Source of the DNA: Atrina japonica
Taxonomy: Eukaryota; Mollusca; Bivalvia; Pterioida; Pinnidae
Length of the DNA: 64,000 bases
Reading direction: 5' to 3'
NCBI GenBank assembly: GCA_030159075.1
Contig: BROG01000110.1
Location: 1,028,501 to 1,092,500, forward strand
Part shown: positions 1 through 64,000 of the stretch, in pieces
Layout of the letters: each line of letters starts with the position of its first letter
How positions within the stretch are numbered: the first letter of the stretch is position 1
Made by a program: the position numbers and the translations under genes
The notes under the pieces: model-generated
Told to the model about the DNA's origin: nothing
Seen by the model: only the letters and a program-made list of their open reading frames with translations
The model's database searches: none

Positions 1-233
1 AAAATGGTATCATACAAGGCCAAATAATATCTCTAAAGGTATAGCCGAAATCCGTCTAAGAGTAACCACTGTAAAAAAATGACTATCTTATCTTTAGAAA
101 AATTTTAGAATTTAAATGGTGTTAACAGTGCCAAATATTACTTTAGTATAAGATGAACAGCTGGTACCGAAATACCAGGTACTAGGTTTATGTATACCCT
201 CCGGGACTCAAACGGTCCACCAGCAGTGGTAAC
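1..233 (-). repeat. Dispersed ~450-bp repeat (family DR1), partial copy
   Basis: This stretch matches 2405-2730 on the same strand, and 48170-48545, 49676-49900, 49900-50225, 52580-52935 in inverse orientation. Shared landmarks are a palindromic-looking ACCAGGTACTAGGT-type segment, the string CTAAGAGTAACCACTGTAAAA, and a closing block that calls for ACTCAAACGGTCCACCAGCAG. No ORF is preserved. It could be a non-autonomous element or the UTR of a larger one; no terminal repeats were identified. Confidence 0.7.
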
Positions 234-240
234 GACCTAG

Positions 241-244
241 TATG

Positions 245-307
<63 letters not shown>
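241..307. repeat. (TA)n microsatellite
   Basis: A near-pure TA dinucleotide run follows the DR1 copy directly. Confidence 0.95.
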
Positions 308-310
<3 letters not shown>

Positions 311-1309
311 TGTCTATCAAGACAAAGTGGCACATCCTGGTTCTGTCCAAAACAATACTGTCTAATATAAAAAAAATGGTGGTGTGCAGGTAAAATATTT
401 TATCATATACAGCCTGTCATCCCCATTATGACTTGACTTAGATTCGTTTTTGTAAACATATGTCAGTTTATCTTGGTAGACTTAAAATATTCCATTATGT
501 GAGCTTTTACATGGTTACAGAGGGAAAAAGCATCTTAATGTGTCTTGAGGAAATTGTTGATATACAGTGTATTACATTGTGGTCAACTAACATTATACAT
601 CATGTTTCCAGTACTGTCTCATTCCTTGAAATAAATCTTTGGTAGATGAGTGGATTTCATTCACTTTGATTTAGTACACAAATATTTGAGATGTAGCTTT
701 TTTACAAATAATTATAGCACACAATTATGATGTATTTCTTTTCAAAATTCTGTTCACAATGTGGCATGTTTTATCAAGTTATTCATTTTCTTTTTATGTT
801 CCAAATATCAGAGGGGATGTGTTGGTAATTGGTTTTTGTTTGAGTGCAACATTCTGTCAAAAAGTCTGAAGTTTCTTTCCTTAAATTTGGTATAATGTTT
901 TATAATGATTAAAAAGAACGAGTTTGTTTATGGCTTATGTTTAGCAATATTTGCCAGAGTTATGTGACTTTTAAAGCTTTTAGAGACGGCTTAGCTCTCA
1001 GAAGTAGAGATTTTCATACACATCTGAGATAGATATGGATGTGTATGAAGACTCACATTGTAACCGTACATGCACCCTCTCAAAGTTTTGTTACATGTGT
1101 TTAGTTAACAATCGTCAAACTAACATTTGTTAGTTCAAATATTTTCAACCATTGGATGTAATGTTTATATGTTTTGTTAAGTAAATATATATTCAGATTA
1201 TAGATGTATACTAGTTGTTCAGTAGAAACTAATGTGTGTAATTTTTCCAGTAGTTCAATGTAATTTGATTTGAATAGTGTATTATGCCACATTAAACAAT
1301 TTTTCAGTT
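308..1309. other. No gene seen
   Basis: AT-rich sequence with only short chance ORFs. No splice-bounded exon, domain or recognisable repeat was found. Confidence 0.5.
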
Positions 1310-1522
1310 ATAAAGTGGCAGCTTGCTTTTAATGGTGGAGGAGAGAACTGAGTTACAATGTAACCCAGGAAGAGATGAACACCGACCTTCTGCATGTAAA
1401 TTGGCAAACTTTCTCACAAAAATCAGCTTAGGTTCCAGTAGGGCTTGAACCTGCACTGACCAGAAGTAAGAGACTTCATGGTTCAGAGCACGATGGTCTA
1501 ACCACTCGGCCACAGGGTCCCT
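1310..1522 (-). mobile_element. tRNA-derived SINE
   Basis: Read on the minus strand, the head (about 1522-1428) looks like a class II tRNA with an A box (TGGCCGAGTGGTTAGAC) and a B box (GGTTCAAGCCC). A body follows containing AAAGTTTGCCAATTTACATG and AGAAGGTCGGTGTTCATC. The same body, closely related, occurs in the SINE at 51224-51412, which supports a SINE over a functional tRNA gene. The ORF across it is incidental. Confidence 0.75.
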
Positions 1523-2149
1523 AGTTCACTATAAATAAATGTGTTTAACGAATGTCCAAAGCATATAGAAATATTACACATTTTATTACTTTATAACTGT
1601 AACACTTTGTCATGTCCACATGGTAAACATATGATATAGTTATTCAACTACATCATAAGGAAATTAAAGATATATGGTTTTAAAAAGTTTTATTTTATGT
1701 ATTTTTAACAAAGTTACATGCCCCACAGAGTTATAGCTCCCGGTCTGGTTCTGCTTCCAGGATGGTGTAAATACATATAAAACAAATGGACTTTCCCAAC
1801 GTGACAAATGTAATAATTCATTTATTTGTTAATTTTGAAGCAGTTGAACAAAAAATCAAATCAATGTATTCCAAAAAAAAAAAATTATCCAAATATTTAG
1901 GATAAATTTATCATGTCAAAACCAACTTGATAATCAGTGTGTTTTATATGTACGTTTTCAAAGCAGGTTATCAAACTCCATTCAAACTGCTGAAGCATGC
2001 AGAAAAAATTATTAAATTGTTATTTTACATATTTTTAAAATTTCATCTCACAAATTAAAATTCTCACCAGCTAAGAATAAAGCAAATGTCGAGCCTTATT
2101 ATAATCATTATAATTATCATTTTGCATATTTAGATATTAGAGGATTGTA
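1523..2149. other. No gene seen
   Basis: AT-rich, with a short poly-A tract near 1875. No feature supported. Confidence 0.5.
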
Positions 2150-2400
2150 GAAATCACAGATACCAAAGTATGAATGTTCAGGATGTCCAGGATACAATAT
2201 AAAAATCTGATTAATTTTTAAATGGACAAACATGGACCTCTGGAAATCCAGAGATGGGATCAGGTGCCATGGAGGAGTAAACATCCTCTGTTGACCTGTC
2301 ACACCTGCCGCGAGAGTCCACAGTCAAATGAAATGAATCAGGAATAAATCCTTGTCACAATTGGAACAGATGACTCTTGAAACCACCAACAAACAGATTG
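2150..2400 (-). mobile_element. 3' end of a Penelope-like element, fragment
   Basis: The reverse complement matches the 3' non-coding end shared by the Penelope-like copies at 16800-17060, 27890-28110 and 45910-46345: the variants of CGTTGGCGGTTGTTGAGACG, then CACCTGATCCCACC, GGTTTCCAGAGGTC, GTCCATTTT and CTGGACATTC. No coding part remains. Confidence 0.75.
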
Positions 2401-2404
2401 TAAA

Positions 2405-2730
2405 TATAACAAACATAACACCAAACTTATAATGCTCAAGACGATAGTTTCTGTCAATTAGACTTAATCAGTTGAGCTCCAATTTTAAATAAATTTTCTA
2501 AAAAGAAGATGGTATCAAACATGGCCAAACAATAAATCTAAACGTATAGCCAAAATCCTCTAAGAGTAACCACTGTAAAACGATGACTTTCTTAGTATTA
2601 GAATAATTTAGAATTTTAAATGGTGCTATCATTGCCAAATATTAATTTAGTATAAGATTATCAGCCGAAATACCAGGTACTAGGTTAATGTATACCATCA
2701 CGGACTCAAACGGTCCACCAGCAGTAATGT
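2405..2730 (-). repeat. DR1 dispersed repeat copy
   Basis: Second copy of the repeat at 1-233, longer at the side carrying AGACGATAGTTTCTGTCAAT. It directly abuts the Penelope-like 3' fragment. Inverse copies lie near the TPPP terminal exon. Confidence 0.7.
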
Positions 2731-3289
2731 TATTCTTGATCACGTCATAATTTAAGCGAGTCAAAGCAAATTAATATGTAACAATTTTCTCCTGGACACT
2801 GAAAAACCGATTTTTAAATTGTCTAGAGGACATAGACAGGATAGAAAGGCATGGTCTCATGAAATCAAGAGGAATTTACGATTGGACCTAATTTGAATCC
2901 AGACATTGAAAATGTCGGTTGCTTATTTACCTGAATTAGTTCACCTTTCAAATAAAAATTATTGGATACCGCCGTCTAAACATGATTTTGGTTTGATTTT
3001 TGACAATGTTTTCAGAATTCCCTACTCTCATTATTAATGTTGGGCATGGCTAGTTTTTGTTTTGAATATTGGAACAGTAGACGAGTATTGTGGGTGTATT
3101 GGATTAAAAAAAAATATTGACAATTAAAATGCTCTTTACATTGACTTTTTCATTTCAATTTTCAAATATATTTTGAAGATTGCCAAAGTTACGATTCAAA
3201 GAACATTGAAAAAATTTTGAATTCGTGATAATGTTGCTAAGCAATAATATCGCAAATTCAAATGAATTGCTACAAATAACATTTCACAT
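2731..3289. other. No gene seen
   Basis: No exon or repeat signal recognised. Confidence 0.45.
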
Positions 3290-3477
3290 TCAGTGCTTGT
3301 CATCCGATTTGTATGGTCTGGTGTCCTTGTAGTTGCCAAACTGTACGGTATCTTCTATTTTATTTACCTTTCCAGTTATGCTTTCCCCATTTGCAGAAGA
3401 ATTAAACCTTTCTTTTGACTTCCTTCATACTTAAAATGCCTATCAACTCCATACGGACATAACTCTTTACCGTGCAC
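3290..3477 (-). pseudogene. TPPP (p25-alpha)-like terminal exon, frameshifted
   Basis: The minus strand aligns by eye with the terminal exon of the TPPP gene at 49451-49636. It has an acceptor (TTTATAG before GTGCACGG) and encodes a diverged version of the conserved C-terminal block: VDRHFKYEGSQK, then a frame change in the run at about 3410, then ERFNSSANG, ITGKVNKIEDT and FGNYKD-type sequence before a TGA at 3292-3290. In TPPP the corresponding block is [18 protein letters not shown] with [10 protein letters not shown]. The one-base loss breaks the frame, so I call a pseudogene or retained fragment of a diverged paralogue; an assembly error would make it a live exon. I did not find the two upstream coding exons nearby. 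Confidence 0.6.
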
Positions 3478-4724
3478 CTATAAATAATTACAATAAGACA
3501 TATTAGAATTATTTTGTGCAGCCATTTCCGTTCCGCAACTGCGAATCAAATTAAAATTCGAGCTCAACTGCAGAAGTATTTTTTGACATAAACCATTTTG
3601 AGCACCCCCCCCCCGGATTTTTCATTTTTGCAAAAAGATAACTTAAGTATATGTTAAAATATAAGCAGACTTAACATTTTCTAGTTAAACCATATAGGAG
3701 TTTCATACAGGAGACTTTAATGCTAGGGTTTCTGATAAAAAGGATTTAAAGGATAAAAATGAATTATCCAACTTTGAACAGTTAACCGATGTAGGTAAAT
3801 AAGATTTATATGATATCAAAGTAAACGGAATTAATGGTGACAAAAATATAAAAAGCTACGGAAATCAGTTATTGGATTTTTGTAAAACTAACAGTTTATA
3901 TATCATGTATACAATTTATATATATTCTAATGTGAGAATGTTGCCAGTGTTTTATGTGTAGTTCCGTTTCCAAACCAAAAGCCTATAAATCTATCGAAAA
4001 AAACCCAATAATAATAATAACTTAAAAAAAGACAGAAAAACACACGACATTTTGGGAGAACAAATGCGGATTTGTATATTGTACAGAGGTTTTAACAAAG
4101 GTAAAACAAATTTTAACGTATAAGAAAATTATTTGGCACATACTTATAAATAAGCTTTGAAATCACATTTATTGATGAACACAGATGTTTGATAACTCTT
4201 CGTTTAATAGCAATGTATCACATTTCTCCTCGAGATTTGTGTTTTATTTGTTTTATGATATTTTGGCTTGTAACTTAGACTGAGCTGCTTGCTAAAAAAT
4301 CATTATTACGTGGGATAAGCTCAGATAACTTCTGAGGACCTTACAAAGAAAAATATATATAGTTACTATATGGGACCGTGCATCTTATTAATTATTTTGA
4401 AAACATATATAAAATATTCCTAACTGGGCTTCTGTTAGATCAGTTGCTGAGTCCAGAAGTATATATCTTTATATTAAAAGATTGTCCTTATAAGAAGAAG
4501 GGATAGGAAAAGCTTGTTCAGCCACGTCTAATCCTTGTCTTACCTATGATCTTTACAAGATATAAAAGACATATAATCACTGGTTCATTAGGAAAAATAT
4601 TTAGAAGTGTACTAAGGTTTGGTCCTTTTTGGCCATTGGGGGTCCAAGCGGGTCATCCGCGGTATAGCTCATGATTAGGCCTAGTATATGCATGGTTTTG
4701 TGTCCCTGGGTAATATTTCTATCG
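3478..4724. other. No gene seen
   Basis: AT-rich sequence with no supported exon. A short poly-C tract lies at about 3605-3615. Confidence 0.45.
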
Positions 4725-4925
4725 TAGTAAAGTGACGGAGGTAGCATTTCTACGGCGGGTCAATTTTTCACGTTACACCGGAAAGAAGTTGGTTTCTTCC
4801 CAGGTGCATTTAAATCGGGTTCTCCCCTTCATTATTAAAAATTACTGCCACCATATTACTGAAAAATCGTTGAATGTGGCGTATAACAATATTCAAATTC
4901 AAATTAAAATTTCGAATTGAACCAG
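4725..4925 (+). mobile_element. SINE 3' part, degenerate
   Basis: The end resembles the tail of the SINE at 51224-51412: a TTCTCCCC motif, TTAAAAATTACTGCCACCAT, then TGAAAAATCGTTGAATGTGG and repeated CAAATT tail units. The head is not recognisable. Confidence 0.5.
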
Positions 4926-5064
4926 TGCGTGTTACAACTGAAATAATGAAGAAAATCTCTCTCGTTCATACGAAGTCTTTACAACAGTAATCCAGAAAGA
5001 CTGAGGTCATTGTAATGGGGTAGAGGACAGATAACAAAATACTGAAATTTTTCTGTAATGTAAC

Positions 5065-5070
5065 TTTATT
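5065..5070 (-). terminator. Candidate poly(A) signal for the 273-aa gene
   Basis: AATAAA on the minus strand. The surrounding segment (about 4950-5300) is homologous to 13420-13830 downstream of the paralogue, which carries AATAAA at about 13529. This suggests both duplicated genes kept their 3' UTR end, although the stop codon lies 1.9 kb away here. Confidence 0.4.
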
Positions 5071-5879
5071 TGCTATATAAATACAAATATTTTAACTAGT
5101 TTTTCTACAACATGTGTGAAAATCCAATATTTTGTATGGCCAGAGATGGTATTGAATCTTTTATGCCGAATGTGACGAGGGATTAATTGATTCTTGTTTT
5201 ATTTAAATTGAACCGTCGACTCACGTCGGGAATGATCTTCTGCAGGTCCGTACTTATATAGTGTCTCTAGAACAAACTGGTAAACTGTATTATATATGTA
5301 TGTATTACACTATATTTAATTATATTCATTATAATTTTCATGCAGAATCATGCGTACTATATACAGGCAAAACAATCTAATATCGTCGGTATAGGATGAC
5401 TACATTTATCAGCTATTCAATCAAAAAAGCAAAATTATACAAAATATACATATTCAATAATTAATAGTGTTCATTTATTATTATTATATGTATAAAGGAC
5501 CGGGGTTCCCCTGACCGAATTATGAATCACATTTGATATGACGAAAGAGTTTATCTGAAAGGTCATTGCATACGGAAATACAGGCGGATTTTTTAAGGTA
5601 AGGGAAACTAAAATTCTAATAAAACAAATAACTTCGAAAAGAAGATCTTTCACAACGTTTCACGTGTTTGATAATGTATTTGAACACACATTTTATCATA
5701 TTCTCGTCTATATGTCATCGGACAAATATCATCACTGTGGCAGCTTATATCGCTTTAATACTTTTGAACCACATGATAAGATATATTTTAGCATTAATGT
5801 AATCCAGCAATCCAGGTTTGATAGATAAAACAAGATCTAATTCCAAAGGAAGTATGGAAGGGACATGTGAAAAAAAAAT

Positions 5880-6366
5880 TATCTCTTGCGCACGACTAAA
5901 TACTATTTTTCTTCAAAAATTATGTCGTGCACACGACTTAATATTTTTTTTCTCTCATTTGTTATGTCGTGCGCACGACTTAATATTTTTTTTCTCTCAT
6001 TTGTTATGTCGTGCGCACGACTTAATGTTTTTTTTCTCTCATTTGTTATGTCGTTCGCACGACTTAATGATTTTTTCTCTCATTTGTTATGTCGTGCACA
6101 CGATGATGTTGATGTTATTTGTTATGTCGTGCGCACGATGATGTTGATGTTATTTGTTATGTCGTGCGCACGATGATGTTGATGTTATTTGTTATTTCGT
6201 GCGCACGATGATGTTGATGTTATTTGTTATGTCGTGCGCACGATGATGTTGATGTTATTTGTTATGTCGTGCGCACGATGATGTTGATGTTATTTGTTAT
6301 GTCGTGCGCACGATGCTGTTTATGTTATTTGTTATGTCGTGCGCACGATGATGTTGATGTTATTTT
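5880..6366. repeat. Array of palindromic GTCGTGCGCACGAC units
   Basis: About five units of ~42 bp (5885-6090), each a 14-bp perfect or near-perfect palindrome (GTCGTGCGCACGAC) followed by a T-rich spacer, pass into about eight units of exactly 35 bp (6091-6366) carrying GTCGTGCGCACGATGATG. Long ORFs through it are by-products of the repeat. The left flank (AAGTATGGAAGGGACATGTG) loosely resembles the end of the palindromic MITE at 28195-28501. Confidence 0.85.
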
Positions 6367-6898
6367 TACAATTGTTAATCTATGTGTTTTATACTGTCAA
6401 TAGGAATGGCATCAGCTCGAGTTTAGACCGACATATACTTCTGTATGACTTTGAAATGCTTCAGTGTGCGGTACAGGTAATTACTGACAGAATGTGACGA
6501 TCTGTAATAGGTTATTCTTTATATTATCGGTGCCATTGTTGGACTAGCCAGCATTTCTCACGGTTCGTTCATAGAAATATATCCCTTCCGGAGGACTAAC
6601 TGATGAAAGTGGCATAAATAACACATAACACATACATTAACATGCAAACACACACCCAAACCCAAACATTTCGAAAGAAATGCTACATGAATGAGTGAAA
6701 AACTATAAAACTAAACTACCAACGAAACAGAGAAATGTGAATAAATAAAATAACACTAATAAAACTTTATAGCACTACAATAAAATTTGACTCCATTTTG
6801 TCGGCGTCGTTGGTCAGTTTTAGTGCTTTATATTCCGTTTCATGACTTGTGTTGCCAAGAACCGACACCCTTGTATGTATAATGATGTTGGTTTAAGT

Positions 6899-6936
<38 letters not shown>
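6899..6936. repeat. (TA)n microsatellite
   Basis: TA dinucleotide run with one TG interruption. Confidence 0.9.
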
Positions 6937-7002
6937 AGAAAGTAAATCGTTCAGATACATATGCATCCTTTTCTCAGTATCTCAGAGTTTTGGAAAAATG
7001 TT

Positions 7003-7036
7003 CTAACTGCATATATAATACTTGAAACGTCTATCC
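7003..7036 (-). CDS. Exon 3: terminal EDRRF motif and stop
   Basis: 34 nt after the acceptor ATTCCAG. It completes the split E codon and ends DRRFKYYICS with TAG. The DRR(F/W) plus Cys ending is typical of a dermatopontin repeat. Confidence 0.75.
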
Positions 7037-7121
7037 CTGGAATGAAAAAAAACATATTTGTCATTAGATTTAAATGGTCGGCTGGCAAACACACACGCAC
7101 ACACACACACACAAACACACG

Positions 7122-7160
<39 letters not shown>

Positions 7161-8262
7161 TACATACATTTTTGTGTACACTATCTATACATTTTGTGCA
7201 ACAACACTTAATTTCAAAATTTGACGACAAATATTGCAATCCAATGTAAACGGAAATAATATCCAACAGACTCTTCATATCATTATAAACTTATCTTAAA
7301 ACAGTAAAATAGATATGAAAGGATAATAGGATTATACACTAGCTGTTTCCGTGGAATTTAACAGAAAAGTAAGGACACTCGACAGGCTAATTTTAATTTA
7401 ATATGTTGTAGTAAGGAGTGTGACTCAGTGTGATGCAATTGTAATTTTCGGAAAGCAAATATGACAAGCCCTTCATTCATTCTTTATTTCAAATATATCG
7501 ACATTTTTAATCTTAAGATAAATATAATTTCACTTTATCTTGCAAACTGTTGGGGAATTTATTGCCTATTTCTTACATTGATAAATCAATTTTGTCATAA
7601 TAATCATTACTGATTTTTGTAAATGAAAAATGAGGTCTTATTCTTAAAATTAGAAAAAGGATATTTCAATATTAGAAATGATGCTTTGACATAAATGTCC
7701 TCCAAAGGGACGTATAGTTATACGAAAAAAAACCCAGTAAAACACGCAATATTCACAAATGTTCGGCCCCTTGACCTTTATCAAGTGAAAGACGAAAATA
7801 TGTATAATAGTTACATAGTATTAAGTCTGCACAATACACAGCTTCATAGCAAATGTTTCTAGATGTTTACATGTTTGTCGTCTTTCACTTGATAAAGGCC
7901 AAGAGACCGAAATTTGTGAATATTGAGTGTTTTACTGATTTTTTTCGTACTCTCCAGTGACTTGTTAGCAAGCGAACTTACTCTCTCTTGTTGTCGTGTA
8001 CACTATGCATTCCTCTTATTGTATAACCAGATGGAACTACATAGCGGACATTCTTATCATAATTGTTCTGATAGGCAGTCCAGCTACAGACCACTCCAAT
8101 TCCTGAAATATTTATGAAATATAATGCAGACATTATTACTGAAATTACTCAGAATTCAAAATAGCGAGACATTAGAGCGATGAGATTCAAAGACAGGCAT
8201 TGGAATTTAAAGATACTCGTAACACAACCTATAACGAAGTATGAAATCTTATTTTACAGCTA

Positions 8263-8344
<82 letters not shown>

Positions 8345-8502
8345 TATAACGGCCACCTCTGTTTAAGGATAACATGTTTACAGTTTTTTCAACTCCTTTG
8401 ACTGCATACTTCAACTAAATTGAACCTGTGTATAAGGGTCTCCTGCACATAAAGGTAAATATTTTCTGGTCCCTTGGATGGCCCCTATATACAGGTTTCA
8501 CT

Positions 8503-8582
<80 letters not shown>

Positions 8583-10086
8583 GTATATATGTATAACGTT
8601 TTCTCATTTAAACCTATTTTCCTCTCCAGTTAATGTGGGTTTTTGATAAAAACTAGGTGTAAATGAAAAAAAAAGTTTTAAGTTATGTAGATTTGGCGTA
8701 GCAACAAGAGAACAATTAGGTTCAACACGTTACTGTTATTTTGGCATCAACTGGTATCCTAGCTTAATGAATGTTAACATGCCCATGTTCAGTCTGTTTT
8801 AATGGATAAATTGGGCACTTCGTTAATAGGTTGGAAACCGAAATGAGTCTAAATGACCAAACACCCCTTTTCATATAATGAACAATAAAAATACCAAATA
8901 TTTACATGAAGTGTAAATCATATTAATTATCATTTCGTTACATTCCTTAATTTGTACATTAGCACAATCCATTTTGGTACCAATCAGCTCCGATCTAATT
9001 TGGATTTGTGTCCAGCATTTATTGGATGTTGAGAAAAATTAGGTTTAACTTCACCAAAATTACATTGATACTCATTTATCTTATTTTGAGGCATTTAACA
9101 TAATTTTCCTCCAGTCTTTTGAGCTAAGAGGCATGCAAGCTGTCAAAATGGGTGTTTTAAGTTTAAAATATTTGACGTATATACAGATAAAAAATGTTTA
9201 TGAAAAAAATCCTTGGTTGAATAAACTATGTCGGCGTATTTCATTCTTTCTAGGCATATATGCATGATATGTTTAAATTTTCTACTGCAATATATCTTCA
9301 AAGTTTTGTTGTAATCTTGGGTTTAAATCATAGACTGCATCAACGGAAAGTTTATCCACATATTGAAATCAACGTGTAATAAAATTTACTATATATTCCT
9401 TTCGAGGCATACAACCTACCTTTCGCATAGTTATATGCAGAATTTGCCTTGGTTTGAGCAGTAGTAATTCTTCCGCTCAGAGATCTGTAACTTGATACTT
9501 CTCTGTCGAGACGATTTTTCGCATACGTTAAACTTGATATTTGCGATTTCATATTGGGAAGAGAAGACAATTCTTTTTTAATCAGAGTGTAATTTCCACT
9601 TAATTGCCTAACAGCTGCATGAATGTCGTCCACTTCTTTTCCTTGTTTAGACATCTTTAATTCTACTGCTTCGTCCTTGTTTTGTATATCTGTCAAGGTA
9701 TTGTTGATAATTGTGAGATGATTTTTCATATTGTTGTGTAAATTTTCAACCAAATATTTAGTATCGTTCGCCTCCTGTACCAACTGGTTCAATACGTTGT
9801 TCATGTCGTTCTTCAGTGAACGATCTTGTACACCATTCAATGCGTTTTTCCATGTAGAGTTTAATATCTCTATTTCATTTCGTGTATGACTTTTTTCAGT
9901 CATAAGAGTTTTACGAATTTCCTCCATAAATGTATGCATCTCATTTCTCACAAATGTAATTATTCTTTGTTCAATTTCGTCGATACTGTTAAAGCATATT
10001 TCGCCATGTTTTGGGTACACGGCCTGAGATGAAATTGATCCACAGAAAGCCACAATAAAAACAGTGCTAATATGAATACTGTTCAT
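7003..10086 (-). CDS. Secreted coiled-coil protein with dermatopontin-like C-terminus (gene span, 3 exons)
   Basis: Coding join on the minus strand: 10086-9420, 8102-7982, 7036-7003, giving 273 aa plus TAG. Residues 1-21 form a signal peptide (hydrophobic VFIVAFCG). About 25-220 is a heptad-rich coiled coil with N-glycosylation sequons. About 223-273 is one Cys-containing domain (CSWTAYQNNYDKNVRYVVP, GMHSVHDNKREDRRF) resembling a single dermatopontin/amebocyte-aggregation-factor repeat. Splice phases agree exactly (1, then 2), and donor/acceptor sites are AAAG/GTAGGT, TTTCAG/GA, GA/GTAAGT and CCAG/GG. It is presumably an extracellular or haemolymph protein; adhesion or recognition is inference. 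It is a tandem paralogue of the gene at 14160-22289, with matching ends and 121- and 34-nt exons but lacking that gene's internal repeats. Confidence 0.8.
7088..7160. repeat. (CA)n/(TA)n compound microsatellite in intron 2 flank
   Basis: CA repeats with CGCA interruptions followed by TA repeats, in intron 2 of the 273-aa gene just upstream of exon 3. Confidence 0.9.
7722..7948. mobile_element. Foldback MITE in intron 2
   Basis: About 75-bp inverted arms: the left begins CGAAAAAAAACCCAGTAAAA and runs to TCAAGTGAAAGACG, and the right is its reverse complement with few mismatches. The spacer is ~80 bp. There is no ORF. It lies wholly within intron 2 of the 273-aa gene. Confidence 0.8.
7982..8102 (-). 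CDS. Exon 2: dermatopontin-like segment
   Basis: 121 nt between TATTTCAG and GTAAGT. It encodes IGVVCSWTAYQNNYDK and VVPSGYTIRGMHSVHDN. It is the same length and phase as 15489-15609. Confidence 0.8.
8270..8339. repeat. (GA)n microsatellite
   Basis: Pure GA run in intron 1 of the 273-aa gene. Confidence 0.95.
8503..8592. repeat. (TA)n microsatellite
   Basis: Long TA run with TG interruptions at its 3' side, also in intron 1. Confidence 0.95.
9420..10086 (-). CDS. Exon 1: signal peptide and coiled coil
   Basis: It starts at an ATG whose N-terminus matches the paralogue (HISTVFIVA, SSQAVYPKHG, CFNSIDEIEQ). The 667 nt end in phase 1 at AAAG/GTAGGT. Codons read past the donor (to 9352) are intron. 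The 5' flank shares CATCCGACTGC with the paralogue's upstream region. Confidence 0.8.
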
Positions 10087-10492
10087 GATTTCTAAATTAT
10101 ATAGATTCAGTGTCCATCCGACTGCTTAATCCTAGAAGTTTTGTTTAAATCAACGTTTGCCGGAACAAGGAAGTTAATAGGTTTCGTGAAAGAGCCAATA
10201 CTATGTCATATAAAATAGTTATCCCCTTGACAGTATAGACAAGATAATTGCAATTCTATGACTTCTATGTTTAAATATTTTGACCCTATATACCCAATAC
10301 TCAAGCTCAACTAGCGTTTATTATTTAAAGTTGAAAACATAATTTAAGCTGCAATAGGACATTTTTACATGTATATTGCGTACAATTAATATTAAAAATA
10401 TTACTTAAAGTGTCAGTCACACATAGAACACAGAAGATAAAAGTAATAGCTGCATAATGTTCCCGCAAGTCGGTTTCCTGTTCTTCGGATGA

Positions 10493-10600
10493 CCAAAACT
10501 TGAAACCCTCACCGGCATTTTGTGACGTCTCCATATGAATAAAAGATTCTTGAGTGGGACGTTACAACAACGTTATCTAGATCTCAGTATCATGCCAACT
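10493..10600 (+). mobile_element. SINE 3' fragment
   Basis: Carries the conserved end GTGACGTCTCCATATGA plus ATTCTTGAGTGGGACGTTA, as in the full SINE at 47460-47746 (there inverted). The tRNA-like head is absent. Confidence 0.65.
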
Positions 10601-13400
10601 ATGTTATGAGGGTTGATAGTTGCTTGTTTACATATTATTAATACTTGTTGAGCTTCGTACATCTGGATCTTTCTGGAATATCAACTGTTATTGTTTTGTT
10701 TCCTTTTAGGTCATTATGTTCTATATCAAGCCAAGGGGAATTTTAAATGTAAACACAAAGGTGTACTAGAAATGATATTTCTCGATTGTTCATGATCTAG
10801 TGTTTTCTGGAACTGAAATAGGGTATATATAGGTAGATGGCCAGTCTCAAGAAGAGACCAGCTGAGATTATCTTATTTTGTTATTGTTATTAAAATTCAT
10901 AAATTTACTTTACTGTGTTCTTGATTTTGCTGGCATACTTTAGGGTAATTCTGACCCATAAGAACTGACACTGACACATTTTGACAGTCAAAAGTGTTCC
11001 CGTTTAAATTGTGCCTGCTTGACTGTAAGACAATGATGAAATACAACACCGTAACAGTTTCCAGCCTCATCCTATCATTTCCTTGTGACAGAACACAAAG
11101 TTGATAAAAATTAATTATCAGTCTGCCAGTTAAAAGGAAACAACTCCTGGATGAACATTGACAGTATGCTCTGATCAATTTGAACCAAGAGTTTGCTGTA
11201 TCTAGCGGATAACAATGATAGAGATAAAAAGATAAATGCTTACACTGACATATTTCTGATGACGGCGGAAACAAAGTGATGGCAATGGCTTACATGGACC
11301 TTCGGACTTGGTAAGTAAATAGGATAGATTTCAATTTCATTGATATAACTTTATATTTTAAAAATTGTATTTACTTTTTGTTTTCTCTTTGTTAAAAGTA
11401 TAACTTTGGTATCATGTTTATGATATTTAATGCTCATTCAAGATTTGTTTCATAATGGTGTTACAGCTGCATGATAAAGATGTGTAATTGGTAAAAATTA
11501 TAAAAAATATGGATATGAATAGTGTGAAATTGTGATGTCACTGGTTGTGTATTTTGAAAATTGTTTTTTCCCTACGGTAACAAAAAGCCTTGTTTTTGTA
11601 ACGTATCTCAATCGGATTCTAGAATATATTTTTACATACTTTCTATTTTAGATACTTTTTTCTGAATTTTTTCCAGGGGGTCACTTATCAAAACTTTATG
11701 AAACATGCTAGGATGTTTGGTCTTTATGTTAATTTAACTTGTTCAGTCTCCCAAACAATGTTTATAGACTTCTTGTTATTATTGCTGTTCGTATATTATC
11801 CTCTTGAGGCATGGGCATGTAAAAGTTAATAGGATGCCACCGATCTGGTTTTAATCCTTGAATAAGACTTTAGTGTATACCACATTTGAATTACCACGTG
11901 TTACACCAAGAGCGTAAACGATTTATACAACTTCGTCCACTGGTACGTCCAAATACCAAAGTTATAGTCTTATGCGCACCCAAATTAAAATAAATGCCTT
12001 ACTGGTTTCCTTTCCATAGTGAGCCAGATTTGAGTTAGCTTTTAAGTCAAACGTTCAAAGGATATAATATTCAATTCAAAATAGGTTATTGCATTTAATC
12101 CAACATTATGAACTTAAACTCGAAGCTGCCATTTCACTTTAAAATATCTTTTATTGAGACATTATATGTATGCTAAATTGAATTGGTAATTGGTAATGAT
12201 TACATCTATAACCTTTTATCTTGATCGTATATTTATCATTTTATTTTTTTTACATGAATTTCTTTTCAATTTCAAGGTGTAATTACTCCTGTGTACAAAT
12301 TCTGTGGATGGCAAAGGAGACCATGTCGTATTTTCAGAAAATAAGGGGATATAAAAGCATAATTTTATTTGGAAAATACTCAGTAATGCTGCTGCTGCTA
12401 TAGTAGATGTAAATGTGTCTGTCTCAAAGATACTAAAATATAAATCTATATTTATGATAAGCATAGTATATTTTAGATATGAATTCATTTACTTTATATG
12501 CCGACCAACATTATATACAAATAAACATTCATTCTGTTCATTTATTTGTTCATTTTATTCTAATATCAATTATGAGTTTTCTCGTTTTTAATGCCACATT
12601 TATATTAAGCGTCTTTAAGAAGCTCTTCGGATCATTTATGGTTGTCTAAGCTAACGCATACCTCCTTCGAAGAACAATTGTAAGAATCCTGTCTGATCTA
12701 GCCTGTTGATATGCGATTCACTAAAATACTTTTTATTTTAGATTTCTCTACTTTTGCTCAATAGCGGCGGGTAGAATGTAGCCGTATTAAGCCATTTTTT
12801 ACATTCAATAATATGCTTATAGTGTATCAAGTTTACAACCAGAGCCCGATGTCACCATAGAGTACTCAGTTCTCAAGTTCAAGTTTTCATGATATGAAGG
12901 TAAAAGCACGCAAAATATTTTCTGTAAGTGGAAATGTTTGCATATTGACGGCATGCAATTATAAATAATGATAAAAATGATTGTTCATTTGAAGCAAACA
13001 TCAGAAATATTAAAAAACTGTTTGAGTACGTACTGAAATTTTGAGTACCGCATTCAACGTGTGTGATACACAAATATATATATGTGAATGACGAAAAAAA
13101 GTTTCCTAACCAGGTAAACGTAAAAGTGTTACAAAACATCATAAAGTCAAAATTGTCCAATTTCTATGTGGTTTACGAGTACGTCTTAAAAATGAATATA
13201 GATATGCATTTTAGTACAATAAGTGGACATTGGTCTCCAGGCACTTTGGAAATATACAGTATAGACGATAACGCAGAATTTCATGCATTTCGGGGATAAA
13301 TAATGAAAAATGGGGCCACTACAAAATGTGAAAAATGTCAAAACACGCCTTTGAAGACTTAAAAATGAAAAACACATTCGAGCTGAACAAATGTTGTTGT
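10601..13400. other. Intergenic region between the duplicated genes
   Basis: No convincing gene. Small ORFs occur (for example minus 10897-11274 with a hydrophobic internal Met-start segment), but none has homology I recognise, a paired splice structure or a domain. Confidence 0.4.
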
Positions 13401-13519
13401 AATTGAAATCTGGATTGAACTCTCTCCCGTATATCCGGAGTTCTCACAACAATATTTCATAAAATTACAAAGATAAACGTCAGTGTTAAGACAGATAACA
13501 AAATACTGGAAACTTCAGG

Positions 13520-13540
13520 TATGTATCTTTATTTGCACTT
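13520..13540 (-). terminator. Candidate poly(A) signal for the 590-aa gene
   Basis: AATAAA on the minus strand (in GCAAATAAAGATAC) about 630 bp after the stop codon. The flank is homologous to the corresponding region near 5065, including ACAGATAACAAAATACTG. Confidence 0.5.
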
Positions 13541-13879
13541 AAGTAAAATATTTGCATATTTATTTTACGGTCGGTATAATGTCCTTGTTTGAAATACCTC
13601 CTGAAATGTTGAGTAACATATTTGGTAGAAACGTCTACACGTGACGTGAATATTTCTTATTTGTATTAATTTGAAATTGATTATAGACTCACAGCAGGTT
13701 GTACACCCCAGTTCTCCGATGCACTTGACCTCACTCATGGTTCTTATCCGTGTTTGTACAGATTTGTATACTGTCTCTTGGACAACCAGCCGGTTACTAT
13801 TTTTGTATCAGTACATTAATATATATTTACAGAGTACATATTCATTATACTTTGTAATATGAAATGTTGTATGTTACAT

Positions 13880-13939
13880 AATAGTATGCATGTATGTATG
13901 TATGTATGTATGGATGAATGTATGTATGTATTATGTATG

Positions 13940-13970
<31 letters not shown>

Positions 13971-13972
13971 CA
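13880..13972. repeat. (GTAT)n tetranucleotide repeat
   Basis: ATGTATGTATGT-type runs with GGATGAATG interruptions, in the 3' flank of the 590-aa gene. Confidence 0.9.
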
Positions 13973-14159
13973 CAAACATACATACTCGCACGCAAACACA
14001 CAAACACAATCGGAGTTCGAATGAAATGTTACATGTTATATGGTTATCATAATTGAAACAAACAAGTAAAGAACTATGAAATTAAAACTAAACTACCATA
14101 TTCATATACAACGTAGTCTTGCAAATATGTCCTTTTCTCAAAGTTGTCCAGGAAAATGT

Positions 14160-14193
14160 TTATTTACATATATAAAACTGGAAACGTCTGTCC
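14160..14193 (-). CDS. Exon 3: terminal EDRRF motif and stop
   Basis: 34 nt after ATTCTAG, ending DRRFQFYICK and TAA. Its position and length equal exon 3 of the paralogue. Confidence 0.78.
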
Positions 14194-17100
14194 CTAGAAT
14201 GATAAAGCATTAATACTTTAGACAATGCTGTTTTCATTCGATCAAATTAATCGGCAAACAAATACTAGACATTTAACATTGCAAAAAGAAGGAGAAGTCG
14301 GACATGTTAAGTGTTATGAAGTAATTCAAGTTGTACTTTGTAAACGGAAATATGCATCGTTTAAATGTATGACAGCAATTCAGCGTTAAGATTACCTAGA
14401 ATTTGAGGACTAAAATTTTACGTAATTGAAAACAGATATAATCAGTAGACCCTTCATACCATAATACACAAATTCAGATTAACATTAAAGAGTATATCAT
14501 ATAGATAACAGGGTTCAATAATAGATATTTAATTACACGTGAGGTCGCAACTGACAGGTCATCTCTAGTTAATCCAGTACACAACACGGCCTATGAATTT
14601 TTTTTTCTTAAGAAAAGTTCGTCCTATAGTGCAATATCTCATAACATTGACTCTCTGATATAACGGAAATTTTTTCAATTAGCGCAAATTTTCATATGAT
14701 GGAGTAACCTTAATTTTATCAATCATGATAGGTTAAATAAAAATAAAATATTTCATCATTCGTCAATTGTTTTGTATGCATTAACGACGTAATGGTAAAA
14801 ATGTTTTATCGTGATTGGGGATCTCGAGTATAAGTCATTTACCTGGTCACTTTACGAATCATGGAACAGCTCCAGGCTGTTCTTTTGCCAATTTGTTTGC
14901 GATTACTCTTTTTCACTAAGTGAAATGTTGAGTTGCCTTTTCGTTGGCGGTTGTTGAGACGTTTGTACCAATTATGACGAGGATATACTCACGTATTTCT
15001 TTGGACATTTTATTGGTTTATACTTTGGTATCTGAGATTTTTAAAAAATAATAGAAGTTAACGTTTCCAGTGTTGAAAATGAATATTGACAATCGAGAGC
15101 CCACAATTCATCTGACGGGTCATATTAAACGTCTTTGAACATACCGTTATTGTTTAATAATTAAAAAAAGGAAATTATAAAAGTTATAGGTCTTGTAGAT
15201 ACAAACCATTGCTTAGTGCAAAGGTAGACGTATTTCAATGGCAAAATCACACATCTGGTCACAGTCATATACTATCTATAACCCTTTACGTCTTCGTGTT
15301 GGCAAAAGAAAAAAAAACAACTCACGATTATGTACACAAAACGGAAAGAATGATTTTAAATAAATGCAGGGAAATAAATTGACAAATTTTAGCCAAAACC
15401 ATTCGTTAAAGATAAATTATTAATCAAAATGGCCTTTTTCACACGTGATACGGCAAAACAGCAAAAAAAAAAAAAGTAGCATACTTACTCTGCATAGTTG
15501 ACGTGGTAACTATATGTTCCTCTGATTGCAAAACCAGCTGGTACTATATAGTTGACTACTTGATCAAAATTGTTCAGATACCCAGTCCACCTGCAGCTCA
15601 CTCCAATTCCTGAAATAATTGTGATATACAATAAAAATAATTAGTTATCAATATCACCGTGGTAACAGTAAATACCAAGAATATGTATCCGTCCGACATT
15701 TATTTAGTTATGTTCTTACACATTTGATCAATTTCATATTTTGGAACTATTTGCTTCATCTATTGCTACTTTATATAGTGGCGGAAAAAAGCAACTGTGT
15801 AGCTTAGTAATTCCATTTACAGATTCATATAGTTTTTGAGCCACCAATAACCCCTGTCCCCCCCCCCCCCCCCCCCGGAGAATTTTGAAGGTTATGATTT
15901 TCTGAAATCTTATAAAAAATGAGCCATGGTAGCACTCTGGCCGTTGGGGCGTTTAGGAGTTTTGGGGTAAAAACCACAGGAAATTTACAAAAATCGCTGA
16001 AAACTGGAGAATCTCAATTAATCCCTCGTTTATGGTCTCTGTTTGCAATGAAAGTACTGGTTGTATGGTAGATATCTTAAATGACAAGTATTGACCCATT
16101 TAACAACGATTATTTATCATATAAGGTGTTTTGGTGTACAAACTTTTTACACAGAAATCGGTGAAAAAAGTCCTAAACTTTAAGCCACTTATAACCCATG
16201 TTTTTAACAATTTGTGTTTTAGAGGATATGTTTTTCAGAACGCCTATAAAAATGTTACAAACTGAGGCCACTAAGGGGTTCTGGGGTAAAAAAACATAGA
16301 AAATTAACAGAAATCGCTGAAAATTGGAAATATACAATTAATCCTTCGTTTAAGTTTTTTTTACAATAAGAGTAACATTTGTATGGCAGATTGCATAAAA
16401 GATAAATATGGACACAATAAACAATGATTTCTTTTATTAAAGTTGGTGTTTTGAGATAAAACAATGAAAATAAACAGAAATCGCTGAAAACTAGAAAACC
16501 TCATTTAATCCTTCAGTTATGGCCGCTGGAAATAAGCCACAAAGCTATACGACAACCCCGACGATTTCGGCTTTCCCATCGTAAATTTTCCACATTTAAG
16601 AAGCAATATCCCTCAGTAACCCGCATATGGAGTTTATATTTCACAAATGATTCGATATGCCAGGGCGTGTACAACATATGAAGATTTCATATACTCACTG
16701 ACAAATTATTGACACAGGGATATCGAAAACCGCGTTTAATGTCAACGTTCCGCAAATTTTACGGTCGGTATAATAATCTTGTTTGCGATTACTCTGTTTC
16801 ACTAAGTGAAATGTTGAGTTGGCTTTTCGTTGGCGGTTGTTGAGGCGTCTGTACCAATTGTGACGAGGATACACTCCTCGCGTGTTTCATTGGACTTGAC
16901 TGTGGACCCACGGCGCGTGTGACCGGTCGACAGGGAATGCTTACTCCTCCATGGCACCTGATCCCACCTCTTGGTTTCCAGAGGTCCGTGTTTGTCCATT
17001 TTCACCGTATTTGTATCTATGTCCTGGACATTCTATTGATTTATACTTTGATATCTGAAATTTTTTATATTTGCATTGAAATTAATGGTTGTTTGGTAAA

Positions 17101-20100
17101 TATCTCCAATGATAAGTATAGATCATTTAAATAACATGTATGTTATAATCTATGTAAAAATGACTAGACTTTAGGCAACTAAAAACTTCAGTTTTTATCA
17201 AAAGCGATTTTGAAGGGTATTCTTATCTGAAAGCGTACAAACAAATGCTATTAAATGAGCCATGTTAGAACGCTACACTCTAGGACATGAATTTTGAGAT
17301 AAAACCATGAGAAATGCAAAAATCACTGAAAACTGGAAAATCTCAATTAGTCCTTCATTTATTGTCACTTTTTGCAATGAGTTTGATGATTGCATGACAG
17401 ATATCTAAAATGAGAAGTCTTGGCACATTATACAACCATTATGTTACAAATTTGGTGTTTTGGGGACTAAAAACTAATTTTTTAAACAGAAATCTGTTCC
17501 AAAAAATTAATAGACTGTTGGCCACTTAAAACCCTAGTCTTTAACAAGAGGTATTTTTTAGGGTATGTTTGTCAGAAAGCGTAATGTTACAAAATGAGCC
17601 GTATTAGCACGCTAGCCCTTGATGGATTCAAGAGTTTTGAAATAAAACCATAACATAGTAAAACAAATCGATGAAAATTGGAAAATCGCAAATAATCATT
17701 CATTTATTATGGCTTTTTGCAATGAGTTTAATTGTCTGGAATAATGCGTATTGGTCTATTAAGCAATCATTGTATATCAAATGTGCTGTTTTAAGTTAAA
17801 AACCAATTTTTAAACAGAAATCATGTTGGTAAATGCTGGATTATAAGTAGCTTATAATCTAATGCTTGTCATTTAAGATATTTACCATACAACCATTACT
17901 TTCATTGCAAACAGAGGCTTTAACTAAAGGAAATTGAGATTTTCTATGGTTTTTACCCCAAAGCCACTAAGTGGCCAGAGTGCTAACAAACCTCAATTTG
18001 TAGCATTTTCGATAGGCTCTCTGAAAAACATATCCCCCAAAACACAAATTGTTAAAAATATGGGTTATAAGTGGCTTAAAGATTAGTACTTGTTGGTAAA
18101 AGCTGGATTATAAGTGGCTTAAAATCTAATGCTTTTTTGACAGATTTCTGTACAAAAAATGATTTTTTACCTCAAAACACCAAAATTGATAAATAATGGT
18201 TGTTAATTGGGTCCAAACTTGTCATTAAGATATCTATACTGTCACTGTAACAGAGTCCATAAATGAGGGATTAATTGAGATTTTCAAGTTTTCAGCGATT
18301 TTTGTTAATTTTCAGGGTTTTTACCTCAAAACACTAACTTCAATGAAAAAAAATTGTTCATCGTGTGCATACATATAATTTAAGCCATTTGCCATACAAT
18401 TATTACTCTAATTGAAAATGGTAAGCCCTGCTGCTTATCCGTAAACATAACTTCCGCTCAATCTCTGTTATCAAAATGATGATGCCTTCAACACCACGGA
18501 AACCTCGCAACGCGGTGACGCCAGAGCAGAACAGGACGGATAGAAGGACGTCGAGGACGTATGTTGACCTCTCGCAATATGTTTTTTACAGTACAAGGAC
18601 TTATCCGTCGATGCCCACAGATGCTTCTAGGGTTCAAAGAAGCCGATTGGAATCGATTACGCAAATGTGACGTCCGTATATACGTATCTTGCCGACGTGA
18701 CGTCACACGCGGGCGTCCTGATCGCGGGCGGTCCCGAACGGTGCCAGTTTGCAGATATTGTCTCCATAAAGCATCTACAGTGTTGATATGAACTCCAAAC
18801 TGCCATGCACGTTGCTTTGAAACATCCAAGATTCCAGCATCCCAATTGCACGCAAACGATCATTTCTAATCATGCGAGGCATCTCTCAATCGGAATTTTA
18901 TTCCAAAAACAAATGTTTTTCTGTTTCAATACATTGAATACTGTCAATGAATGTCAAGAAATTCTAATCGATTACTAAGCACGTGTCGCTTAGGCTCGAA
19001 ACTCAAGAAAAGCGTGCTGTGGCCGTCAACGGTGACTTGAATGCGATATTGAACAATTACTCAAACACTCGTTTTGTATATAAAAACTATGCCCATGAGA
19101 ATAAAGAGAGATAAAAGAATATTTTTTATGTTTTTATTTAACTTTTACACAGTGTCTTTTATCTGCTAATATGGGTACATATTTCCGTTAGTCAAATGAA
19201 GTTAACCATTTCTGATTCAAACACGGACTATATGTGACTTTTTGATATTACGTGACTGGGGAACTTTACAACTCAGTGACCTGAAAGCATGGACACTGTG
19301 TAGTTAAAAAGGAACAACTTTGTCACCTTGCAAGCGAAACACTTCGATTTCAAACAAAATTAATGCGACTTGGCATTTTAAGATAGTGACTGAGTGACAT
19401 TTCCACTTAAAGCAAGAAGACTGAGTATTTTATTGTCCTCGGCCAATAACAGTAAAATCGAAGACGTACCAATCAATAATCAAAACTCAAGTCCATTATA
19501 GCATGACGAATTAGATGTGAAAATGGTCTCCACATGAAGAACAATTACGAATCCCAAACGAGATAAGACCAGGTGTCCGGAAGGAGTCAGCGTCATCTGC
19601 AGGCATGCCACACACATCGCAAATATTCCATGGAAACCTTTCTAGTTCGATGAACGGATCAAATTCGGTAAAAAGTTCAACTTTGGTGATGAGGTCAAGT
19701 TCGTTGAAAGTTATGATTGGTGAAACGGAGTCAGTGTCTGTGGCCGTAATCCAGATTACTATCTAATATTTTTGAGAGGGGACTTCATAATGTTTAACAA
19801 GATCCCAGTATCGACCTTAAAACTTCTTAAACGACGACTCCAAGCGTTCAACATCGTAATCTAGTGTAAGTAGTTTATTGGCTAATATTTTTGCTCTCAG
19901 AATAAAACATTCATAAGAATAGCATGCCCTGGCATAAAGGTATAAAATGTGAAATGAAAAAGCCATAGGCAGGAGAAGATGGAATATTACTACTTTGAAA
20001 CCGGAAGTTTGTGATATTGAATCTAGGTAAGAAGCAGATGTGTTGCTCTCTGTCGTCTCATTGATCTCTAGCTCAACAGGATACATCTGAATTATTTATG

Positions 20101-22289
20101 GACAGAACAGCGTCGATATACCTGTAAGTAAAATTGAACCGAAATGCTAACTGTTTGTTTCCTTTGGAGAGTTTTCCTAGGACAAAATTGGTTTACCTCA
20201 TTTATGTGAAATGCATCTAACCATTGGTTGCCGTGATCCAACACCTGTCTGATTCTAGACATAGGTGTACTGACTTTGCCATCTAACAAATAAAACTCCC
20301 ACCTTACGTCCCTATAAAGAACTAGTCATTAGTACTTAGTTGTTTGATCTCAACATTAGCGAATAAAAGTTTGTAAGATTCCAGTTCTGTGTAATTTGTT
20401 TCACTTTTATGATTCCCTGGTGCTCATATGTTGCTGATTGTGTTCAAAAGAAAAAAAGTATGCTAGGAAAAATGAAAAATTAACTAGTAATGCTAAGCAT
20501 TTTTGATTGCATGAAAAGTTTTGCATGAAAAAATTTGTAAAGGACTGAAACATAGTATTAATGGCCAGGATTAGTTTCTACAGTATATGATTATTAAAAC
20601 AAAACGAGATACAGTCGATCGTTTAGGAAGTATCCAATATATATCCCTTCCTTTAGAGAAATATAACTTACCTTTCGCGAAGTTATATGCAGAATTTGCC
20701 TTGTTTTGAGCAGTTGTAATTTTTCCGCTCAGAGATCCGTAACTCGATACTTGTTTGTCGAGACGATTTTTCGCATCCGTTAAACCTAATATTTGCGATT
20801 TCATACTGGGAAGAGAAAACAATTCCTTTTCAATCAATGTGTAATTTCCGCTTAATTGTCCAATTGTTACTTGAATGCCGTCCACTTCCTTTGCCTGATT
20901 GGTCATCTTTAACTCTATTGCGTCAGCCTTGTATTGCACCTCTATCAATGTATCATTGATGTTCGCTAGGTGTTGCTCCATGCTGATATTAACAATTTTG
21001 ACAAAATCTTTTGTATCTTCTATTTTAAATTTAACGCTGTTTATACCCTGAACCAAGGAATGGTTAAGTTCTCTGATATCTGTATCAATACGCTTGTATG
21101 TATTCGTCAGCTGTTTAATTTCATTGCCAGTATTCTTTTGTAAAAGATCCATATTACGTAAACTAGTTGTTACGTTAACTCGAAATGAACCAAAATCAGT
21201 TAACCAATCACGAATATCTTTCAAGTCACTGCTAATATTTCGATGTTGAAATTGTCTGTCTAAGTCTAGATTTTCGATCGCATTTCTAGCCTCCTGTAAT
21301 TCAGTACCTAAATTTGTTGTTTCGTGGGTCAAAGACTGATTTAGTCGCGTGACGTCATTTTTGAAAACCCGGTAGTTTTTCGTCAGTTGTTTAATTTCAT
21401 TGTCAACATTGTTTTGTGAAAGATCCATATTACGTAAACTAGTTGTTACGTTACCTCGAAATGAATCAAAATCAAATAACAAATCACGAATACCTTTCAA
21501 GTCAGTGGTAATATTCCAATGTTGCAATTGTCTGTCTAAATCTAGATTTTCAATCGCATTTCTAGCCTCCTGTAATTCAGTATCTAAATTTGTTGTTTCA
21601 AACGTCAAAGACTGATTTAGTTGCGTGACGTCATCTTGGATAACCCCGTAGTTTTTCGTCAGTTGTTTAATTTCATTGTCAGTGTTGTTTTGTAAAAGAT
21701 CCAAATTACGTAAACTTGTTGTTACGTTACCTCGAAATGAATCAAAATCAGTGAACAAATCACGAATACCTTTCAAGTCTGTGGTAATATTCCGATGTTG
21801 AAATTGTCTGTCTAAATCTAGATTTTCAATTGCATTTCTAGCCTCCTGTAATTCAGTATCTAAATTTATTGTTTCGTGTGTCAAAGACTGATTTAGTCGG
21901 GTGACGTTATCTTGAATACTCCGGTAGTTTTTCGATATCTGGTTCAATTCGTTGTCCGTGTTGTTCTGAAAGATCTTTAGCTCGTTTATGGTGGACGCCA
22001 TGTTCAGCTGAATGATTTCGTGATCAATGAAGCGATCATGTACAGCGTTCATTGCATTTTTCCATGTGGAATTCATTTCATCTCGTGTATGACGTATCTC
22101 ATTAATTAGGCTTTTACGAGCTCTCTCGATAGCTGTATGTATCTCTCTTCTCAAATCTTGAAGTAATTTTTGCTCAATTTCGTCGATACTGTTAAAGCAT
22201 ATGGCGCCATGTTTAGGGTACACGGCCTGAGATGAAACCAATCCACATAATGCCACAATAAAAACAGTGCTAATATGAATAATGTTCAT
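14160..22289 (-). CDS. Large secreted repeat coiled-coil protein with dermatopontin-like C-terminus (gene span, 3 exons)
   Basis: Coding join on the minus strand: 22289-20672, 15609-15489, 14193-14160, giving 590 aa plus TAA. Residues 1-22 are a signal peptide. About 107-395 hold three full 91-92 aa units and the start of a fourth (each with NNTDNEIKQLTKNY-, LNQSL-, LDTELQEARNAIENLDLDRQ- and GNVTTSLRN-type segments). About 400-539 are further coiled coil shared with the paralogue, and about 540-590 the dermatopontin-like end (CRWTGYLNNFDQVVNYIVP, then EDRRFQFYICK). Many NxT/S sequons suggest a glycosylated extracellular filament or multimer. Exon phases match the 273-aa paralogue, supporting tandem duplication followed by internal unit expansion. 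The biological role is not known to me. Confidence 0.82.
14865..15060 (+). mobile_element. Penelope-like 3' end fragment in intron 2
   Basis: Matches the RT C-terminus to 3' UTR of the Penelope-like copies: TTTCACTAAGTGAAATGTTGAG, then TCGTTGGCGGTTGTTGAGAC and TTTATACTTTGGTATCTGAG, with the middle deleted. Confidence 0.7.
15489..15609 (-). CDS. Exon 2: dermatopontin-like segment
   Basis: 121 nt flanked by TTTCAG and GTAAGT. It encodes IGVSCRWTGYLNNFDQ, VNYIVPAGFAIRGTYSYH and NYAE, and joins in frame with exons 1 and 3. Confidence 0.8.
15840..18350. repeat. ~340-bp tandem array with inverted units, in intron 1
   Basis: About four direct units (landmarks AAATCGCTGAAAACTGGA, TCAATTAATCC, GTTTTGGGGTAAAA, CACTTATAACCCATG), period ~330-345 bp, lie between 15840 and 17860. 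At least one and a half further units in the opposite orientation follow (17860-18350; GGGTTATAAGTGGCTTAAA and TTTTCAGCGATTTTTG). The direct part is split at ~16525-17065 by a Penelope-like fragment. A poly-C tract (about 15859-15877) sits at the left edge. Confidence 0.8.
16525..17065 (+). mobile_element. Penelope-like element, 5'-truncated copy inserted in the array
   Basis: It carries the RT C-terminal coding part (KLYD, FGFPIVNFPHL, YGVYI, RACTTYEDF, STFRKFYGRYN-type codons, now with stops) and the full 3' UTR to TTTATACTTTGATATCTGA. 5' truncation is typical of target-primed insertion. Confidence 0.8.
18488..18870 (-). pseudogene. Tc1/mariner-type transposase N-terminal fragment
   Basis: The minus-strand translation contains a paired-HTH pattern of Tc1-like transposases: FGVHINTVDALWRQY, RDRPRSGRPRVTSRRQD, IRTSHLRNRFQSA, then ISPCTVKNILRE and a basic RPRRP stretch, running into RVARFPWC. 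The N-terminal part before this is shifted out of frame (GMLD-like segment) and the catalytic DDE part is missing. A fossil in intron 1 of the 590-aa gene. Confidence 0.75.
19810..20340 (-). pseudogene. Decayed Penelope-like RT fragment
   Basis: In shifting frames the minus strand gives YRYIDAVLSINNS and then YPVELEINETTESNTSASYLD, followed by YARACYSYECFILRA. These are the block after the YIDD catalytic motif in this RT family; here the second Asp reads Ala. It represents a different subfamily from the copies at 26.6 and 44.6 kb. Confidence 0.7.
20672..22289 (-). CDS. Exon 1: signal peptide and repeated coiled coil
   Basis: 1618 nt ending in phase 1 at AAAG/GTAAGT; reading further (to 20571) is intron. 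The internal repeat is visible at DNA level with period ~276 bp between about 21080 and 21970. Units are so similar that recent unit duplication or gene conversion is likely. Confidence 0.85.
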
Positions 22290-22979
22290 GATTTGTAATT
22301 TATATCGCTATAATGTTATAGTGAACAATACAAACGACCTTGTAGAATTACTGGCGTTATAAAAGCATACAATGCATCCGACTGCCTACGCATAGAACTG
22401 TGACACTGCAATAGAGATGGTACATTAAGACATCCTTAAATATTGTGTATTACAAGCCTCTTACGTATGAAGTATTTGGAGTGATTTCAGTTGACATGTC
22501 CCTCGACCATTGGACTTTAAATGCTTGAAAATACTAATTTTGAAAATAGATAAATCTGTACAAGTAATAAGACCTTAAACAAAAGTAGTATTACTTATAC
22601 CATGACAGTTATATCTGATCATGTGTACATAATTAAGTAGATTTTTCATGGAAATGAAAATGCGTTATACAGAACTTATTTTATCAGTACGTAAAAAGCA
22701 AGAAGCAAACATGTTTTGATTTACTTCAAACATTTAATAATTCGAAATTCAATGAAAAAGAGTTTCTACGGTAAAGCGTACACTGGGACGTGGGAGGTAT
22801 TACGATTTGAAAATAACAGAACGCATGAAATCGTAGTCCCCTGTCAGTAAATGCAAAATGCGTTCGATTTTGAAAGATTGGTTTCATTAAAATGGCCCGA
22901 TGTGGTAAAATTTACGTACTACACAATCTGAACTAACTATACTCTGACGTTGATCCTTTTTACAAATTTTATTACATGA
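22290..22979. other. Upstream region of the 590-aa gene
   Basis: No ORF. It presumably contains the promoter; a weak TATA-like TTTTATAAC on the minus strand lies ~70 bp upstream of the ATG. Nothing else recognised. Confidence 0.35.
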
Positions 22980-24200
22980 TGGCACTAAAAAACACTTTAT
23001 TGAGATGTTTCGTGGCATATTGCATATAATGCAATTATTCAAGGATTTTTTTTTCATTTTCTTTTAAAACATTAGGGTTTAAAAGCCATTGCTCATAGAA
23101 AAAATGAATACTTATATTTATATATACTACAAATTTTCTGTGAATCTGTAGTTCGCTGGATACAAATTAATTCCATACTCTGCGGGGGTCCATATGAAGA
23201 AACAGCTCAACAACTATCTTTTTTGATATCATTTTGAAAGAAACTAGTGATATTGAAAATCTTGAATATTTATTCTCAGATTTGGTTCGTGGTTATTAAT
23301 ATTCGACCGGCAACCATGTAGTTAGCAAACAGTCGTTTGTGACATGCTGTTTTACAACAAATTTCCGTTTGAATTCTGATATATAATCTATGGAATATAC
23401 CACAAAAAGTTTGAGTGTGACTTAAGAAAAACAAGAAACCAGCTATTATTCAGTCATGACAACTGAAAGTTTTATTTAACGTTTTTACCAGTCAGCTGGA
23501 ATGCTGTGATGACTAAGTATTTCAGCATATAGCCTACTAGCAAATCCTTCAAATCAATTGAAACAAGACAAATACATATTATGTTGTGAAAAAAACCCCC
23601 AGACTTTTATTGGTCTGTTTTAAAGTTAATTATCGACAACTTAGTTATGGAAAACCCATTTAGGCCTATAATAGATTCACGTGTTAAGTAGGACAATTAA
23701 GTATTTAACAGCTGATCATATATTTTATAACACGAACACGATAATTATATAATGTATCCCGTCAATGACTCCATTACTGATTACTGGGAAACCTATTATC
23801 ACTACTTATGCTCGGCATTGACATTGCAGGTTGTGAGCAAAAAGGTGGGCTTCAGAATTAGCAAAGATTGGAGATGAAATGCGAGATGGAGCTGATTTCA
23901 CACGATGTGGTTTACGAATTGTTTCTGACAAAAAATATCCGGTGATGGAAAAACGACCTGTTTTTCAGAGGTGATTGAAAAAGTTGCACTAGGCCTAACT
24001 CTTTTTTCTGTTCAACAGACAAGTCACAACTGTAACTTAAATTTATGTGGCCTGTGGTTCTGGTCAAAACATGACATGATCTATCGCGATATGGGTCAAT
24101 GGACAGACGTAATCTTCTGTTTCTGATTTCTGTAATTTTGTTTGTTTTGTGGTAATGCATGGCTTTTAAGATTCAATAAATAAATAATAAATAAATATGT
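22980..24200 (+). repeat. Hairpin-ended dispersed repeat, copy A
   Basis: Homologous to 50385-51790 and, inverted, to 29345-30566: the shared stretches include TTTGAATTCTGA, AAGTTTGAGTGTGACTTA, CATGACAACTGAAAGT, AAAGTTGCACTAGGCCTAAC and TGTTTTGTGGTAATG. The terminal hairpin near 23040-23130 is degenerate. No coding capacity. Confidence 0.75.
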
Positions 24201-24424
24201 TATGTAGTCAGAATAGAAATGGAATTTAAATTAAGTAAATGTGTTGCCTTCGGGCTCTTTGGGACCTTCATACATGTATATATATTTCAACGGTATCGTA
24301 TGAATTAAAAAAGTTGACAGTAGGTAAAAGTAATATTTGAATACGTAAAATACATTAAGGTTAGTGCTAGACGATATGACATTTGATTATTTTGTGATTG
24401 TTAATACATTATAAAAACTACAAA

Positions 24425-25920
24425 ATAAACAAGAGGCCCAATGGGCCTTAACGGTCACCTGAGAACAATTTCCTGTCAAGTTTGGTTGGTTAAAATTTGT
24501 CCAAGGGTTCTGTCTAACATTTGACAAAAAAAAAGAAAAAAAAGAAAAAAATAATTAAAATCCAAAAAGGAAAAAAAAAGAAAGCAAAATTAATATTTTC
24601 TGTTTACTTAGATGTCTGTGAACTTGACCTTTGACCATTTCCTCAAAATGATCCTTAGATAATTTCTAGCAACTTTCTGATATATCTTTGTATTAAAAAA
24701 ATCAATCAGTTTTGAGTTATCAAGGCATTTGTATACAATTGTACTCTGTGTTATTCAATTTCAATCACCCCCTTTTTAACCGTTTATTGACAGAATCCAT
24801 TTTCAAAACACCAGAAATCTAATTAAAGGGAGATAACTCCCATTAGCGAGGACGTGACAATTTAGGCTTTGTTAACTTTTTTGTAGATCTTTGCTTACTA
24901 AAAATTTCTGCTTCTTTTACTTTTGCTCTAGCTATTATCCTTGTAAAAATAAATGTCAATAAACATCCAAAAACATGAAAAATCAACTTAAAAGGGGAAA
25001 TAAATCTCATAAGGGGTTACGTGAATATTTTGGCCATGTTGATTTTTTGTAGATCTTTGCATGCTGAACGATTTTGCTTCTTTCACATTTACTGTAGCTA
25101 TTATATTTTTCAAGGTAATGTCAATAAACATCCAAAAACACGAAAAATCAACTTAAAAGGGGAAAAAACTCTCATTAGGCGTGACCTGATATTTCGGTCC
25201 TATAGACGTCTTTGTAGATCTTTGCGTGCTGAACAATTTTGTTCCTTCAACTTTTACTCTAATTATTATACTTTTCAAGATAATGTCAACAAACATCCAA
25301 AAACATGAAAAATCAACTTAAAATGGGAAATAACACCCATAAGGTGTTACCTGACAATTTCGGCCCTGTTGACTTTTTTGTAGATCTTTGCGTGCGGATC
25401 ATTTTTGTTTCTTTCACTTTTTACAAAATAATGTGAAAAAACATTCCAAAAACGTGAGAAATCCACAAAAAGGGGAAATAACTCACATAAGGGTCGACCA
25501 GACAATTTCCACCAAAATAAAATATTGGTAGATTTTTGCAAGCTGCTCATTTTAAGGTAACAATTTTTTCTCTAGCTTTAATAATTTTGGAGATACATAT
25601 ATTAAATAAAAAGTATCTGATGACTCATTCGCTCTATATTTAGCCATGGCAACCATGTTTGGTCCTAGCCCCTTTTCATCTGTAAACTTTATGTTGCTTT
25701 ACATGGCTATACTTCCTGTCAAGTTTGGTTCAAAGTAGCCTAATGGTTCTCGAGAAGTAGTCAAAAATGTCTAAACTTTTACAAAAAACTTACATTTTCC
25801 ATTTATTTAGGTGCCTGTGACTTTGACCTCATGATCCTTAGATAATTCCTAACAAATTTCTCATATATCTTTGTATAAAAAAAGTCAATCAGTTTTGAGT
25901 TATTAAGCAATTTGTAATAC
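24425..25920. repeat. Tandem repeat array (~170-bp units) with bivalve-type repeat ends
   Basis: Units run AAACATGAAAAATCAACTT, AAAGGGGAAATAA, TTTTGTAGATCTTTGC and GTCAATAAACATCC, about four to five copies between 24800 and 25560. The array is flanked by related segments (ACAATTTCCTGTCAAGTTTGG at 24460, CTTCCTGTCAAGTTTGGTT at 25708), suggesting duplication of a larger element. Confidence 0.75.
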
Positions 25921-26093
25921 AATTGTACAATGTGTTACTGAAGCGCCCCGTAGTGGCTAAAAAGACCCCCCCCCCCCAAAAAAAAAAAACGAATGAAAAA
26001 GCAGTATCGATGATATAATATTGATGTAAATAATCAACCTGAAAATAATAACAACTGTTAAATACACGGGCACATACATACACACACACACAC

Positions 26094-26275
<182 letters not shown>

Positions 26276-26558
26276 TTGATTTATCAGTTATTAGGACTGT
26301 AAAACATATGTCAGGGTAAATGTGAATAGGTGGAAATTAATTATACGTTCAAGTATATTCTTATACGTGTGTTATATTGATATATAGGTAATAATATTAA
26401 ATAAATACCCAGGTTACTGTAATTTGCAATATAACATTGTATTTTCGATTGTGCTCACTGAGTTTCAATTGACAACCGACGTATCAGAGGGTTATATATT
26501 GTATATTTATTTCATTATTCCCGTATCCTTTTATGGGTATACACTTTTTTTAATGGAT

Positions 26559-28110
26559 ATTTATATACTGGTACCAGCAGACAAAGCCTCAAATAATATA
26601 GTTTTTATTTCTAAGGCACATTACTATAATTGTTTATTAGAAGAACCTGGGTTTAATACGAATTCTGGAAATCCTACATACACACGTAGCTCACTTTCAA
26701 AGGACGAGATCCTTCAAAATCACGTGTCCGTATTACGCTCATTTGATATAGGCACAACGAATACAGATTTCGAGCTACCACATTTATATTGGATACCTAA
26801 ACTTCATAAAACCGCATATAAGCATAGATACATAGCAGGATCCAGCAAATGTTCTACCAAACCTTTATCTTTACTCCTTACCAAGATATTGACAGCCGTT
26901 AAGGAGAAACTTCAACAATACTGTACAGTTGCTTATTTCAGAAGCGGTGTAAATCAGATGTGGATACTTAAAAATTCTAAACAGCTTTTAGAAAATTTGA
27001 AGGCACACAATTTTTCTTGAATTCACAGTATCAAAACTTATGACCTCTCTACTCTTTACACTACTATTCCACATAAAAAATTAAAAGAAAGACTTTTCAG
27101 CATCATAGACAACTGTTTTTTTTTCACTAAAGGTGGTACCCCAAAATTTAAATATCTAGTGATTGGCTATCAGGATACTTATTTCGTCAAACGCCACTAT
27201 GATTCAACACATAAATACACTGAAGTTGATAAAAAACATGCTGGAATTTCTAATAGACAATATATTTGTAATGTTCGGAGACGTGGTCTTTCAATAAACT
27301 GTTGGCATTCCTATTGGAACCAATTGTGCTCCTTTATTGGCCGACCTGTTCCTTTATTCATACGAAGCAGACTTCATTCAGAAAATGCTGAATCAAAAGA
27401 AGAAAAAGTTAGCGGTGTCCTTTAATATGACATTTAGATATATCGACGACGTTTTGTCAATTAATAATGACAATTTTCATACATATGCCAATGCGATATA
27501 TCCCACGGAACTTGAAATTAAAGATACAACAGAATCAAGCACACGCTTCATACTTAGACATGTTACTTAATATAAACACAGACGGGAAATTAGCAACTAA
27601 GCTATACGACAAACGCGACGATTTCGGCTTTCCCATCGTAAATTTTCCACATTTAAGTAGTAATATCCCTCAGTCACCCTCATATGGAGTTTATATTGCA
27701 CAAATGATCCGATATGCCAGGGGTGTGTACAATATATGAAGATTTCATATACAGAGATAAACTACTCACTGACAAATTATTGACACAGGGATATCGAAAA
27801 ACCGCGTTTAATGTCAACGTTCCGCAAATTTTACGGTCGGTATAATAGTCTTGTTTGCGACTACTCTGTTTCACTAAGTGAAATGTTGAGTTGCCTTTTC
27901 GTTGGCGGTTGTTGAGACGTCTGTACCAATTGTGACGAGGATATACTCCACACGTGTTTCATTGGACTTGACTGTGGACTCACGGCGGGTGTGACCGGTC
28001 GACAGGGGATGCTTACTCCTCTGTGGCACCTGATCCCACCTCTTGGTTTCCAGAGGTCTGTGTTTGTCCATTTTTGCCGGATTTGTATATATGCCCTGGA
28101 CATTCTATGC
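26559..28110 (+). pseudogene. Penelope-like element copy 1 (broken RT)
   Basis: The RT of this copy starts with LVPADKASNNIVFISK and continues with LYWIPKLHKT, STKPLSLLLTKIL and YDLSTLYTTIPHKKLKERLF. It then shows GIP-x-GTNCAPL-type sequence in shifted frames, FRYIDDVLSINN near 27435-27465 and KLYDKRDDFGFPIV, ending with the conserved 3' UTR. Inactivating changes include a TGA at 27018-27020 (CGA in copy 2, so a CpG decay), an expanded T run near 27120, and indels around 27230-27330. RT family assignment is from motifs; no GIY-YIG endonuclease was seen. Confidence 0.78.
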
Positions 28111-28194
28111 AAATTTAAATAACTGTGAAGAGATGCAATATATGAAGCGGGCGAACAGCTCAAATCGTGTGAGGAAAGCCGCAAAGTACGGTTC

Positions 28195-28501
28195 CATAGA
28201 GGGGACGTTACCCAAATTAGTTAGTCGTTCGAACGAGATAATCAACCAATGAAAAATTAGCATTATGTCGTGGGAACGACATAGCAACTCATGGGAACGA
28301 CATAAAATAATTTTCCAAGCACAAATATTTTGTGGGAACCATAGAATAACTCGTGGGAATGAGATAAAATATTTTTTTCAAGCTGCGATATCTCGTGGGA
28401 TCGACATAATAAATCGTGGGAACGAGACAAAAATAATTTTTCAAGTGTTAATATCTCGTGGGAGCGAGATAAAAAATAATTTTGCAAGCGTCCCCTCTAT
28501 G
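28195..28501. mobile_element. MITE with 13-bp TIRs and internal palindromes
   Basis: Terminal inverted repeats CATAGAGGGGACG (28195-28207) and CGTCCCCTCTATG (28489-28501) are perfect. The inside holds at least five palindromic units of the form TCGTGGGAACGA or ATCTCGTGGGAGCGAGAT separated by A/T-rich spacers. No ORF. No clear target-site duplication was found. Confidence 0.8.
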
Positions 28502-28744
28502 CCACCAAATGTATGGGAAGTGTAGCTATGGAATGCTATGGAAGTCACACATTAGATCAGGACCGTCGGAAGTGAGGTTCACCCAACAGTACAGTACTAG
28601 TATTATTGTTGTTTATACATCGTAAACATATGTACCCATGTGGGCTAACAAATCCTTGTACACAATGGTTTGTTAGTTTCATTGCTCGAAATGATAAGTG
28701 ATACACAAAATTTATTCATACTAATTTTGAGACCAAATCATAAG

Positions 28745-28925
28745 ATTCCATTAGACTTTTAATTCCAACCAATTTTCCGGGTTCTTTTTACCTGCCGACA
28801 TCTTCTGTGACACGGGACCTCAAGTTTTACTGTCAAAAGACAGGAAGCCAATCTGCCGCCGGCGGGACTCGAACTCACGATCCAGAGTCGAGCACGCTAC
28901 CGACTGAACCAGGCCGGCTCTACGG
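28745..28925 (-). mobile_element. tRNA-derived SINE, 3'-truncated
   Basis: On the minus strand: A box GGTTCAGTCGGTAGCG, B box GAGTTCGAGTCCCGCC, then GGTCCCGTGTCACAGAAGAT. Same family as 47460-47746, and ends inside the body. Confidence 0.8.
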
Positions 28926-29344
28926 AAGGGAGAAATAAAATAATCGAATCAATATAGGCTAAGGCCATTCCAATTTTGCTTTCTTTTTGTTTAATGGGAA
29001 AAAAGAAAGATCGTCAAGTTTTGTCTGTTCGACGCGTGTTCGTCACGACCAAGGGAGTTCGCCGAAGTAGGACAGAGTGTTTGCTATGTGGACGCGGTCT
29101 ACACATGCAGTATCCAAACAGGCACTACAACCTATCTACAGTCTTGAATATACTCGTGTATGCGTGCAGTATCCGTTAAATACATTTATTTTATAATTGG
29201 TTATTTTGTTTGTATTTCTTCTCTATGCACATTCTTCAATATAATGAGGACCCTATTTTGTTTGTGTTTCTATTTAGTCTATAATGATCTAATTTATAAA
29301 ATATTAGCGAATGATTAGCAGATTTCTGTAAAACAAACTAGATA

Positions 29345-30566
29345 TATATTACCATTCATCTACTGTAACTTTACATACCGACTGCAATTCCCTTCATTGC
29401 AAGTATATAGAGATATATATTGCATATTCCGGTAAATACAGTCGCGTGCCCCGAGTATTAACCACTTTACTTTTCAGCGTAAGAATACATGAGCGAATCA
29501 ATAAAGAATAGATTCACATGTTTATTTCTTATATACTTAATCTTAAAAGCCATACATTAGGCCTACCACAAAACAAATAAAAATCACAGAAAAAAATCGG
29601 AAACACGAGACTACACATGTAGCACATTGTACAGCCTACACGCCCATATCGCGATATATCTAGGTCATGTTATGACCAGAACCACAGACCACCGTTACAA
29701 CAGAAAGAAAGAATGTAAGGCCTACTGCAACTTTGTCAAGCATATTTTGATAAACAAGTCGATTTGTTTGCCTTCACTGGATATTCCTGTCAGAAACAAT
29801 TCGTCACCCGCATCGTGTGAAATTAGGTCGTGTAAAATGGGCCTACTTACGTAGGTTACGTACCAATCAGTCCTCGTGGTTCCCAGCTGCTTGGTAAAAA
29901 TGTCAAATAAAATGGCTACTTTCAGTTGTCATAAATTAATATTAGCTGTCTCACTTCTTGTAAGTCACACTAAATCTTTCTATAGTATATCCCATTAATA
30001 ATTTAGCAGAATTCAAACGTAAATTCGTTGTAAATACATTATTCAGCATACTCATGGGCGCAGCCATTTGCAATTTCAATTCTGTTCTGACACTTTTAAC
30101 CTTCCGGTTACCAAGCAGACGAATATTCTAAAATAACTTAAAAACAAATCTGACACTTATTCAAAATTTTCCATATCACTAGTTTCTTTCAAAATGATAT
30201 GTAAATAAGAAAACAAACCTTAATTCCATTTAGTATTTCCGGACAGAAAAGGGGAACTACTTCTCGTCTCACACAGCAGTTTAGCTGTTACATCATATGA
30301 AAAAACCTCCTACCGCAAAGCTAATTACATCGAATGAATTTCATAACCAGCTGACTACAGATTAAAAAAAATGGTAATATATATAAATATAAGGATTGTT
30401 TTTCATTTTTGGACTGCATCGAGTATAAAGGCCATGCATTATGGAAAAAATTCAAATTTTTTTCCATAATGCATTGCCTTTATACTTGATGAAGTCCAGA
30501 ATTTTTTCCATGATGCATTGAATTTATACTCGATGAAGTCCAAAAAATGAAAAACAATCCTTAAGA
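29345..30566 (-). repeat. Hairpin-ended dispersed repeat, copy B
   Basis: Inverted copy of the element at 50385-51790 without its SINE insertion; the empty site reads GTTACAACAG at about 29696. The body includes CAATTCCCTTCATTGCAAG at one end and the hairpin (30394-30566) at the other. A few short ORFs have no family match. Confidence 0.82.
30394..30566. repeat. Long terminal hairpin of copy B
   Basis: AAGGATTGTTTTTCATTTTT at the left pairs with its reverse complement at the right end (AAAAATGAAAAACAATCCTT). Inner arms ATGCATTATGG/CCATAATGCAT add a second stem, and a third partial arm repeats GAGTATAAA/TTTATACTTGAT. Confidence 0.85.
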
Positions 30567-30593
30567 ATTTCACCTGGCCTGGGGCCTGTTTTA

Positions 30594-30708
30594 CGAAAGG
30601 CCGTAAGTCCTAAATCATAAGTCTTAGTCCTAATTGTCACGGAATTGACCAATCAGCGATGCGATGGCATGGTAGTTAGGACTTAAAGTTAGGATTTTAG
30701 ACCTTTCG
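30594..30708. mobile_element. Short MITE, ~33-bp imperfect TIRs
   Basis: Left CGAAAGGCCGTAAGTCC and AAATCATAAG; right AGTTAGGATTTTAGACCTTTCG. The arms are inverted with several mismatches. It encloses a CCAATCAG-containing core. Confidence 0.55.
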
Positions 30709-31174
30709 ATCTCCATATGGGACGAGAGTTAAGATTGTAAATTGTATGTCTGTAAGACTATCCTTTGTGTAGGGCCCATAAAGCTTCTCCTGCATTTTTT
30801 TAAATGAGGCAGAACTATCGTATACAAAATGTACAAAAAGCAACGTTTTTACTAACGTGAACGATTAACGCCCTTGATCGGTTCTTTTCATATCCGATTG
30901 GGCGTGAAAGCTAACCAGTTAAAATGTTTCTCGTCGTTCTCGAAAAATCATGAACCCAATCACTATATGATTTAGCGGAGCTTGGATTTCCATTTCAAAT
31001 TTGAGAATAAATCGAGGATATAAATGTTCGGAAAAACAAAGAATATTTATTGAACGTGTACTGCAAATTAATGATAGGTTTACAATTGTAATTTTATGTA
31101 AAATCAGAACTTTCTTTCACCAGTAATTTGAAAAAATCTCGAGTAGTCAATAGACCCTTTAGACTGCGGTCCAG

Positions 31175-31300
31175 TGAATTTGCCGGTCCTCTGGTTGGCA
31201 AAATGATACAGATTCCCCGAAAATTATGTCAAGAAACAAACAGTTGCTATAACGACGTCTCTATGTTTTCCAGGTATCTGTATCATTTTGAAGACTAGCA
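31175..31300. mobile_element. Small palindromic insertion in the left arm
   Basis: 15-bp perfect inverted repeats CAAAATGATACAGAT (31199-31213) and ATCTGTATCATTTTG (31276-31290). The corresponding position in the right arm lacks the segment, so it postdates the arm duplication or was lost from the right. Confidence 0.6.
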
Positions 31301-31314
31301 AGTAGTTATAGGCA

Positions 31315-31433
31315 GCTCCATGGTGCGTAATTTGAATTTTGCCGCTAGGGGGCGCCACCAGTGGCGCTGTTGATGACGTCATCAGAATACTGGCTTCTGA
31401 TTGGTAAATTCAAATGCGCACCATGGAGCCGCC
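31315..31433. repeat. 119-bp palindromic module in left arm
   Basis: The ends GGCAGCTCCATGGTGCG and CGCACCATGGAGCCGCC are inverted. The module encloses a CTCF-like site, a CACC-AGTGGCGC palindrome and a TGACGTCA. The same module lies at about 41903-42025 in the right arm. Confidence 0.75.
31342..31356 (+). promoter_or_regulatory. CTCF-core-like site, left arm
   Basis: CCGCTAGGGGGCGCC fits the CTCF core CCRSYAGRKGGCRSY at all 15 positions. The partner is on the opposite strand at 41976-41990. Function in this species is inference. Confidence 0.5.
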
Positions 31434-31443
31434 TGTGACGTCA
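31374..31443. promoter_or_regulatory. Paired CRE-like sites, left arm
   Basis: TGACGTCA occurs at 31374-31381 and 31436-31443. The same octamer occurs at 34334-34341 and, inside the 14-bp palindrome ATGTGACGTCACAT, at 38802-38813 between two divergent genes. Confidence 0.6.
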
Positions 31444-31548
31444 TAACCGGAAGTGCGTCATACCGGAAGTGAGGTCATACCGGAAGTGCGTCATACCGTA
31501 AGTGAGGTCATACCGTAAGTGCGTCATACCGGAAGTGAGGTCATGTTG
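31440..31548 (+). promoter_or_regulatory. ETS-like CCGGAAGTG array, left arm
   Basis: Units of the form TCATACCGGAAGTGAGG or TCATACCGGAAGTGCG recur about six times with period ~17 bp, two having CCGTAAGT. ACCGGAAGT is the consensus ETS/GABP site. The right arm has the inverse array at about 41755-41886. A GGCGGCCATTTTGG (YY1-like) and a GTGCGCATGTGCGAG (NRF1-like) lie further in (31623, 31992). Confidence 0.6.
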
Positions 31549-31728
31549 TCATGGCAATAAGGAGAAAGAGCCAATCGTTGAGTTTGGAGGCGTGTCTATG
31601 AGCGGAAGTGAAAGGTTGTGGGGGCGGCCATTTTGGTTAAGGAGCCAATGAGAGCCTTCGTTACAAGAGGTTGGGGTCACGAGAAGTCACGTGAGTTCCC
31701 GAGAAGTCAACGGGAAGAGAGAGAAGTT

Positions 31729-31945
31729 GGGTTTTTCCAGTTTTGAGCTGAGAGTGAATCTATTTTTAGAACCGAAACTTTGGGTTTTTCCAGTTTTGAG
31801 CTGAGAGTGAATCTATTTTTAGAACCGAAACTTTGGGTTTTTCCAGTTTTGAGCTGAGAGTGAATCTATTTTTAGAACCGAAACTTTGGGTTTTTCCAGT
31901 TTTGAGCTGAGAGTGAATCTATTTTTAGAACCGAAACTTTGGGGT
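31729..31945 (+). repeat. 53-bp tandem repeat, four units
   Basis: Unit: GGGTTTTTCCAGTTTTGAGC, then TGAGAGTGAATC and TTTTTAGAACCGAAACTTT. The right arm keeps two full units (41515-41630, inverse). A single fragment lies at 33515-33550. Confidence 0.9.
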
Positions 31946-32057
31946 TTTCCAGGTTTGTGAAACTCGTAGTTGGTGGCGCCACCGTCGTTAAGAGTGCGCA
32001 TGTGCGAGAAGCGGTAGGTCGAGCTCGATTCAAGCTTGAAGTAAGACTTGTAGAGTA

Positions 32058-32275
32058 TGTACAAAGGGAGATTACTCTCTATAGACTCTATAGGTGAAAC
32101 AAAGGGAGATTACTCTGTATAGACTGTATAGATGAAACAAAGGGAGATTACTCTGTATAGACTGTATAGACTGTATAGATGAAACAAAGGGAGATTACTC
32201 TGTATAGACTGTATAGATGAAACAAAGGGATATTACTCTGTATAGACTATTGGGTGGAACAAAAGGGGAGATGAC
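32058..32275 (+). repeat. ~37-bp tandem repeat
   Basis: Unit: ACAAAGGGAGATTACTCTG, TATAGACTGTATAGATGA; about six copies. The inverse array with about seven copies is at 41028-41305. Confidence 0.9.
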
Positions 32276-32409
32276 TCTTTATGGACTGTATGCATTCAAC
32301 CAGAGAGGGAGGGTGGGTAGCGAAACAGGAAGGTTAGGAAGGGTAGCCATCTTGGGTATGGAATCATGGGATATCTAGGGACTGACTAATCTCACGGCAG
32401 GAGTGAGAA

Positions 32410-32537
32410 CTATAGAACATGTGTAACGTATTCAAAGTTTGTCAAAGTGATCAAGTGTGTACCGTTCTCATGTTTCCAAGTTTGTCAAAGTGATCAAGTG
32501 TGTACCGTTCTCATGTTTCCAAGTTTGTCAAAGTGAT

Positions 32538-32568
<31 letters not shown>

Positions 32569-32570
32569 CG
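32410..32570 (+). repeat. ~41-bp CCGTTCTCATGTTTCC repeat and (GT)n
   Basis: Unit: GTGTACCGTTCTCATG, TTTCCAAGTTTGTCAAAGTG. Related inverse units occur internally (36925-37310) and in the right arm (40765-40885), so the element spreads its own minisatellite. Confidence 0.85.
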
Positions 32571-33144
32571 TTCTCAAAGTTTGCAGCATGTGCAACGTTC
32601 TTAGTTATGAAGTCTCATCGTGACACAAGTGACAAAACTGTATGAAGTTGTTTCAACAAGTTTTTATATTTCTTGTACTACTGTATATAAAATAAAAAAA
32701 TGAAACACTTACCCAGAGAGAGTTTTTTTCTGACGATGTTGACTCTTCGAGCTTTGGCTGCCAAATGAGCTCTCAGCGGTCTAACTGAACCTATACTCTA
32801 GTCATGTGACTTTTTTTTTAGATAATTCTATTTTTAGTGCATGGAAAATAAAAAAAAACCCTATACCGATAGCAGTGGATTTTTCTTATGATGTTAACAC
32901 CTCGAGGTTCAGATCTCAAATGAGTTTTCACAGGCTGAACTGAACCTCTCTCTAGTCACATGACTTACTATATTTAGATTTTTATCTTATGAAGTGAATA
33001 CAACAAAAACACAACAATTAACAAACACAAATAAAAATTTAATGTTGAATATACGCGATTAAATAGTGTGTAGTCACTACGAATTAACACAAACACAAAC
33101 CCTGCATACCTTTAGTGAAGGTTTTCTTTTCGAATAAGTTGGGT

Positions 33145-33160
33145 GGCCCTTAAAAGGGCC
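33145..33160 (-). terminator. Histone-type 3' stem-loop A
   Basis: Minus strand GGCCCT-TTTA-AGGGCC: perfect 6-bp stem, 4-nt loop, then ACCCA, and 15 nt on CGAAAAGAAAACC, a purine block like the histone downstream element. Confidence 0.75.
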
Positions 33161-33236
33161 GTTTGGTTTTCGGGTTAAAAAACCCTGTGCTTTACAAGCA
33201 CCGACAAAACACAATCTTCAGCCTTAGGGCCTCAGC

Positions 33237-33371
33237 TCAGCTACACGTAGTGACGTACCATCTTAATAATCCAGTCTTCTGTTGATCATAGAACTCACAC
33301 TCCTGGGACGCAATCTTTAGTTTCTTTAGGGTGTACCAGGGTTTCAGCCTCCAGGAAAGTACTACGTTCAT
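33237..33371 (-). CDS. Small orphan gene A (44 aa), histone-type 3' end
   Basis: The start is the ATG at 33371, preceded by a TATAAAAAG box (33444-33436) and a CCAATCATC-containing region; the frame ends TGA. 16 of 33 central residues match the 77-aa gene at 40029-40262 (KPxY, LKxASQE, EF/EY, QKxG, R). It lacks that protein's Ala- and Cys-rich tail. The 3' stem-loop is 77 nt after the stop. It is the left-arm homologue of the right-arm gene and may be functional or decaying. No known domain. Not a histone by any motif. Confidence 0.5.
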   Translation of the reverse strand: MNVVLSWRLKPWYTLKKLKIASQECEFYDQQKTGLLRWYVTTCS

Positions 33372-34534
33372 CACATTTGTTAAAATTTTGTGTCTTCTGA
33401 AACGAATTGCGGGCGGTGAAAACAGACGCGCACAGCTTTTTATATGACCAGTACAGCGCACGCGACGTTCTCCGTCTCATCAACTTTGACCTCTCTGATG
33501 ATTGGCTATAGAGAGCTGAGTGAATCTATTTTTAGAACCGAAAGTTTAGGTATTTAGGGTATTCCCCTAATGGCATGATTCAGCTAAATAGACGTTGTTT
33601 GAACTCTTATGTTTTTAATTAGATCTTGAAATTTACTGTCTGTACATGTTTCATAAGGTAAAAACTAGACCTATGTAATAAAAAATTCAAACACTCACCC
33701 ATGCTGGCAGTGGTTTTCTATTAATTCTAATGATGTTGACACCTCGAGCTTCTGATCTCAAATGAGTACTCAGAGGCCTAATTGAGACTATTCTAGTTTT
33801 TTGTTCTAGTCATATGACTTACTTTTTACTTCTGAAATATTTTATATTTTAATGCAAGCACAATTATCTAGACCCTATCTAATAAAAAATAAAACACTCA
33901 TTCATACTGCCTACTAGTAGTGGTTTTCTTATCATTATGATGTTAACACCTCGAGGTTCAGATCTCAAATTAGTTTTCACGGACTTAACTGGACCTCTCT
34001 CTAGTCACATGACTTACTATACTTAGACTTTAATCAAGTGAATACTTCAGTCATTACAAAAGCACAGATGAAATAAAACGTTCAACGTTGAACGAATATA
34101 CACTGATACAGTAGCGAGTAGCATCCTAACGATTGTCATTCTATTTTACCTAAGTAAACACACCCGAGTCGTTCGATGTCGAATGACAGTTTATTAAGTA
34201 CGCTAATCTGTGTATTGGTGCATTGAAAATGCATCAAGAGTACGCGTTTTTATCTTTACAAGATCAAAATCTTACCGTGACTGACATTACAAAATGGCGA
34301 GACCTACCATCCTGCAAGACAAGTACAGTCAGGTGACGTCACACTAGTGCCATCAGCTGACATGTCTAAGCGGATTTCAACTCTAAATCGTTTCTGGCTT
34401 ATGATCTAAATGAAGTTCGCACCCTAAGTAGTGTTTAGTCGCTACAATATGTTAAACTTGCTGCTACAGAATAACACAACATACATAAAACATGCATACT
34501 TTTAGCTAAGGTTTTTTTTTCTAATAAGATGGGT

Positions 34535-34550
34535 GGCCCTTAAAGGGACC
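34535..34550 (-). terminator. Histone-type 3' stem-loop B (degenerate)
   Basis: GGTCCC-TTTA-AGGGCC: one wobble and one mismatch in the stem. Followed by ACCCAT and a TTAGAAAAAAAAACC block. Confidence 0.5.
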
Positions 34551-34681
34551 GCTGATTGCTCCGAAAAGCTGAATAAGGGGGACTCTAGTATTTTGTCGAA
34601 TAGTCGTACGTATTGTACAGTGTTAAAAGTGGAGGCTAAGGTCTAGTTGGTCCCTGGTGTTGTGTAGTAGGCGAAGATGGT

Positions 34682-34816
34682 CTAGTAAGTAATGATGGGG
34701 GTCCTACAAGAATCTATTGACCTGTGTCGCCTTACTACAATACGTGTTCTCCATGTAAGAATGATTCTCGTGTTTCTCTCTTCGGGTTGCATATCAATGT
34801 CGGATGAGTTATCCAT
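34682..34816 (-). CDS. Small orphan ORF B (44 aa), weak 3' stem-loop
   Basis: ATG at 34816-34814, TAG at 34684-34682. Basic and Arg-rich (TRIILTWRTRIVVRRHRS). The region after the stop continues without a clear frame to a degenerate stem-loop at 34535-34550. The 3' flank (about 34430-34530) matches the 3' flank of gene A, so this is another member of the same gene array, probably truncated. No family recognised. Confidence 0.35.
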   Translation of the reverse strand: MDNSSDIDMQPEERNTRIILTWRTRIVVRRHRSIDSCRTPIITY

Positions 34817-34987
34817 GATGAACTAATACCGAGACTTAGACAGTACTAGTTTATATAGAGTTTATGACTTACGCTGTATACTCTGCGTTTTCTTGTGATG
34901 TGAGCTCCAGATACCAAACAAGTCACATAATCCCTGAATGGCAACTTTCTACACTCTCTTATCTTTTTTTTCTCTCTTCATTTCCCC

Positions 34988-34989
<2 letters not shown>

Positions 34990-35022
<33 letters not shown>

Positions 35023-35034
35023 GTTTCCCACATT

Positions 35035-35088
<54 letters not shown>

Positions 35089-35100
35089 TCCCACATTTCT
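34990..35100. repeat. Two (CT)n runs
   Basis: CT runs separated and followed by GTTTCCCACATTTCTTC; long Ser/Leu-rich ORFs across are artefacts. Confidence 0.95.
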
Positions 35101-35339
35101 TCTCTTTCACTCCTGTTCTGATTCTTTATATTATTTGTCTTTGATTTTACACATAAAAAAGAAGAAGAAGAAGCAAAAAAAAAAAATGAGTATATATATA
35201 TAGTGGTAAGAAATGTGGGAAATCAGATCAACATCGACGAATGGGTCAAATGTTAAAAATGGGAACAATAAAGAGACAAAGTCGGTGGGCCTAAGACTGA
35301 TTATAGTAACAGCAGTTCTGTAGTCTCCTTATCAGCATT

Positions 35340-36470
35340 CTAATAAAAAGACGTATTCCCTTTGTCATCTCTGTATGCCTTACTTATTCTCTTTGTATGC
35401 CTTACTTATACTCTTTGTATATTCTGCCAGTCTCATAGAGTTGCGTAATGCACTTCTGTTTTATACCTCTAATAAGTCGTATAATTTTTTATCCTCTTTG
35501 TCACCGTATCTGTGAAGATACATACTAGATACTGTATGACCAAACACAAGGTCAGTTTCATCAAGTCTAATACCCCGCTAAAGAGAGCTTTTGAAATAGT
35601 CTTCAGAGAATTAGTGTTGCCTTACTGTTACTATGTATAATGCATAAGAATGAAGTAAAACACGTATAACTTTGCACTCATAACTCTGTAACATTCTAGA
35701 GAAACAGGCAAAACAGTACCTTTTACAAGACGTACTCCCTTTGTACCCTTACTTTCTGCATCCTTACTTATTCTCTTTGTATGCCTTACTTATACTCTTT
35801 GTATATTCTGCCAGTCTGATAGAGTTGCGTTATAGACGTCTGTTTTATACCTTCTAATAAGTCGTATAATTTTTTATCCTTTTTGTCACCGTATCTGTGT
35901 AGATACATCCTAGATACTGTATGTTTACATCTTAATCACCAACTTACACTACACAAACACATGGTCAGTTTCATCAAGTCTAATACCCCGCTAAAGAGAG
36001 CTTTTGAAATAGTCTGCAGAGAATTAGTGTTGCCCTACTGTTACTTTGTATAATACATAAGAATGAAGTAAAACACGTATAACTTTACACTCATAACTCT
36101 GAAATAGTCTAGAGTACGTTTTACTTTACTGATACGTATGAGATTATCTATACGGCATTAGACGCACTCCCTTTGTACCCTTACTTTCTGCATCCTTACT
36201 TATTCTCTTTGTATGCCTTACTTATACTCTCTGTATCCCGCCCTTTTTCATAGAGTTGAGTTATACACTTCTGTTTTATACCTTCTAATAAGTCGTATAA
36301 ATTTTATTCCTCTGTATCACTGTATCTGTGTGTAGATACGTAGTAGATACTATATATACACCTTAATAACCAACATACAATACACAAGCACAAGCTAATT
36401 TTTTCTCAAGTCTAAAACCCCACTAAAGAGAACTTTTGATATAGTCTGCATTGAATGATGTTTAGCAGGG
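35340..36470. repeat. ~400-bp unit repeated three times
   Basis: Units start near 35345, 35725 and 36165. Shared segments: CTTACTTATTCTCTTTGTATG, GATAGAGTTGCGT, CTTCTAATAAGTCGTATAA, CACCGTATCTGTG and AAGTCTAATACCCCGCTAAA. No conserved ORF. Confidence 0.85.
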
Positions 36471-36589
36471 ATATCATATAAGGTATCGTAGACTTCTGTC
36501 ACACTGAAAGGAATGAGCTCTATAACTTGTCGAACCTATTGAACTTTGAAACTCTGTAAGCCAGAACATTGAACATTTCCATACTTCAC

Positions 36590-36905
36590 AACTTGTGTCA
36601 CTTGTGTTACTTGTGTCTCTTGTGTTACTTGTATCACTTGTACCACTTGTGTTACTTGTGTTATTTGTGTTACGTGTGTTACTTGTGTTACTTGTGTTAC
36701 TAGTACCACTTGTGTTACTTGTATCACTTGTACCACTTGTGTTACTTGTGTTATTTGTGTTACTTGTGTTACTAGTACCACTTGTGTCACTTGTCCCACT
36801 TGTGTTACTTGTGTTACTTGTGTTACTAGTACCACTTGTGTTACGTGTGTCACTTGTGTTACTTGTGCCACTTGTGTTACTTGTGTTACTTGTGTCACTT
36901 TGAGA
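36590..36905. repeat. ACTTGTGTT/ACTTGTGTC minisatellite
   Basis: About 30 copies of a 9-bp unit (TTACTTGTG and variants TCACTTGTG, CCACTTGTG, CTAGTACCA). Open in several frames on both strands (Thr-Gln-Val or Asn-Thr-Ser repeats on the minus strand). Short versions of the same unit occur in the right arm near 40690-40745. I treat it as a repeat, not a gene. Confidence 0.8.
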
Positions 36906-36924
36906 CATCATAACTTAGAACGTC

Positions 36925-37030
36925 GCACACGTTGCAAACTTTGAGAACGGCACAAACACTTGATCACTTTGGCAAACTTTGAAACATGAGAACGGTACAT
37001 ACTTGATCACTTTGACAAACATTGAGAACG

Positions 37031-37118
<88 letters not shown>

Positions 37119-37179
37119 TGGCAAACTTTGAAACATGAGAACGGTACATAAATGATCACTTTGACAAACATTGAGAACG

Positions 37180-37248
<69 letters not shown>

Positions 37249-37310
37249 ATCACTTTGGCAAACTTTGAAACATGAGAACGGTACATACTTGATCACTTTG
37301 ACAAACTTTT
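36925..37310 (-). repeat. Internal copies of the 41-bp unit with (CA)n expansions
   Basis: Inverse units AAACATGAGAACGGTACATA, TGATCACTTTGACAAAC separated by two CA runs (37031-37117; 37184-37244). Confidence 0.9.
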
Positions 37311-37478
37311 CAAAGTCATCTTTTGGTCATCATGTAGACGTACCGATGTGGAGCCTCCCTTCTGGGAACATCAAAGTGACTGACGGGAACGAGTCTAAAT
37401 ATAGAAGAAGAAGAAGAAGAACGGCTATAAAGTAAAGTGAAGTGCAGTGACCAAACATCATTTGAATCAGTCATCAAC

Positions 37479-37754
37479 ATGAGTTATCCAGGCTTGTCAC
37501 AGACGTACCCAAATTATTCACCTAATATTACACCTTACATAGAAGGGGCCGATGAGTTTGATGAAGTTCTCAAAACGTTAGACCAGTTGCAAGAAAAACA
37601 AGAAAACTTGCTATCCAAATTACAGAAAATGAGAGAAGAACTCACGACTATTACAGCTACTCTGAAAGAATTGAGGGAAAAATACTGCCAGGAGTCAGAA
37701 CATCGTATATGGGGTACGAATGTAAGCCTAGGCCACAGTCTCAGCTTTGTATAA
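37479..37754 (+). CDS. Small orphan gene C (91 aa), coiled coil
   Basis: A TATAAAG box at ~37423-37430 places transcription start near 37455, which selects the ATG at 37479 over the in-frame ATG at 37437. N-terminus is Pro/Tyr-rich (SYPGLSQTYPNYSPN). Residues ~25-70 form a strong coiled coil (DQLQEKQENLLSKLQKMREE, then a LKELREKY segment), followed by a polar tail. No histone-type stem-loop follows; instead ~82-bp repeats (37870-38140). No domain known to me. Confidence 0.5.
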   Translation: MSYPGLSQTYPNYSPNITPYIEGADEFDEVLKTLDQLQEKQENLLSKLQKMREELTTITATLKELREKYCQESEHRIWGTNVSLGHSLSFV

Positions 37755-37869
37755 TTTGTGGTGAAGCTTGGCAATTGGTCCATTGGACATTGGTCTTGTA
37801 TGGACAAGTACAACCGTAGTAGTGAGACAAAGTGACTTAAAAGTTTTGTTGATGTATTCATTGTGATGA

Positions 37870-38140
37870 ACGTTTTTAAGTTTAATTATTGTACATAGTC
37901 ACAGAAAGTGATTCAGTGTTCTCAAAGTTAATGGTCTGATAGTTAATGTTTTCATAGTTCATGCTTATGTATTGTACATAGTCACAGAAAGGTAATCAGT
38001 GTTCTCAAAGTGAATGTTCTGATAGTTAATGTTCTCATAGTTCATGCTTATGTATTAGTCACAGAAAGTGAATCAGTGTTCTCATAGTTAATGTTCTGAT
38101 AGTTATTGTTCTTATAGTTCATGTATTGTACATAGTCACA
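37870..38140. repeat. ~82-bp tandem repeat, three units
   Basis: Unit landmarks: CACAGAAAGTGAATCAGTG, TTCTGATAGTTAATGTT, TAGTTCATGCTTATGTATT. Lies in the possible 3' region of gene C. Confidence 0.85.
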
Positions 38141-38532
38141 GAGGGACGGCCCTAATCCTCTGTCGACTATCTAAAACGTTTTTTAGCGGGGCATTAAACT
38201 TATTAAAATTTGATCTGGTGTTTGTGTATTTATGACTAAAAGGTGTACACGTTTAGAGTACACTTAGAGTTTAAACCTATTGAATATAAGGTGTACACGA
38301 GTACACTTAAGAGTCCTGCTCTAGTATCTAAAAGGTAGACACAAAGGAGTGATCTAATGTAAAAAAAAAAACTACAAAACTATGAGTAGAAGAAGATCAA
38401 GAGTAAAAGTGTAATACTTAGAGTAGAAGAGATACACAGAAAAAATAAGAGATACAGAATAAGGGTATACAAAGGATCTATGTTTTAAAACTGCTCTAAT
38501 CAGTCATAGGTTTCTTTTCGTAAAAGTTAGGT

Positions 38533-38548
38533 GGCCCTGAAAAGGGCC
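38533..38548 (-). terminator. Histone-type 3' stem-loop D
   Basis: Minus strand GGCCCT-TTTC-AGGGCC, perfect stem with the canonical TTTC loop, preceded by AAC and followed by ACCTAAC; then CGAAAAGAAACC 15 nt downstream. Confidence 0.8.
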
Positions 38549-38564
38549 GTTGGTGTTTTAGGCT

Positions 38565-38759
38565 TTATAGCCCATGGCATAAAAAGCATTTTGTCCGTTT
38601 TCTCTGCCGTCTTTCTCTTATTCTTTTTTCAAGCTTCACGAGTTCAATCCATTCGTTGATATTTGATAACCAGCCCATCTTTCTTCCTGCTATATCGGCG
38701 CATATCATCCATTCTTCTTTTTCTTGTACTTGGTCCCACATGGTTACACAGTCAGCCAT
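38565..38759 (-). CDS. Small orphan gene D (64 aa), divergent from gene E
   Basis: ATG at 38759. Sequence has a Trp-rich first half (MW, EEWM, MGWL, NEWIEL) and a highly basic C-terminus (RIRERRQRKRTK, then CFLCHGL) that could be a nuclear or nucleic-acid-binding tail. The frame ends 17 nt before the stem-loop at 38533-38548. Head to head with gene E, 120 bp between start codons, sharing a TGACGTCA palindrome (38802-38813). No family recognised. Confidence 0.55.
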   Translation of the reverse strand: MADCVTMWDQVQEKEEWMICADIAGRKMGWLSNINEWIELVKLEKRIRERRQRKRTKCFLCHGL

Positions 38760-38879
38760 GATCAAGCAATGACTATAGACTCTGAGACATACTCGACAGG
38801 ATGTGACGTCACATGTCGCGTGAGCGTTTCTTCTTCTCCTTCTTGTTGAACATCGCTTAGTGAAAAAACTAAAACCAAA
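38760..38879. promoter_or_regulatory. Shared promoter of genes D and E
   Basis: 120 bp. Contains ATGTGACGTCACAT and a T-rich/CTTCTTCTC stretch. No clear TATA on either side. The start context of gene E, ACCAAAATGG, parallels that of the gene at 40029 (ACCAAAGATGG). Confidence 0.5.
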
Positions 38880-39107
38880 ATGGAGAGCATCTATACAGAA
38901 GCTATTTACAAAATTATTCTGTTACAACAGAAGACCAAGTGGCGTACCATGAAGTGTAATCGTTACTATCAGAGTCTACTGACAAAACTGAATCTGAGAT
39001 GGAGGCAATTGAAACATCAGCAAACCTCGCAGAAAGTCAGAGATGATTTCGATAGGCAGTACCGACAGGACTTAGAGTATTTGTCAGCTCAGTATGTTTT
39101 CTACTAG
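38880..39107 (+). CDS. Small orphan gene E (75 aa, in-frame TAG then 47 more codons)
   Basis: Start ATG at 38880; Lys/Arg/Gln-rich helix-forming sequence (RYYQSLLTKLNLRWRQLK, DDFDRQYRQDLEYL). TAG at 39105-39107, followed without frame change by 47 codons to TAA at 39249-39251, five nt before stem-loop E. The post-TAG part ends in a basic motif (RRLPLKKRRC) like the end of gene F (LPFKKRFC). So the TAG may be a nonsense mutation in a ~122-aa gene, a readthrough site, or an artefact. No family recognised. Confidence 0.5.
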   Translation: MESIYTEAIYKIILLQQKTKWRTMKCNRYYQSLLTKLNLRWRQLKHQQTSQKVRDDFDRQYRQDLEYLSAQYVFY

Positions 39108-39256
39108 AAAAAACAGATTAGAGCTAGTTTTCGTCAACAACAGATACCGATCATCATGACGATCAAGAGAAAGACAGATGATCTACTGGAAGCAGAACGC
39201 CGTTTACCTCTGAAAAAGAGAAGATGTTTACTGTCAATATTAGTAACCTAACTAAC

Positions 39257-39272
39257 GACCCTTTTCAGGGCC
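39257..39272 (+). terminator. Histone-type 3' stem-loop E
   Basis: GACCCT-TTTC-AGGGCC followed by ACCCAAC; one A-C mismatch in the stem. Then TTAGAAAAG as the purine block. Confidence 0.7.
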
Positions 39273-39500
39273 ACCCAACTCATTAGAAAAGTAATCTAAA
39301 CTGTATTGAGATATGTTACATCTACTACTACTGTATAAAACATAAAACCTGTTACTCATTTTATCGGTTATAAACCCTATAAACTCATTTTATTGTGTCA
39401 TAAACCCTATAACTCATATTCTTGTCTCATAAACCCTATAACTCATTTTATTATATACACTGCACATTCAGTTTAAGGTTTCTTCTCGTAAGATATAAGT

Positions 39501-39516
39501 GGTCCTGAAAAGGACC
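39501..39516 (-). terminator. Histone-type 3' stem-loop F
   Basis: Minus strand GGTCCT-TTTC-AGGACC, perfect 6-bp stem with a compensated base pair relative to stem-loop D (T-A for C-G), then ACTTATATC and CGAGAAGAAACC. The compensated pair is evidence the fold, not only the sequence, has been kept. Confidence 0.8.
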
Positions 39517-39542
39517 GTTGTTTTTGGCATATCTGCCATGAT

Positions 39543-39812
39543 TCATGTACAGAATCTCTTTTTAAACGGCAAACACTTCTCATCCATCTGCTTACGTTTT
39601 TTCTCTTCACTACCAAACCGTAAAACAGAATTGAGAAGTACAATTCGTCTCAGGCGAACATCTTCTTTTCCCTGATGAAAGTTCAGATCAATCTTTCGTA
39701 ACTTCTCTTTAGTATCACGAATAATCTGCCTAGTATCATATACAGGCTCGATTAGAACAGGTTCGATTTCTTGTTCCATAGTGTACTCCATAGTATAAGC
39801 CATGTTTGACAT
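39543..39812 (-). CDS. Small orphan gene F (89 aa)
   Basis: ATG at 39812, preceded by A/T-rich sequence and a CCAAT box. N-terminus acidic/Met-rich (YTMEYTMEQEIEPVLIEP), a middle amphipathic region (RQIIRDTKEKLRKIDLNF) and a C-terminus LPFKKRFC similar to the end of gene E's extended frame. The stop is 26 nt before stem-loop F. Divergent from the 77-aa gene at 40029, 216 bp between starts. No known domain. Confidence 0.55.
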   Translation of the reverse strand: MSNMAYTMEYTMEQEIEPVLIEPVYDTRQIIRDTKEKLRKIDLNFHQGKEDVRLRRIVLLNSVLRFGSEEKKRKQMDEKCLPFKKRFCT

Positions 39813-40028
39813 TTTTTTATTTTTATCACTCTTAGACTGATTTCTCCTAGCCGTCTATCACTCTTGACGTTTTCATTGGTGGAATCACGTTGCCAAACGA
39901 TACATAGACCAATCATCAAAAAGGTCAAAGTTGACGAGACGGAGTGCGTCGCGTGCACTATACTGCTCATATAAAAAGCCGTGCGCGTCTCATTTCACTG
40001 CGCTTCATTCCAGAAGACAAAACCAAAG
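39813..40028. promoter_or_regulatory. Shared promoter of gene F and the 77-aa gene
   Basis: Contains TATAAAAAG at 39970-39978 for the right-hand gene and two inverted CCAAT-type boxes (ATTGGTGG; CCAATCATC). The half nearest the right gene is homologous to the gene A promoter (GTCGCGTGC, ATATAAAAAGC, TGTGCGCGTC). Confidence 0.6.
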
Positions 40029-40262
40029 ATGGCACAGCCAACTAGGACAACAACAAACATTTATTTGGACAGCACACTCTTTTGGGCGAGTAAGCCCAAA
40101 TACATTTTGGACAGATTGAAGACGGCCTCCCAGGAGTGGGAGTATTTTGAGAAGCAGAAGGCCGGGATGACGAGATTCTGTGAAGTTGCTGCGGCCCGTG
40201 CAGCAGCAGCAGAAAGGAAAAAGCTAGTGTGCTGTAGGGAGTGCTGCTGCTGTTGCCTATAA
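40029..40262 (+). CDS. Small orphan gene G (77 aa), histone-type 3' end
   Basis: ATG at 40029, 59 bp after the TATA start, TAA at 40260-40262. Central helix-like block (KPKYILDRLKTASQEWEYF, QKAGMTRF) shared with gene A. C-terminus has an Ala-rich segment (AAARAAAAERKK) then a Cys cluster (CCRECCCCCL), encoded by GCAGCA- and TGCTGC-type triplets and possibly expanded. Stem-loop 31 nt after the stop. Not a histone by motif; no family recognised. Confidence 0.55.
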   Translation: MAQPTRTTTNIYLDSTLFWASKPKYILDRLKTASQEWEYFEKQKAGMTRFCEVAAARAAAAERKKLVCCRECCCCCL

Positions 40263-40293
40263 GGCACAGGGTTTTAAACAACCCGAAACAAAC

Positions 40294-40309
40294 GGCCCTT
40301 TTCAGGGGT
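40294..40309 (+). terminator. Histone-type 3' stem-loop G
   Basis: GGCCCT-TTTC-AGGGGT then CACCTAAC; the last two stem pairs are weakened by one inserted G. Followed by CGAAAAAGAAACC. Loop and flanks are canonical. Confidence 0.65.
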
Positions 40310-41975
40310 CACCTAACTTACACGAAAAAGAAACCTTAACTGAAACTATGCAGTTTTTGTGTTGTGTTATACTATAGTGGTAAGTCTAGTAGTAAGTAAG
40401 TTTAATTCTTTTACTTGATTGAACAAATTTTATGAGATAGAAATCAATTCTAAAAATAGTAACATTAAAAACTTGAAAATAAGTTCAGTTAGACTACTGA
40501 GAGCTCATTTGGCAGCCGAAGCTCGAAGAGTCAACATCGTCAGAAAAACTCTCTCTGGGTAAGTGTTTAATTTTTTTATTTTATATACAGTAGTACAAGA
40601 AATAATATAAAATAATACAGATACTATTTTCACTATCTGAACTTTGATACTTGTTGAAACGACGTAAGTGAACAACTTCATACTTCGCAACTTTGTCACT
40701 TGTGTCACTTTGTCACTTGTGCTACTTGTGTCACTTTGTCACTTTGAGACTTCATAACTTAGAACGTTGCACACGTTGCAAACTTTGAAACATGAGAACG
40801 GTACACACTTGATCACTTTGACAAACTTTGAAATATGAGAACGGTACACACTTGATCACTTTTGCAAACTTTGAATACGTTGCACACTTTCATGTTCTAT
40901 GGTTCTCACTCCTGCCGTGAGATTAGTCAGTCCCATGATTCCATACCCAAGATGGCTACCCTTCCTAAACTTCCTGTTTCGCTACCCACCCACCCCTCTG
41001 GTTTATTGCCTACAGCCCATAAAGAGTCATCATCCCTTTTGTTCCACCCTATAGTCTATACAGAGTAATCGCCCTTTGTTTCATCTATACAGTCTATACA
41101 GAGTGATCTCCCTTTTCCCCATCTCTACAGTCTATACAGAGTAATCTCCCTTTGTTCCACTATAGAGTCTATACAGAGTAATCTCCCTTTGTTTCACCTA
41201 TACAGTCTATACAGAGTGATCTCCCTTTAGTCCTACTCATACAAGCTATACAGAGTAATCTCCCTTTGTTTCACCTGTAAAGTCTATACAGAGTGATCTC
41301 CCTTTGTACATACTCGTCACTTCTACAAGCCTTAGTACAAGTCTTAGTTCAAGCTTGAATCGAGCTCGGCCTATCGCTTCTCGTGCATGCGCATGATACA
41401 CAACTCTCAACGACGGTGCCGCCACCAACTACTAGTTTCACCGACGGTGGCGCCACCAACTACTAGTTTCACCGACGGTGGCGCCACCAACTACTGGTTT
41501 CACAAACCTGGAAAAACCCAAAGTTTCGGTTCTAAAAATAGATCCACTCTCAGCTCAAAACTGGAAAACCCCAAAGTTTCGGTTCTAAAAATAGATTCAC
41601 TCTCAGCTCAAAACTGGAAAAACCCAACTTCTCTCTCTTCCCGTTGACTTCTCGCAAACTCACGTGACCTCTCGTGAACTCTCGTGACCCCAACCTCTTG
41701 TAACGAAGGCTCTCATTGGCTCCTTAACCAAGATGGCCGCCTCCACAACCTTCCACTTCCGGTCATAGACACGCCTCCAAGCTCAACGATTGGCTCTTTC
41801 TCCTTATTGCCATGACAACATGACCTCACTTCCGGTATGACCTCACTTCCGGTATGACCTCACTTCCGGTATGACGCACTTCCGGTTATGACGTCACAGG
41901 TGGCTCCATGGTGCGCATTTGAATTGACCAATCAGAAGCCAGTATTCTGATGACGTCATCAACAGCGCCACTGGT

Positions 41976-41990
41976 GGCGCCCCCTAGCGG
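41976..41990 (-). promoter_or_regulatory. CTCF-core-like site, right arm
   Basis: Reverse complement of the left-arm site, also a 15/15 match to the core. The pair is convergent, an automatic result of the inverted arms. Confidence 0.5.
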
Positions 41991-42070
41991 CAAAATTCAA
42001 ATTGCGCACCATGGAGCTGCCTATAACTACTCTAGCAAAGTACCAGGACCGCAGTTACTGCTAAAGGGTC

Positions 42071-42437
42071 ACAAAATTCTGACGTAAATTACTATGACGT
42101 CACAATCTAGCACAGTAAAAATTTCTTCCGGTTGTGTATGGATCTAGGCGTTAATTTAGTAATAGAATTGAGCAAAATACATCGACTGGCTTATTCAGGT
42201 TACGTTTTTACACACTTCGTTTCTTTTTTAAATGAATTGGACAGATCTGACGTCACCTGCATATGACGCGAGCAAAAAATGCACTGTGACGTAATAATTA
42301 TGAAATTATTGATATGGGCACTAATTAGCAGTATAAGGAATGTCAGCGAAGGTTATTTTTATAGCGTCTTCACGTGAATTAATTGTCTTAGTTTGGTGGT
42401 TATTTTAAGTCTTTCTTTAATAAAAGGTTTCATGAAT
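42071..42437. other. No gene seen
   Basis: Flank of the long element; no ORF or repeat recognised. Confidence 0.4.
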
Positions 42438-42597
42438 TGGGTGTTTTCATATTGATCCTGTATTAAGTCATAGTAAAAACGTATTGTGTCTCGATCAACT
42501 GTATTGGGCCTCAGCTTCGCCTCGAGTCAATACAGCTGACTCCAACCCAATACGACTGTACTCGGGCATAATACAGGATTAATGTAAAAACACCAAT
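42438..42597. mobile_element. Foldback MITE
   Basis: Left GGGTGTTTTCATATTGATCC with TGTATTA, right TAATACAGGATTAATG with TAAAAACACC, inverted with few mismatches. Inner part also palindromic around CAACTGTATTGG and CCAATACGACTG. A possible AATT duplication flanks it. Confidence 0.7.
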
Positions 42598-42689
42598 TTA
42601 ATAACACTAGTATTGAAATGTATCATTGTTGCCATAGTTTTATACCTTCTCGAAATCAAAAACCATATCAAAGATATATACTGTATGCA

Positions 42690-43330
42690 CCTCTGTTTGG
42701 ATTTATGGCAACATGCTCAAAATGTTTAGAGTACTTCATAACATCATACAAAGAGGTACATAGGAGGATCCAGCAAATGTTCCGGCAATCTATTGTCTAT
42801 GCTCCGTACACTTCTAATACTGCAAGAATTAAGAAGACGCCTAAGCAACATTGTACATTTGCTTATTCCAGAATCGATGTTAATCGGATGATGCTAATCA
42901 ATTCCAAATAAATTTAGAAATTTTTAAAGATATTTTTCTCATGGTATAAGAATATATGTCTTTTCTATGACAATTAAACATAGACAAATATATGAAAAAC
43001 ATTTTATCATCATACACAGCTTTTTCTACTAAAAGTGGTACATCTTAATCTGAATAAACATTTACTGGTTATCATAATATCAATTTCTTCCAACACCATT
43101 CAAAACATAAAAACACTCTAAAAAACGATATATGTAGCGCTTTGACACAGGATCTTTAAGCAAACCGCTGATACCAGTTGTGCCCCTTTATTGACCGACC
43201 TGTTCCTTTACAAAGATACTGCATTCAGAACCTTCTGAATCAAAGATAGAAAAAGTTTTATTTACCTTTACTTTAAAGATATTGACGAGGTTTAGTAAAT
43301 TGATAAGGACAATTTTATACCTAAAAATGT
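42690..43330 (+). pseudogene. Penelope-like RT remnant
   Basis: In frame fragments recall the family: EVHRRIQQMFR-type (for RYIAGSSKCS), PKQHCTFAYSRIDVNRM (for LQQYCTVAYSRSGVNQM), and near 43150-43300 segments for CAPLLTDL-type and RYIDEV-type sequence. Old and heavily mutated; distinct from copies 1 and 2. Confidence 0.55.
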
Positions 43331-43369
43331 GAATTCCTGATATATTCCAAAGGAAAAGATAAAAATTTT

Positions 43370-43482
43370 CGGATACCAAAGTATAAATCAATAGAATGTC
43401 CAGGACATAGATACAAATTCGGTAAAAATGGACAAACACGGACCTCTGGAAACCAAGAGGTGGGATCAGGTGCCATGGATAA
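43370..43482 (-). mobile_element. Penelope-like 3' UTR fragment, inverted
   Basis: Reverse complement of the 3' end: CACCTGATCCCACCTC, GGTTTCCAGAGGTC, GTCCATTTTTACC, ATGTCCTGGACATTC. A small repeat of GGTTTGATAGTCCG follows (43500-43560). Confidence 0.7.
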
Positions 43483-43560
43483 TTAAACGGGGTCCGCTTG
43501 ACAGTCCGACGGTTTGATAGTCCGGTGTTTCGATAGTCCGGCGGTTTGATAGACCGCATA

Positions 43561-44574
43561 CGATAGAGAAATGCTTACCCAGAGTTGCCATATTTACCAC
43601 TTTGATATAACGTAAAACATACCTACAAGACGCATAAACCTGTGTCGTGCCATGGTGCTTAACCAAACATAATGTATACATTTTTATCTGAATCCTTTCT
43701 AAAACTATATGGACCTTAAAAGAAAAGGGCTGGGGCAAATTTTCACCATATTTTGTTCAGATATACACGTACCGAAGAAGATTTATAATTTAAAGACATA
43801 ACTGAATGCAAAGACTATTATAGGCAGACGATGTGAATACATACAAGCATTGTTAACTGATACATTTGTTTTAATGCACATGAAATATGATGTAATAATT
43901 TTCTGTGAATCAAAATCCTCGTGTGTATTGTTATTTTGCAAACACAATCTCAACAGAAAACCGTGATTTATTTAATGTTCATTACTTATTAATTTTGCTT
44001 CCCGAGCAGTACTGCAAATTGTATGTAATAACCTCTGATTTGAACTCACTCAGAAGAAATTTTTGCACATGGACATAATTTTTTTTTAAAAAAAGTTAAA
44101 GAATCAGTTACTCTCACGGAACCGGCTTCACTTATGTTTATTCCTCAATTACTTCAATGCAATTTTACACTGGACTTGCAGCGGATGTGAGAGGTCAACA
44201 AGGAATATTTTGCTAAAACTGAGTAAAACATTGAGTCAGGTATCTACCAGACGTAAATATTTTTTTTTACTCAAACATGGCTATCAATTTCATTTTCAAT
44301 GTTACTTGCACGGTTTTAAATAATGTCAAATACACATCACAACATTATTCACCCTTTATTGATCGCCCTTATGAAGATGTTAATGTTTGCGTTTTGTATT
44401 TATGGTTGCCGATGTAAACGGATATGCCTAGTTATGATATTATAACAACGTCTGTTTAAAAGGTGGGATTCAAATAATCAACTTTATTTAGTTGTTTTGA
44501 CCCTTTAAAAGAAAATTGCCAGAAAGGTAAAAGAATATTGTACTCATATAAGTAAACAGTTTCACTCAGCTGAG
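43561..44574. other. No gene seen
   Basis: AT-rich with no supported exon. Confidence 0.4.
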
Positions 44575-46345
44575 AAACGGCAAAATTGGTTTTGAGACAA
44601 GCAACATGAATAATATAGTTTTTATTTGTAAGGCACAGTACTATAATTGTTTATTAGAAGAACTTCGGTTTAATACGAATTCTGGTAATCCTACATACAC
44701 ACATAGCTCACTTTCAAAGGATGAGATCCTTCAAAATCACGTGTCCGTATTACGCTCATTTGATATACCTACAACGGAGACCGATTTCGAGCTACCACAT
44801 TTATACTGGATACCTAAACTTCGTTAAACCACATGTAAGCAAAGATACATAGCAGGGTCCAGCAAATGTTCTACCAAACCTTTATCTTTACTCCTTACCA
44901 ATATATTGACAGCCGTTAAGGAGAAACTTCAACAATACTGTACAGTTGCTTATTCCAGAAGCGGTGTAAATCAGATGTGGATACTTAAAAATTCTAAACA
45001 GCTTTTAGAAAATTTGAAGACACACAATTTTTCTCGAATTCACATTATCAATACTTATGACCTCTCTTCTCTTTACACTACTATTCCACATAAAAAATTA
45101 AAAGAAAGACTTTTCAGCATCATAGACAACTGTTTTTTCACTAAAGGTGGTACCCCAAAATTTAAATATCTAGTGATTGGCTATCAGGATACTTATTTCG
45201 TCAAACACCACTCTGATTCTACACATAAATATATTGAAGTTGATATAAAAAACATGCTGGGATTTCTAATAGACAATATATTTGTAATGTTCGGAGACGT
45301 GGTCTTTCAACAAACTGTCGGCATTCCTATGGGAACCAATTGTGCTCCTTTATTGGCCGAACTGTTCCTTTATTCATACGAAGCAGACTTCATTCAGAAA
45401 CTGTTGAATCAAAAGAAGAAAAAGTTAGCGGTGTCCTTTAATTTGATATTTAGATATATATCGACGACGTTTTGTCAATTAATAATGACAATTTCCATAC
45501 ATATGTCAATGCGATATATCCCAGCGAACTAGAAATTAAAGATACAACAGAATCAAGCACACACGCTTCATACTTAGACATTTTACTTAATATAAACACA
45601 GACGGGAAATTAGCAACTAAGCTATACGATAAACGCGACGATTTCGGCTTTCCCATCGTAAAATTTTCCACATTTAAGTAGTAATATCCCTAAGTCACCC
45701 GCATATGGAGTTTATATTTCACAAATGATCCGATATGCCAGGGCGTGTACAACATATGAAGATTTCATATACAGAGGTAAACTACTCACTGACAAATTAT
45801 TGACACAGGGATATCGGAAACCGCGTTTAATGTCAACGTTCCGCAAATTTTATGGTCGGTATAATAGTCTTGTTTGCGACTACTCTGTTTCACTAAGTGA
45901 AATGTTGAGTTGCCTTTTCGTTGACGGTTGTTGAGACGTCTGTACTAATTGTGACGAGGATACACTCCTCACGTATTTCATTGGATTTGATATTGGACTC
46001 ACGGCGGGTGTGACCTGTCGACAGGGGATGCTTACTCCTCTATGGCACCTGATCCCACCTCTTGGTTTCCAGAGGTCCGTGTTTGTCCATTTTTACCAGA
46101 TTTGTATCTACAGTTTAACCTGCCTTAGTGACCCACTGAATTAAGAGACTACCTGTCTTATGTGACCTTAATATGTGGCTCCCAACGTATATCAATATAT
46201 ATATATTAACCTGAATTAAGAGACCACCTGTCATATGTGACCCTTTTTGCTTCTTCCCATAGATGGTCTCTTAAAACAGGTTTGACTGTATATCCTGGAC
46301 ATCGTTAAAATTTATACTTTGATATCTGAGATGTTTTATATTTAG
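44575..46345 (+). pseudogene. Penelope-like element copy 2 (near-intact RT, broken at the active site)
   Basis: RT blocks in order: NNIVFICKAQYYNC, LPHLYWIPKL, (a stop at 44825) STKPLSLLLT, MTAVKEKLQQYC, YDLSSLYTTIPHKKL, MLGFLIDNIFVMFGD, VGIPMGTNCAPLLAELFLYSY. At 45455-45462 an extra AT in an ATAT run shifts the frame just before the catalytic YIDD; the motif continues in the next frame (DDVLSINNDNF). Later: RDDFGFPIV, then STFRKFYGRYN and the 3' UTR. The MITE at 46111-46288 interrupts the UTR. Confidence 0.8.
46111..46288. mobile_element. 178-bp mariner-type MITE nested in copy 2
   Basis: Ends CAGTTTAACCTG and CAGGTTTGACTG are inverted (11 of 12 by eye), flanked by TA on both sides (46109-46110 and 46289-46290). 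The empty site is visible in related copies (TTTGTATCTATGTCCTGG at about 17008). Interior has two similar blocks: ACCTGTCTTATGTGACC and ACCTGTCATATGTGACC. Confidence 0.85.
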
Positions 46346-46617
46346 TGTACAGACGATTTATCAGGATTATAAAACTCATGTCAGGAGAGAATGTGGGGAG
46401 GCGAAAATTCAGTTGCTTCATATTGTATTGTCATGTTTATGTTTTATTTAGTTTAAAAGTATATTAAAGGTCCACTAGCTGTGTTTAACCCCCCCCCCCC
46501 ACAAAAATATATATTTTGATTTTTTTACTACTTTTACTGCTTGTACTTGATATGCAATAACAAATAAGAGCTATACACAGGAATGAAAAATCTTCTTTTC
46601 CTTTATATTGTGTGAAA

Positions 46618-46830
46618 ATAAGGTCAGGTCCGGTATGGTGTTCATATACAAATAGTAAGGTTAACTTAATCAATTGCAATTGAAAAAGTGCTGAACCTGG
46701 GTTTCTCAAGCAATTTTCACAAAATATGGTGGTGTTCATATACAAATAGTAAGGTTAACTTAATCAATTGCAATTGAAAAAGTGCCAAACATGGGTTTCT
46801 CAAGCAATCTTCACAAAATATATAGAAAGT
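46618..46830. repeat. ~103-bp tandem duplication
   Basis: GGTGTTCATATACAAATAG and GGGTTTCTCAAGCAAT recur once, with only a few differences. Short T-rich and CAA repeats follow. Confidence 0.85.
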
Positions 46831-47039
46831 TAAGACTTTTGATGCCTGTATATATATTTTTATGTTATTATATATCAATCTAAGAAGTAAAAAGTAAAAC
46901 AAGAACGACAACAACAACAACAACAACAAATTGAAAAAATACAGCTAAAGCCCCTTCAATTAAGTTACCTGATCAATGTCATTTACAATATTATGTTGTA
47001 CATGTATATTTGATTGCGCACACGAAAAGTGTTCGTGGG

Positions 47040-47458
47040 AATTAAGTTTGAATTTTTAATCGACGTATCATAGTGTAATATTTTAGATATATGTATTTAT
47101 TTTGTTATTCCCGTATATTTATATGACTATATACATTTCCTTTAATAGATTCATACGTTTTAATAATATTTTTCATATCGTTGACATGGACGTCGTCACC
47201 ATCAATCTTACGAATATTCTAAGTCTGATGATTTATTTGCTCGGCATTCTTAGTCCATCAATATTAATTTGAAGTTTTGTAAATTTCCAGACATCACTTA
47301 TACTCAATTTGATAATTTTTAATCGACGTGTCATAGTGTAATATTTTAAATACATGGCATCATCAATCTTACGAATAATCTAAGTCTGATGATTTATTTG
47401 CTCGGCATTCCCAGTTCATCAATTTTCATTTAAAGTTTCGTAAATTTCCAGGCATCAG
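47040..47458. repeat. ~200-bp segment duplicated in tandem
   Basis: Shared landmarks: ATCGACGTATCATAGTGTAA, CTAAGTCTGATGATTTATTTG, CTCGGCATTC and GTAAATTTCCAG. No gene. Confidence 0.8.
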
Positions 47459-47459
47459 T

Positions 47460-47746
47460 TTTGTTTGTTTGTTTATTGTTATTTAACATCCCACTCAAGA
47501 ATATTACACTCATATGGAGACGTCACCAAATGCCAGTGAAGGGCTTCAAATTTTGTCCTATACTCGGCACTTACGGCCATTGAGCAGTGAGGGTTCTTTA
47601 CCGTGCAGATACCTACTGTGACACGGGACCTCCAGTTTTTACTGTCGCATCCGAAAGACAGGAAACCAACCTGCCGCCAGCGGGACTCGAACTCACGACC
47701 TCACGATCCAGATTCGAGCGCGCTACCGACTGAGCCAGGCCGGCTC
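47460..47746 (-). mobile_element. Full-length tRNA-derived SINE with 12-bp TSD
   Basis: Minus strand: A box GGCTCAGTCGGTAGCGCG, B box GAGTTCGAGTCCCGCTGG, body GGAGGTCCCGTGTCAC, end GTGACGTCTCCATATGAG, ATTCTTGAGTGGGATG and a TAAACAAACAAAC tail. Perfect target duplication CCAGGCATCAGT at 47448-47459 and 47747-47758. Not a functional tRNA. Confidence 0.9.
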
Positions 47747-48169
47747 CCAGGCATCAGTAATACTCAGTTTGATATTTCACGAGTTAGTGTTCCTTGAACA
47801 TAACCACACAAGGCGATTGATCATGTTTAACACTGAACACGATTTCCCCATTCACGCATTGCATTATTTAATATAACATTTACTGAATGGCTGAGTTAAT
47901 AAACAATGTAATTTATAATATCTTAAGGCTTAGTTTAGTATGCATATTGTCAATGAATTTTGTATATACATGTATTTGTTTCTCTGTCTCAATTTTAGAT
48001 TATCCGTTTGTTACCACCACAAATGAAGACCAAATTTATGCCATCCCAGTTGATGCAATATGATATTTCAGTGCAAACTTTATTTTTAGACTCTTGAACA
48101 TTTGTTTTGGCCTATTTTTTTGCAAATATATAACATTGAAATTATATTTGTAATATTTACAAGCACTGG

Positions 48170-48545
48170 GTCGTTCCCACTGCTGTTGGACAATTTGGGT
48201 CCCGAGGGTATACATAAACCCAATATGTGATATTTCGGTATCAGCTGATTATTTTATACTAAAATAATATTTAGAATGAGAATGAAGAGCACAGCTTATA
48301 TTCTAAACTCTTCAAAAGCCAAGATAATCTTTTTACAGTAGTTTCTCTTTAGGAATACATTTTAGTTATCTTTTATTCCTTGTATGGCATCTATTTTTTT
48401 CTTTAGACGTCTACATTTATTTCAAATCCGAGCTCAACTGAAGTCTTAATGTCGGTAACGGTCCTCTCGAGCATTTGTTCTGTTTTTTTTTTTGCATAAC
48501 TATAACGTTGGTGCAATGTTGAGAATATTCTAAACGGTTTTTTTT
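48170..48545 (+). repeat. DR1 dispersed repeat copy
   Basis: Forward copy of the family, with GAGGGTATACATAAACCC, GTTTTTTACAGTAG-type and AGCTCAACTGAAGTC landmarks. Confidence 0.7.
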
Positions 48546-49450
48546 TATTTTATTGTAAACATATCTCCATTAAGAGTGAGCACCCAAGCATTATTTCCAT
48601 ATATTTATCTAAGATTGAGTTATATACAATGTGCAAAATGCATGCATAATACTGACATAAACCATCTTTAAACAAAAAGACGCTAAACTATACAGTGTTT
48701 TATTGCAAATACATAATGTTCTTATCAGAATATTCTATTTAAAAACATTAATTTAAATTGAAAATCTCCCACACTGACGTGCGGGAAAAGTTGGTTATAT
48801 TACAACAAATTTATTTCACAAAATATAATTATGGGGTAAATTTATAGTGACCCATTAGATTATCCGTTACAAAGATCTTATCCAATTCAAACATCTATTT
48901 GTTCAAACTGTGTTGTCATATTGGAAATCATATATGGTATACTGATAAATTTTGTTTTGGTAATCTGTGTTTTTCCACTTGCTATTAAAACGTAGTGAGA
49001 AGTTTACCAATTTATTGAAAAGATACCGGTAAAGTTAAAACTGATTATATAGTATGCAAATTTCAGCTTGAGTAAAATAGGAAAAACAGAGAAGTTCAGA
49101 CATTGTTGAGAATATGCAAAAGGTAGATGCAAATGAAATTTTGCAATATATAAGTTCTCACTTAATTAAGAGAAAAATATATTATCGTCTGTTTAGTTTA
49201 GGTTTGATATCATTATAATGATATTGGACTTTTACCGTACAAGTGTCAATACTTAACAATTTAGAATAGGCTAGCAAAATGACATTTAATATATTACTAT
49301 TGTTGAGACATAAATATATACCACAAAAAATAAACTAGCAATAAAATGTTAATGAATTGATAAAAGTGTAATAAATGTATTCTAAATTATTGCTGCAAAC
49401 AATTCTATGTATATCACCAAAATTGGGTTTTTACATATCATCCTATAATG
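48546..49450. other. 3' flank of TPPP; no other gene seen
   Basis: AT-rich; presumably contains the TPPP 3' UTR and polyadenylation site but no single AATAAA stands out. Confidence 0.4.
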
Positions 49451-49636
49451 TTACTTCTTTTGATCGTATGTTCCAGCATTCTTATAGCTTCCGACATATC
49501 CTGTATTTTCTACTATATCTTTTCGTCCTGCAGCCCCCTTTCCTTTTCCAGATTCATCAAACCTTTCTTTGTGACTCCCGGTATACTTGGACGTGTCAGT
49601 TAACCTGTCGACAGCGCCAGTCTTTGAGGCTTTTAC
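49451..49636 (-). CDS. TPPP: TPPP exon 3 (conserved C-terminal block)
   Basis: 186 nt after TTTGAAG. Starts [18 protein letters not shown] and ends NAGTYDQKK with TAA. Confidence 0.92.
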
Positions 49637-52126
49637 CTTCAAATGGTTAAAATAATAAAGTAACTAGGATATTCATTTGTACATTAGGTACTCTTACACG
49701 GATCTAGCAAAAGATTAAGGTTTATAGTTTGACCTTGTTTGATCCCACTTTTTCTGTCGAAAATATATCTATATTAAATTCTAGCTCAAATGATGAAGTC
49801 TTATTGACAGAAACGATTGTCTTGAGCATTTGTTTTGGACTCCTTTGTAAAACTATAACTTTGCTATTGTTAATAACATTATAACCACTTGGTCGTCGAG
49901 GGTATAAATAAACCTAGTTTTTTTATATTTCTGTACCAGCCGATTACTATTTACTAAAGCAAAAATTCGCTCACATTCCATCATTTAATTCTAAACTTCT
50001 CAAAAGCTAGATTTCCAGTTTTACAGTGGGTACTCTTAGATGGATTTGGCAACGCATTTAGATTATAACTTGACCTTGTATGATACCACAATTTCTTTCG
50101 GAATATATCTATATTAAATTCGACCTCAACTGATGAAGTCTTATTGACAAAAACTATCGTCCTGTGCATTTGGTTTGGACTCGTTTGTAAAACTATAACT
50201 TTGGTATTGTTTACAATATTTAAAGTATTGAATAAAATATTTTTAATATTTTATCCTTCCTATACAATATAATCAAGCAAAGATGCTAGAAATGAATTCT
50301 GCAGACGAACAATTTCTTCGTTAAAAATGAGTTATATCTCATTACCATTCCATAAACTTTCAAAATCTTGTAAGTAATACTTAAGGACTGTTTTTCATTT
50401 TTTTTAAAGCATTGAGTATAAATGCAATGGATCGTGGAAAACAATTCTGTGCAGCATGAAGTGCTGCACATTGAATTTTTTTCCACAATCCATTGCATTT
50501 ATACCCAATGCTTTAAAAATGAAAAAAAATCCTTATATTTATATAAAATTACCATTTTCTGTGAATCTGTAGTCAGCTGGTTACGAAATTCGATCTATGT
50601 AATTGGCTTTGCGGTGGGAGTTTTTCATATGACGTAACAGCTAAACAGCTGTGTGAGGCGAGAAGTAGTTCCCCTTTTCTGTCCGGAAATACTAAATGGA
50701 ATTAAGGTTTATTTTCTTATTTTCATATCATTTTGAAAGAAACTAGTGATAAATTTTGAATAAGTGTCAGATTTATTTTAAGTTATTTTAAAATATTCGT
50801 CTGCTTGGTAACCGGAAGGTTAAATGTGTCAGAAGAGAATTGCAAATGGCCGCGCCCATGAGTATGCTATATAATGTATTTACAACGAATTTGCGTTTGA
50901 ATTCTGACATACCATTAATGGGATATACCATAGGAAGTTTGAGTGTGACTTACAAGAAGTGAGACAGCTAATATTCATTCATGACAACTGAAAGTAGCCA
51001 TTTTATTTGACATTTTTTTTACCAATCAGCTGGGAACCATGATGACTGATTGGTACGTAACCTACGTAAGTAGGCCTATTTCACACACCCTGATTTCACA
51101 CGATGCGGGTGAAGAATTGTTTCTGATAGGAATATCCAATGAAGGCAAACAAATCGACTTGTTTATCAAGAGATGCTTGACAAAGTTGCACTAGGCCTTA
51201 CTCTCTTTTTTTCTGTTGTAACTCCTCTGATTCGAATCCCGCTAGGGTCGTTTCGAATTATGTGGGAAAGTTTGCCAGTTTACTTGCAGAAGGTCGGTGG
51301 TCTTTACCCGGGTAACCGGGGTTTCTCCCCACCAATAAAAACTGGACGCCATCATATGACTGAAAGATTGTTGAGTATGGCGTAAAACAAAAAATCAAAT
51401 CAAATCAAATTTTGTTGTAACTACGAAGCGAACTTTCATTTTTGTGGTCTGTGGTTCTGGTCATAACATCCTAATATGACCTAGATATAGACATGAGCCT
51501 TTAGGCTGTACAGATGTAGATTTAGTCTTGTATTTCCGATTTCTTTCTGCGATATTTGTTTTTGTTTTGTGGTAATGTATGGGTTTTAAGATTAAATAAA
51601 TAAGAAGTAAATATGTGATATTCTATTTTTTATTGATTCATTCATGTATTCCTACGTCAAAATGTAAAGCGGTTAACACTCGGGTCACGTGACTGCGTGT
51701 ACTGACAAATCCGAAACATTGCTCTATATACTTGCAATGAAGGGAATTGCAGTCGGTATGTAAATATAATGTATTCTTATTGGTCAAACAGTACAAACCT
51801 GGCTTATGTCACCATAGTGTTAGATCCTCTACGCGACCTACCAGTAAAGAGGAACGATAAGAGTTCAGTTTTTAACAACATTGACGATGAATGAACAGGT
51901 GCACAATAGATGAGGATGATCTCAGATGACTGGTTACAGAGCCAACCTCACTTTAAATACTTTCTTTATTTTAATTGGTATTTTAAGCCACATTCAACAC
52001 TTTTTGAATGAATGTCAGGCAGTGCTAATGGACGGTGTTTTCCGGTTGGTTTATGGGATATGGGGATAAAGAATACGACCCGACACACGTTATATCTTTA
52101 ACTATTCCAGACAATGGCCTATTTCT

Positions 52127-52210
<84 letters not shown>

Positions 52211-55200
52211 GTTTGAAGGGGTGTATTTGTGATCCTTTTGGTACAATCGGAAATATGTTGTACTTTAAACAGGCCAGTGGTGACGGTTTTGTCCGAATTA
52301 TAGTTTCAACAGTTGTTACGCGACAAAGGTTGAACATATAACGCCGACTTTTATTTTCGTGCTGAATGGTCTGTGATGACGAGTCGAAGACCTGAATCAC
52401 TGCAGTCCAGGCAATGTAATAAGGCCAAATCAAAACCACTGCTTCTATTCACTTTATTCAATCCCGCGAAAACATTCAGATTCCAAAACCCAAGTATTTC
52501 TTGGGTTTAAAATATACTTCTTTAAGAACACCCTCTTCATTTTAAAAATCCATGTAATACTTGGCCACTGATTTCTTATTTTACCGTTGTGTCCCCGAGG
52601 GTATACATAAACCCAGTACCTGGCATTTCGATACCAGGCGATTACTTTATACTTAAAGTCATATTTCACTCAGATAGTATCGTTTAAATTCTAAATTTCT
52701 CCAAAGGTAAGATATTCATTTTACAGTGGATGCTCTTAGATGTATAAGTAATACATTTAATTTTTTTATTTGGCCTTGTGTGATAGGGCCTACCACTCTT
52801 TCTTTCGGATGTATATATTTATATTAAATCAGAACTCAACTGACGAAGTCTTATTGACACAAACGATCGTCTTGACCATTTGTTTTGACTTCCTTTTGTA
52901 AAACTATAACATCGGTATTGTTAATAAAATTTATATTGGTTATGTTAACATAAGGTAAGCTATTAAACTCACGGATGATATTTTATATAAACACATGTAT
53001 TATAAACATAATACTAAAGTTACAGTTTACAATACAATCGTTTCTGCCAATTAGACTACATAGCTCCAATTTTAAATAGATTTTCTAAAACGAAAGTGGT
53101 ATAATACAAGGCAACAAATAGGCCATTAACGCTGACGTAATCAGTATTAATGTTTTGTTTTACACTTTTGAGAGCATCTCGATCTAAAGCAATATGAGGT
53201 ATCGTCCTCGGCATTTTTTTCAAAATTGTCAAATCGACTATATACCATTTGAATACAATTTATGATATCTGAACACGAAATAACATTCCTTTATTGTGAA
53301 TAAAAATATAATTTTCATGCATTAATTAAATAGTGTATTGCAATGCATTATTTCTCTGGCTATATTTGTAACAATATCATGTCAATGTTATAAGCGGCCC
53401 AGTTCATACACTCATATTATAGACGTAGGACATAAGGGGCTTTTGTTATTCTGCACGTGCTAGACTATGTAAGTCGCCATGTTTTGTACTGCTGCAAGTT
53501 GCATATGATGAAGAGCTACGAACTCATCTGAAGTGTCGTCCAGTGTTTTAGTGAACTATGAAATAGTTAAACATGGTGTCAGAAGTGCGTAAGTACTCCG
53601 TCATGACTCGTGGTAAACAGAGCAATCCTGAAACTTTGTAAAATGTTGGTCGAGTCAGTCAGTAGGCTACCAGTCAAGTACCAGAGCACCGCGTTTTCAC
53701 AAGTCAGTGTGTTAATGCCATACTATTGATTTAGTAACTTCTTACCGTTCTATCGTGTTGACTCACAAATGGCAGAAGGGCAAGAACAACCGCAGGTACA
53801 GGGACATTCGCAATTAACGATGCAAAGTAGCATTCCGTTGCCTCCCAAGTTAGATACACAAGGTAATTTATCGCAGAACTGGAAGCGATGGCGTCAAATT
53901 TGGGACTCCTATGCTATAGTGTCGGGACTTGATAGCAAGGAAGAGAAGTATAAGGTAGCTACGTTTATTACATGTATAGGTCTGGATGGGCTGGAAATTT
54001 TCAATGGTCTGCCCTTAAGTGAGGAAGATAAGGGTAAATTAGATCCAGTATTGACTCAAATGCAAGAATATTGTGTTGGCAAAACGAATAAAGTGTATGA
54101 ACGTTATGTGTTCAATAATACTGCGCAAGACCCAGACCAAACGATAGAAAGTTATGTCACAAAACTCCGCAAACTTTCACTCACATGTGAATTCGGTGAA
54201 TTAAAGGATGAAATGTTGCGTGACCGACTGGTTTGTGGCATACGAGACAACGTTGTGCGTAAAAAACTGTTACAAGATTCTGAGTTATCTTTACAGCAGT
54301 GTATAGATATTTGTCGTGCATCAGAAACTGCTAAGGTGCAAATGAAAGTTATTACTTCAAACCAGGAAGGGAATGAAGTCCATTTTGTGAAAACGAAACA
54401 CAAAAATATGCCTATGGGTAAGCATAGCCCCCACCCTCATCCAAAACAGAGTGGTACAGTTAGTTCAAATGCGCATACTAAATCCACAAGTCAGACTACA
54501 CCTAAAAGACCATGTAAATTTTGTGGGCGGAGACATCCGTATGATAAGAAACAATGTCCAGCGTATGGACAAATATGCAAAAAATGTGGAGGTAGTAATC
54601 ATTTTGCGATTAAATGTCCGGAGAAAACACGCAGAAAAACAGTTCATGCAGTTGAATACGAATCAGATTCAGACTCCGAGGAGCTAATGAGTGTTGATGA
54701 AATTATTGATTATGTGCATGATGACGTCACAAAACAGAAAATTTTTGTGAATATGGATATTGGTCAAGCACGAGTCAAATTTCAAATCGACAGTGGAGCC
54801 ACATGTAGTATACTCCCATTATGTCATGTGCCGAAAGGATGCAAACTCAGGAAAACAAAACATAGTTTGAGAATGTATAACAATGCAAGTCTACAGCCAG
54901 TTGGCAAATGTAAAGTGAAAGTTACAAACCCAAAGAACAGTAAGCAGTATAGTGTTGATTTCACAGTGGTTAATGATGACCTTACTTGTATGCCAATTTT
55001 AGGTTGGTCAGATGTACAAGATATGGAGCTATTGCAAATCAGACATGAGAATATAATGGCAGTAAACACAGGAATTGTCAGTGATAATGCACTTTTTACT
55101 GAGTTCAGTGATGTATTTGAAGGGGAAGGACTAATTGCCGGAAAAGTCCACTTGGAAATCGATAATACCCAAGCACCTGTGAAATTACCACCCAGACGTG

Positions 55201-58200
55201 TACCGATTGCGCTTAAGCCCGAACTCAAAAATGAGTTGGATCGTCTTCAGCAACTAGGGGTAATCAAACAAGTTGATACACCTACCGATTGGATTTCTAG
55301 TCTAGTGATGGTGAAAAAACCTAATGGCAAACTTCGTATTTGTATCGATCCCAAGCCACTCAATAATGCGCTTAAGAGGTCACACTACCCTCTACCGGTT
55401 ATAGAGGATATGCTGCCACAACTATCTAGAGCAAAATTCTTTACTCTATGTGATGTCAAAAATGGGTTTTGGCATTTAGCCCTTGACGAGGATTCAAGCA
55501 TGTTGACAACGTTCGAAACTCCATTTGGCCGTTTCAGGTGGCTAAGAATGCCATTCGGCATATCACCTGCACCTGAAATCTTTCAGAGAAGATTAGATCA
55601 GTGTGTGAAGGATCTCCGTGGCGTAGAACCAGTGTTCGACGATATATTGATTTACGGTGAAGGAGATAACGAGGACAAGGCCCGACAGGATCACGATAGA
55701 AATCTGCGCAAGTTGCTATTGCGTTGCCGCGAACTTGGCATCAAGCTGAACAAAAAGAAATTACGTTTACGTTGTACTGAAGTACCGTATGTGGGTCACC
55801 TTCTTACTTCAAAGGGAGTTAAGCCAGATCCAGCAAAAATAGAGGCAATAGTGAATATGCCTAAACCAACGGATGTTAAGGGAATTCAGCGTTTTCTTGG
55901 ACTGATTAACTACTTAACAAAGTTTCTCAGTAATCTCAGTGACATGTGTGAGCCGTTACGACAATTAACTTACAAGGATACTGAGTGGTCATGGAGCCAG
56001 CAACATGATGAAGCTTTTCAAAAGCTAAAAGATGCTGTTACACAAGCACCTGTACTTAGATACTTCGACTCAAAATTGGAAACTACGCTACAGTGCGACG
56101 CTTCAGATACCGGTCTAGGTGCTGCGTTGATGCAACTCGGGCAGCCAGTTGCCTTTGTAAGCCGTGCGCTTACACCGACTGAAAGAAATTATGCTCAAAT
56201 AGAGAAGGAGCTCTTGGCTGTATTGTTCGGGATGGAAAAGTTTCATCAGTACACATATGGTCGGAAAATAGCAGTCGAAAGTGACTTGGAGACAATTCAA
56301 AAGAAACCTTTGGTTGCGGCACCAAAGCGATTGCAACGCATGCTTTTAAGGCTACAGAAGTATGATATGGAAATCAGTTATAAACAAGGGAAACATATCT
56401 ATATAGCAGACACTTTATCACGTGCGCATTCTGATATAGTTGACAGCAAAGATCAGTGTAGTGAACAAGTTTTAGTTGTCAGATCACAAGTGGAACAACA
56501 AATTGAGCAAATCAATATGGCGGATTATCTTCCTATTTCGGAACAGCGCAAAAGTGAAATTCAGTTGAATACTGAACGAGACGAAACTCTGAAGCGACTC
56601 AAAGAGGTAATCTTAAAGGGATGGCCAGAGGATAAGCAGACTCTCCCATATGATATTCACCTATATTTCCATGTGCGGGATGAACTGTCTGTACAGAATG
56701 GAATCATATTTAGGGGATCTCGCTGTGTTATTCCTAAGTCTATGAGACACACAATCATGTCCCTAATCCATAGTTCACACATAGGGATCGAAGGATGCCT
56801 AAGAAGGGCACGGGAGCACGTGTACTGGCCGTCTATGAATATGGAACTGAAAGATATCATTTCCAAATGTGAAACTTGTTGTACATTTCAACAAAAGCAA
56901 CAAAAGGAGACCTTGACCTCACACAATGTACCGAATCGACCATGGGCTAAGGTTGGAGTGGACCTATTTGTGTGTAACGATAAGAACTATGTTATTGTGT
57001 CAGACTATTACAGTAACTACTTTGAGGTAGATATGCTTGATGTGGATACCTCATCAAAGACTGTTATAAGGAAACTTAAACAACAGTTCGCTAGACATGG
57101 CATTCCGGACGAGGTCATTTCGGATAACGGACCTCAATTTGCCTCCGACCTATTCAAGGAATTCAGCAAAAAATGGGATTTTAAGCATACTACATCTAGC
57201 CCTGGCTACCCACAGTCTAATGGGAAAGCCGAAAATGCAGTCAAAAGTGCAAAGCGACTCATGAAGAAGGCTAAACACTCGCATTCAGATCCTTACCTTG
57301 CACTTTTAGACTGGCGAAATACTCCAACGCAAGGAATGAATTCGAGTCCTGTTCAACGACTAATGAATCGCCGTACGAAAACCTTACTGCCAACGAAAGG
57401 CCAATTACTCACACCTATGAATGCAGAAAACTACCATAGCAGACTGCAACAAAACAAACAAAAGCAGGAAACGTACTACAACAAAACAGCTCGTGACCTA
57501 GATTCACTCCAAGCAGGAGATGTTGTTCGATTTCAGCCACACAAACCAAATCGCCAGTGGGAAAAGGCAATAGTCAAAGACAAAGTAAATATACGATCGT
57601 ATAAAATACAAACGAACACAGGCTTGGAGCTTCGCAGAAATCGTAGGAATCTAGTTAAAACACCAGAATCCTTTCAATATCAGGAACCTGAGGGATCATT
57701 AGAGCAACCAGTATGCAGTGATTTAGTTCCATCACAATTACCCATAAGGTCACCCTCAAGGTCAAAACAAAATTCACCTTCTGTGTGCACCAAACAAAAG
57801 TTTAATTTCAGTTCCCAAGGAGTCATGTCAGCCGACAACAGACACTAAAGTGACTCGATGCGGTCGAATTTCCAAACCACCAGCGAAATTGGAGGATTAT
57901 GTGAAATAAGTTATCTGTGGTACTTTGTGTTGTTTCATTTATTTCAATTTTTGTTGACTTTAATGGTAAGAAACACACAGAGTACATTCGCGTTTATTAT
58001 TCGTGTGTGGTACCTGTGCAAATTCATTTTTTAGACTTTTCCTGTGGACAGTAAAGATAAGAATTGTACAGGTACAATTTTAAGTTTCAAGGAATCAAGT
58101 AATTCCTAGTTACCAGTTAATGATTTAGGAGTTCAAGACTGTGCTAAATTGTGATAGGTACAAGACTGTGCTGAAGTGTTAAGTTCAGAGACATGGTTAA

Positions 58201-61200
58201 CAGTATTTCAGATTCATTGCTATTACAATGTATAACAGCTATTCAGATTTATTATTATAATATCATATAAATCAGATCTGATACTTTTCATTTTCTAAAA
58301 GAGAAAAGATGTAACAATATCATGTCAATGTTATAAGCGGCCCAGTTCATACACTCATATTATAGACGTAGGACATAAGGGGCTTTTGTTATTCTGCACG
58401 TGCTAGACTATGTAAGTCGCCATGTTTTGTACTGCTGCAAGTCGCATATGATAAAGAGCTACGAACTCATCTGAAGTGTCGTCCAGTGTTTTAGTGAACT
58501 ATGAAATAGTTAAACAATATTGAACGATGAATTCGAATGAATATAAAATAAAAACGGGCACAAATCGCACGTGTTTATTTAATACTCTTAATATCTTCGT
58601 AAAGATCCGTTAGTTTGTGATGGCGGATTCAAGCTAATATTTGCACAACGTTTGTCGAGGTTATTTGGATAATAAGTCAAGCATTTGTTCTTTATACCGT
58701 CAACTGATCTCTTTCTGATAAAAATATTCTATTGTATAAAATCTGCATGTAAAATTTCCTTCGACGACAGCTCGTATTATTTTAAATCCCGACCCCTCTA
58801 ACTTTAAGTGAGCCATGGCTCAAACCTCACTTATAATAAATTCTGCCAGTTTACAGTCGGGAGATGTTAAAATGTTTTTACCTCTGGTTTCGGTTTTACA
58901 GCTGCTGCCTTTACTTTGTTAGCTAATTCCTCTTCCGCCGATTCCCCACCTTGTTTCCATTCCTTTCCCATGAGCTCAATGTATTTCTTTACATTATCAC
59001 GGTTTAATGGTACGGTGGTCCTACAACACAAATTCATCAAATTACTAAGCTTAATGAATCTTTTAAATGTCTGTACTGGTTGGGGACCAGTATCCGGCTA
59101 CTGGTCGTAGCCGGCTATGGCGTAATTTCATCTTTAGTTTGTACCACTAAAACATCTTTTTTTCTGTTTCAGAACAATGTTCATTATCTGATGAATTATC
59201 TTAATATAATCTAAATAAAAATCGTGTTCTATATAACCAAAATCATGCAATAGCCGGCTACTGGTCTTAGCTGTCTGTTGATTCCTGACCAGGTACTCTG
59301 TCATACAGACCTCAAAAGAGATTTTTCACAGAAGTTCATAACTTATTTTGATTTTTGTATACACTGGAAATAGTAAATACTGGAAATAGAAATAGTATCA
59401 TATTGTATTAAAATTGTATCTCCAATGTAATTGGGGAGAGAATGGCATTGCTGTCTAGGACACACTGTGGGCTCACCATATAAACACTAAATGTATATAA
59501 AACCTACGCAGATTGAATTCTAGGCTTTTTGATTGTTTATATTGTATTTAATTGACATAGTTATGTCCAACACATCAAGGCATTACCTAAAAACCTAAGT
59601 TTATGTGAACATACACTTTGATCCTACAACGAAAATCTGTGAAATAACGGAAACATGGCGCAACCAGGTTGGAAGTATAAAGTCAAACAAAATCACGTCA
59701 AAATAACTTTGCATTCACATTAAAAAGACTATTATCATTTTGGGGTTCTTAAATTAATAGAAACTTTTCATTCAGTCAGAATGATATATCACGGCAATAA
59801 TATATCATAATACAAATGTATTACGTTTTTATTTGTAGAATAAATCTTATCCATCACAAGAGAATTTATTGAACAAACATATAGTTCAGGTTGTACCTGC
59901 CAACATACATCAAAGACTCATTAATTTCGGATAGACAGACAGACAGATAGACAGACAGACAGACAGATAGATAGATAGATAGATGGATGGATGTACTAAC
60001 TGTCCCTTTGGCTTTAATTTAGAATAAGCGATATCACCAGCGATACTCATGCTTTTCCCCCAACATTTATTTACTAATCTCCCGCAATCTCATTTCACTA
60101 ACCTCTTTGCTTACCGTTTTTGTCGTCATTACCGTTGGCTTTGCACAGAAAACACTTGTTTCACTTGGCTCAGGTCTACTCGCTCTGAATTTCTTTTAAA
60201 ACCGTCATCTGTCAACTCAAAACGATGTAATAGAGCCCTCTTGAGACTTTTCATAATCTAAAGCATCAGTTTTTGGGCATTAAAGCATAAACGTCTAGGG
60301 CTTTTCCCTTTAAGAGTGCACTCAAATTTATAGCCCAATCTGATTGTTTCCATTTCTGTGCTTCAGCATATCTTTCAAATCTAAGGAGATAGCTATCCAT
60401 CTCATCACGTACATCGTCAAACACAGGAAGTTTTGGAACCTTGGGCATGACCAAACTTTTGTCACTTTCATGAATGGTTTTTAACTTTATTCTCTCCCTC
60501 TCTAACTCTAGATTCATTCTCTCGGTCTCTTCCTGTAATTTTAAATTTTTTTTTTTTCTAGTTCTCTTTCAGCATTTCTCTCCTCTCTCTGAATTGCTTG
60601 CTGCTCTTTTATAAAATTTGTTAAATCAGAGTCTGTTAATCCCAAAGACTCGCCATATTCTTTCAACTCATTTAGTGCCTCCATATTTGTTGCATATATT
60701 AATTCAACAACTTGGTCAACACAGACTACAATTTCTGAAAATTTTGTAACGAACCAAACTTCACTGGTAGCACCTCTATGAAAATTTACCGACTTTGAAC
60801 TTAAGCATGCATGTGTCTTATTAACAATACAATGATTAATATTTTGGTCCAACTTACTGAGACAGCTACAATTTCTTATCCAGTTCCCATTTCCATCCCA
60901 ATTTCTGTTTTCATTTCTCCGAGGTCCCAAACTACCAGAACCGGACTGATCTACAAATATAGACAAATGATGAAAATTCACCAAGCAACACAATGAAAAC
61001 ACAACTAAAACAAACATGAGTTTAAGTTGTACAATATAGAATAAGAAAATGTGTAACAGTCTATTTCGCTTGAAATTATTTGTATAATGTTTCAATTTGT
61101 CAATATATCACCGTCTCTCACTATCTTTGGATCCTCTTCCCTAGTATTTAGCAAATTGTGTAACGAAAAGTATTCTACTTGCAGTGTCCGACACGTGAAT

Positions 61201-62233
61201 CACACATTTTGAATCACATTTTGGATCCCACACTTTGAATCCCATATTTTGGTAATCCCACTTCTGACACCATTTTGTCACAGATTTCCGAGTTTTTGTC
61301 AACCAAAACATAAGGGATACATACAGTTGTTATTAAACAATTGTTTATTGGATCGAAAACATATTACAGACAATCCTGGGGTCAGTTCTGGTATATCGAC
61401 CTGCGTCCATATCACGCATCTTTGTCACCCAACCTAGTGTCCTTCCGGGTGTCACAACTCCAATGGCTAGGAATAGGACCTACACAATAATAATATATGT
61501 TAAATATATTTACGTAGCACTAGCGCGGGCTACACACTTACATAATAACTAGCATAACGTATACTGGCACAGGCTGCCATACTTTACACAGTAATTATTG
61601 ACTAAAATATTAGAAGTTACTGGACGTATATAATACACATGCAACAATATACGAAAACGCCCTGCTCTTTGAAATGCCACGTCGAAACTAAAAAGCACGG
61701 ACTAGGTAAAACGGGTGTCCAGTGAAGTTGAGGTACAATTACAGGTATATACAGGTAAGAAGCAGAGGCTCCTCACGGGGTACAAGTGTGTTCGATTAGT
61801 ATTACAGATAAAATTCAACTGTACCAATGATAAATCAACATGATGCATTTTAATGTGACAATAATACAAATGTATTACGTTTTTATTTGTAGAATAAATC
61901 TTATCCATCACAAGAGAATTTATTGAACAAACATATAGTTCAGGTTGTACCTGCCAACATACATCAAAGACTCATTAATTTCGGATAGACAGACAGACAG
62001 ATAGACAGACAGACAGATAGATAGATAGATAGATAGATGGATGGATGTACTAACTGTCCCTTTGGCTTTAATTTAGAATAAGCGATATCACCAGCGATAC
62101 TCATGCTTTTACCCCAACATTTATTTACTAATCTCCCGCAATCTTTTGTCGTCATTATCGTTGGCTTTGCACAGAAACACTTAAACGCCTCCACGAGTTC
62201 GTCTAGTGCATCATGTTCACTTCCTTCTGCCAT
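49451..62233 (-). CDS. TPPP: Tubulin polymerization-promoting protein (TPPP/p25-alpha), gene span, 3 coding exons
   Basis: Coding join on the minus strand: 62233-62055, 59020-58882, 49636-49451; 167 aa plus stop, phases 2 then 0. Family role (established): p25-alpha proteins bind tubulin, bundle and stabilise microtubules, and in invertebrates are often linked to cilia. In sequence: an N-terminal EF-like helical region ([36 protein letters not shown]), a variable linker ([17 protein letters not shown], then Lys/Ala-rich), then the family signature [31 protein letters not shown] and [13 protein letters not shown]. Length fits vertebrate TPPP3. A likely 5' non-coding exon exists upstream, since ATTTTAG/GAGT precedes the ATG by 6 nt. 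Introns are 3.0 and 9.2 kb. Confidence 0.92.
49676..50225 (+). repeat. Two adjacent DR1 copies in TPPP intron 2
   Basis: Both contain TCTATATTAAATTC(T/G)A, GATGAAGTCTTATTGACA and TTGTAAAACTATAACTTTG in the same order, in tandem, separated by a fragment of the family's end (GTCGAGGGTATAAATAAACC). Confidence 0.75.
50385..51790 (+). repeat. Hairpin-ended dispersed repeat, copy C
   Basis: Begins with a hairpin (50385-50541): AAAGCATTGAGTATAAATGC, AATGGATCGTGGAAAA pairs with TTTTTTCCACAATCCATT, GCATTTATACCCAATGC, with a GTGCAGCA/TGCTGCAC top. The body is as in copies A and B, and includes the nested SINE at 51224-51412. Lies in TPPP intron 2. Confidence 0.85.
51224..51412 (+). mobile_element. SINE nested in copy C, 10-bp TSD
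   Basis: Flanked by TGTTGTAACT (51214-51223 and 51413-51422). Starts in a B-box-like GATTCGAATCCCGC; body GGAAAGTTTGCCAGTTTACT, TGCAGAAGGTCGGTGG, ACCCGGGTAACCGGGG, TTGTTGAGTATGGCG; tail CAAAT repeats. Copy B shows the empty site. 5'-truncated. Confidence 0.88.
52125..52208. repeat. (TA)n microsatellite
   Basis: About 80 bp of TA. Confidence 0.95.
52580..52935 (+). repeat. DR1 dispersed repeat copy
   Basis: GAGGGTATACATAAACCCAG, TTACAGTGGATGCTCTTAG, GACGAAGTCTTATTGACAC. An inverted partial copy follows at 53030-53130. Confidence 0.75.
53367..53573 (+). repeat. 5' LTR
   Basis: TGTAACAATATC to TAGTTAAACA. Confidence 0.95.
53574..53590 (+). promoter_or_regulatory. Primer binding site (tRNA-Leu type)
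   Basis: TGGTGTCAGAAGTGCG immediately after the LTR. Animal tRNA-Leu ends CCCACTTCTGACACCA or similar. Confidence 0.7.
53769..57848 (+). CDS. Gag-Pol polyprotein, single ORF (1359 aa)
   Basis: Gag-type N-terminus (~1-230), two Cys/His knuckles (~249-283, [29 protein letters not shown]), aspartic protease ([10 protein letters not shown] near 340), RT ([47 protein letters not shown] near 622), RNase H ([14 protein letters not shown] near 774), integrase with HHCC finger (~1000-1036) and DDE residues near 1064, 1120, 1154 (VGVDLF, SDNGPQF, GKAENAV). Gag and pol are fused without a frameshift, as in Steamer. The last codons differ: the +1 frame after ~57800 contains the [12 protein letters not shown] tail motif usual for this lineage, so a small frameshift near 57800 has altered the extreme C-terminus. 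Confidence 0.93.
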   Translation: MAEGQEQPQVQGHSQLTMQSSIPLPPKLDTQGNLSQNWKRWRQIWDSYAIVSGLDSKEEKYKVATFITCIGLDGLEIFNGLPLSEEDKGKLDPVLTQMQEYCVGKTNKVYERYVFNNTAQDPDQTIESYVTKLRKLSLTCEFGELKDEMLRDRLVCGIRDNVVRKKLLQDSELSLQQCIDICRASETAKVQMKVITSNQEGNEVHFVKTKHKNMPMGKHSPHPHPKQSGTVSSNAHTKSTSQTTPKRPCKFCGRRHPYDKKQCPAYGQICKKCGGSNHFAIKCPEKTRRKTVHAVEYESDSDSEELMSVDEIIDYVHDDVTKQKIFVNMDIGQARVKFQIDSGATCSILPLCHVPKGCKLRKTKHSLRMYNNASLQPVGKCKVKVTNPKNSKQYSVDFTVVNDDLTCMPILGWSDVQDMELLQIRHENIMAVNTGIVSDNALFTEFSDVFEGEGLIAGKVHLEIDNTQAPVKLPPRRVPIALKPELKNELDRLQQLGVIKQVDTPTDWISSLVMVKKPNGKLRICIDPKPLNNALKRSHYPLPVIEDMLPQLSRAKFFTLCDVKNGFWHLALDEDSSMLTTFETPFGRFRWLRMPFGISPAPEIFQRRLDQCVKDLRGVEPVFDDILIYGEGDNEDKARQDHDRNLRKLLLRCRELGIKLNKKKLRLRCTEVPYVGHLLTSKGVKPDPAKIEAIVNMPKPTDVKGIQRFLGLINYLTKFLSNLSDMCEPLRQLTYKDTEWSWSQQHDEAFQKLKDAVTQAPVLRYFDSKLETTLQCDASDTGLGAALMQLGQPVAFVSRALTPTERNYAQIEKELLAVLFGMEKFHQYTYGRKIAVESDLETIQKKPLVAAPKRLQRMLLRLQKYDMEISYKQGKHIYIADTLSRAHSDIVDSKDQCSEQVLVVRSQVEQQIEQINMADYLPISEQRKSEIQLNTERDETLKRLKEVILKGWPEDKQTLPYDIHLYFHVRDELSVQNGIIFRGSRCVIPKSMRHTIMSLIHSSHIGIEGCLRRAREHVYWPSMNMELKDIISKCETCCTFQQKQQKETLTSHNVPNRPWAKVGVDLFVCNDKNYVIVSDYYSNYFEVDMLDVDTSSKTVIRKLKQQFARHGIPDEVISDNGPQFASDLFKEFSKKWDFKHTTSSPGYPQSNGKAENAVKSAKRLMKKAKHSHSDPYLALLDWRNTPTQGMNSSPVQRLMNRRTKTLLPTKGQLLTPMNAENYHSRLQQNKQKQETYYNKTARDLDSLQAGDVVRFQPHKPNRQWEKAIVKDKVNIRSYKIQTNTGLELRRNRRNLVKTPESFQYQEPEGSLEQPVCSDLVPSQLPIRSPSRSKQNSPSVCTKQKFNFSSQGVMSADNRH
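58297..58309 (+). other. Polypurine tract
   Basis: AAAAGAGAAAAGA directly before the 3' LTR. Confidence 0.8.
58310..58516 (+). repeat. 3' LTR
   Basis: Same ends as the 5' LTR, two substitutions. Confidence 0.95.
58882..59020 (-). CDS. TPPP: TPPP exon 2
   Basis: 139 nt between GTTGTAG and GAG/GTAAAA. Encodes [35 protein letters not shown] and a [11 protein letters not shown] end. The frame is open only in this phase. Confidence 0.85.
59805..60165 (-). pseudogene. Broken duplicate of TPPP exon 1 and its flank
   Basis: Nearly identical to 61860-62180 (including the GATA/GACA repeat, the donor region and most of exon 1). Inside the exon part a ~30-bp segment (about 60092-60121) is inserted after ACGACAAAA, and a base is gained in CCCCCAAC, which break the frame. 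The duplicate ends at about codon 16-17. It sits in intron 1 of the live gene. Confidence 0.8.
59933..59990. repeat. (GACA/GATA)n microsatellite
   Basis: Duplicate of the run at 61985-62040. Confidence 0.95.
60266..60684 (-). pseudogene. Retroelement gag fragment, frameshifted
   Basis: From the ATG at 60684: [15 protein letters not shown], a charged helix, then a frame break at a run of A (60543-60557), then [38 protein letters not shown], a gag pattern common to gypsy-type and SCAN-related elements. Cut off after about 80 more codons. Belongs to the LTR at 61276-61456. Confidence 0.7.
61276..61456 (-). repeat. LTR of the truncated element
   Basis: Minus strand TGTGACACCCGG to AATCTGTGACA, with an internal AATAAA, followed three bases later by TGGTGTCAGAAGTGGG, a tRNA-Leu-type primer site. 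No partner LTR was found on the other side of gag. Confidence 0.65.
61985..62040. repeat. (GACA/GATA)n microsatellite next to TPPP exon 1
   Basis: GACAGACAGATA-type run starting just inside intron 1. Confidence 0.95.
62055..62233 (-). CDS. TPPP: TPPP exon 1
   Basis: 179 nt from ATG to GGACA/GTTAGT. The phase-2 end joins exon 2 to give KPKGQTTVPLN-type sequence. Reading beyond the donor enters a GATA/GACA microsatellite. Confidence 0.88.
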
Positions 62234-62763
62234 GATACTCCTAAAATATAAGCATTCTTGTGATGAAATCTTAAATATTTCTATCTATCTATCTCTGTAT
62301 TTTCCATCCTGGTAAAATAGTATGTTGGCAATATTAATCTTCAATTAGAAGTAAATATAAATGAATATAGTTTGTAAATGACACACCTAAACAATACTCA
62401 GAAATATATTTAGTCGCACAGTACTTAAAAACGCTGTTTCGAACATTGCATAAAACATGAAATATTGCCAATATTTAATACAATTGCACTCAGTTATTCA
62501 ATCGGTAATTTTTATATAAATAGTTATACACAAATCCTAGCTTCTGTAAGTAATCTTATTTTTCCTTACTACATACAAGTTCTGTATCTTCTTAGAACTT
62601 TTCAAAATCACCATCTTTATAATGTTCCAATAAAACAATGAGCACAACATTTTGATTCGGTTTCAAACCTAAACTTATTCTTTCCGGAAAAAAAAATCGG
62701 TAACGAATCATATAACAGTTTGTATTAAACAGTTTGTATTTGGTGCATTGACAATCGGATAGA

Positions 62764-62827
<64 letters not shown>

Positions 62828-63419
62828 TTCTGCAGTTCAAAACTGACCTTGTTTTCTAAATATCCCTAAAGCAGCAATATGTTATTCAGTTGCGACACTG
62901 TGCGTGACACGAAGTAAGCGTTTCAGATTCTGGATTCAATTTTGATTTTTGTCCTGCAGCATCATCTATAAGTAATCCATTTGATCAACAACGTCTTTTA
63001 AGTGTACACAGTTAATATAATCCTGGACACATGCAAGTAAAGTTTAAAAGTTGCACGAGAATGAGTTACTCACAATAATAACATATACACTAAGACCACA
63101 CGATGATATGATATTAAATTTAGCTACACCGAAACGCAGTTTAAGCTAAGGATGCATTCCACAGCAATACTCCTAAATCTCTACCATGTGTTGATCAACA
63201 CGGAAGTTAAATATACCAAACACAAAGCATGCGCAGATACATACAGTGATGCTGGCTGATTACGCACTGCCCATTGTTTATAATAATTTATGCGATTATA
63301 TATATCCCTGACGTTAAAGGGCAATTTTCAAATGTGTTGAAATGTACCGCTGTTTTATGCTATCTGAATCAAATATTATATCAAATATATATGCTTTATA
63401 TGCGACTGCTACAAAACTT
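62234..63419. other. TPPP upstream region
   Basis: Contains a (TG)n run (62766-62825). Probably holds a 5' non-coding exon and promoter; not resolved. Confidence 0.4.
62766..62825. repeat. (TG)n microsatellite
   Basis: About 60 bp of TG. Confidence 0.95.
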
Positions 63420-63720
63420 TATACAACCCCATAAATACAGAGGTACATAGCAGGCTCCAGAAAATGTCCCACAAATCCTTTATCTGTACTCTTTATCAAA
63501 ATCCTGACAGCAGTTAACACAGCAATAATGTACATTTTCTTATTCTAGAATGGTTTGGATACTAAATTATTTTAAAAAGTTTTTAGAATATTTAAAGACA
63601 GGCGATTTTGCTCAAATTCATGGTATTAAAACATACAATTTCTGTACCCTTTATGTAACAAATCCGCATGAACAATTAAACAAACGTGTTTTCGGCACCA
63701 TCAAAAATGTTTTTCAGTAA
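63420..63720 (+). pseudogene. Penelope-like RT remnant
   Basis: DNA follows the family: GAGGTACATAGCAGGCTCC, GTTAACACAGCAATAATGTAC, AATTCATGGTATTAAAACAT, GAACAATTAAACAAACGTG for the RYIAGS, VKEKLQQ, IHxIKTYDL and KLKERLF blocks. Frames are lost. The remaining window to 64000 shows nothing more. Confidence 0.65.
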
Positions 63721-64000
63721 AATTGTACTTACGCTGAAAACCGTAAATATCCCTTGGTTTGATGTCTCGTTTTGTTATCAAATTGATGGCAGATATATTT
63801 GATGAGTATTTGTGTATCAAACAATAACTATTGATATACGACTTTATGTTTTGTAGCAAAACGAACCTTTAAAACAGAAATATGTGAAAAATGTACGTAT
63901 TTCCTTCAGCTTGACTGACACGTTCTATTAGTGACCTATACATTACAGTTACAAGAACTGATAAACTGCCCAATAGTTGTTCACCAGTTACATAGAGCAT

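What the first reader, a model, noticed from the sequence alone, without database searches (positions are those of the whole stretch)
31153..42070. Long inverted-arm element carrying small genes with histone-type mRNA 3' ends
The sequence shows ~2.2-kb inverted arms enclosing seven small ORFs and six histone-type stem-loops, with no transposase, polymerase, capsid or histone that I recognise. Histone stem-loops are characteristic of replication-dependent histone genes; finding them repeatedly on non-histone orphan ORFs in a repeat-bounded unit is outside any element family known to me. My inference is a selfish or virus-derived element whose genes are expressed in S phase.
Basis: partly seen in the sequence, partly recalled or inferred. 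Interest (0 to 1): 0.92.

Follow-up and report, generated by a model that had tools for sequence, protein, structure and literature searches.

The report
Maverick-type element with histone-style genes
A mobile DNA element that looks like a stripped-down Maverick (a virus-like transposon) occurs in many copies in this genome and carries small unknown genes whose messages seem to end the way histone messages do, which suggests its genes are switched on when the host cell copies its DNA.

Summary
These termini and duplications are published for vertebrate Mavericks/Polintons. No polymerase, integrase or capsid gene was recognised inside, so it would be a non-autonomous relative. Of ten further places fetched from the same 832-Mb genome, both ends were found at eight; all eight have such ends and perfect 6-bp duplications. 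Six histone-type stem-loops (three over Rfam's cut-off) each follow a small ORF; two gene pairs are divergent. The proteins match nothing convincingly and are not recognisable histones. One (E) is clearly under purifying selection; for F and G the signal among recent copies is weak or absent. A polymerase family of the kind Mavericks carry is abundant, and in capped lists 3 of 78 polymerase loci lie within 10 kb of a histone stem-loop, in all three that of this element's gene C. S-phase, poly(A)-minus expression is inferred from sequence, not shown. I found no paper joining Mavericks and histone stem-loops.

The parts
31153..31300 (.). left part of a 181-bp palindromic repeat (MITE-like) into which the element inserted; outside the element
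   Evidence: joined flanks with one duplication removed fold as one palindrome, -70.5 kcal/mol; with only the right flank shuffled the best of 200 was -61.5
31295..31300 (.). target-site duplication CTAGCA, left copy
   Evidence: exact 6-bp match with 42032-42037; 4, 5, 7, 8, 9 bp do not match
31301..33509 (+). left inverted arm, terminus AGTAGTTATAGG; holds gene F
31305..31439 (+). Y-shaped terminal palindrome at the arm tip
   Evidence: DNA fold -37.7 kcal/mol, z -7.2, 0 of 200 shuffles as stable; same in the other arm
33237..33371 (-). gene F, 44 codons, homologue of gene E; TATA at 33437-33444
33119..33165 (-). histone stem-loop and purine element of gene F
   Evidence: RF00032 41.1 bits; stem identical in 14 of 17 F-type matches in fetched copies
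34682..34816 (-). gene G, 44 codons
   Evidence: ORF; 17 full-length matches in fetched copies, 9 open at the same length
34509..34555 (-). histone-type stem-loop of gene G, degenerate
   Evidence: 18.7 bits, E 0.47
37479..37754 (+). gene D, 91 codons, probably coiled coil; no histone stem-loop; ATTAAA-type signals at 38193 and 38202
   Evidence: coiled-coil families below their cut-offs
38565..38759 (-). gene C, 64 codons
   Evidence: ORF; open at C30 and C211, broken at C48 and C671
38508..38553 (-). histone stem-loop and purine element of gene C
   Evidence: RF00032 39.3 bits
38760..38879 (.). 120-bp shared divergent promoter of C and B, with a TGACGTCA site
   Evidence: sequence
38880..39107 (+). 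gene B first ORF, 75 codons; after one stop a 31-codon ORF 39156-39251 follows
39252..39297 (+). histone-type stem-loop after gene B, one broken pair
   Evidence: 27.7 bits, below gathering
39543..39812 (-). gene A, 89 codons
   Evidence: one long helix predicted, pLDDT 74, pTM 0.30
39476..39521 (-). histone stem-loop and purine element of gene A
   Evidence: RF00032 34.4 bits
39813..40028 (.). 216-bp shared divergent promoter of A and E, TATA at 39970
40029..40262 (+). gene E, 77 codons
   Evidence: purifying selection against F and against the C671 copy
40289..40336 (+). histone-type stem-loop of gene E, with one extra base
   Evidence: 23.2 bits, below gathering
39904..42031 (-). right inverted arm, terminus CCTATAACTACT; holds gene E
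42032..42037 (.). target-site duplication CTAGCA, right copy
42038..42070 (.). right part of the interrupted palindromic repeat

Best explanation
A member of a multi-copy family of non-autonomous Maverick/Polinton-type elements. Shown: Maverick-type ends, 6-bp duplications, several genomic copies, no recognised core genes. Inferred: it is copied and inserted in trans by the polymerase and integrase of autonomous Mavericks in the same genome, which recognise the (AGT)2 ends. It carries small accessory genes, some in divergent pairs with short promoters as in histone clusters; their messages would be cut by the SLBP/U7 histone machinery, carry no poly(A) tail, and so accumulate in S phase, when replication enzymes and nucleotides are available to the element. 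The helper Maverick probably carries at least the C/B gene pair too. The proteins are short and, but for D, basic; A and E are predicted helical. A nuclear role in the element's replication or packaging is a guess.
For: 6-bp duplication and (AGT)2//(ACT)2 termini in the window and at 8 of 8 further copies with both ends found, out of 10 places fetched (C584, C340, C86, C605, C20, C2, C8, C46; C584 reads AGTAGTAATAGG, the others AGTAGTTATAGG); the same signature is given for vertebrate Mavericks in PMC8097293 (passages). Cassette of gene F: 40 of 40 scored matches at 97-100%, the window included (1262 first-look candidates). PF03175 polymerase: 200 matches, 78 scored candidates, most of those listed without stops. 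Six stem-loops with purine element, ORFs directly upstream. E protein: 26.3 of 39.7 synonymous against 21.7 of 155.3 nonsynonymous sites differ from the C671 copy; E against F 17 of 21.5 against 31 of 92.5, p 1.3e-4. Promoter 89% over 82 bp and 3' block 80% over 119 columns identical between E and F although synonymous sites are saturated. 3 of 78 polymerase loci have a stem-loop over the cut-off within 10 kb, 0.135 expected under uniform placement, P 4e-4 (lists compared by eye; arithmetic); all three are gene C beside the start of gene B, two (C48, C30) with nearly the same spacing, 4.83 and 4.85 kb start to start.
Against: No expression data. 75 of 78 polymerase loci have no listed stem-loop within 10 kb; that list is only 75 scored of 155,611 candidates and omits even the window's own stem-loops, so it neither shows nor excludes them. 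0 of 8 polymerase loci (3.7 kb each) and 0 of 5 (about 20 kb each) had one; no inverted-repeat pair was found around those 5. So no complete helper with matching ends was seen, and uniform placement is a crude null for mobile elements. At C211 the polymerase lies on the other side of the pair than at C48/C30. The diverged F-like gene at C1071 has no recognisable stem-loop in the 500 nt searched. In the fetched copies 9 of 16 full-length F and 9 of 17 G reading frames are open at the window's length. Variants among copies show weak (F: 7 synonymous, 15 nonsynonymous) or no (G: 0 and 3) purifying signal. Three of six stem-loops in this copy are below the Rfam cut-off; stem covariation was no better than shuffled.
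Confidence: 0.68

Rival explanations
1. A dead internal-deletion product: a former autonomous Maverick that lost its core module and merely carries leftover accessory genes; the histone-type ends matter only for the parent.
For: Smaller than intact vertebrate Mavericks (12.7-24.6 kb, PMC8097293 passages); B has a stop, and many F and G frames in copies differ in length; C/B pair found near polymerase at C48 and C30.
Against: The reduced form itself is amplified: 8 more both-ended copies of 9.1-11.6 kb with their own duplications and outer-arm identity 94.2-99.8%, 7 of them with F and G in both arms and no A-E found.
Confidence: 0.25
2. The genes are captured, strongly diverged host histones (or viral 'Histoid' proteins), so the stem-loops are simply inherited from a histone cluster.
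For: Two divergent gene pairs and stem-loops as in histone clusters (recalled); histone-like 'Histoid' genes are reported in adomaviruses, one in a clam data set (PMC11071296 section 14).
Against: No histone family listed in Pfam for nine ORFs up to E 5 (for D 25 of 40 families shown); A and E are predicted as one long helix each, not a three-helix histone fold, though with low confidence (pTM 0.30, 0.31).
Confidence: 0.1
3. The stem-loops are not histone 3' ends but serve as DNA hairpins or protein-binding sites of the element.
For: The element is rich in palindromes; no covariation signal.
Against: Each lies on the sense strand 5-131 nt behind an ORF, with flanks and downstream purine element of the Rfam histone model in the better ones.
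Confidence: 0.1
4. Assembly artefact or a local inverted duplication.
For: Large inversions are a classic artefact.
Against: 8 further both-ended copies on other contigs, each with its own 6-bp duplication.
Confidence: 0.01

Closest known systems
Maverick/Polinton elements (vertebrate Mavericks, PMC8097293, passages)
   Same: (AGT)2//(ACT)2 termini, perfect 6-bp target duplication, terminal inverted repeats (46-1,447 bp there), accessory-gene regions
   Different: no pPolB, integrase, ATPase, protease or capsid gene recognised; 9.1-11.6 kb (nine copies) instead of 12.7-24.6 kb; arms longer and holding genes; histone-type stem-loops
Replication-dependent histone gene clusters (recalled)
   Same: stem-loop plus downstream purine element, short genes, divergent pairs with short shared promoters
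   Different: no histone recognised
Adintoviruses/adomaviruses with 'Histoid' genes (PMC11071296, section 14)
   Same: animal DNA viruses, some with adintovirus parts; a histone connection; one in a clam data set
   Different: there the protein resembles histones; here the mRNA end does, and no virion or replicase gene is recognised
Ginger transposons (PMC2836005, passages)
   Same: eukaryotic DNA transposons with integrase-type enzymes, as Mavericks have
   Different: Ginger1 and most Ginger2 have 4-bp duplications (TDD-4/5: 5 bp), TGTNR termini and repeats of about 40-270 bp

Membership tests
Maverick/Polinton | 6-bp target-site duplication | tested here: met
   window and 8 of 8 further both-ended copies
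Maverick/Polinton | conserved (AGT)2//(ACT)2 termini | tested here: met
Maverick/Polinton | long terminal inverted repeats | tested here: met
Maverick/Polinton | core genes (pPolB, integrase, ATPase, protease, capsids) inside the element | tested here: not met
   none seen among 92 frames in Pfam, 25 of 35 weak families shown; hence called a non-autonomous relative, not a Maverick proper
Maverick/Polinton | polymerase of the PF03175 kind available in the genome | tested here: met
   78 scored candidates; that they are Maverick polymerases was not tested by a tree
Maverick/Polinton | a complete helper with the same ends | tested here: inconclusive
Maverick/Polinton | movement in trans by a helper | not testable with these tools
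   needs experiment
Replication-dependent histone gene | 3' stem-loop and downstream element | tested here: met
   three over the Rfam cut-off, three below
Replication-dependent histone gene | encodes a histone | tested here: not met
Replication-dependent histone gene | non-polyadenylated S-phase mRNA | not testable with these tools
   no RNA data
Ginger | 4-bp duplication and TGTNR termini | tested here: not met

The most novel reading that the evidence does not exclude
A lineage of Maverick viruses of animals has adopted the histone mRNA system wholesale: accessory genes of autonomous and non-autonomous forms alike are expressed as stem-loop-ended, tail-less messages tied to S phase, to my knowledge the first non-histone genes of a virus or transposon to use it.
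Probability: 0.5. Interest if true: 0.9.

Novelty: new variant of a known kind. Interest (0 to 1): 0.8.

Why it matters
Metazoan histone mRNAs are described as the unique class without the poly(A) tail (PMC12775136, start of abstract in the listing). Repeated use of that signal by unrelated genes of a mobile element would be a natural test of whether the stem-loop alone gives S-phase expression, would give Mavericks a cell-cycle strategy, and would describe a non-autonomous class of Mavericks, for which I found no paper by name (repeat databases were not checked).

Tried and rejected
Outer ends GACCCTTTAG...CTAAAGGGTC as element ends: rejected, they are a separate palindromic repeat. Homologues of A, E and C in 5.8 billion proteins: none at E<=1. 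Family and structure libraries gave only weak matches: D to many coiled-coil families below cut-off, B to DUF1599 (E 6e-4, below cut-off) and to a Bcl-2 chain (E 0.21), A to a cytochrome construct (E 0.005, no stretch passing), C to CTCF (E 2.3), E/F none in PDB; D, F and G were not searched in the PDB on their own. Protein similarity other than E-F: A-B tail, C-D and F-G at uncorrected p 0.014-0.018 among 28 pairs, not claimed. CCAAT and GGGGCGG sites are not convincingly enriched in the arms. No structure search was run, because both models are single helices of low pTM.
Full report
What is there. The window holds one element, 31301-42031. Its two arms are inverted copies. They end exactly in AGTAGTTATAGG and CCTATAACTACT and are flanked by a perfect 6-bp direct repeat, CTAGCA; repeats of 4, 5, 7, 8 or 9 bp do not match. 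No second copy of that repeat was found in the window.

What kind of element. PMC8097293 (passages) describes vertebrate Mavericks with perfect 6-bp duplications and, most often, 5'-(AGT)2//(ACT)2-3' ends, intact sizes 12.7-24.6 kb, repeats 46-1,447 bp and accessory regions. The window element meets the end signature but not the gene content: 92 stop-to-stop frames of 40 or more codons in 32641-40700 (frames with fewer than 8 kinds of residue dropped) gave no polymerase, integrase or capsid family among the 25 of 35 weak Pfam families shown. Ginger elements differ in duplication length and ends (PMC2836005, passages). PMC10294476 (passages) reports Mavericks across the mollusc genomes it analysed; that this host is a mollusc I could not check. 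I call it a non-autonomous Maverick-type element.

A family. The own genome (832 Mb, 2,347 contigs, unnamed) became searchable late. The gene F stem-loop cassette has 1,262 first-look candidates, of which 40 were scored, all 40 at 97-100% identity, the window included. Ten places were fetched, six because the list showed them as inverted pairs and four single ones, then their flanks. Both ends were found at 8 of 10: C584 278326-288421, C340 247773-258802, C86 1112948-1123648, C605 197341-208695, C20 1440901-1449989, C2 1679299-1688619, C8 1280656-1292268, C46 2040471-2051994. All 8 have a perfect 6-bp duplication, each different; outer-arm identity over about 450 nt is 94.2-99.8%. At the other two only one end was found (C77 left, C671 right). 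Seven of the 8 have genes F and G in both arms and no A-E found; C46 has them in the left arm and only part of the F 3' block on the right. C671 has the same F, G, D, C, B, A, E order as the window.

Genes and their 3' ends. Six histone-type stem-loops follow ORFs F, G, C, A, B and E. They share similarity beyond the stem, down to a purine-rich element. In the fetched copies the F stem is identical in 14 of 17 F-type matches and has a one-base insertion in 3; Rfam finds 14 histone stem-loops over the cut-off in ten stretches, all at gene F; gene G's is not among them. C/B and A/E are divergent pairs sharing 120- and 216-bp promoters. Gene D has no stem-loop.

Are they proteins? E and F lie in mirrored places inside the two arms. 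Over 38 aligned codons 17 of 21.5 synonymous but only 31 of 92.5 nonsynonymous sites differ (p 1.3e-4), while 82 bp of promoter are 89% and a 3' block 80% identical. E of the window and E of C671 differ at 26.3 of 39.7 synonymous and 21.7 of 155.3 nonsynonymous sites, although neighbouring A and B differ by only 5 and 1 mismatches, D by 3 and 4 in its two pieces, C by 17, with gaps in all four: E is a constrained protein, and exchange of E variants between elements is the likely reason. Gene C, window against C30: 6.0 of 35.3 and 10.0 of 156.7. Against: among copies 9 of 16 full-length F and 9 of 17 G frames are open at the same length, and their variants show little or no purifying signal (F 7 synonymous and 15 nonsynonymous, G 0 and 3). 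Whether the indels are decay or assembly error I cannot tell.

The helper. PF03175 polymerase is abundant (78 scored of 1,643 candidates; 0 of 14 control genomes); that these are Maverick polymerases is my reading. Eight such loci of 3.7 kb and five of about 20 kb held no histone stem-loop over the cut-off. No inverted-repeat pair was found at those five; at C1071 an end of this family with an F-like gene begins about 4 kb from the polymerase but points away from it, and no stem-loop was recognised behind that gene. A genome-wide Rfam search scored 75 of 155,611 candidates, 72 over the cut-off; the window's own stem-loops are not in this list, so it is a sample, and how many belong to histone genes is unknown. 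Comparing the two lists by eye, 3 of 78 polymerase loci have one within 10 kb (0.135 expected under uniform placement, P 4e-4): C48, C30, C211. The 501 bp read at each show gene C with its stem-loop and the start of gene B (94-95% identity to the window at C48 and C30, 84% at C211); C is open at C30 and C211, broken at C48. Start-to-start spacing to the polymerase is 4.83 and 4.85 kb at C48 and C30; at C211 it is about 8.5 kb on the other side. This favours Mavericks that carry both, but no bounded element with both was read.

Mechanism. Shown: ends, duplications, copies, cassettes, constraint on E. Inferred from the role of terminal motifs in protein-primed replication (discussed in PMC8097293, passage) and of the histone stem-loop: replication and insertion by a helper, and S-phase, tail-less expression. 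The arms hold 4 and 5 CCGGAAGT, 2 and 2 TGACGTCA (palindromic, so counted 4 and 4 in the call) and 2 and 2 GCCATNTTG sites, each with a shuffled mean of 0.04 or less and reached in 0 of 200 shuffles (motif names recalled), fitting an enhancer. Each arm tip folds into a Y-shaped palindrome.

Literature. No paper in the held library has 'histone stem-loop' and 'Polinton' or any of five spellings of non-autonomous Polinton/Maverick. Searches listed 20 of 335, 20 of 35, 40 of 61, 10 of 19, 5 of 5 and 4 of 4 papers without such a case, as far as titles and abstract starts show. PMC11071296 (section 14 and passages) reports histone-like proteins in adomaviruses; histone-type mRNA ends are not mentioned in what I read. 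PMC12721341 (passages) concerns histone replacement in dinoflagellates. Most subscription papers are not held.

Noticed in passing
31305-31439 and 41893-42027: Arm tips fold into Y-shaped palindromes, like parvovirus ends by recall (z about -7.2).
   Followed up: partly
40470-40560(+), 32716-32805(-), 33701-33800(-), 32861-32960(-), 33891-33996(-): Five copies of an exon-like block behind the E, F and G stem-loops, each open over the shared core in one frame, three followed by GTAAGTG/GTGAGTG; second codon position least variable.
   Followed up: partly
L042 2539-2733 against window 40065-40259: Gene E is highly diverged between two copies whose A and B genes are nearly identical, pointing to exchange of E variants.
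   Followed up: partly
L040 (C8:1292918): A second family terminus starts 650 bp behind the right end of the C8 copy.
   Followed up: no
53367-58516: Gypsy-type retrotransposon, LTRs 99% identical, one 1,372-codon open frame.
   Followed up: no
26592-28091 and 44609-46110: Two 94%-identical copies of a reverse-transcriptase element, Penelope-like by recall.
   Followed up: no
35348-36456, 36528-37309: Three-copy 0.4-kb repeat and long 9-bp and CA arrays fill the centre of the element.
   Followed up: no
G000:C1071:21380: A diverged end of this family with an F-like gene lies about 4 kb from a polymerase ORF.
   Followed up: partly
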